DNA of 64,000 nucleotides, taken from the NCBI GenBank assembly GCA_015227615.1, contig JAALGZ010000034.1, positions 124,001 to 188,000 of the forward strand. The letters are read 5' to 3'. Within the stretch, counting starts at the first letter, position 1. Every line of letters begins with the position of its first letter. Position numbers and translations under genes: made by a program. Below, one piece after another: positions 1 to 64,000 of the stretch. The notes under the pieces were generated by a model that was not told the DNA's origin, searched no databases, and saw only the letters and a program-made list of their open reading frames with translations. Origin of the DNA: Labyrinthula sp. Ha. Its lineage: Eukaryota; Sar; Bigyra; Labyrinthulida; Labyrinthulaceae.

Positions 1-247
1 TTTTCAAAATTGATCTCGACTCGTCTAGAGTCTGTCATCCAAAGAATAATGTATTTAAATTTCACCGTAAATTTGCTACGAGGAGATATCAAAACCGCAG
101 TTTTATGAATATATCTTCTCGGCAACGTGTAACACCAATGAAAGAATTGTTCATTTCGAACTAAAAGTTGTGCTGTGTCAACCATAAAAAAGGTATATAC
201 TTCCAGTCTTGTACTGACGCATAAAACAAACCTATCAATAAAATAAA

Positions 248-3200
248 ATGCCAGAAAGACAAAGAAGCTTAGGCGCCTATACTAGTATGCCAGACACCTT
301 TAGTCAGCGCTGGGAAAAGACAAGTTCAAAGCAGAAAGGTTATGTATTTCTTGGGTTGGCTTTCCTTGTGTTGGTGGCTCTTGTTGTGGGAGTAGCTCTA
401 ATCCAGGAGACAATAGAAGAAGTTGAAATACCAAATGAACCGGAAGAAACTGTTGATTTAAGTGAATGTGAAGTTTATTTGGTATCTACACTACAGGAAG
501 ATCTCTATATGTATGAAGGCTTAGCCTGCGGCTCTTGCGATGACTCAGATGGTGAGCAAGTTAAACTTGGTGATTGCAACTCAACCTGCTCCAACTGGGT
601 TGTAGATGGTAACTCATCTTTCTCATCAGTAGAAAACACCTGTTCAATAGTAACTACTCCTACAAGTGACCCTACTAGTCTAAGACTTTATGACTGCCCT
701 GAAGCAACTTACAAGACACTAAGTTCTACTGGATGCAGTCTTGAAACTCCTTCTGACGTGTTTCTTTTTATTCAGGAATGTCTGTACTTTGCCGATGACT
801 CTGCAGATATAGAAACTTGCTTTGATGCTTGTGAAGAACTGGGAGACAGCTGTGGTAGCGTATTTGTAGTTGAAGATGGGTGCTATGTTGTTCCTGACCA
901 TTTGATGGATATGTGTGATGACTTTCAATTAAGGAGTACCTCCTGTATACCTATTAAACACGAAATCCAGTGTTTTGATGAGCCCCTGTCGTTCGTGGAT
1001 GCTCTAGACGCATGTGGAGGTAATCTGGCAACTGTCCCAGAGAACGATGAAATGAATATTCAGCTTCAAAGAATAATTTCAGAGTGTGCAGAAGAAACGG
1101 ATTGTTGGTTTGAGTATGCTGGGGTTGACGATGACGAATGTGGTTTCATAGCTGGTGATGAAAGAAACTTTTCTTTTACAACAGACTGCTCTGTAGCAAA
1201 AGGTTACTGTTGTGAGGTTGAAACCTTTGCACCTACTACATCACCTACTAAAAGTCCAACTGTTGGTGTATTTTTCGTTCCTGAAGTAAATGAAACTGAC
1301 TTTGAAACAGCTGAGGAAATCTGTGACAGGTATGATGCTGACCTAGCTTCCATTCACAGTGCTACTGAGCAAGAGTGGGCATATAGTGTCTGTAAGGAAG
1401 AACTTAACTTGGATGATGAAGATGACGCTTTGAGCAACGATTGTGGATGTTGGATTGGTCTTTTCGCAGAGGAAATCGGAGACGAGATCAGTGCTTCTGA
1501 CTTTTCCTGGACAGATGGATCTGAACAAGATTACGAAGGTTGGCAAGACGGGAAACCAGATAATTTGGGTAGCATTGACTTTGAGAGAGAAGAGGCCTGT
1601 GCACATATGAGACCAGTTTTTGGGGGAGACTGGAACGATATTGAATGTGGTGGATTTTGTGACTCTGAGGATTCAAGGCCTATTCCTCTTTGTAGAAAAA
1701 GAACAGACTCGCCTACTGTAAGACCTACTACGAGTCCTACAACCTCACCTACTGACAGTCCTACGTTCTCGCCCACTGCCTTTCCTACTCGGTCACCCTC
1801 TAGAACTCCTACAGAAACCCCTACACACTCTCCTACCAACTCCCCTACATCAAGTCCAACACTAAGCCCTTCCGAAAGTCCAACCTACTCTCCAACAACT
1901 TCTCCAACTGCAAGCCCAACAGTTGGTCCTACAACTTCACCATCCGTCTCCCCGACAACAGCGCCAACCACTAGCCCCACAATTTCTCCGACGACAAGTC
2001 CCACACTTAGTCCTTCGACTTCACCCACAACCAGTCCTTCAACCAGTCCTACTGTTTCTCCTACGTTTAGTCCAACTTTTTCGCCTAGCTCTAGTCCTAC
2101 TGTATCACCAACAGTGAGCCCTACAAACAGCCCAACTACTAGTCCTACGACCTCCCCAACTACCAGTCCCTCCACCTCACCAACCCTGAGTCCTTCTACA
2201 AGCCCTACAACTTCCCCGTCAGTATCACCTACCTTCTCTCCTACAAATAGCCCAACAACCAGTCCCACAACGTCCCCCACAGTTTCCCCCACTCGTAGTC
2301 CTACAGTACACCCAACCTCTTCACCAACTGTAAGCCCCACTACAAGTCCAACCATATCACCTACATTCTCTCCTTCTACATCACCGACTGTATCTCCTAC
2401 TTTCAGTCCAAGTATATCACCAACAATGAACCCTACTTTCTCTCCAACAGAGCAACCTACTAGAAACCCGACAGTAAGGCCAACTGTGCTTCCTAGCACA
2501 AGCCCTACTCTTTCGCCTACTACGTCACCTACTTATGAGCCAACTGTGTCACCTACTTTCAGTCCTTCTACAAGTCCAAGTATTTCTCCAACTACATCCC
2601 CAACTGCGAGCCCTACAATATCACCTACGATGCAACCTTCAGAATCACCTACAGTTTCCCCTACCTTCTCACCAACAGCTAGTCCAACAATTTCTCCTAC
2701 GATGCAGCCCTCAGAAAGCCCTTCTTTTAGCCCCACAGAGTCACCTACCACTTCTCCTACTGGATCCCCTACAACGTCCCCAACCGTGTCGCCATCGTAT
2801 TCTCCTACTACAGAGCCAACTGTAGGTCCAACTGCATCACCTACAATCTCTCCAACGGGGCAACCAACACTTTCACCGACAGTAAGACCCTCGGTATCAC
2901 CTTCAACTACTCCAACAGTTTCTCCCACAGAATCTCCCACCCTTTCTCCAAGTACAAGTCCTACTTTTAGCCCTACAGTAGCTCCTTCATCAAGCCCCAC
3001 TGTTTCACCTACCATTTCCCCTTCTTTCTCGCCGACTCTGTCGCCTACAGGAGAGCCTACAGTAAGTCCTACGTTCTCACCTTCAGTAAGTCCTACTTTC
3101 TCACCTACAGCAAGCCCAACAGAAAAACCCTCTACTTCACCATCAGTATCACCGACTGTGTCTCCAAGCCCGATGCCCACTACATCACCATCTGTGGCAC

Positions 3201-4924
3201 CAATCCCAAAGGGTCTATGTTTCTATAACTCGAGCCAGTACATCTGGACATATAATAACCCAAAAGACTATCCACAACACATTTTATATATATTTAACAA
3301 TCCAAACTATATTGCAGGTGGAACTGATGGATTTCTCCCTGCAGTAACAGACTTTTACCCTGCTTGTACAGCACCGACATGTGCGAGTTTGACAAATATA
3401 TATGTTGAACCATATGGCACAATTCATATTCCAATTCCTGTAGACACAGCTATCTTCATAATTGATGGAGGTGAGTGGGATGTGCTTACATTTGATAACG
3501 ACTTAGCTTGCCAGTGTCCAGTTACTAATTACTTAGAAGATAGCTTCGACTATCAAGCTGGAGTAAATTCATCTGATTTCGTAGATGAGTTTGAGCAACT
3601 TGATGGAACAACTGCTGAAATTATTGGGGACAACACCTTTAACGCAAATCCTTGCAGGGGTGATTTCGGTGGCTGCCTTCAATTAGATGGAGGTGTAGTT
3701 TCCCCTTCCGAAGTAATACTGGTTAATGCAAGCTCTGAGCTTACTAGTATCCCTCCCTTCAACCGGAAGTTTGAACAAGTATGCACTGCTACTGTATGGG
3801 TAAGTGGGAGCAAGAGATGTGGTACTTTTCATCCTTTTGATGATGCTTCATCTTTGAGCTATGGCTGTGTTGAATTTCACAACTATGAAGTTGCCCGAGA
3901 AGATGCGTTTATCTTAAGTCTAGGTTTCGACGATCAAATTGATATATCCTCTGAGTTTGAAGAAATTTCTTGGGATCAAGATTTTGTAGCCTATGGGTTG
4001 ACAGGTGCTGTAAGTGAACGAGACGAAGTATTTGTACAGTTAGAGGCTGAAGGGTTTTCCTTGCAAGATACAGATTTGATCAGTGTCATATTTGATGACC
4101 TAAGCGTGCTCTGCTGTTGTCCAGACTCGTTTTCTCTTTATGTAATGCGTACGGTATTCTTCGAGCAAGGAATGGCAGGGAATATTCATTATGGAGAAAG
4201 TGCAGTACCTGCTATTAAAAGCAATCCAGATATAATTCTCAACAGGGCTCCAAGTTATGACCCACAGTTGAAAACTGTTGTTACCTTGGGTATAGGTGGG
4301 CAAGTAATTTATGAATTTACCTTGGGAGTAACTGAATATGTATCAATTTACGAAGAGAGTTATTTCAGTAGATGTAGTAGTTGTGACGGTGGATACCATA
4401 AGTATGAGAATGATGAAGACGCTAGAGTCGAAGTCAGTGTAGATGGTGAAAACTGGGTTACTGCAGCGGATAGTCTAGAATACTCCTGGGATGTTTTTGA
4501 AGGAGGTGATGATACTATTAGGTATGCGAATGTTTCTTTGCCAAATGGTGCCTGTTACAAGTATATTCGTATTACGGATAAATCAACTGCTACGTGTGAT
4601 GCCGATGATGGGTTTGATTTACATGCTATTGTAGCTGGGGAGGTTTGCTGCCCAGAGGAAAATGAGGAGTTAATTGTAGGTACTACTGGAGGTGAAACCG
4701 GAAGTTCTAAAGTATCACGTACTGAGATCACAGGTGCTGCAAGTTTTATGTTTACACTGGCTGCTATATTCTTAACAATTTTTGCAGGGTTGGTTATGCT
4801 AACTGTTCAACAACAGAAAAGAGCAGAGAGTGAAAGTAGCCGTAGCGCTGTAGAAGAAGAAAAACAAAGCATGACTTTTGCAGAGCGTAGTAAGGAACAA
4901 GTAGTTGTCATTAAGGATTTATAG
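248..4924 (+). CDS. Large membrane protein with C-type lectin-like domains and a Ser-Pro-Thr stalk
   Basis: One uninterrupted frame of 1558 residues. A short basic cytosolic N-terminus is followed by a membrane segment at about residues 31-52, acting as a signal anchor. A Cys-rich region follows. A degenerate C-type lectin-like stretch lies at about 240-325, and a clearer C-type lectin-like domain at about 341-482 contains a CWIGL core, a WND motif and paired cysteines. About 500 residues (485-984) are a repeat of four-residue units of the type xSPT, followed by a Cys-rich C-terminal region. Within that region, residues around 1350-1450 resemble beta-sandwich (discoidin-like) surface domains with an 'evSvDGenW' pattern. 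A second membrane segment at about 1494-1516 leads to a short charged tail. Both ends are therefore predicted to be cytosolic, with the stalk outside or in a lumen. A cell-surface adhesin or recognition role is inference. The start is the first ATG in an A-rich context, a TATA-like stretch lies near 193-199, and AATAAA follows the stop near 4951. Confidence 0.85.
1705..3200 (+). repeat. Ser-Pro-Thr coding repeat (12-bp period)
   Basis: About 125 units of a four-residue motif, mostly xSPT or xSPS, make up the stalk of the lectin-like protein. At DNA level the units differ widely in synonymous codons (all four Pro codons and several Ser and Thr codons are mixed), while the protein pattern stays strict. 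That suggests an old repeat kept by selection on the protein rather than a fresh expansion. The 12-bp period also creates long antisense open frames rich in Val-Gly, which are artefacts. Confidence 0.9.
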
Positions 4925-5119
4925 GTTTATAAATATCTATAGGGTATTATAATAAATAAATTTGAGTAATTGAATAAGCTTATTTTGTTTTAACTGTTTT
5001 TTTTCATTTGGAAACTTCAGATGGGTTTTGTTGAAGTTAAACACTGTATAGTTAAAAGGTTTAGTTAATACCAACAATGACACCAAGTAAAAAGTATTCT
5101 GAGCAACAACTACATACAC

Positions 5120-5815
5120 TTAAATTTGAACTAAAACATCTGCCTTTTCGGCGCCAGGATTTTCCCTCTGCTTTGTTGACGGAAAAACTGCATCAAAGTT
5201 TTCTACAGGAGATAAAACAGAAGAACCCTTTCTTAGCGTAAAATAATCGTTGTCAGTTTCTTCGGGCAGAAATACCTCGACACAAGTACCAGAACGCTCT
5301 TCACCGTAACTCCCAAAAGGAGCTTTTTCTCGCTCAAGCTTCATCTTGAATCGATCAAGAAAGTTTGCTCGTAATAAATCTACGACTTCGAACTTGGCTG
5401 CGTCAAAAGTTGTATTCTTAAACTCCTTTGTGCTTAAGATATCTCTTGTAGTCCCAGCCGAGATGTTAATCCACTGTGAAGAATTAGGCTCAATGAACTG
5501 TGAAACGATTCTTCCGCCCTCTGTACATAACTTTTCAACAGGCAACTTTTCAAATTTTGAAACACTCTTATAAAAGTGAAAGTTTTCTTCCGCAAAGTTT
5601 GTTTCTAAGAACCGCAGAAAGAGATTTTGCGCTACTGGGTGACACAAGATCTCCTCAACAGTTCGGAAATCAACTTTTGACTCTTCAAATGTAAAATCTG
5701 CGGATAACCTACAACCAGCTGAGGTACGTTTTAAACTTGAACCCTTAAACAAAGTACTAAGTCTACTTTGACTTATACTTGGCCTTACTCTTTTTCTTAA
5801 AATCCAGCTACTCAT
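5120..5815 (-). CDS. RGS-domain protein (regulator of G-protein signalling)
   Basis: A 231-residue protein read on the reverse strand. An RGS domain covers about residues 52-161: it opens with an HPVAQNLFLRFLE helix, continues with FAEENFHFYKSV (the Glu-Glu-Asn contact loop typical of RGS boxes), and ends with a DLLRANFLDRFK helix. RGS domains speed GTP hydrolysis by G-alpha subunits, so a role in shutting off heterotrimeric G-protein signals is expected. The Ser/Arg/Lys-rich N-terminus shows no membrane segment. I place the start at the ATG at 5815, because the frame extends 15 codons further only by using GTG. A second RGS gene starts at 14773 and has the same domain plan at its front end. 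Confidence 0.8.
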   Translation of the reverse strand: MSSWILRKRVRPSISQSRLSTLFKGSSLKRTSAGCRLSADFTFEESKVDFRTVEEILCHPVAQNLFLRFLETNFAEENFHFYKSVSKFEKLPVEKLCTEGGRIVSQFIEPNSSQWINISAGTTRDILSTKEFKNTTFDAAKFEVVDLLRANFLDRFKMKLEREKAPFGSYGEERSGTCVEVFLPEETDNDYFTLRKGSSVLSPVENFDAVFPSTKQRENPGAEKADVLVQI

Positions 5816-8800
5816 TTTATTAATATTACAAATAAATTTTGCTTTTAATTTGAATAACACAAACCGGTTCTTTTTTCGTACTTCTGGTCTTGCCTGAACT
5901 GTTTTACTTAGATTTCTACTTTTGTGCCTTAACGGACTGAAGGAGTGAATATTGTACTATTATTCCCAAAATGCCGTTCAAATATAGTAATATTTTGAAA
6001 CCGGTTTGCGTCGGGAGAAAATGCCATTAGTAAAATAAGAGAGTGACTAAAATATTATTAAAATTTATTGATAATAATTTTCAATACTAATTCTCGAAAT
6101 AATCATTCTCGAAACAATTATCTTTAACAACTCTTTCAAACTATGTGTTCTATATTTTAAAGTTCAAATATCACAGAAAAAAATATCTTCCTTTGCAAAG
6201 TTTCTTATATGTTTTTTTTAAGTGCTATATTTTTTTTTTCATATATTTTGAACTTCAACCCAGATATTGTGTGGGTACAGTCCCTTTATAAGAGATGAGT
6301 AAACAGCGAAACAATATATTTACGCATATATATATATATATCTTTAAACTTTTTATGTATATACCATGAAGTTAATAAATTTAATGAGCTACGCGATCAT
6401 GGAGCGAGCCATAGGATTAAAACTAAGGGCAGAAAATTATTTACCTGGTTTCTTCGTTCATGAAGCCAAGTCCTTTGGTTTCTAATATGAGTAAGGTCTT
6501 GTTAACTTACTTTGTCCATTAGTAAATAAATAATTCATTTAAAAAATTAGCTAGGTTAGAAATCCTGGCATAAAAACTTCACCCCAGGAGGGTAGTACTG
6601 ACTAAAATTACAGGCTGCCCATACTTCGAAAAACAAAATTAAATGAGATAATAGAAGTTCATATTTTGAAATGTTTGAATTAAGAATCTGGGTCCAGTGA
6701 CAATCAGTTAACCTTGTCAACCAACGATTAATTAAAATGACATACCCTGGTAAAAAACACATACTAAATGTTTATACTCTGGCACTAATTAATTTCTGTT
6801 TTATAAACTTCTTTGATATATTTCTGTTACGTTGTGCATCTCCACTGATATTCCAGCTGTTATGTAAACTCATAGCCTAGAATCAAATATTTTGTGGGTG
6901 AACTTAAGGTTCATATGGTTCTTGTATAGATCAGATAAACTGTAGAGTCTCGAATCTAATAATACTACTATTGAACTTTATCAATGCCTTGGTTCTCGAA
7001 CTTGTTGTCTACATTTCTGTAAGAGAATTGTTAAACAGATAGTCGGTAATCGCAGTATAGTGTATTTGCCTGGGCAAGACGTCAAATCTTGCTGGTGCTA
7101 ATCTGGTCTATGGCACGTGGAGAAGGTTTGTGGACATTGTTCGCCGAGAATATGGACTATTCTATGAAGTCTAGAAACATAACCAATAGATCTCAACTCT
7201 CAAGCCAATGAAATTAGTATGTCCTTACTCATTAGTCCTTACGAAACAAACCCTGTCTTGCATTTCAGTTGTAGACATAAGTTGCGGGCCATCTACAGGT
7301 GCTATGTACCCCTGTCGTGTTCTGAGCTGGCTTTTGGTGCAGTGGGGGAGATATTACTACATCCCTTATTATGCGATGTTTCTTTCATTCTGTCCTTTTA
7401 TCATCACTCAGTATGCGGAGAAATAATTTTCGGGATTTTTATGGAAGAACAGCAAAGTATATTCTTAAACTTTGACCAAGAAAGAGGTTCCGATGAATTG
7501 AAACTTGCAGGCGAATTTGACTGTAAAAGAAGAAGCCACTCGTTTTCATTTGATATTGGACGTTTTCCATCCAAGTGATGAAACCTAATATGCCAAAAGG
7601 GACAAGCTACTTTTTGACTTGATGGTTTCTTAGGTTTCTTAGTTTTGTGTAATTAGTCAAGCCCTGGGTTTTCTAATTATATCTAGCCTGGTTTCTTTAC
7701 TTTAGATTCTTTAAAATATACGCTTGCAGTTGACACTAAGCCTTTAAGAAAAGGTTCAGGTCTGCATAGACATTCTAGGGTAAGAATCTATCGTTTATCA
7801 CTCAACTCCTGCATCCTTACTACCAATGAACTGAATTGGCTATGTAAATAAGTGTCACCCATTTTAGGTCTTTTGATGCAATTTACAGTTTATCGTAAGA
7901 TTGTAGTTATTGAGAGGCCTCTTTCCTATTTCTGCTGCTCTACTGGTTACTGTTATATAAATACCCAAAATGTGCTTGTGAGTACGACTATCTAAACTGA
8001 TCCATACAACTTAACTACATGAATAAGTAGTATCGTACCATTGTACACATACATAATTTGTGAGCATGAGAAAGCAGCGCAGATCTTCACTGTGTGTAGG
8101 GAGTGGAATCTGGATAATTGCTCCGTTTAGAATTAAGTGGTTTAAAGAATTATCTAGCTTAACCAGCCGTATTAAGGACTTTTCTGGTTTTACTTATCTA
8201 GCTAATTCCAAGTTCTCGTTTCCACCTAGCTAACAATTGATTATCTAGAGATTAGAATGTTCAACATGTCCCTTAATTCTTCTTCGATGATAGTGACCTT
8301 GTGAAGTCTGTAAGAAGGAAAATTCGAACATTGTATTTTAAAGTTTCTACAAAGGAAAAACAAAACCATGACCCGGTTCTTACACGGGATATTCTTAACG
8401 AATTCTCTAAGCAACTTTGTTTGTTTTGATTCTATGTTGGTACCGTCATTGAAGCCGGGTAAAGAGAGAGAGAGTTATTTGTGGTAAATATCACAGCGTG
8501 AAAAGCCAAGCTAAGTATTGTGCTTCTTTGGCAAGTGGAGTTTCCTACTGCGCTTAGAGTTGCAAAACGCAAAAAGTGTCCCTATTATTAGCACATTTCA
8601 TTGGTTCATGGTAAAACCTCTGTTTAGGGCTTAATTCACCGAAACTGAGGTCCTATGTAGGCAGCAACATTGATCAATCTGAGGAGTCTTGATGAATCAT
8701 CATATCATGCAAGGTTAAGTAGTTGTAGACAGTTCCACGGAGAAAAATGTTTTGCTCGGTAAGAAATGTTAATAACAGAAGTTAAATATGTCTATTATGT

Positions 8801-11800
8801 CAATTAAGTTTCCGAAAATTATTCTGGAGATCGCAAAATCCGTTCACAATTCTTACAATGAACTACCAAAGGCTTTTCTTCACATTGAACTCTATGGTTA
8901 ACATTGTTCTGTTAGTAATAAGTAGAAAACCTTAGCCTTCGCATAGTCTATCGATTATTTAGGTCGAAGCCTGGTGCAACCCATGAAGCGTAATCTGGAA
9001 AGGCCGTCATGGACGAGAGAGGATTGAAAAAGTTGATTTCAGTCAGTACTGTTAACTTCTTTACTTAAGTTCATGCAGTGTTGGTTTCAAGAGTCTTTGG
9101 TATTTTCTCAAACTCATTAGCTCATTGATATTATTACCTTTAATTGTTGACTGGCAGTTAGTATCCATTAAAATAATACATCACAAGTAAATCAAGGGTA
9201 ACGAATAATTACTAGCATAATTGCTACTCCATGGAATGCCATACTCTGTTTAGCTTTCGAACCTTAACACAAGTAAAGTTTCGTATTCTGATAGCGCAAG
9301 GAAAAATAAGAATCTTAAATTATATTTCTTGCACAGAGTATGGTTGAAGGGTTCATGAATAAACACTTTTCAAGTTTGTTTGAATTTTGCCACTTCTGAC
9401 TATCACTAGCTGCTCAAATAGTTTGCAATTCCTTGAACAACAAGATACCTTGAAAGCTGACATTATGTGTCGTAATAAAACAACTTAATCTAAGATATGA
9501 AGAGTAACAGTTTTATTGGTGTAAAAAAAGAATACATAGCGTTATCGAATATAGTTAACTTATTATTCCCTCTGATTAATTCTACAATGTGCATAAAATT
9601 TTCTAACCAGAATAGTCTCTTCATATTCTTAGGATAAACCATGACTTGTAACAAGGATGTTTAAATACCCGGGTATGAATAGACATGAAACATCTACTAG
9701 GTGTTTAGAGTACTCTATTGTATAACCTAAGATCTAAGCTCGTTATTTCCCTGGAATATATATTGCAAACTTCTTAAGTCTATTACGAACAGGTCAAAAT
9801 GAAAAGATCTTTTCAATTGACCAAGCCAAGGTTAGGGAAAAGTTTTAATCTCATGTAGAACTAGATATAATTACATGCGCTACTTATTTTGGCCTCTAAT
9901 TCTTCTTCTAGCTGTCTTGAATGCATGTTATCCCTAGACCCCTTCATAGATTAGCTACTTTTTTATTGGAATTAAGTTAGCTATAGGACCAATGCTTAAA
10001 TACTAGGGATAATGTTACAAACTATTTAAGATTCGCATCTATTAATACCCGATATTAATATTTTAAATACTAAGAAAAGCTGCCTCGGACAGATTAGGGT
10101 GACCTTGAGCTATTTTAATTTTAAATAAGGTTTTTCATTTGAGAGTGATTTTCCATTCTTCATGCTATGAATATTCCAGATCCTTCTTGATTGTTGACTC
10201 AGACTGATATGGGAAATAGAATATAATAAATATTATTTGAATAGTGAAACCATATATGCAATAATATCGTGTATATTTAGTAAAAACCCAGTAGATTTGG
10301 ACTATAGCCATGAGTATCACTTCAGTACCAACTTCGTGGTATTGGGAAGTGAGAGAGTGATTAATGCATACCAATGCTGCTACCTGGCAGCGTTCCTCTT
10401 TTTTTAGCATTGAAATTCTATAAAATATAGTTTTATTTTAATATAACAAGTTCTTGAGTATTTTGAGACCAGCATTAAAGCTATTATAACTTCATCTGAT
10501 ATGATACGTTAGTTCATTATTTTCTTCTAATTCTCTGAAAGATGTTAAGTAGTTTATTGGTTGTATACTGGTATACTAGTCTAGAACATAATTTTTTGTT
10601 TCATGATGTGGTACTTATTTATGACGTAGGCTATACAAAAAACATACAAATTGATCTAGCAAGTTTTTTCTTCGTGGTACCTTTAGTAATCTTTAAACAA
10701 ACATAGTCTAAACTCAATCACGATTACTCTATAAATGACTTACATGAATATGTCCATATTTCTTGGGTAAAGAAAATACTCACAGGTCTTTATAATTATA
10801 ATAAATACAACATATATATATATCAGGGTTACATCAGTGGCCTATGCTGCCTAGATTCTAGGCGTTTTGGAATCGAAACACATCCATTTTTTATTCTATA
10901 AAATAACTTGATAAGTGTTCCGTTACTTCTTGAATTTTTAGAAGACCACCTCCTGTGACTCTGTTGTTGCCTAGTTATCTGCTAAATATGATTAATGTAT
11001 TCTTATGGATTTCTTATTTACACCTATTCATCCACTTTGAATAATGGTAGGTAAATGTATACTCTCCCAGGTGAAAGAAGGTGCATTTTGAATTTTCTTT
11101 CGATTATATCGGGTCTCAACCCTAAGATGATAGAGAGTGTGAAAACGATCTCGAAAAAATGTCTATATTGCTTAATTTCTGTCATTTTCTCACATTCCAT
11201 ATAATGAACCAGTTTTTACAAGATAAGGAATGGTTGAACGATGCTTTCTTATTAGAATATTTTAAGGTTCGCGTTTAGATTTGGCTACAACTGTTTTCTC
11301 TAAGTTTTATCCCCGTTCAAAGTATGCTACATATGAAAACGGCTAATAAAACTCTGTTATCTTGCGGAGATTGTTATATAACACAATTGTTCCTATGAAG
11401 TTCTTAGTTGTGTCATCCAGATGGTAAAAAGTATGTTGTCATTCCCAGGTAATACCCTTCTAAAAACTGTTATTGTATTTCAGCCCTTGAGTCACAGACA
11501 ATATATCAGGTAGCTCGCTCTGAATAGTTATCCGGCTGAATAAGACTACGGTAAAATATTTGGATGCCCTTTGCTGATCCATCGAATTTGACATATATGG
11601 GTTCTTTCTGTTTTACAACATTACTTGTTTCAAGATCTTGAGCTCGTAGTTGATATATTGAGTAGATGAAATTCTTTTTAGGAAATGTCTTCTGTTGTCC
11701 TTTAAATTCATCATGCTTCCCCAAGATTTTGTTTCAATAATGATTTATTAACTTTTACTGCTATGCTTATCGCCTATTCGGCATTGTTTCTTTCTTTGTA

Positions 11801-14772
11801 GGAAGCTTATTATTTTATTCACGAGATGTGATTATATTTTTTTGGTGCAGAATTGTTGTCAAGTATTTAGAATAAATTTATTTAAATACCAATGGTTATC
11901 CTAATTCTATTTACTACTAAACGCTAACTGCGCTATCCTGCCTATGTCAGGGGCGTTGAATAGAGTTTGACAGATTTTTTTCGTCTCTAACACCCTATAG
12001 TTCTTGCATCAAGAGTAGATTTTATCATAAAACTTTAATTCTAATATAATGCAAAAGGCTCTTTCTGTGTTCATGGTATTCCTGGAAAGATGTCGGTAGC
12101 AATAATTCCACGTCAAACTGCGTCAAACATAAACTCGGGGACATATTATTTAAAATGTCTAAGTAGACAATTTTCATATAAAATCGAAAAAATCAATGAA
12201 ACCAATATTGGATATTATTTTGGAGTTTGAAGATAGTGCATTTCAGATATCAGTTATTAGAAAAGATATAAGTTCAACAAATTAATGTAAAAAATCGATA
12301 TGACGCTCTGTATGATAAGTAGGCTACCACTCTTTACTGAGTATCACCTGTAATTATACCCAACACACAAAAGTTTCAATTGAAGTAACTATGAGTTTTA
12401 AAAAGGTTACAAATCCTATTCTTCTTAATCTCGCCGACAGTAATTATTTTACTCCTCGTATTCTAGTAAGTTAAGAACGTGCCGGATCATACCCCTAGGA
12501 CAAGTACTGTAGACGATTGCCAGGAAAATTTTACTCTGTGTGCAAATATTTTGAGCGGCAAAATGCATTAAAGCTCTTATCAGGAACTGATGTTTTATTT
12601 AGAGATGCCAGCAGAGAACTAAAATGTTAAGAACAAATATGCGTTTATTGAATTAAACATCTCCTGAGTTATGACTCATTGCCTCAATTATGGTTATGTA
12701 CCTTAATATTGTAATATATTTATCCAGGTTCCTTCAAGGTTTCTAGTGTAGCTATATTCTTGTCTGCTATTTAGCAAAATGTTTCTTCAGTTTCTCATGG
12801 CATACTTTGCTAAGCCCTTCTATGCCTTTCCCTTTTCAGTTTTTTCATCTCCACCTTTCTATTCAATTCATCTTTCTATAGTCTAGAAGAGTGGCTTCCC
12901 CGATTTAGTTTTGTCTTTAGTTCTTTTTTTTTGTCCATGAAATTGAATGTGCTGGAAACCAAAAATCCCTTTGTTGATATCCGGTTCATACAATCCTCAC
13001 TTGTAACAACCAATCTGTATCATCTAAATTACGCTGCACCAAATCATTAGCTTGGAAAAATAAATGGTTCTGGATGCTTCTTCAACTGAGATAAGTACTT
13101 GACTTCATTCAGCTTTCTTGAAATTTGATGCTCTAGTCTTGATTATATCCTTACATTTCTTAGTTTGCTGAGAATCATAGTTCTAGATGCCATCTATTCG
13201 ACAATACTATTTTCCGGTATAGTTTTTAACGATTTTGGGCAATCATCAACATTTTCTTGTTTATTCTGTACTTAAAAGCTTAAAGAAATACAGTTTCCAC
13301 TGTATTAGACTGTAACTAGAATATGATGCTTGATATGAATACATATATATACAATATATGACTCTTCTCCTTCTCTAATATATTTTCTGATTTCTCACAT
13401 TATGCAATTTTGATAAGATCCCTCAGGGCTCACCATTGCAAGGCCAGGATCTACCAATCAACATCTTCTACGCAAAAAATTTACAAAAATTCACCCTGAC
13501 GGAAGAAGCTTTAAAAGTACTATATCACTCTGAGTATCCACAAAGAATTATTCACTCTGCTTCCGTCCCTAATTTCAACTGAATCCACTACTTCGTCCAT
13601 TCCTGCACCAGTTCTGAACATTTTTTCCCAAAGTTCCAGCTAGATTAGTAGCAGCTGCGAAGCCAAGGATGAATAAATCAGTCATTCCTGCACTATTTTT
13701 GGGGAATGTTTAATTTTTAAGCGGAGAGGCTTAATACACTAGAATAAACAGTCTCTTGAGAAACCAATTAAAGCTAGAAAACAGTTGGTGTTCGGAAAAA
13801 CTCTGGTGTTATATTGCTACAAGTTGAATATTCAAGACAGCGACAGTTCGCTCGCCTGCTTTAACATTTAGCTATAGACCGTTATGAAAATAATGATATA
13901 GGTGTTGGCTTTAGGTTTCAACAACAGTTTCACAGAAGTTATTAAGTTTAAGTCAGTGAAAAACTGCTCTATGGAGATGCAGCTTCTTATGGTCTAATAG
14001 TTAAGCTTATATCTCATGAAACATTCGGCATACGAAACAAAACCAAGGGAACCTTATTAAATATACTTGTCATGGCCTTAGCTGGAGGAAACTTCTAGAA
14101 CATCTAAGTTTCGTGTTCCACAACACGTGTGGAGTATGATCTAAGGCTCTTTATATCAACATCACTTTTGGGGGGGTTAATCTTGTTACGAAGTACGAGA
14201 CTATTTATTATTTTGCCAGATTGCAGCACACGAGTTTTCAGTCATTTAAGTTTTTGTAAATCTGGTCCATTATTTAATATATTTTCATTCTTCCAAATTA
14301 TTAGCCCAATAATTACATGTTGGTAAATTATAAGGAATTCCGACCACAAGTAATTATTATAAATATATGACATCATAATTTAATTTTCAGCTGATATTAT
14401 TTTATATTTATAGCTGACTAGATATATAATAATTATTATGGACCAATTTGTTCATCCGAGTTTTCCGAATAATTTAAATATATATATTAAATTAAGTCAC
14501 TGAAAAAAAAAAGATCTAAAAGAATTAAATTCTTATATTAACTATAATTGAATAACAATTTCTTGTAAGTTTATAGGAAATTTCTTATAGTTAATATATA
14601 ATATATAAACCAACATAACATATATTTCTAATACTGTAATACTAAATATGTCAAACACCGAAGGACATTTTCCGCAATCGCGGGCATTTAAAAAGATTGT
14701 ATTTTACCGCGTGGCACGTACCAAATCAAAATAGAAAACTCCGCATAGAGAACAAACTAAAAACAAACTAAA
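5816..14772. other. Gene-poor stretch of about 9 kb
   Basis: I find no convincing coding region. Open frames are short and show no recognisable domain or codon bias. There are simple AT tracts (for example TATATA runs near 6326-6340 and 10808-10824) and a GA run near 8462-8473. No tRNA-type B box was found on either strand. The last 400 bases before 14773 are extremely AT-rich and probably hold the promoter of the RGS gene there. Decayed transposon sequence is possible, but I cannot identify any. Confidence 0.5.
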
Positions 14773-15708
14773 ATGAATTTCCCTACACGAGAAAGTTTAC
14801 GAAAATCGACGAAAACTTCATCAGGACTTAGTAGTCACTCCGGTTGTGGCTGTTCAGACGCTTTATCAGGATATGCCGTAAGTAAGTTTCCTTCGGTGAA
14901 CTCAATTCGGAATATAAGAGATATTTTTGAACATCCGGTTGCATGGAGCGAGTTTAATGAGTGCTTAAAAGAAGCGTATGCAGAAGAAAATTCTTTATTT
15001 TATGAAGCTGTAGATAAATATGAAAAGTTATCAGTTGAAAGACAACAACAGGAAGGAAAAAATATTCTTGAAACATATGTTTATGATAACAGCACAACTT
15101 GGGTAAACCTTCCTTCGGAGATAAAAGAAGAACTTGAAAATACTGATAAGTTTTGTAAAACAACTTTTTCTTCTGCTAAAGATGAAATAGAAACACTTAT
15201 GGAAAATAACTTTCTAGAAGCTTTTAGAGCACACTTGGAAACATTACATGAACAAAGTGGAAGAAGAACTAAATTAACTCCAAAAGAAAGAGTTGCTTGT
15301 TTTTTGAAAAAATTACATCATGAAAACCATGAAAGAAAAAAAAAGTTTATAGAAGCACAAAGTAAAAGAAGGTCACGAGTATTAAGTAAACTTGAGGATA
15401 TTACTGAACAAGTACTTCATAAGCAAGATTTAGAAAAAGATATAAAGTTACATAAACTTGAAGAAAGTAAGTTTAAAATTGGAAAAAGTAAAGCATGGCA
15501 TAAAGAAAAGCTGCTCAGTAGGGTTGATAATATGATGGAAAAAGTAGAAGAAAAAACAGAAAAGAAAAAAGAAAGGATATTAACAAGGTTTCTTCATCAA
15601 AAACATAAAATAGAAGAACGAAATAAACGTTCACGAAGTGCTTTAGATGAGTTGGAATCTGTTGATATACAACCAACACGAACTCGTGGATCTTTTTCCT
15701 TATTTTGA
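14773..15708 (+). CDS. RGS-domain protein with a basic coiled-coil tail
   Basis: A 311-residue intronless gene. After a Ser/Thr/Lys-rich leader, an RGS domain spans about residues 48-157, with an FEHPVAWSEFNECL helix, the YAEENSLFYEAV contact segment, TTFSSAKDEIETLM and FLEAFRAHLE. Residues 165-300 are strongly Lys/Glu/Arg-rich and predicted to form a long charged helix or coiled coil, which is not part of ordinary short RGS proteins and may bind a partner, the cytoskeleton or RNA. The RGS part aligns by eye with that of the reverse-strand gene at 5120-5815, so they are likely paralogues. The gene converges on the PH-domain gene with only 51 bp between stop codons. AATAAA occurs at 15736-15741. 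Confidence 0.8.
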   Translation: MNFPTRESLRKSTKTSSGLSSHSGCGCSDALSGYAVSKFPSVNSIRNIRDIFEHPVAWSEFNECLKEAYAEENSLFYEAVDKYEKLSVERQQQEGKNILETYVYDNSTTWVNLPSEIKEELENTDKFCKTTFSSAKDEIETLMENNFLEAFRAHLETLHEQSGRRTKLTPKERVACFLKKLHHENHERKKKFIEAQSKRRSRVLSKLEDITEQVLHKQDLEKDIKLHKLEESKFKIGKSKAWHKEKLLSRVDNMMEKVEEKTEKKKERILTRFLHQKHKIEERNKRSRSALDELESVDIQPTRTRGSFSLF

Positions 15709-15759
15709 AGATAAATCTTATTAGAAAATGTTTGTAATAAAATGTACAATTTTCAATAT

Positions 15760-16683
15760 TTAAAACTCATCTATTCCAAGAGTTGGTCTTTGAAAAACAA
15801 GTTCAAATCTTTCTCGAATCAAATTTAGTTCTTGATCTAATCCACTCACTTCATACTTTTTAACTAAACTTTCTATATAAAATAAAGCTTTTTCAACTTC
15901 ACGTGCACCTTCAGGATTAGTTCCAGTAAGTACAGTTTCTGAGTTTTTCTTTTGCCCTCTTTTTCTTCTTTTATCTCTAATACCTTTTTCAAGTATTTCA
16001 AACTTAAGTTTCTCATATCTGGTTCTTTGTTTATCAGTTTCATTTATTCTATCTTTTAAAACTTCTTTCTGTTTTTGAACACTTTTCATATCATCTAAAA
16101 TTTTATCTAATACATCATCTGCAGCAAGATGTGCTTCATAACTTGCATACTGTGCTCGCTGAAGATTCTCCATCCACTTTTGACTTTCTTGCATTCCTGA
16201 ACAACGAATACAAACAACCATATTATTCTTTTCTCTTGTTGTTATTCCTGGAATTGAAAATATATCTGTAGTATTATCAACTTCATAATTTGTATATATT
16301 TCACTTTCTGTAGCTAAGGAACTTCTTTTACTTGCTGAAATAAAAGAACCACCAGCACTTCTTACTAAAGGTTCTTTTGAAGGAACACTTACTTTAATAG
16401 ATACTTTAAATACATATTTATTATCAGTTTTCCCTTCTGGAGAAACTCTAGCTTTTCCAAGTGGAATTATGCCCGTTGGTTGTAATAAAACTGGATTAGT
16501 GAAACTAAGTGAGTTGTCTTCTTCATACGAAAGTGAACTTTTTATGGAGGGATCATAATAAAGGAGAAAAGAATGGTGAAGAACACAAAAATAAGGTCTA
16601 AAAGTTCCTCTCGATGCATTTGTTGTTTCAGTTCTTAGCTTTGTTCTTGTCAACTCTAAATCACCATAGAATGTTGCTGTCAT
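15760..16683 (-). CDS. PH-domain protein with C-terminal coiled coil
   Basis: A 307-residue protein. The N-terminal 180 residues read as a pleckstrin homology domain. Strand one starts near residue 4, RGTFRPYFCVLHHSFLLYYD (26-45) gives the typical 'r.fvl....L.yy' strands, PTGIIPLG (69-76) is a middle strand, and the closing helix SQKWMENLQRAQ (167-178) carries the invariant Trp at position 170. About 50 Ser/Thr-rich residues (100-150) are inserted before the last strand, making this a split or enlarged PH domain. Residues 185-245 are a basic coiled coil. PH domains bind phosphoinositides or proteins at membranes. The neighbouring convergent gene encodes an RGS protein, so both may serve membrane signalling. 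That link is inference from position and domain type. Confidence 0.75.
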   Translation of the reverse strand: MTATFYGDLELTRTKLRTETTNASRGTFRPYFCVLHHSFLLYYDPSIKSSLSYEEDNSLSFTNPVLLQPTGIIPLGKARVSPEGKTDNKYVFKVSIKVSVPSKEPLVRSAGGSFISASKRSSLATESEIYTNYEVDNTTDIFSIPGITTREKNNMVVCIRCSGMQESQKWMENLQRAQYASYEAHLAADDVLDKILDDMKSVQKQKEVLKDRINETDKQRTRYEKLKFEILEKGIRDKRRKRGQKKNSETVLTGTNPEGAREVEKALFYIESLVKKYEVSGLDQELNLIRERFELVFQRPTLGIDEF

Positions 16684-18233
16684 TGTTTTTATTTTGTCTC
16701 TTCGTGACGCTTCTTGATATAAATATATTAGACTGATATATGGGCAAACTAGAATGTATACGGCTTGGAATTCAGTGTATAAGATATATTTATTTATGTT
16801 AAACTTAAGTTTTATAGAAGAAGTATTATATTAGAAATATTAATTTACCCCTAATTATCACAATAGTTTTTGTCAACTCTATCTCAATCAATTGCCACTT
16901 TCCTCTTATCAACCTGCAGACACTACCCTAATATATGATTTTCTATTATAGGTATTTAACATTGGATGATTGGGTACAATTTACCCTGAGGAAGTTGTTT
17001 CAGTGCGTTAACTTCATAAAATATTAATCTAAGTTATTCTCAAATTGAGAAAAGTAGAACTGAGTAGATAATATGGTGTGACTCCAACTGCCGATCTGCT
17101 GATAGTACCGAAAAAAAAAGCAATTGTGAAAATGAAGACGCATAAGAAGATTTAAGCTGTTCTGGCCTTGATTTCTCTTGCTGTTTGCTTCTATATCGAT
17201 GCTTGGGTCCAAGTTGATATTCAGTTGCTTGTAAGTATAAATTAGAGTCAAGAAGGAGAGGTTTTTAAGTTAGAGAGGAGGCTGAGGTGATTAGAATTGA
17301 AGTCAAACAACACTTGGAGTTAACCCAGTAGGATATTTAGTGCTTGCCGAACTATATCGAGATAATGTTCAGGATTCATGTTATGGTGCTCAGGATCATC
17401 TTCAATTGTGTTAGAAGTCGGGGCATATGATCAGGCATTTGGACAGTTGCAGTATTGTTCTTATATCTGTTGCATGTGGTGAGTCGTGAAACATTGATCA
17501 ACGGATGGAGGAGCGGCTTCAGATAAAGTTGTGATTGTTAAGAGCGGTATTGACGCCTCTTTAGGTGTTGATATGGGGTTGCTAGATATTCGTTCATTTA
17601 CTGGGAGCCTGAGAAGTGGTGTTATTCTAACTCTTCAACGGGTGCTGAATGTTTCTGGGACCAGTTTTTATAGCTTTTCTCTTATTTTCAAAAGGCTCAG
17701 GCCATTGCTGGTGATAGCCTTAGCATATAAAGGTGAAGTGGCAAGATCCGCTGAGTTGTAGAACATAAATAGATTAGCAATATGAAAAAGTCATAAATCT
17801 GCTTGTTTATTTCCTTATGTTTCATGTTCTACAATTTGCAGTTAAAGTTAACTTGTAGAGATCAAGAGCAATAATCACGTTCCCCTTTTCAGAGTTGTTC
17901 TGTTTACTTCTTAATCATTTCGTTCATTCTAGAACTTTTATACAACCCAAATACGGGAAAAGGGGTTATAGTCAGCGCAACCATGTGCCGCAAGTATCAT
18001 TACAAGATAACGGATTGTTTTTACGCCTTGGATTCTTCGAAGGGGTGGTGTTTTATGGGGTGTAACTTGTAACTTGTATTGCTTCGAAAGAAAGCTTCAT
18101 TTTCCAGCTTCTACAGCAGTTTTTTTTCTTACTTCTCCCTAAAGCTATGCCAGAGACAAGACATCAAGGAGCGCAAATATTAGGGCGTAATTAGTTGGGA
18201 CGTTCCGTAAAAAACCCTGCAGGTCTTGTTACT
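16684..18233. other. Intergenic, no gene seen
   Basis: About 1.5 kb upstream of the PH-domain gene and before the copia element. Only short open frames without domain signal are present (for example 17531-17761 on the plus strand). The first 150 bases probably hold the PH gene promoter. Confidence 0.5.
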
Positions 18234-18438
18234 TATTTCCTTTAAAATAATAGTTAGATATGGGAAACGTCTTAAAGGTTTTCTTTGCTTTCCTCTAAGG
18301 AGCGTTATATATATAGATATAATAGTTTGGTACTCGACATACATTGTTTTTTTTACCAAAGGGAGGCAAAACCACCTAAAGTTTAAAAGCAAGATAAAAT
18401 ACATACTTTTCTTCAAAAACAGGTTAAGAGCCTAAACA
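18234..18438 (+). repeat. 5' LTR of the copia element
   Basis: Matches 22364-22590 from TATTTCC onward, including GTTAGATATGGGAAACGTCT and the AAGAGCCTAA end. The gag start lies only a few bases downstream. The outer end is approximate. Confidence 0.75.
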
Positions 18439-18449
18439 ATATCCATGAC

Positions 18450-19290
18450 AAGCGAAAAGAACTATCAAATCCCACGTCTTGAACTCCATGGCGACTTCCA
18501 CCTCTGGGAGTGGCGTATTCGTTCCTACTTTGTAGAGTTAGGTGTATGGAACTGGGTCTCCGAAGGCACAGCGCTGGAAGCAACTGACAACGAGACAGTC
18601 GCCGCCCGAAAAACGAAGTGCTTAACAACGCTGACGAACTCTATAGATAATAATCTTGCAATCCACTTGGTCCATCTCAGTGACGCTCATCAGATATATA
18701 AGAAAATAAGACTGATGTTTCTCGGGAACAAAACTGCAGAATCTTTCAAAGTAAATAAGCAACTTTCTGAATTAAAATTTGAAGGAAGTTATTATTGGTT
18801 GATCAACACCTTTTTGCAGCTTACATCAAAACTTGAGAACCTCGGAAATACTCTTGATTACAAAAACCTTTTACTAATGTTGTTTGATAAATTTCCACAG
18901 GGAATGTTCGACCTCTCTTACAATCAAAAATTAACAATTGAGTACTCTGTTCTTGATCGTTTGGTATTTGATCAGAAAATAGATGCAGTAATGCGATATT
19001 TAGTACAACGTGGGGTATATAGACCCACTGAAAAGCCCACTGTGTATTCTTCCGTGGCACAAAGTAAGAGATGTCCAAAGTGTAACCTTACACATAGGAG
19101 CTCAAGGTGTCCAAAATGTTATGAATGTGGAAAAACCGGGCACTCACGTAGATATTGCCCGAACAGGAGGCATAACACTGGTCAAAACTCCAACAACTCC
19201 AACAACGTTAGAACTGATCATGCGAACCTAGAAACAAGTGAAAAAACCAAAGCGAGTTTCATTGATTTTTCAGCTGAAAATGAAAATTAA
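18450..19290 (+). pseudogene. Copia gag region with zinc knuckle
   Basis: Capsid-like helical region (UBN2/Retrotran_gag type) beginning directly after the 5' LTR, with a CX2CX4HX4C nucleic-acid-binding knuckle in its last quarter. It is part of the broken copia element, and coordinates are rounded. Confidence 0.75.
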
Positions 19291-19309
19291 TCTTTCTCAA
19301 ACGTTTTCA

Positions 19310-20430
19310 TCATGGAATCAGGAGCATCCTACCATTTCTCAGGATATAAGAACTTATTTCAATCGTTGGAAGAATGTGAACCCCAGTGGGTCGCAACAGC
19401 CAACGGCAACATCTCATGCATCTTCAAAGGAACAATTAACTTCATTTCTGAGGATGGTCGTAAAGTTGAGCTTACAGAAGTTTTTTGCCATGAAGGAATA
19501 CCAAACTTAATTTCAGTTTCTCAATTAAATTCAAAAGGTTTCACTGTTTTATTTGAAAATGAATATTGCATCGTAAAAAGCAACACGTCAAACTTCTCCA
19601 TGCAAATCCCAGTTGAACATGGAGTTGCAATTTTACGTTCTAGACCGAATTCAGATTTTGTAGCAACAAATAAGATATGGGATAATAGGTTGAACCATAT
19701 TGCAGAAAATAGCATTGGCAAACTGCAAGAAAAAGTCGGTGGACTTAAATTCGGAGAGAATAAGAATATTTGTGAGGGATGTGTAAAAGGTAAATTCAAC
19801 AGGGAGAAACAAAACATATTAATTCCGTAACAATCAGAAAGCCTCTGGGACTTATTATAGCTGACTCAATAGGCCCTTTTCCATAAAGCATAGAAGGTTT
19901 TGTAGGAGCGTTGGTTTTAACTTGCACTCAATCAAACTTCTCGTGGACTTTCAGTTTTAAAAACAGATCCGAAATACCCCAGATAATTATCAAACATATT
20001 ACGAAACTAGAGAGACAATTTTCCGGAAAAATACTGTATTTTCAAAGTGATAAGGCTTTAGAGTTCAAGGGAATGACCTTCTTTCTTTCTTTAATAAAAC
20101 TGGGATCGAGAGGAGATATTCAATCCCATATATCCACGAACAAAATGGTAGAGCGGAAGAAAAAAAAATAACCTGCTGGTAAAGGCAATGAGAAGTTCTC
20201 TGAAACAAGCGAACCTTTCTGTTGGTTTTTGGTCGCTAGCTTTACATTCTTCTAACTTTGTACAAAACCGTATTTGTGGTCTCCAAAGTGAACATACACC
20301 TTATCAGAAACTTATGGGCCACTCTCCTGATATTTCCAACGTCAGAGTATTCGGCAGTATTGACTACGCTCAGGTGAATAAAGAAGCAGGGTCAAAACTG
20401 CAAGATACAGGCGTAAAAGTCAGGTTTGTA
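19310..20430 (+). pseudogene. Copia protease and integrase region
   Basis: An aspartic-protease-like SGASYH segment is followed by a GAG-pre-integrase zinc-binding segment and integrase core remnants. It is part of the broken copia element, and coordinates are rounded. Confidence 0.65.
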
Positions 20431-20829
20431 TGATACCCCAAACACCATCCAGGTTGGATGGTGATGGACCTTACAACTCGAAGGATTTTTCCAACAGTTT
20501 CATTACTGTTAGATGACACTAAATTTTATGATGCAAATGATCCTCGAGAATTCACAGAAGTGATAGATGTAGACGCAACCGAGTCAACTAGAGAAAGAAA
20601 TATCTTGATTGAAAATAACGTGCCTTTTTCTGAAGAAACTGAGCAAGTAATTATTGAAAATATTCAAGAAAATATTGAAGAACCTCAAGAAAATATTCAG
20701 CAACTTGAAAAAGAAACTCCTGACACACCTTACTTAAATAGAAGCTTCAATATCTCTTTTGAAAATATCATCGAACACAGTCGAAGGAGAACTCAACAAG
20801 GAAATGTAGCTGCTGGCTCTGGAATTAAA

Positions 20830-22320
20830 AAACGGAAGGAACTATATGCTTCTGAAGACAAGGATAAATGGGTTAGTGCCTATGGAAAAGAGTTAGAAGT
20901 TTTAGAAAGCGTGGGCAAGCTAACTGTTGTTGACAGACCTCAAGGGGTTCAAGTTATACCTTTTCATGAAGTGTTCGAGTTAAAAAACGAGCCAGATGGC
21001 CCTCTTACTAGGCCCAAGGTGCGCCTAACCACCAGGGGAGATTTTGTAAACGACATAAAATGATACTACTCCCCGGTAGTTGCACCAGAGTTTATAAAGA
21101 TGTTCCTTATTATTAGCTGGAGCAGAAATTGGAACATTAGACAGGCTGACGTTACCAGTGCGTATCTCTATGGCCGTTTAGATAGCCCGTATTTATGCAA
21201 CTGCCCCAAGGTCACAAACTGAGAACCCAGGACAACTTAAAGGTATATAAATGTGAAGCTAGTATTTACGGCCTCAAACAAAGTGGTAAAGTTGGGTTCA
21301 GAACTATCCACATTTTTCTAAGACAGCTGGGATTTCAGGCATCAGTTAACGGAGGAGGAGTTTACTACCTAGAAATGTCCGGGAACACAATTCTTTTGAT
21401 AGTTTATGTAGATGATCTAGCTTATTCTAGCAACACGGAGGAGCTAACTAAGTGGTTTGAGAAAGAGTTAGCGGCAAAGTTTCAGATAAAATGTGCTGAA
21501 CTTATCATCAAGTTCATAGGTTTAGAACTGAAGCAAGAAAAAGATATATTATGGTTGGACCAAGAGGGAAAAATATTGGAAATGGCCAAAGAATACAACA
21601 TGCACCAAGATGAAGCTACAAATATAGTTACTCCTATTATAGTGGATCCAGTAATTCCGACTGATTACAACGTGGAAATACGTAAACTTCAGAAAATCAT
21701 AGGTGAATTATCATATATTGCAAATTGTTCCCGCCCTGACATATCTTTTGCAGTTAACTTTATTACCAGAAATCTACAAACTGAGAAGCTGGGACTCCTA
21801 CGTATGTCAAGTAGGATTTTGAGATATTTGATAAATACTAGAAATTTTGCAATCAAGCTAAAACGTGAAGAAAAGTTCAGCATCAAGGCTCTGAGTGATG
21901 CCTCATTTGCTGATTGCATCGAAGACAAGTATAAATCTACTGTAGGTTTTATAATTTATATGGGAAATGTACTGATATCTTGGAAATGCAAGAAGATGAA
22001 ATGGGTCGCAGCTTCATCAGGGGTCTCAGAATACCTTGCTCTACATATGTTGGTCAAAGAAGTCATTCATTTATTATAAATTATACAAGAGGGGTTTAAA
22101 ATTGACGTTGTTTGTCCAGAAGTTTATTGTGATTCCAAAGCAGCAAGAGATATTTCGAAGTCTGAAGCTCCTGCAAATGCCACTAGGTATCTTGGAACCA
22201 AATATTTTATGATCCAGCAAGCAACAGAAGAAGGTTTAATTAATGTGAAAGAAATTAGGACGGAAGATAACACAGCAGATTTATTTACGAAGAGTTTGGA
22301 CAAGATTAAATTTGAGAAAT
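20830..22320 (+). pseudogene. Copia reverse transcriptase and RNase H region
   Basis: RVT_2-type reverse transcriptase with a YVDDL box, the conserved IGELSYIANCSRPDISFAV segment that follows RT in copia elements, and an RNase H start (SDASFAD). It is part of the broken copia element, and coordinates are rounded. Confidence 0.75.
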
Positions 22321-22363
22321 TTAGGAATAATATTCTATGTAGTTCTATCTAACTACGGAGGAG

Positions 22364-22590
22364 TATTTCCTATAGAATAATAGTTAGATATGGGAAACGT
22401 CTTAGAGGTTTTCTTAGCTTTCCTCTAAGGAGCGTTATATATATAGTAGTTTGGTAGTCGACATATATGGTTTTATTTACCCAAGAGAGGCAAAACGACC
22501 TAAAGTTTAAAACTAAATAAAATACATACTTTTCTTCAAAAACAAATAAGACTACAAATATGTTTAAAAAAGAGCCTAATATTATGCTTG
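22364..22590 (+). repeat. 3' LTR of the copia element
   Basis: Second copy of the LTR, preceded by a short purine tract (GGAGGAG). It is about 90% identical to the 5' copy, with small length differences near its 3' end. The outer end is approximate. Confidence 0.75.
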
Positions 22591-23182
22591 ATAGTAACAG
22601 GAATAACATTAACCTTAACTTCCATAGTTAATGTTGTTTCAGTGTTGTTCTTGCGAAGTATATCACTTACAATGTTAGCTTAGCTAGATCTCAAGAGTAA
22701 AGTACTAAACTTGGCTTCTACGTATAAGAGCTTATCAATTTGTTATAACTAACTTTCCTCTTTGCAACAAAAATTTGATCGGTGAGAAGTATTAAGTGTC
22801 TCTAAAACAGTCATTCTTTCGTTTTACTTTAGCTCTTCGGTTTCTTTGGTTTCTGCTTATTTTATTCATTATTTTTTCTATAAAGAGAAACCAGTTGGTT
22901 TAAGTGATACAGAAAAAACAAATATGGAGGTGCTTATGACATTGTAGAGGCGTCGTAGCGGTTTTTTGGCTATTTAGTCTTAGAATCCTTTTAAAAAAAC
23001 TTCCGTATGTGCGTTACGCAGAAATACTGCCAACAGAATCACCATCCGTTGATTCTTCATTTCATGTACTAGTTTTATCATACTCAGGTTCTTCTTGATA
23101 CTACTGTATAGATTAAAAATGTTGGTTTCTAAACTAACTTAATATTATTGCATTGTACTGTTCAGTTTCTTGTGCTAAGCAC
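22591..23182. other. Intergenic, no gene seen
   Basis: About 590 bp between the copia element and the 3' end of the reverse-strand caspase-fold gene. I see no open frame or repeat of note. Confidence 0.5.
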
Positions 23183-24663
23183 CTAATTAGTATTTGGGTA
23201 AGTTTTACCATTAATAACAAGTTTTCTCATCGAAGGATCCCATGCTTGAGACGAGAATATTTGTACTGAAGTTTTCTCATTTAACTCTAGGGCTATATCA
23301 AGTATCGAAACCTCTGATTCACCTTGAACAAAATCTTCAAATCCTTGAAATAATTCAGTACTACTAAAAATAGTAACATCAGCTACTACACCACTAGCAA
23401 CACCAGTTACTACCCAGGATTCTAAATATAAAATAAAAAATAAAAATTACTAGACTCTAAATTTAATTCAAGACCGGCTTCAAGAGATTCATTCCCTTCT
23501 AGAAAAGACAATAATTTAACTTCATTTGGGAGTGCTAAAAGAAACTCTTCCCAAACACCAGATTCCTTCAATTTAGAAAAAAACTCGGCTTCACTTTTAG
23601 CATAGAGAAATAAAACATCTCCAGGTGCTACGTTTTCCATCAACCAGTGGAAACTATTTACAATGTTTCCTTCTGTTATTTCTAATAGTGGATTGGAATC
23701 TTCTTTTTGTAAAGTAACCATTGTCTCAGGTGTGTCAGTAAATCCTTGAGAAAGCAGTGCCTCCTTAAAAGTGTTTGCATTTTCCTCATTGTCATCATTT
23801 ATAAAAAAAAGAGCTCTAAGCCTACCAGTTGGCTGTATATATTTATCTAAAGAAGCACTTTTATCACTTGCTTCCTTCATTCTGTTTTCTGGGGTTTTGA
23901 AAGTAAACCAACTAGAAAATGGTTTTAAATCTTTTTCCATTTCTGCAGAATGGTTTTTCGCGTACTCCAAATCTTCAGCAAATAAAGAGAAGTTGAGATT
24001 ATACTCCTTGTAAGAAACTATATCCATTTCTTTCTTTTTAATAGACTCCACACTCTCATCATCTTCTTGTTCTTCTATTTCCTTCTCTTCTTCTCCATCT
24101 ACCTCACTCTCTCTAATAGAAACAGCTTCTTCTATCTCTTCTACTTCTGATACAACATATTCTTCAACTGGATCTTCAACTTTAATTTTTTCCTTTACAG
24201 TTTCTACTGGAGTACCTACTTTTCTTAATGCTTGTCCACCTGGTGGTCCTCCAACTAACTTCATCTTCTTCTGTTTTAATAAAGCAGCTCCTGTATCTCT
24301 ATTTAAATATAAAACACTTCCTGCATATGACCCTGGTGGAACTCTTATCTCCTCATTCTTTCCCGATGCCAGTGTAACAGGAAATTTCTTTCCAGGTTTT
24401 ACACCTTCCGGAATTACTACTTCCATAGGTGGATCTGTAGGCTTAGCAGTTTGAACATCATTAGGGCCTGTTACCTCAAACATTTTCTTAGGTACTCCCC
24501 AACTTACTAGAACATCATATGTTTCTGCACTTATTATTAAAGTTTCACCTCCTGTCATTCCCCAAGGAACAGGGATGTTAAACAAAGCATCATTTGGTAA
24601 ACGAACTTGTATATCTTTACCTCTTTGCACACCAGGAGGAACTACAACAGAGAAATATGACAT
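23183..24663 (-). CDS. Metacaspase-like pseudoenzyme with PPGV repeats
   Basis: CDS is complement(join(23183..23421, 23451..24663)), 483 residues, with one inferred 29-nt intron. The N-terminus has two copies of a beta-repeat (VVVPPGVQRGKDIQVRLP and VVIPEGVKPGKKFPVTL, each followed by a VPxG turn), common in protist surface and metacaspase proteins. An acidic linker (about 160-215) leads to a caspase-fold region from about 285. LRALFFIND replaces the usual RALLIGIN, ITEGNIVNSFHWLMENVAPGDVLFLY matches the strand before the catalytic His, and LPNEVKLLSFLEG matches the strand before the catalytic Cys. The SGHG and DxCHSG motifs are both absent, so peptidase activity is unlikely; a regulatory decoy role is inference. 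Without splicing the frame ends eight residues into the intron. The gene diverges from the homoserine dehydrogenase gene, with 221 bp between starts. Confidence 0.7.
23422..23450 (-). other. Inferred 29-nt intron in the metacaspase-like gene
   Basis: On the reverse strand it begins GTAATTTTT and ends TATATTTAG. Removing it keeps the frame open for another 78 codons to a TAG. Those codons include a VVADVTIFSS strand that fits the fold expected after the Cys position in metacaspases. Confidence 0.7.
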
Positions 24664-24884
24664 TCTTTGAGTATTTTTTGTTTTCTTCTTATAGTGATCT
24701 ATTTGATCTTTTAATTAATCACTTCTTTTTTTTTTGAAGAGTTGCAATTTATTTTTCGAGTAACTTTATAGAGATATCTATTACCACGATGAATTGTGTT
24801 GTAATGTATTGAGAATAATACTACGTGCTACTCATTTGTTAAACTGGTATCAACACAGTCTCTTTATTTTGTTACGACTACTAA

Positions 24885-26010
24885 ATGACAAAAAACAGTA
24901 GAGAGAAAAGGATATTCATATTTGGTTTAGGCAGCGTTGGTCAGAAACTATGTGAAATTATATTATCTAAGCAACATATTCTTTACAAAACACACAATCT
25001 TATACTCCGTGTAGTTGGTGTATCTGACTCTTCAACTACAATATTTTCAGAAAATTCTATTCCAATCGACTCGTTATTAACCCACAAAAACGTACTTTAC
25101 AATTTATTCTTATTCACAGAGAGAAGGAAAGCTTTCTACTTTTAACCAACCTAATATAATCCATACAACACCAGAAGATATCCTTTCAAGAAACATAATT
25201 GACTTATTCATAGACGCTTCACCAGTAAACTTGGAAACTGCAGAGCCAAGTCTATCTCTCTGCAAGCTCTCACTAACAAACAAAATTTCGTTAGTTCTTG
25301 CCAATAAAGCTCCACTGGTTCTAAAATTTATAGATTTAATAAAACTATCCGAAGAAAATAATACACCTATGAAGTACTCAGCTACTGTATGTGGTGGTTT
25401 ACCTGTTGTCAATGTTCTTACACGTGATCTACTACATGCGCAAATTACAAAAGTAGAGGGAATTTTAAATGCAACCTCCAACTTCATTTTATCACAAAGA
25501 CATAGAGACTTAAGTGCAGAACAAGCTTTAGGCATAGCCCAGTCAGAAGGTATTGCAGAAGCCAATCCAAAACTAGATGTTTCTGGCTTCGATGCAGCAA
25601 ACAAGTTGGTAATCTTGTCAAACTCACTCCTTCCTGGTGTAGTTCAGGTTATTAAAATTGATCCTCCTAACTTTTAGCTTAAAGATGTTTCTATTAAAGG
25701 ACTAGACAAGGTTTCAGATAGTTGGATTAAACTTGCCAAAGCAAAAGGTAACGTTATCAAACTGGTGGCCACTGCTGATTTTTCTAAGAAACAGTTCACG
25801 GTTGTAAATTTTATCTTTTGAAGAAACTTTCAGGGTCCTGTGGAACTTGATGAAAAATCATTTTTGGGTAATACAAAAGGAAGTGCCAAGAGTGTTAGAA
25901 TCTCTTCAGATCTGTATCAAGATACGCTATTAAAAACAACAGAGTTTGGAGTAACACCAACTGCTGCAGCTGTATATAGAGATATTATTCACTCAATAAT
26001 GTCGGCTTAA
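24885..26010 (+). CDS. Homoserine dehydrogenase
   Basis: CDS is join(24885..25091, 25120..25647, 25678..25803, 25834..26010), 345 residues, with three inferred introns of 28, 30 and 30 nt, all in phase 0. The enzyme reduces aspartate semialdehyde to homoserine with NAD(P)H, the branch point to threonine and methionine. The N-terminal Rossmann motif is IFGLGSVG. The second half carries LVLANKAPLV (catalytic Lys region), YSATVCGGLPVVNVL, VEGILNATSNFIL and AEANPKLDVSGFDAANKLVIL, which are hallmark homoserine dehydrogenase segments. The last exon, TPTAAAVYRDIIHSI, is the conserved C-terminal NAD-domain helix. There is no fused aspartate kinase and no ACT domain, so it is the short monofunctional type. 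Its stop lies 4 bp from the stop of the convergent arsenite methyltransferase gene. Confidence 0.85.
25092..25119 (+). other. Inferred 28-nt intron 1 of homoserine dehydrogenase
   Basis: Starts GTACTTTAC and ends TTATTCACAG, phase 0. Removing it restores the frame into exon 2 and avoids a stop at about 25143. Confidence 0.8.
25648..25677 (+). other. Inferred 30-nt intron 2 of homoserine dehydrogenase
   Basis: Starts GTTATTAAAA and ends CCTAACTTTTAG, with a CTAAC branch-like motif close to the acceptor, phase 0. It contains an in-frame stop if retained. Confidence 0.8.
25804..25833 (+). other. Inferred 30-nt intron 3 of homoserine dehydrogenase
   Basis: Starts GTAAATTTT and ends AAACTTTCAG, phase 0. 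It contains an in-frame TGA if retained. The exon after it encodes the conserved C-terminal end of the enzyme. Confidence 0.8.
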
Positions 26011-26014
26011 AGCT

Positions 26015-27145
26015 TTAACAGCATCCACCTCCTCCAATACTTAACTTCTCTTCAACATTTGGTTGATAGCAATCAGCAAAAATACCATAGTGTACAGATC
26101 TATCACCCATAATATCAAAATGCTTAGCTAACCAAGAATCTCCTACCATACTAGCAGTGTTACCGCAGACTAACATTGGTTTATTGGTTTCGAACACATG
26201 CTCTTCATCTAGTGTATAAGAATGTTCATTACCTTCAATTGTACCTTTATACTTTGCTACTTGACCATAATCCTCGCAGAGGGTTTCGAGATCTTTAAGT
26301 TTGAAGCACCTATAAGTTACTGAAAAAAATCTGGCGTTTCCCACAACTTTCTTCAATTCTGGATCTTCTACTTCAACCGGGGAAATAGCCAACTGACGGA
26401 CATCTACAAACCCGACTTTTGTACAAATTCTCTTAAAATCTTCAACATAAAGTGCACCTGAAATACACTCACCCCAAAGAACCTTATTTTGTCTAACTTC
26501 TTCTGGAAGTCTTCTGTCACAATACACATCGGAGAAATAGAATTCTCCACCGTATTTTAAACTATCAAAAACACCTTGAATGACTTTTTCCTTATCTGGG
26601 CTCAAATTAATAACACAGTTCGAAATAACTAAATCAACGCTTTCGTTCACAATTCCAGTCCCTTCAATATCTTCAATGTAACCTTTCTTAAACTCAAGGT
26701 TACTCTTATCATATCCAAGCTTCTTCACACAGTATTCTTCTGCATTATCCCTTGCAACTGACAACTGCTCATCCGTCATATCTATTCCATAAACTTTTCC
26801 AGTCTCACCAACTAATTTAGCACAGATGTAGCAATCACGTCCTGAACCGCTTCCTAAGTCAAGGACTGTTAGACCAGTTAAGCCACCAGTTGGCAAAGGA
26901 CTTCCGCATCCATAGTACTTTTCTAGAACCGGTGTAGGTATTTGAGAGATAATATCACGTAAAATTGGATCTGGAGCGCAGCTTGTTGTACAGGCTGAAG
27001 TTTTTAAGTCGGAAGTTGTGTTCAACGTTTTTCCGTAATACTCTTTCACGTTGTCAAGAACGGAATCAGTTGCTGAAGAGCCAGATGCAGGTCCACAACA
27101 TGATTGTTTAGGTTGAATTTCTGTTTTAGGCGCACAACAGGACAT
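26015..27145 (-). CDS. arsM: Arsenite S-adenosylmethionine methyltransferase
   Basis: A 376-residue intronless gene for the ArsM/AS3MT family, which methylates As(III) stepwise with S-adenosylmethionine and so detoxifies or volatilises arsenic. The SAM site is VLDLGSGSGRDCYICAKLVG (94-113) with GKVYGIDMTDEQL after it. Cysteines at the family positions are visible: CTTSC (52/56), YYGCGSP (80), ISNCVINLSPDK (177) and GECISGALY (227). The N-terminus (SCCAP and SCCGP) and C-terminus (GGGCC) add extra cysteine pairs, as in many ArsM proteins, probably for metalloid binding. It is closely related in plan to bacterial and red-algal ArsM, a family known for horizontal spread; transfer cannot be judged here. 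It converges on the homoserine dehydrogenase gene with only 4 bp between stops, so the 3' UTRs must overlap. Confidence 0.93.
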   Translation of the reverse strand: MSCCAPKTEIQPKQSCCGPASGSSATDSVLDNVKEYYGKTLNTTSDLKTSACTTSCAPDPILRDIISQIPTPVLEKYYGCGSPLPTGGLTGLTVLDLGSGSGRDCYICAKLVGETGKVYGIDMTDEQLSVARDNAEEYCVKKLGYDKSNLEFKKGYIEDIEGTGIVNESVDLVISNCVINLSPDKEKVIQGVFDSLKYGGEFYFSDVYCDRRLPEEVRQNKVLWGECISGALYVEDFKRICTKVGFVDVRQLAISPVEVEDPELKKVVGNARFFSVTYRCFKLKDLETLCEDYGQVAKYKGTIEGNEHSYTLDEEHVFETNKPMLVCGNTASMVGDSWLAKHFDIMGDRSVHYGIFADCYQPNVEEKLSIGGGGCC

Positions 27146-28415
27146 TATTTGTACCTTTCAATAATCTTGGTTGATTTCTAGTTTTTACGATTAGATTTTG
27201 CCTTTGGATTTGAATAATGTGTGAACCCTGTTTTGTTTGGCTTGTGACGTTTAATATTGCTAGTATAAGTACTTGATATTATAATATTAGATTACTCGTA
27301 TTGTCCTAGAGTAAGAGTAAGTAGTTTAGATAGTGACCGTTTAAACCATAGATTAAGTTTTAATCACCAATAAAACATAAAAACATTTTGATTGTTGTAT
27401 TCGTTTCTCTGAGTACTAAGATAACAATCAATAAAAACATTAAAACTTATTGGTATTTGATCTATTGTCTTGGACTAGCTAACTTAGCTTCTTCTAAGTT
27501 CGTTCAAGAGTATTTGCTTGAATCTTTGAGTCTGATTTGTGACCCTTTCGTGAGTCACTTTCTCGGACAATTTCGTGTTGAAAACTGTTAGTCACTCGCC
27601 AACTGATAAAATAATCACTAATCAGATGAAAAGAATTACTATGGCAAATTTTATACAAGAAGCTAGAGGATATATAAAAATGGCCATATGTACCATTTTC
27701 ATTGTATTAAAAAAACAATTTTAACATGAAATAAGACTGTTAAAATATACTTTTCTCCAAGTAGCTGCTTAGCTATATCTAAGTTAAGGGGATAGAATGT
27801 TAGAACTAATGAAACCATGTGAGAATGATACTTTCTAAAAAAAATACACATACTTACTCCGACAAAACTCAGTCTTCTCTTAGAAAAATTTTACAAGTGT
27901 TAGATTATAGTGTACTAGAAATACATAGGAGCTATTGGAAGTATGACCGTAGAAGACCTTTTAGAGAAATGGTAAACACCACGGACTAAGGCGACAGCAT
28001 AGCTTTTCTACAGGGGCCAGTTTAACCACCCGACAGAGGGGCTGCTTAGTCTCCAAATTCGCTGAGGAAGCTTCAAAGGTTAAAAGTTCTAACAATACAA
28101 TTGTAAAAATCTTAGTGTAACTTATGAAAAGGAGAATCAATTGTACTTTTGACACGTTGACTCAATGAACAAAATTTAAACGTAACTGACAACAGGAATA
28201 AGCTATCTACAAATAAATTTTGGGTAAACAAAAGAAATGGGACAACTTGTTTCTGAGTCTGGGGTGATGACTCTAAGCCAAGAATGCTTTTCAACTTAGA
28301 ATTTTGTGCAGCAATTATGTGGAACATTAGTGCTAAAATTTAAAAAGGGTACAATTAACAAGATTTCTCTTCCATCTTCAGTTAAGCTGAAATATATTTA
28401 TTAGAAAATCCCTTT
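27146..28415. other. Intergenic, no gene seen
   Basis: About 1.27 kb between the arsM start and the gypsy element. The first 200 bases should hold the arsM promoter. The open frame at 27388-27591 has no domain signal. Confidence 0.5.
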
Positions 28416-28717
28416 TGTATCAATGTGAAGTTTACTATTTAAGTATTTCATAAGTAGTTTTAAATAAATATGATTGGGTAGATGCTACGAATCAATCTGG
28501 TAGATTTTGTGCCAGGATAGGCCATTGTGTGAATCAATTAAGGAAAAAACCAATAAAAAAGGCAATAAAAGGATAACATTAGAGTAGAGGCAAAGAGTCA
28601 ATCTAAGGACCGATCAGGAAACGAAATACATAGATACCTTGTAGGAAAAACTTATAGAACATCTTAAGAGCGCTAAGACTTGCACACTTTGAGGATTTAA
28701 GTACCCAAGGTGTTCCA
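28416..28717 (+). repeat. 5' LTR of gypsy element 1
   Basis: Begins TGTATCAATGTGAAG and ends GGTGTTCCA. It matches 37751-38052 over the full 302 bp with about five differences, all in the first third. Confidence 0.93.
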
Positions 28718-28729
28718 TTGAAATTTCAA
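28718..28729 (+). promoter_or_regulatory. Palindrome at the primer-binding position of element 1
   Basis: TTGAAATTTCAA directly follows the 5' LTR, where the minus-strand primer would pair. It lacks the TGG start expected for pairing with a tRNA 3' CCA end. The same TTGAA-NN-TTCAA form is found at this position in gypsy element 2. Confidence 0.5.
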
Positions 28730-28749
28730 TAATACGAGTCAAGAAGATG

Positions 28750-31350
28750 TCGAGACAGGAGAGAAACCAGAGGCGAGAAGAGAGAAACCAGAGGCGAGAA
28801 GAGATAAAGAAGAAGTTGGAGGAAGAAGAAGAGAGGAGAAGGAAAGAGGAGGCCGAAGATGCTGAGCTGTTTGAGTCGAACTCCTCCTCGGAGGAGGAAG
28901 GCGAAGACAGTGAAGGACGGAATGAAGAGATTGCGTCTGACGACGAAGGACGGAACGAGAAAGTTGTGCTCGCCAACGAAGGTCGGAATGAGGAAGCCGA
29001 ACCCGACGGAGCGCTGAGTTCGGCGCCGGGTGAAAAGGTCGAAGAAGTCGCCAGCGCCGGCGCAAAAGAGAACGTGATTCCGACAAATGAGGATGGCGCG
29101 GCCGAGGAGGCTCGTCACATCGAGGGGGTAGCAACGGGTCTGGATAGCCCTGAGTGAGATGTGGCGGCCGGAGGGGCCAACATAGCCACAATTGGTGCGC
29201 CGCGACAGGCGGAGAGCGACGATTCAGCAGAAAACACCGATAACGCGCTAAGCGAAAACGACGCGATGAGTGAAGAAGAAGCGGAAGGCAAGGAAGTCGC
29301 GCGAAACGAGAACGAGGCGTCCAAGCTTAGCAGAGAAGTATTGAACTTGACTCAGTTTCCCGCGAAGGTAAGGATATGTAAGACACCTTCCCCTGCAACA
29401 GTACGGGGCATTAGCGGCTCGAAGAAAAGCCCGCCTAAGCCGGTGACAGCGCCAGAGGTCGAAGTCGTAAATCCCTCCAAAAGAAGAAGTGGCAAAGTTG
29501 CGCCAAAGAAGCCGCGAAAGAAGCGCTTAGCCAAAAGGGACTGCGAATTCTACACAAAGACCCCTCGCTACTTTACACCAAGTATGTGGTGTGTGAGGAC
29601 GACTTGCGCCAGGCGCAAAGGAAGATGAAAGGGAAAAGGGCAGTGGAGATGCTGGAAGAGAAGAACATCCATCAGTCATCTACTTTTCCGCTCTTGCTGA
29701 TGATAGCGCTGTCGGAGGCGGAGATTGATAAAGTTCCGCTTACCGAGAGGGTCGCGCACATGCTAGCTGCGGTACCGAACTTCCGTGAAAATAAAGAAGT
29801 TTCGTTCGGGCAGTTAGTTAGCATGAGGAAGAAGGTGCCAATTAAGTTGGCGGAAACAAATACGCCGACATGGTTTTTCCGCTCTAGCGGAGATGTTATT
29901 GACGCCAATATTCAGTGTATGGCCGATAGAGGGATGGCGCTAATTAAGGGAAACATGCCAAAGCCGAATGTCGGGATACGAGAGGACCCGACAAGACCCA
30001 GACGCGTAAATCTATTCAGATGGGTAGTAAAGGCGGACCCGTTGGTGGAAAAATCTTTGGTGACGCCAAAGAGGAAGATAAGAAGGTCGGAGCATCGGTT
30101 GACTGATAAGGAGAGCAGACTTCAGTCCCGCATTAGTTCTTTGACAAATAAGAACGACAGGCTAAAAGTGCAAGCTCACGCGGCGGAAAGCATGTTGCGC
30201 GACAAGAACTCGGCACTGATGAGGATGGCGGTCAACGAGACAAAGAAGAAGCATAAGGCGGAGATTAAGAGGCTCTTGGATGAGGTGAAGAATCTGAAAG
30301 GACTCTACCGCGCTGAGAATGAGAAGAACCAGGACCTTCAACAAGAGGTATTTGATAAGGATAGCGTTGTTGAAAGGACTCAACGCCGCTTTTCAAATCC
30401 TGGTTCTCAGGCGACACACGCGGGAACGCTTTCCGACTTTGCCGAAGTTAGATCCATTGCGGCAGCGACACAAGGTAGTGTGCATACTTTGGAGACGAAG
30501 CTCACCAGCATGGCGGCGCTGTTAGAGAAGCTAACGGAAGCAAGCGCTCAGAGTTTGGCGAGAAATGCGCATGGCTCGGAGGAGTCGCGCAGGTCTGAGG
30601 AACTTAGAGCGCGCCGTGATGAAAATGCTAGGCGCGACCGCCAGTGGAAGAACACAAGCGGAAAGTTTAAGACCCTGACCACGCTGAGGGTTAAAGATAT
30701 TAGGGCCATGTTAGATATGCGCGATGCGTATTTAGAGGTCTATGAGAACGAAAGAGAACCCAATCTTTGGATTCATGTTGACCCAGAATTAAAGCAGAGC
30801 CTTTCCCGCGCCCGAGTGACAAAACAGGGTCTTGTAGACTACCTCAGGAAATATATGAGGGAACACGAAGCCTATGAGGGAGAGGACACGCTTCGCACAA
30901 TTATGGAAAAGGTCGCATGGCCTCAGGAAGGCGCATTTTTGGCACGCCTTAATAATCATATGAACAGTGCGACAGGATGCATCAAGTGGGACCAGCTTAG
31001 AGGAAATAGCCAAAGGTTCGAGATCTTGAGGACGCTAAATAAGCGCCTTCCGCTTCAGTTGAGGCTGAAGGATGATCGCATTAAAGCAAAACTAGAGGCG
31101 CCGGGATCTAAGCTGGCGGATTCAGTGCAGGAATGGAAGAAGCTGATTCAAGCCATCTACGATGCAAGGCTGAATATGGATGGTGAGGTTAGTGTCGTGC
31201 CGCCGAACGTAGCAGACGACGCGCCGAGAACCTCTGATGTGAGAAGAACTGCGCCGAAGTCGAAAGGAAAAAGAAAGAAAAAGGATAGAAGGTACTCAAC
31301 TTCATCGGATGAATCCGTAAGGAGGAGAAGCAGGAAGTATCCGTGACGCA
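28750..31350 (+). pseudogene. Gag region of gypsy element 1
   Basis: Glu/Lys/Arg-rich N-terminal part, then a long coiled coil and a helical capsid-like part ending in a Lys/Arg/Ser-rich tail. It is part of the broken element, and coordinates are rounded. No CCHC knuckle was seen here, unlike element 2. Confidence 0.6.
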
Positions 31351-31569
31351 AGTCACGTTCACGCAGCCCATATAGAAGTAGAAGGCACGGGAACCATGGG
31401 TACTATGCATCACGAAGGGATGCCAGACGCTCTCCATATGGAAATAGATCCTTTAGAAGAAGTGGAGGAGCGGAGCGCGAAGGTCGCAGATCCTTTTTGG
31501 CGCTGCCAGCACCAGAAGACGAATAGAAAAAGAATGAGCATGGATTTGCGAGGCACCTGAATGTGTCGT

Positions 31570-34150
31570 TCAGGAGAGCCGCAAAGAGTGGGGTGTCCAT
31601 TCACCACACTGGATCGGGCGATCGCATCCCAAACGCGATCCTTGACAGCGGCGCGGATGAAAGCGTCGCTTCGTTATATAAGCACGCATGGATGATGGAT
31701 TCCATTGAAGATGTTAAAGAAAAGATCACGCTGGCGGATGGTACGACGGATCTCCGCGTAACTAAGGTGGGTTACGCAGATCTAGAGATGCGTGTAGGCG
31801 GGATCTGGAAACGTGACTTTCGCAGAGTGAAGGTATTCTTAGTCGATGATAAGAAGTGGAAGGAGTTGCTGGTTGGGGCCCCGGCGTTGGGGCAAGCGGG
31901 ATTAATGCCGTACCAAAACGCATAGGAAGTCGGCAGCGGGGCGGAAAGCGGTCCCGCGTGCCTGAAGGTTTGTAGAAGTTGTTTTGCTGATAGCGCCGAG
32001 GTTGTAAGTGCGCTGATGTCGAGGGAACTTGGATAACTTTCTGGGGTATATCAATTGGTCGTAGTTGAGGTGAGCTTAAATTTAATACTTAGTTCAATTC
32101 TTAACTTCGCGAAATATGGATATACTTTAGCTGAAACTGTGAAGATATTGGATGAAGACGCCGACGGAAACTTGGCGGTAGATTCATACTTTGTCTTTAC
32201 GAGGAACCTGGACCTGCAGAAAATAAAGCGCCAAGAGTCGAAAGATGTACAGTTTCTCACAGGTTTAAGGTTAGCTAGATTGCGCCTGGCGGCGATGTTA
32301 AGGCAACTAGGTGGTGGAAAACTGGAAGTACTTGGTGACATCCCAGCCGCCAGAGCGGCGTCAATCGACTTTAGTAGACGCTTGCGCGACGGGAATGCAG
32401 AAGGCATACCGTTTGACGAAACTATACATTTGAAGCAAAACAAGGATGTTGTTGATGAAGATAATTTAGAGCAGTTGATGCTTCCCGAAGGGAATGCGCT
32501 CTACCGGCCGGAGGCGGAAAGAGCGGAAATACGCGAAGCAATAGTGAAGATGGTAGAAGCTGCTGGCGAAGTTAACGAAAGCCAGCGCAACCAATTGAGG
32601 GAATTATGCTTTAAGTATGAAGTAGTTTTTGCGACGAACGCGTCGCAGATAGGAATTAGCCTTTTGGCGCCAATGGATGTTGTACCCATCCGGGGCGCGG
32701 AATTTAAGATGCCAGCGCCGCGGCCGTTAGGTCCAGGTAAGGCGGAATTTGTAAAGGAGAAATTAGACGGAATGGTTAAGAAAGGAATGGCGAGGAAGGT
32801 GCGACAGGCGATCTATGGATCGGTTGTTTTTGCCGTGCCCAACAAAAATAATACTTGGCGCATGGTGTTAGACTTAGTCGCGGTAATCAAGGTATTACAT
32901 AGAGATGTTAACATACTCCCTATACTGGAAATGCAGCTAGGCAACACAGCGCCGGCACGTTTCTATGGATGCTTAGACGTCGTTATCGGATTTGATCAAC
33001 TTGCGATTACGGATCGAGCTAAGAAGTACTTCAACCTTATGACAACTTACGGAGTATTTCAGTTGCAATTTGTGCCAATGGGATATCATTCGACTCCGGT
33101 ATTTTTTCACCAGCGCATGGTGGATCATATCGTGGCGGAAAACTATAATAAAGAAGGCAACGGAATCGTTCAATTGATTGACGATACGTTGATACACGCG
33201 AAGGACTTTAAGCGCTACATCAGGATTTTAGAAGATGTTTTGCGCAATCTGCGGAAATGGAAAGTGAGAATTAGCCCGACAAAATCAATATTGTTTACGA
33301 CGAGTATCGAATACTACGGAAGAATATTACAAAACGGCGGGTGGAATTTTTCGAAGAAGTACTATGAGAAGATTTTACTTGTCCCAAAGCCTGAATATGT
33401 ATACGAATTAGCTAAGCTTCTACGCTTGGTACAATGGCTAACATCGGCGGTTCCTGAAATGGTGGAACTCAGAGATAAGATCCTGCTTTTTACCCAAAAA
33501 TGAAGGGTAAGAAAAAGAAGTTACTAAAGGAAAAGAAGCTCATCTTTTGGAATAAAGACTTAGAGGCGACAAGTAAGCGCTTCACGCAGAAATTAGCGGA
33601 TGCCCCAAAAGCGCGGGTACAACATTACGACCAAAGTATGGATCTGATTCTGGTGACTGACGCGTCGGACAATTATCATAACGCCATCTTATTCCAGGCG
33701 CGCCAACAAGAACGCGGGAAAGACCTGATGAAAAAAAAAATTTATCCGATGATGTTTTTTAGCGGAAAATTTGACGCGATTCAACTTGTGTGGGGTATAT
33801 GTCATAAGGAACTATACCCTATAATTCGAACGTTTAATAAACTCTCATACTTGTTGCCGTTTCATCCGACGGCGGTGCAGGTATACACAGATCATCTCAA
33901 CTTGAAGGCAATATTACAAGGCGGGTCAAAGATCAACCATGGACATCTTAACCGCCTACAGCGCTGGATGGTAATACTACAGCATGTGCTGGTTGATATT
34001 CATCACATTGATGGTGATAGTAATATTTTTGCGGATATGCTTACGAGATGGGCGGCGCCGACAAATAATAACGGCAAAGCAGCTGTACGAATGGTAAAGC
34101 TGCAAATACGGGATATGGAAGGAGAAATACCCGTTCTACCGCGCGAATAA
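31570..34150 (+). pseudogene. Protease, reverse transcriptase and RNase H region of gypsy element 1
   Basis: An aspartic protease signature (ILDSGADESVA) lies near 31640. RT follows, with an LIDDTLIHAKD active-site segment near 33175. RNase H has an LVTDASD start near 33650 and VYTDHLNLKAIL near 33880. It is part of the broken element, and coordinates are rounded. Confidence 0.8.
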
Positions 34151-34849
34151 GCGCCTGAGAAGGGTGTCGGGAAAATGCCGACAGGAGACTGACGCTAAAA
34201 TAAAAGAATGGCTTTAGAAAGCAGTACTAGATGCTTTGTCAATATATACGGAAAGAGATGATTCGCTACTTGGTGATGAGGACCTGTATTTTAGGATTAG
34301 GAGGAACTTCGAAGATTGGATGCATGAACTCTTACAGCCGAAAAGAAGGAAATGGATAAAAGAAGTGAGTATAAACGTTACCCCTAAACACTTTATACAA
34401 CCGTCGGCAACAAATTGTCGGCAAATTGTTAGGAGAATTATGCGAAAATCGTTGCCGGGAAAGAATACGCCAGACCTTATGAAAGAGGTAGAGCGGCAAA
34501 TCAGAAAAGAATACTCGAAAGAGGAATGGAGGAAACTGACCGAGGATTATGCGACATGGCCAACCGAGGTACCGTCGGATGTTAGCGACACGAATAAGGA
34601 GCGCTACATTGAGATGGATACTTATTCGACGTAGGAAGACGACGATAACACGACGGCAAAAATAAGGAGCGTGACTGTGAGAGTCAACCACCTTAGGCCA
34701 AAACGACAAATGGAGAAGAAAATTTATGCGTCGCTAAGGTCGCTTGATAAATATAGGGAATCAGTATTCAACCCGTATTTTGAAGGTAACCGGGCGCCGC
34801 TAATGGAACCAGAAGTGATTGAGGTGCAGAAGAAGGAAATGATTACTAG

Positions 34850-35520
34850 AACATATAGAATTAAAAAGCTGTCGGGAAAGATTATTTTACCGGCTTCGCT
34901 CCTGGAGCGCCAGTTGGTTCATATACATTTAGCGAATAAACATGGTTCCCTCGAATCGGACTTAGCGGAAGCGGCTAGACTTGAGTGGAGAATTTCCGCC
35001 GCTATGGAACGCACACTGAGAGGAGACACATCGAGGAAAAAGATGGTTGAATTGATACGCGTATTTAGGGACAACTGCGTGCATTGTCGCAGGCTTCCTA
35101 AAGCAATCAAGACAACGTATAGTCTGGTTACGAGAGCTAGGCACCCGCGCGAAACTCTAGTCGCAGACTTTTTATATGTGAATAGAATAGGACACATTCT
35201 AGTATTAACAGATGCGTTTAGCAGATTTACTCAGTTGACGCATACGAAGGCTCCGGATACACAAGCGGTTATAGAGGTGCTTGACAGATTCGCGACGAAT
35301 TATAAGTTGGAAAAAGAGTTTACGCTAGTAACAGACCGCGGGAGTCATTTTGCGAATTCATTAATGTCAGTGTTGAGGAAAGAACTTCGATTTTCGCAAA
35401 GTTTCGCGGTTTCCTATATAAGCTGGACAAATGGAGAAGTCGAAGTTGTAAATAAAAAAGTACTGAATTTTCTGAAGAGTCTGGTCAGTGAATACAGGCT
35501 CAATGAGGATGAATAGCCGA
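34850..35520 (+). pseudogene. Integrase region of gypsy element 1
   Basis: An HHCC zinc-binding part with a CVHCRRLP knuckle near 35080 is followed by the RNase H-like core, with the first Asp in VADFLYVNRIGH and the second in LVTDRGSHFANS. It is part of the broken element, and coordinates are rounded. Confidence 0.8.
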
Positions 35521-36099
35521 AGATATTAAATAAGATACAAGGCGCAATGAATGAATTGCCTGTACCTTCGTGAAAAATACCCGGTTGCAAAAATGCGCCA
35601 ACGGCGTACGAGTTGTTTTTGTATGTGAACCCAGAGCGCCAGTATATTGAACCAGCGGGACTTCCGCCTTTAGTGGAAAGAATCCGTAAAGGCGCTAGTA
35701 TGTTGGTTAGTATTGATGCCGATGTGTTGTATAAACTAAGCGCGACTTTTAGGATACGCTTGGAGGAATATGAGAAAAAAGTCGCGAAGTACGTTGAGTT
35801 TCAGAAGATGTTGAATAACAGGAGGAAGAAGACCGCAGTGGACCCAGCGCTCCTTCAATATAATGTGGGGGACTGGTGTCTGCTGTCCTCGAAAGGAACC
35901 CTCAAAGACCGTGACAAGTTGGCGCATGAGTGGTCGGGCCCAGTGCAGATAATGGAGACAGTATCTAAAAATGTTTATAAGATTAAGGCATCGGACGGCA
36001 AAGCAATGGAGGTACACGGAAGTGGGTTATACTTCTACGAACCTAGCGGCTTTGTTCCGTCGGAGGCGTTAAGAAACGTACATGTCGGAAATTTTAAAC

Positions 36100-36220
36100 A
36101 TTTGGAAGTCGCGGAATTTGGGGATGTCAAGTATGATCCACATTTGGCGGAATATATAATAGAGGTCTGATGGAGAGGCTTCCGCTCGGAGGACAACACT
36201 TGGGAACCGATCCAAACAAT
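36100..36220 (+). pseudogene. Chromodomain-like stretch of gypsy element 1
   Basis: A WRGF...NTWEP signature, as in the C-terminal chromodomain of chromovirus integrases, follows an SH3-like integrase tail (VGDWCLL...GPVQI). Chromodomains steer insertion toward particular chromatin. Coordinates are rounded. Confidence 0.6.
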
Positions 36221-37620
36221 GTATGAAGACGTTCGAAATACGTTACTCGAGCATCTAACCAAAAAGATGCGCCGCCCGAATCAAGATAAAATGCGCAAAA
36301 GGGCTAAGCGCGCGTTTATTACTACAGGCCACGCGATTGACAGGGTGATAAGGCGTGTCCCTGGAATTAACGCTTGTCGCAGACACTTGGATAAAGTGGA
36401 AATACGACCGATTGTTGAGCGGAAACATGTTGCGCCATCAAGAGGTTGGACAAAAGAGGAGAAGCAAGAATTAAGGAAATTAGTTCTAAAGCTTGGTGTG
36501 GATCGGTAAGACAAATATCAGTTGTACTTACCACACAAGACCAAAGCGATGATGAAGTACTATATCCAGCAGCGACTTGGCCGGCTGGATCTTGAAGAGA
36601 TAGGGGGAGAATGTTGGGATATCGAAAAGGCGCGGAAATCGAGCAAACTGATTAGCCGCGCCGATTTTCGGTGTACGAGACGCTTTGCGGATTGTGAGCA
36701 AGCTTTGGCGCTCGCGAATGAGGAAATAGCGAAAGAATTCGCGCCAAAGTTCACGGAAAGTTTGCGTGGATATAGAAAGAAGGCGGCAAACTATGCAAGG
36801 AAGGTGGCGCTCATTTGTAAGAAGCTAGAGCAGTACCCCAAGTTGATAAAGACTATGGTACTGGCATTTAAAAAGGAAGAGGAAGTGGAGTGGGAAGTCA
36901 GCGGGTTCCGAGTTAGGTATGAACGGCACGCCGAACTTGCACGAACCCCTATGGTTTTGACGAATCACCCGCACGAAATTGAGGAAAGCGCGAAATGGCG
37001 CTACTTGGTGTCATTCGAAGGAGAAGTGCAGTTTACTATGATTCAAAAGGCCGGGCGCATATTTGATGTGGACTTCGAGGAAGACGGAATAGCTATGAGG
37101 AGCTGTATATTACCTCCTGAGAAGATGTGGTATAATATCATTCCCTACAGCAATGAGTGGCGCCGCGGAGTACAAGGTTTGGTCACGGTGGATCTGCTAC
37201 TGGCCGACCCGCCGGGGGGTGAACACCAAGTTGAAGCAGGAGACGAAGGATTCAGGGACTTCGGAATCACGTAACTACAACCACGCTTTGTGGTGATATG
37301 GATTTCGCAACGAGAACTGGAGCGCGTTTTTCGATTTATGAAAAGCGCGGGTTATGATATATTCCATACGTGGACATGGATAAAGATGACGCACCGCGGA
37401 AAAATATGGGGATCGCTGGGGCGATTATTCCAGCGATCACATGAGGTGCTGTATTTCTTCAAAAAGCGCGATGCGCTAGGAGATTCGGAGATGAGAGCCA
37501 TTCAGGAACGGAAAGTGATTTTTGCTGACCGAAGTGACGGAAGAATGAAGCCGCTAGTTGCGCTGGAATGGATAAAGCGCGCATTTGGAAAAGGCGCAAT
37601 ACTGAAGGAGGTATTTGCGT
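36220..37620 (+). pseudogene. Myb/SANT-like plus MT-A70-like methyltransferase region in gypsy element 1
   Basis: Between the chromodomain-like stretch and the purine tract lies about 1.4 kb of extra coding sequence. It starts with a Myb/SANT-like segment (GWTKEEKQELRKLVLKLGV) and LPHKTKAMMKYYIQQRLGRL. The later part holds VDLLLADPP near 37190, a WISQRELERVFRFMKSAGYDIFHTWTWIK-type strand-helix-strand near 37300, then GSLGRLFQRSHEVLYFFKKRD. That order (DPP motif, then an 'iW' strand and GY...W.K, then 'E.ll...') is characteristic of MT-A70 (METTL3/METTL14/METTL4/MTA1) N6-adenine methyltransferases. The same arrangement occurs in gypsy element 2. The region shares the interruptions of its element. 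Confidence 0.7.
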
Positions 37621-37737
37621 GAACGAGCGGTTTACGTAAAGGCTGGTTACAATTGGGAGAACGAGTGAACCCGTGTGGGCCTAGGGAGAGTTATGAAATA
37701 CAAATAGTGCTTAGACAGAATGGAGTCACGCCATTAT

Positions 37738-37750
37738 GGGAAGAGGGGGA
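37738..37750 (+). promoter_or_regulatory. Polypurine tract of gypsy element 1
   Basis: GGGAAGAGGGGGA lies directly before the 3' LTR, the expected plus-strand primer site. Confidence 0.8.
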
Positions 37751-38052
37751 TGTATCAATGTGAAGTTTAGTATTTAAGTATTTCATAAGTAGCTTTAAAT
37801 AAATATGATTGGGTAGATGATACGAATCAAATTGGTAGATTTTGTGCCAGGATAGGCCATTGTGTGAATCAATTAAGGAAAAAACCAATAAAAAAGGCAA
37901 TAAAAGGATAACATTAGAGTAGAGGCAAAGAGTCAATCTAAGGACCGATCAGGAAACGAAATACATAGATACCTTGTAGGAAAAACTTATAGAACATCTT
38001 AAGAGCGCTAAGACTTGCACACTTTGAGGATTTAAGTACCCAAGGTGTTCCA
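37751..38052 (+). repeat. 3' LTR of gypsy element 1
   Basis: 302 bp, TG...CA, about 98% identical to the 5' LTR. It is followed by CTTT, the same four bases that precede the 5' LTR. Confidence 0.93.
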
Positions 38053-38747
38053 CTTTACAATATATTCAACGAAAATAGAAAACAGGTCGAGCGGCTATTC
38101 AACTTTTCTTAGAGAACTCCTGACCAACGAGGTTAAAGTAAATATTAATATGATGCATTTGCAAGAGAACACTCACTCGTACATAATTTTTATGTTTTGA
38201 AGATGTTCAGAGAGAGGAGAAGCTGTGATTGAGGCAGACAGTAAGCTATACAATGGGATAATTTCCATTGACCTTACTCTTAATTGTCTTGGAAAATCCT
38301 AAGCAAATGCAGATGTTGCTGCTGGTTGGGCGAACAATATCTTTAACTACGCAAGACAGTGAGCAAAAAATAGAACCAGCGAACGTTGGTTGAGAACCTA
38401 CTCATGCAACAGAGAAACCAGCATAAGAAAGCGTATTGTATAAGTTACGATTACATATTCTTGAAGACATAATTAGATTTCAAAGAAAAGCTTTCATCCT
38501 AGTTGACAGATGCACTTTCCAGTAGTACTCCCTACAAGGTTAATTCTGTCAATTATAGTGAACTATCCACATTTAAAAGCAGGCAATTAATTTTAGAAAG
38601 GGCAGCAGTGTGAAGAGAATTCGTTCTTCTCGAGTTTAGATTCAAAGGTACTAAATTAGAATGCAAATGCATTCCTTTTATTTTTAACGTGCTAGGTAAG
38701 ACTTTAAACTAATACATAAGAATAGGTATGAAGCAATGTAAAAAAAA
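38053..38747. other. Intergenic, no gene seen
   Basis: About 700 bp between the gypsy element and the stop of the reverse-strand 760-residue gene. I see no open frame or repeat of note. Its 3' end should contain that gene's polyadenylation site. Confidence 0.5.
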
Positions 38748-41059
38748 TCAGGGCTTTAAAAAGTAAAGTACATGAGAGCTATAAAGGTTTTCCACTGGTG
38801 TGTGAACACCAAAAGGAAAAAAATATTTTTCTATATCATGAAACTCTGTAAGAGGAGTAGATATCTTATTTGGCGAGCTCTCCAAAACAAAAAGACAAAC
38901 ATACAAAGTAAATAAAAGAGGATCCCTTTCAAAAACAAGCTCAATAGAAATTCTCCAATGTCTTCCACACAAACTTTTACCACCAATGTCTTCTAGATTG
39001 CAGGTAGTACCAAGAAGTGAGTTTTCAGCACGTTCTTTCGAGGTTGACTTCAAGTTATGAAATGGATGCAGTTCAAAACTCTTCATAAACCTTAATTTAA
39101 CTTTATTTGTATCAACGTGATGAATCCAACCAAACAAACTTTCCTCTACTAATATTGGTTGAAAAGGTAATGACGGAGTAGACTCTGGTCTTGGTATCCC
39201 ATCTAGCTTAATTTTCACGCACCCAGCACCTAGAGGTAGATGTGGGTTTATAGTAAAAGAATCCGAAGTTAACTCAATAAAAAAAGAGGAAACAACTAAA
39301 AAATAAAACTTTGAGATAAAAGGGGTGCAACTATGACCCCAAATCATATCCAAAAGTGAGAAAATACTCGGTTGATTTGTTTCTTCAACAGATTTAAAAC
39401 ACCAATTTCCAGAAACAAAATCAGTGATAACTGAAAAGGATGAGTTATTATTTTGACTAGTTGAAACTTCGGAGTTTTGAGCTAGTTGTTCTGTAAGTTT
39501 TATAAATCCAGCAGTTTTTGAAGCTCTTCTTGCAACTGTTACAAGTCTACGCCAAGTATTTATATTCTTTGAAGCAATTTGAAAAGATTCTTTGTCCATT
39601 AGAGGGGTTCTCAAAACTAAAGATATTAATAGTTTTGCAGTATTATGTGTAGGTAAAAAAGCTGTATCTAGCAAGAATATTCCTAAGTCTGAGAAACTAT
39701 TCATTAGGGCTTCAAACCTAAATTCTACTCCTTTAATTCTATCTTTTCCGCATATTAGTCCTCGCGAGATTAAATGACCGGTAACGTGTAAATCAGGACA
39801 TAATTGGTATTGAATGAGCTTCTCTGTTGTTAAATCTTTCTCCACTTCTGAACAAAGAAAATATTCAAAAGTTTCTAAATCCACCTCAAGTGTTTGAAAT
39901 AGTGTGGCCCGCTGTGAATGCAAAAAGTTTTTAAATCCAGAAACATCATTTCTGCATTTAAAAGCATTTGATACATTTTTTATTAAATTTATTGGTTGGT
40001 CTTCAAGCAATAAAGTTCTGCCCCTATTCAAAATAAATAATTCCAATTCTTCAAGTTCCTGCTCAAGAGTTTCAAATGTTGTTGAACCTAGACGTGCCTG
40101 CAAAAATTTTCTTAAGTTTACTAGTTTTTTACCTGACTCTGTATCATCCATATTAAACAAAGATAAATTAGAGTCTTCTTTATTAAATTCTTTATCTGGT
40201 AAATGAAGTGAACAAAGCCCATGAAAACTTAAATATAACCAGGAATATTTAATATGTTTTATATTTTGTAGAAAAAAATAAGTAACAAATTCATTCATTC
40301 TCCTTTGATATGTATTTTCTCTTCTATACTGTAAATAGTTTCGCTTATATTTTGCCAAAGAAGATGGAGTTATTAAATCAATAACACATTGACTATGAAA
40401 GAGTGCTCTATATTTTTCTGTTTCCTCTACTAGATCTGGAATTAAACCAGTTAAATATTTTTGAGACGGCTTTAAAATTTTTCGTCTTGAGTATATTTTA
40501 AACTTTGGAGAAAATGCTATTTTTATACAAAATATTTTATCTTCAGATTCTTCGATGTCAGTGAATATACGAACTCTAAACGCATGAGCATAATCACTTG
40601 TTGTTTTGTTCGATTGCCATTGATAATTCCATCCAATAAATTGTCTATTAAAAACTAAAATCAAGTTTTGCTTCTGTGGATCATTTGGATCTATTTCAAA
40701 CCTTCCTGGTATCAAAACGTTAAGCGGCTTTTTGCTATTACGTTCGGAGTTTTTCATTTCCGAAAGTGAATAAAATGATTCTTCAGATGTTTCACTGTTA
40801 TATGTTTTGTGGTTAGGAAAAGTGTAAAAATCACCCCACGCTTTTAGTTTATGATAACCTTCTGAAAAGTTAGGAAAGGTAATCCGTACAGAAACCGCAT
40901 TGCCACAAAATCCTTGTGCACAATGCCCATTTGGCCTGCATTCAGGAAAACATCTAGATACTAAAACAAGAATAAAATATACCGTAAGTTTTTGACAGCT
41001 GAAGACTTGTTGTTTCTCTGATATACCTCTTTAAATGTATTTAAGAATTCGATATTCAT
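38748..41059 (-). CDS. Unknown 760-residue protein, copy A
   Basis: CDS is complement(join(38748..40953, 40983..41059)) with one inferred 29-nt intron. The 669 codons from the ATG at 40757 are certain as an open frame. Upstream of that ATG the frame stays open, and through a mini-intron it reaches an ATG at 41059, adding 91 residues. I recognise no family. Visible features are a CX3CX5CX4C cluster near residues 27-42, a conserved core around residues 420-535 that includes SFSDLGIFLLDTAFLPTH and INTWRRLVTVARRASKTAGF, and an internal repeat in the middle (FLQARLGSTTFETLEQELEELELFI against FLHSQRATLFQTLEVDLETFEYFL). There is no membrane segment or clear signal peptide. A second copy lies at 49052-51363. 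The upstream exon is less sure than the main frame. Confidence 0.65.
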
Positions 41060-41780
41060 AATATCTACCAGTTTACTAATTTTGAAATACCGGGATCAAT
41101 AGTTCTTCTTGCGGTATTCTTTTTTCAAAGTACAACCTATTCTATTTATTGTACGACCTTTAACAAAGAATATGTCATATATGTTAATTCTTGTTCTTAT
41201 AGGGTATAAATTCATATTCTATAATTTAATCTCTTTATCAACATAACAATAAATTATTGAAATATCTCCTGAATATATATTTTATTTACAAAATAATAGA
41301 ATAACAAATAATAAGTTAAAATATTCAGTTAACTTATATATTTTATCATAATAAAGTCTATATATATTTCATAATAATAAGGTAACAATGTATTGTTAAA
41401 TATATATATTGTATTATAGAATAACATATAAATTTTATTAATACAATACCGATAAATTTCTATTATAAAACACATTTAAATATATCCAATAGAGTTATAG
41501 AGTCCAAATTAGTGTGGTTATCCATATACACTGTATATAGAATCTGATAATTAAATTTACAATCAAAATAAAATTCTATATATATACAAAGTTTATTTTT
41601 ATAATACTATACTTAAATATTTCCTCCCGTTAAGAAAAAATATGTTGATATCATATATAATATATCTGCACAACCTTTCCTAAACGCATCGGCAATAGAG
41701 CATAATTAACAACTGACCTAGGTTGATTTTTTTACTGTTAAAAGAATATGGTCGATTTGAAATCTCTCTCTATATATATA
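40466..41780. repeat. Near-identical duplicated block, copy A
   Basis: Covers the first coding part of copy A and its 5' flank. It matches 50770-52084 with only a handful of differences (for example ACAACTGACC against ACCAACAGACC near the outer end). The match stops abruptly at a TATATATA run on both sides. Confidence 0.9.
40954..40982 (-). other. Inferred 29-nt intron in copy A
   Basis: On the reverse strand it begins GTATATTTTATTC and ends TAGTATCTAG. Splicing links an ATG at 41059 to the Cys-rich part of the long frame. The size matches the 28-30 nt introns elsewhere. A nearer acceptor, 7 nt upstream, would give the wrong frame from this ATG. Confidence 0.5.
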
Positions 41781-44700
41781 TACTATTTAGGAATTTCATA
41801 GACCTTATAAAAGGAAGAGAAACTAAACAAGAAAAAGTAAATATTTTGGACAAATGAGAAGGTGTTTTGAGTAGAGAGATAGTATATAGTCTTAACTAAC
41901 CCATACTTAGCTTTATTTGCTCCTTTGTTTTCTGGTTAATTAAAGGAAAATGATGAAGTAAGCATCCGTTGCATTTAAGAAGAGGGTTGGAGGACCACTA
42001 GAACTCACTTGATATTGCCTTCACCATAAACAAGAAGGAAGCTCACCTTTGATTTGCGAAAAAGCTTTGCTAAATAGGCTTTCTTTTGGCATTTTTTCAT
42101 ATGTGTTAAATATCGATAGAGCTATGATATAGAGTTAAACATAAAGGAGTTCAGTTGCATTCCAAGGTAAAGAACCAGAGCAACAAGTATTATTAGTTAA
42201 AATGGCGAGAATCTAGAAAATAACGAGCCCTTGCAGCACCCTATTTAAGCTCCATTTATCTATCTAAATGAGTTAAACTCAAGAAATTAGTTTCTTCAAT
42301 TTCACCATTTCTAGCCCATCATGTACATTCAACTTCCGAATCTTTTCTTTTTGTTCTATTACTTTCACTGAGAAAACGCTCTTCTGAAATTGACAGAACA
42401 GGTATCCATTCTCAGTGCGTGTGCAAAAAGTTATTGCCCCCCAGGATGTCATTTTCTCCCTCACATTCGTGAAACAATGCACTAGGATGTTCTACAATTA
42501 TTTAAGAACCAACAATGGCCTTGACATCACTAGTTTATTTGCTGCAAGGAGCCTCGTCATTGAAGGAACAGAGTTTTCTTTTGGATAGTTCCATTGTCTT
42601 GCATGAGGCAGATGTACACCAAATAATTTAGCAGAACCTATTCCAATAGACCGGATATTATTGCGGATTCTTGCATCATTGTATCTGAAAAAATCGAAAT
42701 TAAGATGTTTGATAAAGTAGCTAATTCAATTCAATAGAAGTTCTAGTTAGCATAGAACTAATATGCTTTAACAACATTGTTGTCAACTTTGCAGTATATC
42801 GAGTTCCCTAATTTATTGATTAAAAGTAAAAATCTGTATAAGAGAAACTAGAAAACTGGAAGTAAAACTCATTAAATTTTTGGTGTATCATTGTTTCCTG
42901 CTTGCGTACAGACAGTCAGCAGAAAGTTCCAGTATAAGAATTATTATGCACATCAAATTTACTCTAGTAAACAATCTTGTAATTACAATATTCGCAATTC
43001 GCCCAAGGAAATCTCTTTAAATAGCTCCATTGAGCACGGCTATGCTACTTTAATTTGCCAGGGAACAGCAATGCTCAAGAGGAAAGCAAGGATAATGTCT
43101 TAAAACTACATTTTATTGCATTTTACTTCTGCAAGCATAGACAAGACACTAAGAGCTACAAGTTTTCTGTTTGAAACTGTATGACAAAAAAGATGAAAGG
43201 ATGCTATCACGCTTTGGGAGAACGAAATCAACGGAAAAGGTAAAAACATGGGGGGTTAGCTCTAGGATTATTGAATACGCTAATATCTATGAGCAATAGT
43301 TCAAGTTTTATGCTTGGTGATACCTAGGGATCGGATATGATTTATTGATAATTTATAAATAAGAAACTTCACCATATATTTCCTATTGATTAATTCTGAT
43401 AATTCCCTAACATTTTGATAGATTATTGTTAATCAATTGATTATCAATACAAGGCTAAGTCACAAGCCCCTGGGCCAAATAGCCAAAAAAAACTTCTTCT
43501 GCTTTGCACAGGAAGCAAACTTTCAAAAATCCGCCACATGGCCCAAACACATCTTATTATTGGATTATTCACATGTCATGTGACCACCTTTTAAAAAATT
43601 TCATGCGGTGCAGAAAATATATATACGAAATCTTCTGCAATTTAAATCAGAGTCGCATAGCCCATCTTCATTTTTTTTAATAACTTGACAATCAGAATGA
43701 AATCACAAGCACTTGGTAAGAATCAAAATCCCAATTCTTTTGTTGAAAATCAGAATCAAAACAATTATCAAATGATTATTGATAATTCTTATCAAAGCGG
43801 ATACCAGATTAGAGCCGAGGTACTAGACTGTTTCAAAGGTCATCCTAAAATCTCTGAATAAAATTGCAGCACGCTTCTTTAATAGTAGTGACAGTTTCCA
43901 ATACACGTATCATAGTAACAGTCCATAGACGCAAAGAGTTCAGGTTAAAACCATCGGTAGTACTTGTCAAGATCTCAATAGATCTAAATAATTAATATCA
44001 AAGCTGAAGTGAGAGCCAACATTTGTGTTCATCCTAAGTCTACCTATTACCCTAGAGAGATATAAAAACCAAAAAAAAATATTTTAATCATCCAGTTATT
44101 AACCATATTTTGACACACGGTGGCAATTTCTACAGGAATAAGAAAATTTTAACTGCTGATAAAGGTCACTTTGGGACTATTATCTAATATGCAAACAGGT
44201 ATTCAAGATAACAAAGTAATAAGAGTACCGAATAATATAAACGGGGCATCCTATGAAACATACGCATATATTGGGTCGATAGAATGTTTTGATTAAGCTT
44301 TTTGGGAAAGCGTTGCATAGGTTCTAGGGTTCTCATTTCTTTTCTTTTGGGATATGGAGGTCCAGATTAACCGCCAGTATTTTACATAGATTAACCTCCT
44401 GGTTGAGAAACGGTATACAAAAAACTTTTCCGTAAGCACACTAAATCATTTACACCACATATAAAGGCATTCTTCAGTCAATTGCTTAGAATATACCATA
44501 AGAACAATGCATGGACACAAGAGCTTTTGCATTATAGTACACAGTCTCAGATACTTGAAATAAGAGAAAAGACTATAAAATGAAGCCTGGTGAGACTGTA
44601 TTAAACAGTACATTATAAATTATGCTCGAGCAGTAGATTGCACTGTGCTTGAAGGAATCCTCCAGTCTGTTTTCCATAAAAGTACTTAATGGCAATAAAA

Positions 44701-47700
44701 CTGAATGAGAATTTTAAGATTTCATTTAACATAATTTGCTGAACTTACCAGCAACGGTGACAAATGCAATAACTATAACTGATTTTTACCATGATAGGAT
44801 TTCTCTTTAGATAAATATCTTCACTTAGAATTTCAAGTAAACCAAAAGAAATTCCCACTAAGTTGCGTAAAAAATTTTCTTACATAAACAAAAGGCAGTG
44901 AACAGCAGAAATTTGGTTTATACTATCCTTATGTAAAATTTATATGCAGTAGTATGAACTATGGCTGTATGTTTTTAATTTAAATCATTTCATAGCAAAG
45001 TTATAGCGATAAGATTATCTTGCATTGTACAAAGATATTTCTCTTAATGTCAAATGAAAGAAAACCAAAATAAAATATATTGCTAATTAGCCATAATTAA
45101 ATAAACCATCAAGTCGGGAAAGGGTTATGTGACAACCCAAACTAGCAGCGCACTAATCCTTAGCATTATTGCCGTTAGTACAGGTGCTGTTATAGTGTCT
45201 ATTAATAAGTAACATGGGAACAGAAGTTTGGCAAATCAATTTCCGAGAAATCTCGCTGAAAACAGTAGAAAATCGTAAGATCATCACATTATTTTCTCTG
45301 GACCCAAGAACTAGATGCAATTAATATTGAAGAACTAGTAAAGAGTATATATACATTCTGCTTGAAATCGGCAATAATCAAATGTTCTTAATTTAGTTTC
45401 TAATCATAACAAAGTTATTTTTTATATCAGATAAGTTTGGTTTTTCAAAGAGCATCGATTTGTTATCCATGAACAATCACAATATTTCGTGATTCATCAT
45501 GGCAAGGAAAAAAAAATCTAGCACAAACTTACCCTATATGACAGAAGTAAGACCCTGGAAAGAGGCTTCAATATTTTGAATAGTTCTTGTAAAAGGGAAC
45601 AGCATGGAAGTAGTCTTTAGATCCCGCTATGTGACATTATCCTAAATCTCTTAAGCCAAAGCCACCTAATACTCAGCAGACATTTTACGCCTGGTGGCAC
45701 GAGTGTCGACTGAGATATTCAAAAGAATTGAAATGAGCCCGGAAAGTGTTTCTAGAAAACCAGGTGAGAATATAACGCTTTGAAGCAATACTGAGAAAGG
45801 GTTGAAAAGGTCAAGACCTGTATTGTAACATGGTTCATTTTGCGTTTTTAGATAGTGTCTTATTCGTTAAAATCTGATTGAATTCAGTTTTTATACCATT
45901 GCAAGAAAAGAACTAATTTCAGAAAGAAAAATTAGTTTCGATGAATGACTGTTTTTGGAAATTCTTGATTAATGTAAAAGATGGTAATGGTACAGAATTC
46001 TACATAAGATACAGGTCAAATATACCATGGGAACCCGAGTCTGAAAATTTTCCAAATTCTCCACTGCAAATACAATGATACAATAGCCACAGAATTTTGA
46101 GTTGAGAAATATTAGATGTTGGAATGAAAAAATAAAACCTGGTAACTAAATGTCAAACACTAAAAAATAACTTTTTTCTCATCCTAGTAGTATGAACACT
46201 TAAGCAAATCTAGCGTTAGATTCTTAGAAATTATAGAAAAATGCCTAAGAAATTAAATTTTCTTTTTTATTTTTCACAATTTGCTGTAAACAAATGTTTG
46301 AGAATTCTGAAATTTTTAATTAATCCAATAGAGTTAAGTAGAATTGAAACAGTTTACTAAGAAGCTTCCTTTAACCTTCAGTAGACATAGGATTCAAGAA
46401 ATGATATAGTCGTGAAGATGATGGTAGAAGTGAGCATCGTGTAATAAATTTATATTACTTATAATTACAGGAGGCATTAGACGGATCATTTCAAGATTAT
46501 ATATAGTTATTAGGTTAGTGAGTCTCTATTTTATACTCTTCGCTTTACTTGTCGCAGCAAGTTGGAGAACAGAAATGTTCCTCTTGAAGTTAAATCTGGA
46601 CTTTAGTGCGGAGTTCTTACCTCTTCGTGTGTGGTATCTTTTCAATTTCAGTATTATTTTCTATGTTAAATATATATATAGCCAACAGTGTAGAAGATAT
46701 GGTGATAAGTCCTTTAAGTTCGCCACTCTATAGATACACAGTGTTAACTTTATGAATTATTCTTCTTCGAATAAGGAAAAACTTTCGGATGGGTTACAAT
46801 AAACAGTACGATAGACGCTCAAAAAAAGGTAGCAACTAGCTTGTTTAACTTGAACGTACAAATTGCAACAATAGAATCCATATATTGAATTAATGCTGTT
46901 GTCTATAATTATTCCTATAACCACTTCTCTTATTTCGTAATCGTTCTTCCCTGAGTAATAACATGTAGCTTCATAATAAGGACTTTTCCAGCTTTCGCAC
47001 AGAACTCTGATATCTGTCGAAAATTGATTACTGTGGCTTAGTACCTTACTTGGTTTCAAAAAGTGATTTATTATTCTACTACTTTGGAAACTGATTTACA
47101 ATCCTTTAACACCTTTGTGTATAAAGTCCAGTCAATTTAGAGTTTCATTCATCATTAAAGTAGCAGTTTAAACAAAATTTACTTGTTTGTCAGAGAAAGA
47201 AGGTTCTTTTTTTATAGATTAATCTAAGATTAAATAGACTTAATTTTAAAAATCTTAAATGTATACGTTTGTGACTGTAATGACTAGAAGGAAGACATTT
47301 AAATATAATATTTTTTATGAAAGTCTCATTGAAGAAATATCACTTCGATTCGTCCAGATTCTAATCTCAAGCCAACAACTGCTAGAATTGTGAGAGCTAA
47401 CAAAAATATCTGAGCTGAAAATTAAGAATCATAAGATCTCACTTCTAAGAGTTGGTTTTAAAAATGCACTTAGGACCTAGTGGTTTTTAATGACTAAATC
47501 TGACTTTTCTATAGGAAGAAATTCAAAGTAAGAGCCGCTCTAATGACCATGCTTATGAAACTCATTTCCGAAAACGGGTGAAAAGGCTGTAATGGAAAAT
47601 CCTCGTCCGGAATACTGAATTCTTCTCTGTAAACGAGACGATGGAGGCTGTAATTAGGTTTTTTCAAGCACCAATTTTACAAAGAACATCTTTTAGCCAT

Positions 47701-49051
47701 TATCTTAATGTGGTGAGCTCATTGGGGCTATATTTATCAGGAAAATGCGAAAGAGTTGAATATCTCATATGAGTGAAGCATTGCACCAAAAATCAATGGA
47801 AAATGGTTGTTGCATTTGAAATTATCTCGGACTATCAAACAATGTACGTGTCTCCAGTCCTTGAGTTTTGAGGTACGGTCTCAGTAGTCCCCTCTGCTCT
47901 TCATTTGCTCCCAAACTAGGCCTCAGCTCCAATGCTCTACTTTATGGGCTCTACTCAATTTATAACTAGGTTGGGCTACGTATCTAGATGGTAGATTTTG
48001 CATGAATTAGTAATTGAACATTCACACAAACTTGTAAGTAGAACGGAATGACATCTTGAGCTCACAAGAGATTGAAAATCGGCCAGAAGCTGAGTGGTAG
48101 TTAAAGTATTGTTTGTAAGAGCTCTAAAGAGTTCATCTCGTGGTGTGCGAAATGGACTCTTTTTGGTATTTTCCAGTGCGAAATGGTAGAGTATGTTCAA
48201 GGGTAGGGTACCAGGTAATTTATATTTTTTGGTATGTTTAAAGGGAAAATGTTATAAATCAGAATTTTGTATCGCTCTAAGCCTGAATGGAGCTGACCAC
48301 GAGTGGAAAAACTTTTTCCGAGACAATTTTTGTGTCTTCTGATGAACGCCCTCATCATTTCAGATCGCTGCATTCGACTTTCGATAGTTCAAGCAATGAG
48401 GAGATGATAACAGAAGTAAATACCCAACCCGGATGCTTCATTTGGACTAAAGCTTATGTTCTCCAGTACGGCTAGTGCCATTTCCAGCCTTGCATAAGTG
48501 CTCTGTCTCGATTTCGCATTGTACGAGCACATTCTCAACTTAGGCTGGAAAACGGTTGTTTTTAGATGCTTCAGCGAAAAATTAATTTATATATTTTTAC
48601 TACAGCTAAAAGTGGAGTAAAAAAAGTTATTATTCATGGTGAGCCCCTAAAAAAGAGTGTACTAATTTTCAAGCAGCTTGGGTAAAGTTTACTGAGCCAT
48701 ATAGAAAAATGCCATTAGGGCAGGCGGTAAGCCAAGAGTGTTACTCAGTTACAAAAAAAAATGGTGTGATCCAGGTAGGTAACATTATATTGTTTAAGAT
48801 GGCAAGGTATCTACAATCAACTTGAGAAATGAAAGAATAGTAGAGGAAATATTTCAGTGAATACTTCTAGGTTGCTTAATTGCGTAAATAACCAATACTA
48901 TTCAGAGAGTACTAAGAAGATAAGAATGCCCTTTAAATTCAGAGGTTAGATTTAAATATGTGAAGACTATTTTAGGGGCTGAAATTGTGACTAGATCTAA
49001 GTAACCACGTAGTAGGATATAAAAATATTGATATCAAAAAATTAAAGAACA
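41060..49051. other. About 8 kb without clear genes between the two paralogues
   Basis: The first 720 bases (to about 41780) are the 5' flank of copy A, extremely AT-rich and repeated almost exactly upstream of copy B. Beyond that I see only short frames with no domain signal, AT tracts and scattered homopolymers. A small Asn/Gln-rich frame at 43697-43861 with an upstream TATATATA is the only item of note. No tRNA, rRNA or transposon signature was recognised. Confidence 0.5.
43697..43861 (+). CDS. Possible small Asn/Gln-rich ORF
   Basis: 54 residues starting MKSQALGKNQNPNSFVENQN, rich in Asn and Gln. A TATATATA stretch lies about 80 bases upstream and the start context is A-rich. I recognise no family. 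It may be the decayed 5' end of a larger gene or element, or chance. Confidence 0.2.
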   Translation: MKSQALGKNQNPNSFVENQNQNNYQMIIDNSYQSGYQIRAEVLDCFKGHPKISE

Positions 49052-51363
49052 CTATGCTCTCTTGAATCGAAGTACTTGATAACCCCAGAGGTTTGACATT
49101 GGAGTCTGAGCATTTAAAGGTTGAAAATATCTTGATACTTCCGGAATTTTGCATAAAGGGGCTGATATGTCATACGGAGAGGTTTCAAAAACAAAAAGAG
49201 TTACATTTGACGTAAAAGAAAGAGAACCCTTCTCGAAAACCAGTTCAAGACAGAGTCGACCATGTCTTCCACAGAAACTTTTCACATCTACATCTTCAAT
49301 ATTACAATGGGTACCAAGAAAAGATATTTCTGATCGTTCTCTTAATGTTGATTTCAAGTTGTGAAAGGGATGTAATTCAAAACATAGAATAAATCTGAGC
49401 TTCACTTGATAAGAGTCAATGTGTTCAATCCAACCCATAAAGCTTTCTCCAACATTAATTGGTTTAAAAGGAAGTGAAGGAAATACTGGTGGTCTAGGTA
49501 CACCATCTAACCTAATTTTCATACACCCAATACCTAAGGGAAGATCCGGATTCACAACAAAAGAGTCTGTAGTCAATTTAATAGAGAAAAAAGAAACTAT
49601 TGCAAGATAATATCTTGAGATATAAGGAGTACAACTATTCCCCCAAAGCATATCTAACACTGAAAAAATACTCGGTTGAGTCTTATCTTGTACACCTTCA
49701 AAACACCAATTTCCAGATATAAAGTCAGTGAGAACTGAAAAGGATGAGTTATAATTTTGAATAGTTGAAACTTCAGAGTTTTGAGCTAGTTGATGGGCAA
49801 GTTTTATAAATCCAGCAGTTTTTGAAGCTCTTCTTGCAACTGTTACAAGTCTACGCCAAGTATTTATATTCTTTGAAGCAACCCGAAAAGATTCTTTGTC
49901 CATTAAAGGGGTTCTCAAAACTAAAGACATTAATAGTTTTGCAGTATAATGTGTAGGTAAGAAAGCTGTATCTAGCAAGAATATTCCTAAGTCTGAGAAA
50001 CTATTCATTAGGGCTTCAAACCTAAATTCTACTCCTTTATTTCTATCTTTTCTGCATATTAGTCCTCGCGAGATTGAATGACCGGTAAGGTGTAAATCAG
50101 GACACAGTTGATATTGATTTAATTTTTTTGCCGATAAATCTTTTTCAACTTCCAAGCAAAGAAAATATTCAAAGGTTTCTAAATCAACTTCCAAGTTCTG
50201 AAACAATGTTGAACGCTGAGAATTTAAAAACTTTTCCAAACTAGAAATAGTAGTTCTCTTTTGAAAAGAGTTAGAAACATTTTGCAATAAACTTTTTGGC
50301 ATTTGAGCAACTACGATTTTATTTCCTTGTGCCAGAATAAACTGCTCTAACTTTTCAAGATCACATTCTAGTGTTTCAAAAGCCTGCTTAGTAAGATAAG
50401 AGTGGAGGAAGTTTCTTAAGTTGTAAAGTTTTGGTCCTGATTCTGTAATTTGTAGCTTAAATAAAGATAAATTCGGGTATTCTTGAATAAATTCTTCATC
50501 TGGTAAGTGTAAAGAACAAAGCCCATGACAACTTAAATACAACCAAGGATGTCTAGTATTTTCCATATTTGCAAGGCAAAAATTCAAAATAAAAGTAGTT
50601 ATTCTCCTTTGATATGTATTTTCCCTTCTATATTGCAAATAATTTTCTTTATACTTACTTAAGGCAGTTGGAGTTATTAAATCAATAACACATTGACTAT
50701 GAAAAAAATATTTATACTTTTTGATTTCTTCAAGAAGTTGGGAAGATCTATCAATTATATATTTTTGAGGCGGCTTTCCGATTTTTCGTCTTGAATATAT
50801 TTTAAACTTTGGAGAAAATGCTGTTTTTATACAAAATATTTTATCTTCAGATTCTTCGATGTCAGTGAATATACGAACTCTAAACGCATGAGCATAATCA
50901 CTTGTTGTTTTGTTCGATTGCCATTGATAATTCCATCCAATAAATTGTCTATTAAAAACTAAAATCAAGTTTTGCTTCTGTGGATCATTTGGATCTATTT
51001 CAAACCTTCCTGGTATCAAAACGTTAAGCGGCTTTTTGCTATTACGTTCGGAGTTTTTCATTTCCGAAAGTGAATAAAATGATTCTTCAGATGTTTCACT
51101 GTTATATGTTTTGTGGTTAGGAAAAGTGTAAAAATCACCCCACGCTTTTAGTTTATGATAACCTTCTGAAAAGTTAGGAAAGGTAATCCGTACAGAAACC
51201 GCATTGCCACAAAATCCTTGTGCACAATGCCCATTTGGCCTGCATTCAGGAAAACATCTAGATACTAAAACAAGAATAAAATATACCGTAAGTTTTTGAC
51301 AGCTGAAGACTTGTTGTTTCTCTGATATACCTCTTTAAATGTATTTAAGAATTCGATATTCAT
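49052..51363 (-). CDS. Unknown 760-residue protein, copy B
   Basis: CDS is complement(join(49052..51257, 51287..51363)), the same length and structure as copy A at 38748-41059, at an offset of exactly 10304 bp. Identity is patchy. The first 97 residues of the 669-codon frame are nearly identical to copy A and about 230 residues are clearly diverged (I estimate 60% identity). A block of about 115 residues (NQYQLCPDLHLTGH to TAGFIKL) is again nearly identical, and the C-terminal third is diverged. This pattern fits gene conversion between two copies or selection for difference in some parts. Function is unknown. Confidence 0.65.
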
Positions 51364-52084
51364 AATATCTACCAGTTTACTAATTTTGAAATACCGGGAT
51401 CAATAGTTCTTCTTGCGGTATTCTTTTTTCAAAGTACAACCTATTCTATTTATTGTACGACCTTTAACAAAGAATATGTCATATATGTTAATTCTTGTTC
51501 TTATAGGGTATAAATTCATATTCTATAATTTAATCTCTTTATCAACATAACAATAAATTATTGAAATATCTCCTGAATATATATTTTATTTACAAAATAA
51601 TAGAATAACAAATAATAAGTTAAAATATTCAGTTAACTTATATATTTTATCATAATAAAGTCTATATATATTTCATAATAATAAGGTAACAATGTATTGT
51701 TAAATATATATATTGTATTATAGAATAACATATAAATTTTATTAATACAATACCGATAAATTTCTATTATAAAACACATTTAAATATATCCAATAGAGTT
51801 ATAGAGTCCAAATTAGTGTGGTTATCCATATACACTGTATATAGAATCTGATAATTAAATTTACAATCAAAATAAAATTCTATATATATACAAAGTTTAT
51901 TTTTATAATACTATACTTAAATATTTCCTCCCGTTAAGAAAAAATATGTTGATATCATATATAATATATCTGCACAACCTTTCCTAAACGCATCGGCAAT
52001 AGAGCATAATTACCAACAGACCTAGGTTGATTTTTTTACTGTTAAAAGAATATGGTCGATTTGAAATCTCTCTCTATATATATA
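50770..52084. repeat. Near-identical duplicated block, copy B
   Basis: Partner of 40466-41780. Its outer edge, at 52084, lies about 10 bases from the terminal inverted repeat of the MULE element. Confidence 0.9.
51258..51286 (-). other. Inferred 29-nt intron in copy B
   Basis: Identical in sequence and position to the intron proposed in copy A. Confidence 0.5.
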
Positions 52085-52094
52085 CGGGCTCGGA

Positions 52095-52163
52095 TTTTTT
52101 TACTTCGGAGTCAGATACTCCTCGCGATCTCATTGGTTAGATCGATTTCCCAAATTTTTTTCA
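52095..52163 (+). repeat. Left terminal inverted repeat of the MULE
   Basis: Pairs with 54951-55022. The outer 27 bp match best. Confidence 0.7.
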
Positions 52164-52279
52164 TCATACTTCGTCTGAATAATCGATGCGCAGAATTTGT
52201 GAATCCCATACAGAAAATTTAAAGAGGGCAGACAAAAATATTTTGGGCAGATTTCAAGACAAAATTACGAACAAAAACT

Positions 52280-53413
52280 ATGAAAAAAGGCAAAATCAAA
52301 GGGACAGGCCTCCAACCAGAGGTTCTACACCCTGAAGAAGAAAATGATTCAAAACTAATAGGAAAATGGACTGCAGCAACCTATTCTACGTCAGAAGAAA
52401 TGCTGGAAGTGATCAGTAGACTTGCCAGTGGTCGTTCTAAATGGAAAATTCGTGCTTCTCGCTACTTTGACGAGGTAATCAGCTTGGTTAAGTGGGGTTG
52501 GAACTGCAAAAGACTTAAGAGATGTAAAATTAAGTGTAGTTCAGACAAAAATTGCTCGTTTGAAGTTAACATTAAGCTTAATCTTGAAACTTCTAAGTAC
52601 ATTTTCGTCGTAATTAATGAAAATCACTGCAATCATGAGGTAAAAGCACTAGGAAAGATAAAAAAATACGTACAACAGCTTACAACAGAAGAATTAAAAA
52701 TGATTAAACACTTAGGAGTTGCCGACAGTGGAATTGCAGCGGCAGATGTCGCTCTACATCGCAATTTTCCAGGCACATTGTTTGACAATGCACTAGTAAA
52801 ACGAATTATGAAAAAAGCTAAAGAAGGTGTTGACGCTAGCGAAGATAATAATATTAAAAAGTTAACTACGTGTGGGAAAAGATGCTTAGAACGTGGAGGA
52901 AGATTTGATCTGACTTGGGATTATCCCAAGGAAGGCAAAGCTATTCTAAATGGAGTCAGCTTTCAAGAAGACCTACAAAATAAATTAAAAAAAGTGTACG
53001 GGGATAGTATTCAAGTGGATACTACCCATGGAATGAGTAGATATCGGTTAGTGGCAATGTTCCCTTGCGGGATAGATTGCTTCCTTAAAACCATAAATTT
53101 CGGGTGCTCAATGATGGAGAGTGAGTCGAGTAAAGATGTGGTGAAAGGGCTGAAACTTCTGGCTCTTCAGGATGCGAAAGTCATCATGACCGGTGGGAGT
53201 AAAGCATTGGAAGCAGCTGTTGAGGAACTGGGGGAGTCTCATGTTCTTTGCAGGAAACACTTCTTTGCGACCTTGAACTCAGCTACACCTGGCCTAAAAG
53301 GGATGAAAAAAATAAAATTTACAAGCAGCTTGGGCGATGTTCTCACTGGAATCTTTTCAGAAGAAAAAAAACTTGAGCAGCTTATTGAAAACATGTTGGT
53401 TGAATACCCTTAA
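52280..53413 (+). pseudogene. MULE transposase, N-terminal and catalytic part
   Basis: 377 codons. The N-terminal part has a FLYWCH/FAR1-like zinc-binding pattern (CKRLKRCKIKC, SSDKNC and a HCNHE motif). The catalytic domain shows the first Asp in IQVDTTHGMSRYRL (Asp 247) and the SHVLCRKHF segment that follows the second catalytic position. Where most MULEs have TDG, this copy reads MTGGSKALEAAV, so the second Asp seems lost. The frame ends at a TAA at 53411-53413, and the remaining domain continues in another frame at 53461. No intron of suitable length and phase joins the two, so the element is probably dead. Confidence 0.75.
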
Positions 53414-53460
53414 GAACCACAGCAAGTTGCCCTAAAAGAAATTAAGGAAAAAAAAACAAA

Positions 53461-54375
53461 GTGTGTTGGGAAATGACGAGAAAACTTCCAACGTTCTCTC
53501 ACAGCATTACTCAGAGGGTTGAATCATTTCATTCGGCCACCAAAGTGAATGGTTCTTTAAAAAGTACTCTCAAAACCTGGACCCTTGATGAAGTTGTAAC
53601 CCACCACGAGAATAATGTGGATAAGTACATGGAGAAAACTTTGAAAAAGATTAAGGATTTGATTCGGGAGGATAAAGATTTTTCAAAGGAAGCTGATGAA
53701 ATGTTCACAAAAGAGTTGAAGTTGATGGGAGCGTGTTGGATTGTTGAAGAGTTGAGTTCAAAAAAGTTCATTGTCAGTGATGCAAACATGAGAGTAAAGA
53801 TGAAACATGTGCTGGAGGTTGTTGAAAGGGAAGGGATAAAACTTCAGTCATGTACTTGTGAAACCTGGACAAATCAACGTTTTCCATGTCGTCACTATGC
53901 CCGGTATTGTGATCGTAAAAGGATCCAATACATGGACATAGATCATCTTCCAGCGAGGTGGAGGTACCAGGAGCATCCTCTGTTCAAGCAGGCACTAAGG
54001 GAGATGGGGCGAGAAGTCGATGGCCCAAGTGGGTGCATTGAGTTCAAGATGAAAGTTCCACCTGTGAACGCAGCATACATCCCAAGAAAGCCGGAAGCTA
54101 AATATTCCAAGCTCCTCACTGCATGCAAAGCGCTCTGTGAAGAGGCGAAAAGCAGCAACGAGGGCTGGAAGAAAAGCTACGCAGCAGTCTTGAAGATGAC
54201 CGCTGCGCTAAGGGAGAACTCAGATGGAGACTTCGGGGATTTGGATGAAGTTTCTGAAGAAAGTGGGATCATGTTTGAGTCACCAAGGAAGAGGGTCAAA
54301 AGAAGAAAGGGGAATGGAGAAAACATCGCTTCGCCTTTGAACTTCTCACAGACCACTCTTCTCACAGATGAGTGA
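53461..54375 (+). pseudogene. MULE transposase, C-terminal part with SWIM zinc finger
   Basis: About 300 codons continuing the transposase in a shifted frame. It starts with FSHSITQRVESFHSATK, the helical region holding the third catalytic residue (Glu in RVESFH). Near residue 140 is a SWIM finger of form CXCX9CXH (CTCETWTNQRFPCRH). The tail is basic and probably disordered. The frame change lies near an A9 run at 53448-53456, a plausible slippage site. The first codon listed is GTG, not a real start. Confidence 0.7.
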
Positions 54376-54950
54376 GAGAAGTGATCTGTTCTTGAACATA
54401 AATCTTTAACCTTGCACACTTTACTTTTCTTTAACATAAATCCTTGAGCCCAAACCCCCTCCCTTTTTTTGAAATATAAATCCTAAATCTGTTTTTTTTT
54501 AATATAAAATTTTGAAGATTTTTTTTGGAACTATAAATTCTTAAACTTGTTTTCTTGAAATATATATTCTTAAACTTGTTTTCCTGAAATATAAATGTTA
54601 AACCCCCACCCTTTTTTTTGAATAGTCCTAATCCCTGAGTATTGGCTGAAGTAAAAATTGAGGTTTGACCCCTCTGAGCAGCTATGTATAAACTTGAAAA
54701 TTTACCTTTGTCCTTTACTAACTCGCTTCTTGCACTCCATTTTGTTGAATATATATACCTCTTGTGTTTCCTTGCTCTCCTGTTATAAAATCCTGTTCAA
54801 TCTTGTAAAATCTTGTTCAATCTTGTATAATCTTGTTCAATCTTGGAAAATATGGTGTTTTCTGGGTCCTAGCTTTGTCCTGTCATGTCTCTTATTATGG
54901 AGCTGTCATGATTTCAAATTTTTTATCTTGATTTTGTTGGTTTGTTTTTT
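54376..54950. other. AT-rich 3' part of the MULE
   Basis: Non-coding. From 54395 to 54630 it contains degenerate copies of a unit of roughly 35 bp around TTTGAAATATAAAT and CTTAAACTTG, separated by T-runs. It probably holds the element's transcription end. Confidence 0.5.
54795..54854 (+). repeat. Short tandem repeat, 20-bp unit x 3
   Basis: Three copies of GTTCAATCTTGTAAAATCTT with small changes, inside the MULE 3' part. Confidence 0.8.
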
Positions 54951-55022
54951 TCAAAAAAATTTTGGGCAAATGAAAATTCGGCCAATGAAAATTTGGAGTA
55001 TTTGACTCCGGAGTCAAAAAAA
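54951..55022 (-). repeat. Right terminal inverted repeat of the MULE
   Basis: Contains a perfect 18-bp palindrome TTTGACTCCGGAGTCAAA at 55001-55018, which is degenerate at the left end. Confidence 0.75.
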
Positions 55023-55435
55023 CATAAACCTGAAATTAGTAATAAGGAAGATTTGTTTCGTAAAAAAAATAACGGAATTACAATGCTACCGTTATAGCCA
55101 TTATTTATTTGATCTATTAAGGCCTTCTTATCGGAAATAGCGGTAAGCGTAACCTGATAAAACATAATAAAGATAGTTAACGTTAACCACGATAAGAAGC
55201 CTATCTAGAATATACATATCTTATGTTGGAAAAAGCAAAAGAAGAGTTTGAGGGCCACATGGCCTTTTCATCTTAATCCATAACACAAATGATAAGAAAG
55301 AACAAAGAAGAAGATACCATGTCAATTAGTCCACCGTATGACTTGCTCTAGACAAACATCACCGTAGTAGCTACTTTTAAATCAATGATACCTTAAATCA
55401 AAATCATTTCCAACAAAAATTTCAGATTTACATAG

Positions 55436-56080
55436 ATGAGATATAGCACAAGTGAATGGAAAAAACTTCAAAAAGATATCGGAAGAGTCACCAAAATAAG
55501 TAATAGTAGAAAGCGTTATACTCACCACGTCACTGACGAAGTAGGAATAAAAGGGAGCCAAGAGGTAAACCATACCAAGGGTAAACCTACACGCTATAAG
55601 TTTGTATACTGGGTACCGGAGAGGCGGGAGTACTATGGTGTTTTGGACAACGAATACTTAATAGCAACTCTTGGACCATTTAATTCTATGCTTCAGTGTG
55701 CTATTGAGGTTGATGAATATATTATACAAAAGAATAAGCTAATCCCCAGTTCCTTTATTGAGGCCTCCCTGAATTTTCCAACAAATCTTGAGAGAAACTG
55801 GTCCAAGACAATAGTCAAACATGAGAAAACATTCTCTAAACCTCAAGATCCCGTAGAAGGAGCACTGACATCTGGTTCAGAAAGCATTGAAAGCTTCTCT
55901 CGAGATGAATCAAGAGGTGATGGTTGTTTTCAAAGCTCTCTTGTGCAGATTTACGAAACGGACGTTAAGAGAGATAAAAATGGTAACGTAGCTGAAGTAT
56001 TTGATATCATTCTGAATGTACTAGTAAAACGTTTGCTTGAATGGGAAAATAAAAATAACGCTAAAAATATGGAAAAGTAA
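55436..56080 (+). CDS. Unknown 214-residue protein
   Basis: A single open frame with a good ATG. The basic N-terminus (1-50) leads to a segment at about 50-95, YKFVYWVPERREYYGVLD...LGPFNSMLQCAIEVDEYI. It faintly resembles the three strands and helix of AP2/ERF-type DNA-binding domains (Trp/Tyr-rich strands, then LGPF and an Ala-rich helix). That is a weak visual match only. The rest is polar, with a Ser-rich stretch at 145-160 and a C-terminal amphipathic helix. No membrane segment or signal peptide is visible. It lies between the MULE and gypsy element 2 and could be a host gene or element-related. Confidence 0.5.
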   Translation: MRYSTSEWKKLQKDIGRVTKISNSRKRYTHHVTDEVGIKGSQEVNHTKGKPTRYKFVYWVPERREYYGVLDNEYLIATLGPFNSMLQCAIEVDEYIIQKNKLIPSSFIEASLNFPTNLERNWSKTIVKHEKTFSKPQDPVEGALTSGSESIESFSRDESRGDGCFQSSLVQIYETDVKRDKNGNVAEVFDIILNVLVKRLLEWENKNNAKNMEK

Positions 56081-56652
56081 AGTAACAACTAGCTATTCTA
56101 TTAAGTGCACTTTATTAAATTTTAACTTTTGTTTGATATGATTAGAACTGAACTTCGTTTTGTATACTCTTGGTAATTTAATGGTGTATTAAATAGTAAC
56201 AAAACTGAACTCGGCTTAAGATTAAGTAAACAAGTAGATTATAATATAACTACCACTTGATCAGCAATGAGATTGAACTTCAATGGTAAGACTTATCTTG
56301 AGCTTAAGAGGAGAAATACTGTTTGACTTGAGACTTATTGTCATACGATTGAAAATACATGATTTCTTAAATGGCAGTTTCTTATATATTTAAAAAGTAT
56401 TATCTCGCTTTTTAAGAGCTTTACATAGTTTTTCCCTAAACATTTTAAAACTAGCGGCTGACTGATAAATTTAATGTCTTTTGATAAAAAGCTGTTGTTT
56501 CTTGTTCAACAAATTCTTCCAACGTTGATACAATAAGTTTATATAAAAGAACTAGTACTCTTCCCAATCCAATATTTGTGGAGCACTTTACAAACCATTT
56601 CAGCATCTTTTCAGTTTTTACAGAAAGAACATATCACTTTTTTCTCTGCCTT
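56081..56652. other. Intergenic, with the tail of an interrupted host frame
   Basis: No independent gene is seen. On the reverse strand, 56611-56652 continues in frame from the host reading frame that ends at 63708 on the far side of gypsy element 2, reaching a TGA at 56611-56613. GCCTT at 56648-56652 is the left copy of the target-site duplication. Confidence 0.5.
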
Positions 56653-56857
56653 GATCGTTATTCTCCGGTGTAGAATAACTTTCTTCTGACCCGTAAATTT
56701 ACATCTCTCTTTATTTATAAGTTTCATATGTTGTTTGTCTGTAATCGTGATTGATCGTATTAACGCTTAATATATGTCAGTATAACAGAACTATGTCAAC
56801 GCCCAAAAGTATCCTATTTTACATAAAGTAGTATTATTAGTATAAATGATACGACTA
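56653..56857 (-). repeat. 3' LTR of gypsy element 2
   Basis: 205 bp, about 90% identical to 63503-63707. The outer end adjoins GCCTT. Confidence 0.85.
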
Positions 56858-56874
56858 TTGCTCCCAAGATGTTT

Positions 56875-58377
56875 TTACAAAGAAAATTTCTTAAATTGAG
56901 ATATCCTTGAAGCACCATGATTGCTCAAAGCAAGTTTCTCATCAAATTCATTACCAACTGTCGCACAACGCGGTCTTGAATTCCAAACACGATCAAAAAC
57001 TTTTAAAAATCTGGCTTCAATAGAAAAAACATCCTCCAATATTTCATGAATATCCAGAGGTTTCCGAGATTGTTTTCTTCTCTCAGCGAAAATAACATCC
57101 AAGCCGAAAAGTGAACGAACTTGTTTAGCTGACGTCTCACCAATAGGAATCATGAAACACGTTTCTTTTGCTCGACTCATAAAAGGTCCAATAGATGGCA
57201 AAAGATTCCCACTACTACTAGTCTTGACCCATGAGATTGTCTGAGCAATGGAATACCCCTTGTCATGCAAGTACTGTCTCAACCTCTGCTCATGGGCTTG
57301 GATACACCATATGAACGCAAATCCATTATTAACAATTTTCAGAATTCTATCAAAAGGTATTTCATCAAACTCCATTTGTTCATAGTCTAAGCTCGGGTCT
57401 CTCACCGGAAGATTGTTCGCCAGTTTCCAAGGTGGATCGATAACTACTGCTTCGAAATAACAGTCATTAGTTCTCAAAATATCGAAAAAATCTGATTCAT
57501 TAGAAAGTTCAGCATAAATAGGTAAACTTCCATAGCTAAAAAAAGGCGTCATCCAAGACTTTGATTTAAACTTGAAAATAATCTGGTTCTCTTCTTTGTC
57601 CCATTTAACTTCACACTTTTGATCCTCAAACTTGTATTCCACCGGGACCAAAAACAAAGGATCACAGAAGACTTGATACTGCCACTCTTCTACATCTACA
57701 GAGCAATGTTTCGAAAAACGTTTGAATAAAACTTCTGATTCTTCATCTGATTTGACCATAGCTTCTAATCTAAATAATTCCTTCGCTACATCACTAAAGT
57801 TAATAGTTGGCCGAAAACGTGCAAGATCTTTACCATCCCTAACTGATCGTAAAAATAACAACTTATCCTTCCTAAGTTCAGGTTGATCCTCACGTCTAAA
57901 ATAGAATATATCTTCAATCATCGCCTTCGCTTTATTCCTCGTGTACCTAAACAAATTAAAAAATCTTCTGGTCAGCGATTCAACTCGGTTAATGATCTTG
58001 CTTCTTTCCACATGGTATGGAACTCCGTAGCGTTTGAAGTTGTCTTTAGCTACTCTCCAGCTATCTAAGCGAAGTGTTGAATACTCCATGATGCTCTGCT
58101 TACCCAATAATCGTTGTGTCTGGGTATATAGCTGCTGTGTCGTTTTGTAAGGCAAATAGTTTCCAGAGTGTATTTTCGAATAATTTCCGACTCCAAATAC
58201 CTGGATGCACTGACGTAGGATATCTTTCTCAACTGGAAGCCACTTCTGGCTCAATGATGGGGTTTCAGCCAGGAATTCTACTGCATCTAATCTTAGAATT
58301 ACCTCATCCTCTCTCCAGGTTGACTTCGCGACCTCAATTGCTGCATCCCTTAGCACTTTCTTGTAATCTCCATCCAT
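56875..58377 (-). CDS. MT-A70 family adenine N6-methyltransferase with Myb/SANT-like domain (retroelement cargo)
   Basis: One open frame of 500 codons inside gypsy element 2, next to its 3' LTR. Residues about 46-92 look like a Myb/SANT or homeobox-like DNA-binding domain (WLPVEKDILRQCIQVFGVGNY, then LPYKTTQQLYTQTQRLLG). Residues about 305-480 are the MT-A70 domain: FEAVVIDPPW with the catalytic DPPW at 314-317, a GFAFIWCIQAHEQRLRQYL strand-helix, GYSIAQTISWVK, a KETCFMIPIG strand, and the VIFAERRKQSRKPLDIHEILEDVF segment that binds SAM in this family. MT-A70 enzymes methylate adenine N6 in RNA (METTL3) or DNA (ciliate MTA1, METTL4). Coupling to a DNA-binding domain favours DNA as substrate, by analogy with MTA1 and its partner p1; this is inference. 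It follows the chromodomain-like stretch, as in element 1. Confidence 0.82.
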   Translation of the reverse strand: MDGDYKKVLRDAAIEVAKSTWREDEVILRLDAVEFLAETPSLSQKWLPVEKDILRQCIQVFGVGNYSKIHSGNYLPYKTTQQLYTQTQRLLGKQSIMEYSTLRLDSWRVAKDNFKRYGVPYHVERSKIINRVESLTRRFFNLFRYTRNKAKAMIEDIFYFRREDQPELRKDKLLFLRSVRDGKDLARFRPTINFSDVAKELFRLEAMVKSDEESEVLFKRFSKHCSVDVEEWQYQVFCDPLFLVPVEYKFEDQKCEVKWDKEENQIIFKFKSKSWMTPFFSYGSLPIYAELSNESDFFDILRTNDCYFEAVVIDPPWKLANNLPVRDPSLDYEQMEFDEIPFDRILKIVNNGFAFIWCIQAHEQRLRQYLHDKGYSIAQTISWVKTSSSGNLLPSIGPFMSRAKETCFMIPIGETSAKQVRSLFGLDVIFAERRKQSRKPLDIHEILEDVFSIEARFLKVFDRVWNSRPRCATVGNEFDEKLALSNHGASRISQFKKFSL

Positions 58378-58379
58378 TA

Positions 58380-58750
58380 GCAGGAAGTTTTCTACCGTGT
58401 CTCTTACATCAACAGCTAGTATCTCTAAAGGTTCCCAAGTATCTTCATGTCATTCAAATCCAAGCCACGAAACTAATAACAAACAGCCTTCCGATGTTAA
58501 CTTAATATCCTTGATCTCTTCGACTTCTAACACTCCATAATCTTGTCTAAAGTGAGATATAACTTCCGGAGCTGGTTTGTAGCTTGGACCTTCGTACCAC
58601 CATAATCTTGAAGCATGTACTATCTTTTCATCTCCTAACAAGCTACGAACCAAGTAAACATTTGCAGATATAGTCTTCACTATAAGGAATGATCCCTGCC
58701 ATTTCAATTTATGTTTCAGCTTCGATCTGTGTGTATTGACACTACTTACC
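58380..58750 (-). pseudogene. Integrase tail and chromodomain-like stretch of gypsy element 2
   Basis: An SH3-like integrase tail (LKWQGSFLIVKTISANVYLVRSL) is followed by LEVEEIKDIKL and LLLVSWLGFE, resembling the start and middle of a chromodomain. It is part of the broken element, and coordinates are rounded. Confidence 0.6.
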
Positions 58751-58839
58751 ATAACCCAGTCTCCGAGATTGTACTGGAGAACTCCTCTGGAAAATCTTTC
58801 ATTTTATCGACCATTCTTCTTTTTTCTTTAAGTAGCTAC

Positions 58840-59700
58840 AAAAGAATAGACTGCTGATTTTTTTCTTCAATAAACTTTTTGATCTCTCTCGCGGCAGCAA
58901 CTATATTAGACGGGTTTTTTGCTCCTATAGTTTTTCTTGTACCAACTGGATTAATAAATAAATGACGCTGAATAAGAAAATCTTCATCATTATTTTGCTC
59001 CTCTTGACTAAGTCCTAAATATAATTCATTAGGCGTCATGTTCATGTTTCTTCTTGTTTTCGACATATTTATCACCGTCTGAACATAAGCTAAAACTTCT
59101 GGCCACGATCCACTAGACAAATGCAGCTCGCTTGCTACCGATCTGAGGATTCTCAAGATGCGAACATTAGAGCTTTCTATTCCTCCATTAGTCCAGGGGG
59201 CGTATGAGACAGTATAGGAGTGGCTATACCTAAGCCACTGTTCCATCTCCTGTAAAAGAATATTAGCGAAATGAGACCCCTTGTCGGTAATCAATAAGAA
59301 TGAAGGTCTCAGCTCCAGTCAAGAATGCCAATCTAATATAGAAAGCAGTACCACCTTTGCCATGCATTTCTTGCAATATCTTAAGGAAATCTTCCTTGTA
59401 GCGTCGTCCATAAGAACCAAAACATAACCCTCTGTATCAATGTAGAGGAAATCTGCCCGAAGGATCGCACCTCGCTAATCCCCCAATGGCGTCTCATGAT
59501 GGGGTGTGCGTATTAGGGCAGGGATTCTAACACAATGAATACATCTTCTGTGAAGCTCTTTCAATATCTTTTCCACGTAAAAACTATCTGGCAGTTTAAT
59601 TTTATACCTCTTCTTCAATTCTTTAAGTTCCCTAGAAAGAGAAGGGTGCCCCATGTAAATCTGAGTATGAATAATAATGTTCTGGCTCAAGCTTTATGGC
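58840..59700 (-). pseudogene. Integrase region of gypsy element 2
   Basis: The zinc-binding part has HRRCIHCVRIP near 59530. The core shows MITDKGSHFANILL and SYAPWTNGGIESSNVRILR, which are standard gypsy integrase segments. It is part of the broken element, and coordinates are rounded. Confidence 0.8.
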
Positions 59701-59959
59701 ATAACAATAAGCGACTCATTCCTCTTGAGTTCCCTCAGCTCTGGTTCTAGTTTCTTTTGCTCCCTAAATATTTCATCATCCGCCAGTCTTTTCCATTTGC
59801 CTTAATAAAATGAATTCATAATGCTTAACATCTCTACATCCATCTTCTGTAAGTAAGCGTTAAGAGCTGCGCTATTCTCGACTCTCCTTCTGCCCACTCT
59901 TGTCGCATCTAGCGAGATGACTTCCATAGATCGAAGGATCAATCTTGCATTCTCTCTCA

Positions 59960-61790
59960 CTGATTCTGGGTTCCCCATCTTGAGATGATGTCTGTGAGTA
60001 TATTGTACTCATCCCTGATGTGCTCAAAAATAATATTGCTGTCCTGAAAGATCAATTCCCAGTGACTCATCCGCCCAATGTATGATCGCTTCTTGTTACA
60101 ATTCGGCCTAATAAGATAGATAAGGTTCCGGTGATCCATGTAGGCTTTACCGGTGTCGGATGCCCCAGAATCATATAATCCGCACGCTTCAGCAAAATAA
60201 GTATCGGGTAGATCTGTTTCTGTGAGATAGGTCACTTGATTTGACCTCCCATGAATGATCCACTCAGTAAAACAACAGGTAAGTGTCTTCGGTAATTTAT
60301 CTGCTTACTGTCCTCCTTCACTTCCGTTTGTATTAGAAATCCTGACCAATAACCATCTGAGGCATCTGTAAAGATGCTAAGCCTTAGCTCAGGGTTATAA
60401 TGGTACAGGTTCCTCTTCATGGCTTTCAATATTTCTTTCTTAAATCTCTCCCAGTTATCGTTCAGCTCATCTGTCCATCCAATTGGAATCCTCAAGCGCT
60501 TCAGTTTCGACTGTTTGATCCCAAGCTTTACGGCCTTCGAAAACTTGTCCCTTAATTCTGCCAATTTGTGTATTGTCGTGCATAGCCAATTGAAGAAGTG
60601 GAGGACAGACGCCAGTTCATGCTTGAATGCCGGTCTGGACATCTTCAGTATCGATCTGTAATAACTTTTTTCAAAGGAATATGTACCACCTTCTAACCAT
60701 CTACCACAATATTTTATCCTCTTGGCCACTATGATGCATTTCTTTAGACTCAATCGGTCTGCTCGTTTCTCAAAAGAACTTAACACTTCTGCTAGCATCT
60801 TGTTCAAATCTGGGAGGTTCTCTGCATAGAAAAGAACGTCATCCACCCATTGGATCAAGCCACAAGAAAGTCTGTCTAGCTCCATGTATCCCAGTGGTTC
60901 TAAAACTTCTCTAAAAACACGATCCTGAAAATAAAGGGGCTATTCTTCCAGCCCTGAACCGTTCCCTGGAATTCGTAACTAGCACCCCAAGGTGTAGCCA
61001 TGTTAAAGAATTTCTTGGATTCCTCTTCTATAGGTAAGTAATCAAAACCAGACATCACATCTAAACAGGCGAAATATCTCGCCCTGCTTGTTCTCTGCAA
61101 TTGCTGTTCCAGAAAAGGAAGGTTCAAAGGAGTCCGTATAGTGAAGTCGTTAATTCTTCTCATGTCCACTACTAACCTAAATTGCTTTGCAGGATCATCT
61201 GACTTCTTCGGGACTATGTGTATCGGAACAGAGTAAACGGGGTCCGATACACGCTTCAGGATCCTGGTTTCAACCAGCTCGTCGATCCTATTCTTGAGCC
61301 ATATCTCTTCCTTCTGACCAATGGGCCTAGGCTTCACAAATATGCCTGGCGGTGCGTTAGGTACCAGGTGACAAGGTACAGGAGTGAGACGACTAACGTT
61401 ACCAGTTCCTTGATGCAGTCCAAAGGAAGATATGTGAGTAAGGCAGGTGTCCAATAGCATTTTACGTTCCGCTTCCGTGATCACCTTCGACTCCTTCAGC
61501 TGCTTCTCGAGATAACTCTTCATCTGTTTCTGTTCCTCTTTGACTTCAAGGTTAGGACCATCCCCTCCAAAATATGTTATACTGGGGACGTCTTCTCCCA
61601 TCATTCCTGAATACGGACTACTAAGCTGCACCGGTGCATCCGATGGTAACTGTAAGATGCTAGCAGCTTCATCCATTGGTACCGTATCGCCAGAGGATGT
61701 GAAATCTATTTCTTTTGCAATGAAGTTTATATCTGAAGTGTTAAGGACCAGCTTTTCCTTCTGTTTGTTCGAGAAGTAAATATTACCCTT
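59960..61790 (-). pseudogene. Reverse transcriptase and RNase H region of gypsy element 2
   Basis: RT motifs include RLVVDMRRINDFT, YFACLDVMSGFDYLPI and IQWVDDVLFYAENL. RNase H follows with LSIFTDASDGYWSGFL. It is part of the broken element, and coordinates are rounded. Confidence 0.85.
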
Positions 61791-61949
61791 CAAGATGGAT
61801 TTTATTTAATCAGGATCGACATCGTAAAACTTCGATATATCCATGTGCTTCAAGTTAAATTTTATATCTTCTGTAGGGAGTGAGATAGAATTCCTTAACA
61901 GGGACATTTTCGCAGGGTTCTCATTTCCTTTGGTGCCTATATTTTAGTT

Positions 61950-62480
61950 TCTTTGTTGACTTAAATGGTTATCTCTTCTCGCCATTGAATTCGGTGCAAG
62001 TAAGTTCCTCTGCCAGCTTGGCATCTTCCTCAGTGACTGCTCTGGAAGCGCACCTACATCAAATAAAGTTTCTTTTCCAATATAAAGTTCCGAAAAACTA
62101 CTCTCATCATCAACCATGAATATCCGAACCCTTCCAAGATAAACCGGCTCATCATCATCGATTTTCACTCTTATCTCCGCATCTCCAATAAGAGCAATGG
62201 GAATGGGCTCATATTTCGCTAGCTGAACACTAAGGTTAGATTGTACCGGATGAAGCATGCAGCAAAACCTCTTGTGGTGTCTGACGTTTTCTATCGTCTT
62301 GGCTGCCCCACTGTCTAGAATACCTTTAACCTTAAGCCAGTTCGGACCATCCATCAGTTCCAGAAACTCCACTGGATCAGCTCTTGGCTGCATAACCGGC
62401 ATCTTCCTTTGAGCCATCGTTCTCCTGTTGGATTGCCTTCTCGTTGAACGCGGGTTAGTATTTTGGCCACTAGCTTGCAC
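61950..62480 (-). pseudogene. Aspartic protease region of gypsy element 2
   Basis: A retropepsin-like fold with VKGILDSGAAKTIENV, then strands ending in FMVDDESSFSELYIGKETLF. A basic N-terminal extension is present. It is part of the broken element, and coordinates are rounded. Confidence 0.7.
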
Positions 62481-62486
62481 ATAGGA

Positions 62487-63374
62487 TTATCTCTGCGGTG
62501 TAGACATCGATCCCACTTGTCTCTGCTCCGGGCAATTAGCTATAAAATGATCTGTTGCTCCACAATTAAAGCATTTGTTAATATTGTCGAGCTTCGTTTC
62601 CAGTCTGTTTAGCGATAAAATAACTCTCTCTACCGGGTTCTCGGATATTAGTGTAAGGTTCTGGCTAGTGGGTGATGGTGATGGCGTGTGATCAAGGTTA
62701 GCTGAGTGGTTTGCAGTGTGTAAAGTAAGTGCACTGCCATTTCTTTTTTTTCTTATCTCTGCATCCTCAATAGGTGTCAATGACTCCAGGCTCTGCGCGA
62801 AATCGTCTAAAGTTGATACTTTTGGAAAGAGATCCAAATAATTAGTATCATTTATCTGAAAGCAACCAGGTAGCTTCTTAACTGTATTCTTAATGACCCC
62901 CTTGTGCGATTGAGGATTAAGGCTTCTTTCTGGTCCAAGTATCTCCTTCGCTTGCACAATAAAGTGTCTAATAGATTCGATACCACTTTCAGTGTTCGTG
63001 GGCCACTTGAGTTCACTTGAAAGGCGTCCGATGCTGTGGGCGAATAAGCTCTCTGCTCTCATTTTCTCAATTGACTCCAGATGCTTGAGGACCTCACTTG
63101 TGTTATTCAAATCTATCTCATGCAACTGGATCTTGTATGAAACTGTGCCTCCTAGCCACTCCGCTATTTCAAGTGAAGGGTCCTTCTGACGAGCACGCTT
63201 GAATCTGATGATGGAATTCAATAGCGGTTCACGATCAAGAGTAGTAAGGATTTCCAATCTAGGGGGGCGAATAGATGGAGATCCAAGTCTACGTAGTGCT
63301 TCGACAAACTCAGCATTGATTGCCTCAGGAGTGTTATCTGTCCTCTTCGCGGTCTTATCGGCTGTGGGCGTCAT
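62487..63374 (-). pseudogene. Gag region of gypsy element 2
   Basis: A 295-codon open frame beginning about 130 bp inside the 5' LTR. It has a helical capsid-like part and a C-terminal CX2CX4HX4C zinc knuckle (CFNCGATDHFIANC). This part appears whole although the element as a whole is broken. Confidence 0.75.
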
Positions 63375-63489
63375 AGCTTCTTGTTAAATATACTTCTTGA
63401 TTCCGTCTTCAAAATAATACGTCCGCGGCTTATTGTCAGGTCCTAGTTCGTAAAAAGTTGTTTTCTTGGGTGAATCCAGTTGTCACGAC

Positions 63490-63501
63490 TTGAAGCTTCA
63501 A
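63490..63501 (-). promoter_or_regulatory. Palindrome at the primer-binding position of element 2
   Basis: TTGAAGCTTCAA lies one base inside the 5' LTR. It has the same TTGAA-NN-TTCAA form as at 28718-28729 in element 1, and no TGG typical of a tRNA primer site. Confidence 0.5.
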
Positions 63502-63502
63502 T

Positions 63503-63707
63503 AGTCGTTATTCTCCGGTTTAGAATAACTTTCTTCTGGCCAGTAAATTTATATCTCTCTTTATTTTTAAGTTTCATATGTCGTTCGTCTCTAATCGTGA
63601 TTGGTCGTATTGACGCTTAATATATATCAGTTTAACAGAACTATGTCAACGCCCAAAAGTAGCCTATTTTACATAACGTAGTATTACTAGTATATATAAT
63701 ACTACTA
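63503..63707 (-). repeat. 5' LTR of gypsy element 2
   Basis: 205 bp. The right end is defined by the GCCTT duplication at 63708-63712. It aligns without gaps to 56653-56857, with about 21 differences. Confidence 0.85.
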
Positions 63708-63988
63708 GCCTTTAGTATTCCATCATGCTTTACTCTATGAAGGGCATTTTCCCTAGAGTTTACTAAACAGAGTTCAACTATACTTGGAACACCTATCTTG
63801 GAAAGAGCTCTTATTGAATCTATTCTTTTAAAATATTTTATAGCTTCACTGCCAAAAACTATATACTTTGAGTCTTCCATTTTGAGCTCAAGTGTTTCTA
63901 ATTCTTCTGGCACTATTTTATTAAACTTTTTGTTATCAAAATCAGTTGTTCTTTTTTTATATTCTTGAATAATATAACTAAAATTACT
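63708..63988 (-). pseudogene. Host reading frame interrupted by gypsy element 2 (partial)
   Basis: An open frame enters from near the window edge. It reads YIVFGSEAIKYFKRIDSIRALSKIGVPSIVELCLVN and HRVKHDGILKA up to the element. Across the element, from the left duplication copy, it stays in frame for about a dozen codons to a TGA at 56611-56613, so the element lies inside or near the 3' end of this frame. Candidate starts are an ATG within MEDSKYIVFG or one outside the window. I do not recognise the family; the helical pattern could be an ARM/HEAT-like repeat, which is weak. The native gene may have lost its last codons and 3' UTR. Confidence 0.45.
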
Positions 63989-64000
63989 CTATTAAGTGCT

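Follow-up and report, generated by a model that had tools for sequence, protein, structure and literature searches.

Results

Two elements in the window (the whole 64,000-nucleotide stretch analysed) are, on the homology and order of their coding domains, members of an old and diverse clade of Ty3/gypsy-type LTR retrotransposons that bear a chromodomain, and we consider it fairly probable that this clade gained relatives of p1 (AMTP1) and of MTA1/AMT1 as a fused polyprotein tail and that DNA adenine is thereby methylated. What can be read directly from the DNA is the architecture, its repetition, the co-inheritance with the reverse transcriptase (RT), the purifying selection and the p1/MT-A70 homology; the module would most likely write 6mA on element or target DNA.

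Element 2, a Ty3/gypsy-type LTR element, spans 56655-63707 on the minus strand, between a 5' LTR (63505..63707; 203 nt, 91% identical to the 3' LTR) and a 3' LTR (56655..56857) separated by 17 bp from the MT-A70 ORF's stop codon. On the same strand it carries a gag-like ORF with a CCHC zinc knuckle (62487..63374; PF00098, E 4e-5), a protease-bearing ORF (61944..62480) recognised only by its motif ILDSGA near 62300, and a frameshifted RT plus RNase H with the active-site motif QWVDD (59981..61274), whose PF00078 matches (E 7e-13 and 3e-5) are split over two ORFs and to which tblastn aligns the RT-RNase H of the relative L024. There follow integrase fragments that do not share a single frame (58588..59576; tblastn with the L024 integrase, E 9e-32 and 7e-11; weak matches only in Pfam) and a chromodomain with approximate limits (58386..58527), placed by alignment to that of P0002 and interrupted by an in-frame stop at 58450-58452. 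The 3' end of the pol frame is a 500-aa ORF (56875..58377) with a predicted p1-like (Myb/homeobox-like) DNA-binding domain (58018..58257; PDB 7f4l_E, p1 of the MTA1 complex, E 7e-12) and an MT-A70 domain with DPPW (56947..57456; PF05063, E 4e-20, ORF residues 308-477), so that the first-pass annotation correctly located an MT-A70 domain inside the LTRs, 3' of integrase and chromodomain. Its description of a 500-residue protein holds for the domains, but the start of this ORF exists because the stop at 58450-58452 severs the chromodomain from the same frame, and relatives carry one long ORF. Against PDB, the MT-A70 domain matched MTA1 (7f4r_A, E 3e-25) and METTL3 (E 4e-13), and the best-matching folds for a structure model of the protein (mean pLDDT 59, usable only in the p1-like and MT cores) were those of Tetrahymena MTA1.

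The upstream domain had been described as DNA-binding-like and Myb/SANT. It is of a DNA-binding type, but its Pfam Myb match (PF00249, E 0.003) is weak and below the Pfam cut-off, and the better match over the same stretch is p1, the sole good match of the window copy among all PDB chains (next p2, 0.001, and TRF2, 0.06); in L024 the p1 match reaches E 5e-18 and extends past the Myb fold. Since PDB searches return p1 of MTA1c, we rejected a generic Myb DNA-binding domain; by homology, this domain is a specific counterpart of p1 (AMTP1), the DNA-binding subunit of the MTA1/AMT1 6mA complex, with residues K44/K46/K47 only partly kept in alignments inspected by eye. This identity points to DNA 6mA rather than RNA m6A, and together with the MTA1-like MT-A70 domain it indicates that the element fuses relatives of two subunits of a DNA 6mA writer. 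The Tetrahymena complex is reported to need p1 and p2 for activity, with p1 aiding DNA binding, and nearly loses its activity upon the MTA1 D209A mutation (PMC9852454).

Element 1, likewise a Ty3/gypsy-type LTR element, occupies 28416-38052 on the plus strand, with a 5' LTR at 28416..28717 (302 nt, 98.3% LTR identity, 4-bp target-site duplication) paired with a 3' LTR at 37751..38052. It encodes a frameshifted RT plus RNase H with the motif QLIDD (32784..34045; tblastn E 2e-52) and an integrase (34812..36053; tblastn E 3e-39), followed by a decayed module: a chromodomain-like stretch aligned to P0002 (approximately 36100..36230, with an in-frame stop), a p1-like stretch aligned to L029 (approximately 36432..36600, with an in-frame stop) and, also by alignment to L029, an MT-A70 remnant (37180..37673, start approximate) with two in-frame stops and DPPG in place of DPPW. 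The genome search recovered this remnant as C82:161242-161676 (E 2e-22), and the segment 36186-37673, from the chromodomain end through the MT-A70 part, aligns with L029 at 27.9% identity (E 4e-50) with three in-frame stops, a fourth lying just upstream in the chromodomain. Both window elements are thus broken, and the same module does sit at the same place in each, as had been proposed. The proposal that the two are far apart was also borne out, as element 1 pairs with L029 in the RT tree (100/100) and in the MT-A70 trees, whereas the RT of element 2 falls outside that pair and its MT-A70 domain groups with P0002/P0003. Neither copy groups with host AMT1; both fall among element lineages, contrary to two separate host-gene insertions.

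In relatives with intact frames, MT-A70 is the C-terminal domain of a single polyprotein that ends just before the 3' LTR. Pfam scans of three such ORFs (2,278-2,358 aa) revealed RT, RNase H and MT-A70 along with integrase and chromodomain, the chromodomains scoring just to well below the Pfam cut-off (E 2e-5 in L024, 9e-5 in L028, 0.005 in L012) and the L012 integrase below it; the P0002 chromodomain lies above the cut-off (PF00385, E 6e-9). The domain order is gag-like, RT, RNase H, integrase, chromodomain, p1, in one clade a protease, and MT-A70, and thus includes the order RT, RNase H, integrase of Ty3/gypsy LTR retrotransposons. Each polyprotein has one MT-A70 stretch in Pfam scans, and hence no MTA9-like partner within it, and in the four Pfam-scanned ORFs MT-A70 is the sole methyltransferase, with no C5-cytosine methyltransferase domain. 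A search of the genome for LTR elements with MT-A70 ahead of the 3' LTR found an LTR pair around the coding region at 19 of the 20 fetched top-scoring MT-A70 places, these 19 belonging to a few related lineages, as well as in both window elements, the remaining place being the stand-alone host AMT1. LTR identity among relatives reaches 99.8%, and exact 4-5 bp target-site duplications flank 6 of 21 elements (one of the two in the window), with edges taken from BLAST only and the L011 repeat pair being wrong.

Across the 50.8 Mb of genome searched we counted at least 266 MT-A70 places, and at least 182 of these have an RT or p1 match listed alongside. A listed MT-A70 match lies 2.5-7 kb downstream of 91 of the 98 scored RT matches and 1.97-2.49 kb downstream of 84/150 integrase matches. 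Other copies lacking the module would have spoken against a shared retroelement module, but absence is not the rule: seven of the 98 RT matches lack a listed MT-A70 in the counting window; two (C69:1731 and C100:672) are at contig starts with the downstream part missing; one (C117:95344) is seemingly split by an L011 element, with p1/MT-A70 matches beyond it (C117:106004 and 107240); three more (at C122, C132 and C70) show a p1-like match but no MT-A70 among the matches listed; and C1:5637 has neither among them. RT and MT-A70 distances are correlated (r 0.90 over 20 rows and 0.83 over 17 rows; 0/5000 permutations), and dN/dS in three families is 0.25, 0.15 and 0.12 for MT-A70, 0.03, 0.14 and 0.14 for p1, and 0.10, 0.08 and 0.08 for RT, values that place the MT-A70 module under purifying selection. 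Co-location at fixed spacing, correlated RT/MT histories and purifying selection therefore support the module as a shared, standard and inherited part of these elements, as the first-pass annotation had suspected, and led us to reject chance or separate host-gene insertions into the two window elements.

The position of the module after integrase and chromodomain would also suit a tether that brings integrase to chromatin or DNA by binding promoters rich in 6mA or the 6mA complex of the host, a role in which catalysis would be secondary or lost. DPPW occurs in 15 of 25 element rows, including window element 2, and another motif in 10/25; DPAW, DAPW or DLPF replaces DPPW/DPPY in 7/25, a count that rises to eight with element 1 and its DPPG, and inactivity of some lineages is therefore possible; the p1 dN/dS of 0.03 in one family is the lowest of eight segments. 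Against this stand the catalytic Asp in 25/25 rows, the SAM-contact residues (Arg357 in 24/25, Asn360 in 23/25, Ser332 in 20/25) and DPPW/DPPY in 17/25, and selection on the whole methyltransferase is hardly expected of a mere tether, which we consequently regard as unlikely.

We place at the same low level the idea that different elements captured host AMT1 several times independently. Its case comes from the long deep branches of the MT-A70 tree and from the rejection of a TE-only clade (p 0.029) in AU tests with bacteria included. The same tests rejected TE+METTL3 (p 0.047) and did not reject TE+AMT1 (p 0.38); when bacterial rows are part of the tree, the L024/L012 lineage and L033 fall with METTL3 and bacteria (85/94), a point that weighs against the favoured reading. 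Deep nodes are weak in this tree, from which METTL14, METTL4 and MTA9 are absent, and once the seven bacterial rows are removed a branch sets the TE rows apart from all others, though with weak support (39/19, 58% of bootstraps). Against repeated capture speak the order p1 then MT-A70 in 12/12 rows of alignment A2, with the chromodomain tail ahead of both by eye, and the RT/MT correlation.

Less probable still is that the module writes m6A on RNA, marking the element's genomic RNA so that it is packaged or translated or escapes RNA silencing. METTL3 also belongs to MT-A70, gag-pol precursors encounter RNA, and the L024 type scores nearly equally with MTA1 and METTL3. However, the linked p1 homologue is related to a DNA-binding subunit, MTA1 outscores METTL3 in 24/25 rows, and a METTL3 query of the genome found no METTL3, its best match being host AMT1; these results make a METTL3-type RNA writer unlikely. 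The P-[TVS]-R-G segment of AMT1, not found in METTL3, is present in 23/25 element rows. Chance host-gene insertion or an assembly artefact, for which no observation spoke, is refuted by copy number, with RT or p1 adjoining MT-A70 at fixed spacing in well over 100 places (chance expectation, less than one co-location) and single ORFs spanning the module.

Discussion

Under the favoured reading, a DNA 6mA writer carried by the retrotransposon, the p1-MT-A70 part would be released by processing or act as an integrase fusion, p1 binding DNA and MT-A70 methylating adenine, probably at ApT, with the catalytically dead partner (MTA9/AMT7) supplied by the host or replaced by homodimerisation. The target could be either the cDNA of the element, methylated before it integrates or directly afterwards, or the chromatin where it inserts. 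As 6mA in eukaryotes with AMT1 is reported to peak close to gene starts and to mark active genes, without enrichment in TEs (PMC12695648), fresh insertions would gain the host's 'active' mark, countering silencing and nucleosome occupancy. Our data suggest that the elements may tag DNA with this active-gene mark; the fuller scenario, in which a one-chain p1-MTA1 writer tied to integrase and chromodomain stamps the mark on insertions and evades silencing by mimicking active genes, is one we put forward tentatively. If it is true, hundreds of mobile writer copies would also feed the host 6mA landscape.

Chromoviruses are chromodomain Ty3/gypsy elements, and the elements described here share with them an integrase followed by a chromodomain, and differ in p1 and MT-A70 beyond the chromodomain, a WxDD RT active site and, in one clade, a downstream protease. 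Captured DNA methyltransferases are described in the retrotransposons KnitGypsy-Dnmt3, SymbioLINE-Dnmt and SymbioDIRS-Dnmt3, of which KnitGypsy is likewise a gypsy element with its DNMT under purifying selection, but these enzymes are cytosine DNMTs of a different family, and that article mentions neither MT-A70 nor 6mA (PMC5890265). DIRS1-like elements carry in their pol an adenine-type methyltransferase domain (PMC3266345), termed Dam-like N6A in PMC5890265; there, however, a bacterial Dam-like domain resides in tyrosine-recombinase elements, whereas here a eukaryotic-type MT-A70 with p1 resides in LTR elements that also have integrase and chromodomain. The MTA1c/AMT1 complex (MTA1, MTA9, p1, p2) similarly combines p1 with an MTA1-type MT-A70 bearing the catalytic Asp, but as a tetramer of separate host proteins and not as p1 plus a single MT-A70 in one retrotransposon polyprotein (PMC9852454).

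When the window ORF and A2 were searched against proteins, scoring the best 7995 and 7996 word-sharing candidates, four EukProt proteins apparently from the same species were retrieved, including one RT/RNase H protein; A2 additionally retrieved a prokaryote-type ParB/MT-A70 protein. In prokaryote genomes 20 loci matched, and these in the MT part only; viral contigs gave no match with A2 and one distant match, again to the MT part only, with A3. Among the matches listed from open-licence full-text literature, none reported a retrotransposon with MT-A70. We know of no earlier mobile element with a eukaryotic-type 6mA writer; an older review of MT-A70 evolution by Iyer and Aravind may mention transposon-linked copies. 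According to a 2025 survey covering 231 eukaryotic genomes and transcriptomes, the MT-A70 families are relatively static (PMC12695648); the opposite holds here, with MT-A70 multiplied within one genome, inside TEs and with a DNA-binding cofactor. For biochemistry, the elements would provide a single-chain p1-MTA1 of natural origin, and they make the question of whether a TE writes its own active mark directly testable in one protist.

The host genome also has stand-alone AMT1 and p1 genes. Host AMT1 (L016) matches MTA1 at E 4e-73 versus METTL3 at 9e-36, and its closest named relatives are from Mucochytrium and Hondaea, so the host is probably a labyrinthulomycete. Source databases label these relatives m6A methyltransferase or METTL3, yet L016 fits MTA1 far better.

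Gypsy-type elements with a p1–MT-A70 tail recur across the genome

A Pfam search of the genome (50.84 Mb, 153 contigs) for MT-A70 scored the best 150 of 354 candidates, all 150 above the curated cut-off, with open frames of up to 2,660 aa and of at least 1,500 aa at 36 of the 150 places (hand count). When the 20 best-scoring places were taken as 9-10 kb loci, 19 had an LTR pair and matched segments of loci L024 or L012 in a single order (gag-like, RT, RNase H, integrase, chromodomain, p1-containing, MT-A70), in support of the shared retroelement module suggested by the first-pass annotation, although these 19 represent a few related lineages and not 19 independent cases. The remaining locus, L016, is a stand-alone gene. 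One ORF of 2,278-2,358 aa holds everything in L024, L026, L028 (DPPW) and L012 (DPAW), the gag label in these ORFs denoting a CCHC motif recognized by eye, with no Pfam gag listing; their LTRs are 93-99.8% alike, and the ORF ends ~12 bases (L012) or ~28 bases (L024) from the LTR match.

When first counted, 104 of these 150 MT-A70 places had an RT or p1-like match upstream, against 0.65 and 0.46 expected by chance; the number rose to 131 once p1 matches of further searches were included. The union of four genome searches holds at least 266 distinct MT-A70 places, at least 182 of them with RT or p1 listed upstream. Conversely, MT-A70 lies 2.5-7 kb downstream of 91/98 RT matches (best 98 of 650 candidates), showing that copies without the module, which had been named as evidence against a shared one, are not the rule. 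Among integrase-core matches (best 150 of 549 candidates), 84 have MT-A70 1.97-2.49 kb downstream; the 66 without it could belong to different kinds of element, or to members with an MT-A70 outside the matches listed. In 13 divergent copies initially known from the 3' end alone, RT was located in all 13, in 8 by a position guessed from spacing alone.

In one clade (L024, L012, L009, L023, L033 and L034) a motif resembling a protease (DSGA, with weak matches in Pfam) follows p1 and precedes MT-A70, which places it downstream of integrase; in both window elements a DSGA motif is found upstream of RT. The difference may reflect relocation of a domain within gypsy elements.

Both window elements are damaged copies

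Element 2 (56655-63707, minus strand), whose 203-nt LTRs are 91% alike, encodes MT-A70 with DPPW in its 3' ORF (Pfam E 4e-20), together with a weak Pfam Myb match. The 500-residue protein reported earlier does exist as a frame, but it starts where it does only because a stop at 58450-58452 interrupts the chromodomain. Element 1 (28416-38052; LTRs 98.3% alike, 4-bp TSD) has the same domain order, as first described, in decayed form: its p1-like and MT-A70 stretches (36186-37673) contain three in-frame stops and DPPG, and a fourth stop sits in the chromodomain. While its LTRs are young, identity to the element at L029 is 28% in the module versus 57% in RT, as if the module had decayed before the element's last move.

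The module resembles two components of a DNA-6mA writer

Against all PDB chains, the Myb-like region of L024 matched p1 of the Tetrahymena MTA1 complex (MTA1c) over 140 residues (E 5e-18), the next different protein having E 1; the match extends beyond the Myb fold, and a generic Myb domain was rejected on these PDB searches. The DNA-binding-like domain noted in element 2 likewise matched p1 (E 7e-12), then p2 (0.001) and telomere factor TRF2 (0.06). In the reverse direction, a Tetrahymena p1 segment retrieved two stand-alone host genes first (L042/L043; G000:C1:1284467, E 9e-31, and G000:C100:135979, E 5e-28), followed by elements including the window copy (E 8e-12). Passages of PMC9852454 describe MTA1 and MTA9 as devoid of a nucleic-acid-binding domain, activity as requiring p1 and p2, and p1 as aiding DNA binding; in a fungal review (PMC13297926), the P1 subunit of MTA1c from Rhizopus is described as Myb-like and DNA-binding.

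The MT-A70 domain scored higher with MTA1 than with METTL3 in 24/25 element rows (the exception, L024, is a near tie at 109.5 versus 110.6 bits), and the P-[TVS]-R-G segment of AMT1 (MTA1) occurs in 23/25, being absent from both window copies. An AlphaFold model of the element 2 protein (mean pLDDT 59, cores mostly 70-90) retrieved MTA1 first (E 3e-15), with METTL3 not far off (7e-13). L016 is the host AMT1 (MTA1 E 4e-73 versus METTL3 9e-36; closest named relatives Mucochytrium and Hondaea) and also came first with a METTL3 query, which revealed no METTL3 among the best 150 of 343 candidates; AMT1 and p1 are both present in the genome. Taken together, p1 homology and MTA1 preference indicate that the element joins relatives of two proteins from one pathway, that of the DNA-6mA writer.

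The motif Asp is kept in 25/25 rows (15 DPPW, 2 DPPY, 5 DPAW, 1 DAPW, 1 DLPF, 1 DPPG), and residues assigned to SAM contact in the relevant part of PMC9852454 are largely retained (Ser332 in 20, Arg357 in 24, Asn360 in 23). Judged by these residues, catalytic competence seems likely for most rows but may be lacking in some.

Selection and inheritance of the module

Nei-Gojobori dN/dS, summed over pairs within families and including decayed copies, which should push ratios up, was 0.25 (MT), 0.03 (p1) and 0.10 (RT) in the L024 family (4 copies), 0.15, 0.14 and 0.08 in the L012 family (10 copies), and 0.12, 0.14 and 0.08 in the L009 family (4 copies); in comparisons of the L012 with the L009 family, synonymous sites were saturated and yielded no ratio. 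The within-family ratios show clear purifying selection on both p1 and MT-A70, in DPAW families too. In the L012 family the MT synonymous difference is 0.18, about half that of other domains (0.30-0.35), which could reflect gene conversion or an additional constraint close to the 3' LTR.

RT and MT-A70 trees of 20 elements have their main groups in common, apart from small conflicts within two of them, and their deep nodes are weak. RT and MT distances are correlated (r 0.90; r 0.83 for 17 elements after dropping three near relatives; neither attained in 5000 permutations), so the module has been passed down with the element within lineages. Separate host-gene insertions into the two window elements, the other objection raised at first pass, were rejected in view of these correlated distances and the pairing of element 1 and L029 in both trees.

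As to one capture or several, the MT domain is too short to decide. In a tree with AMT1 and METTL3 rows plus a single row of prokaryote type, one branch separates the elements from the rest (support 39/19, 58% of bootstraps). Once seven bacterial rows were added, and element 1 and the row of prokaryote type omitted, AU tests rejected a TE-only clade (p 0.029) and TE+METTL3 (p 0.047) but not TE+AMT1 (p 0.38), long branches being at play in these trees. The usual RT active-site form is Y/FxDD; 19/20 elements have WxDD and element 1 has LIDD (window regions 60232-60885 and 32055-33503). This unusual WxDD and the common p1–MT-A70 order argue for descent of the elements from a common ancestor.

Possible role of the module

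The tail position, beside integrase and chromodomain, suggests that the module could be brought to the pre-integration complex or to the site of insertion. Passages of PMC12695648 place 6mA of AMT1-bearing eukaryotes at active genes, with no enrichment in TEs; we infer that 6mA written on the cDNA of the element or on its flanks would label new copies as active. Element-borne methyltransferases are already known, as cytosine methyltransferases (described in part of PMC5890265) and as Dam-like domains in DIRS elements (sections of PMC3266345 and PMC5890265), but here the enzyme is a putative MT-A70 writer fused with a p1-like cofactor domain. In open-licence full-text literature we found no report of an MT-A70 writer in a retrotransposon, least of all of a fused writer and cofactor.

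Other features of the window

A copia-like LTR element recognized by eye at 18234-22446 (83-nt repeat, 95%), in which no MT-A70 was noticed, provides a natural comparison for 6mA mapping. Two 669-aa ORFs lie at 38748-40757 and 49052-51061, in DNA segments 77-79% alike, and a 1558-aa ORF at 248-4924 encodes a C-type lectin domain and long PT repeats.
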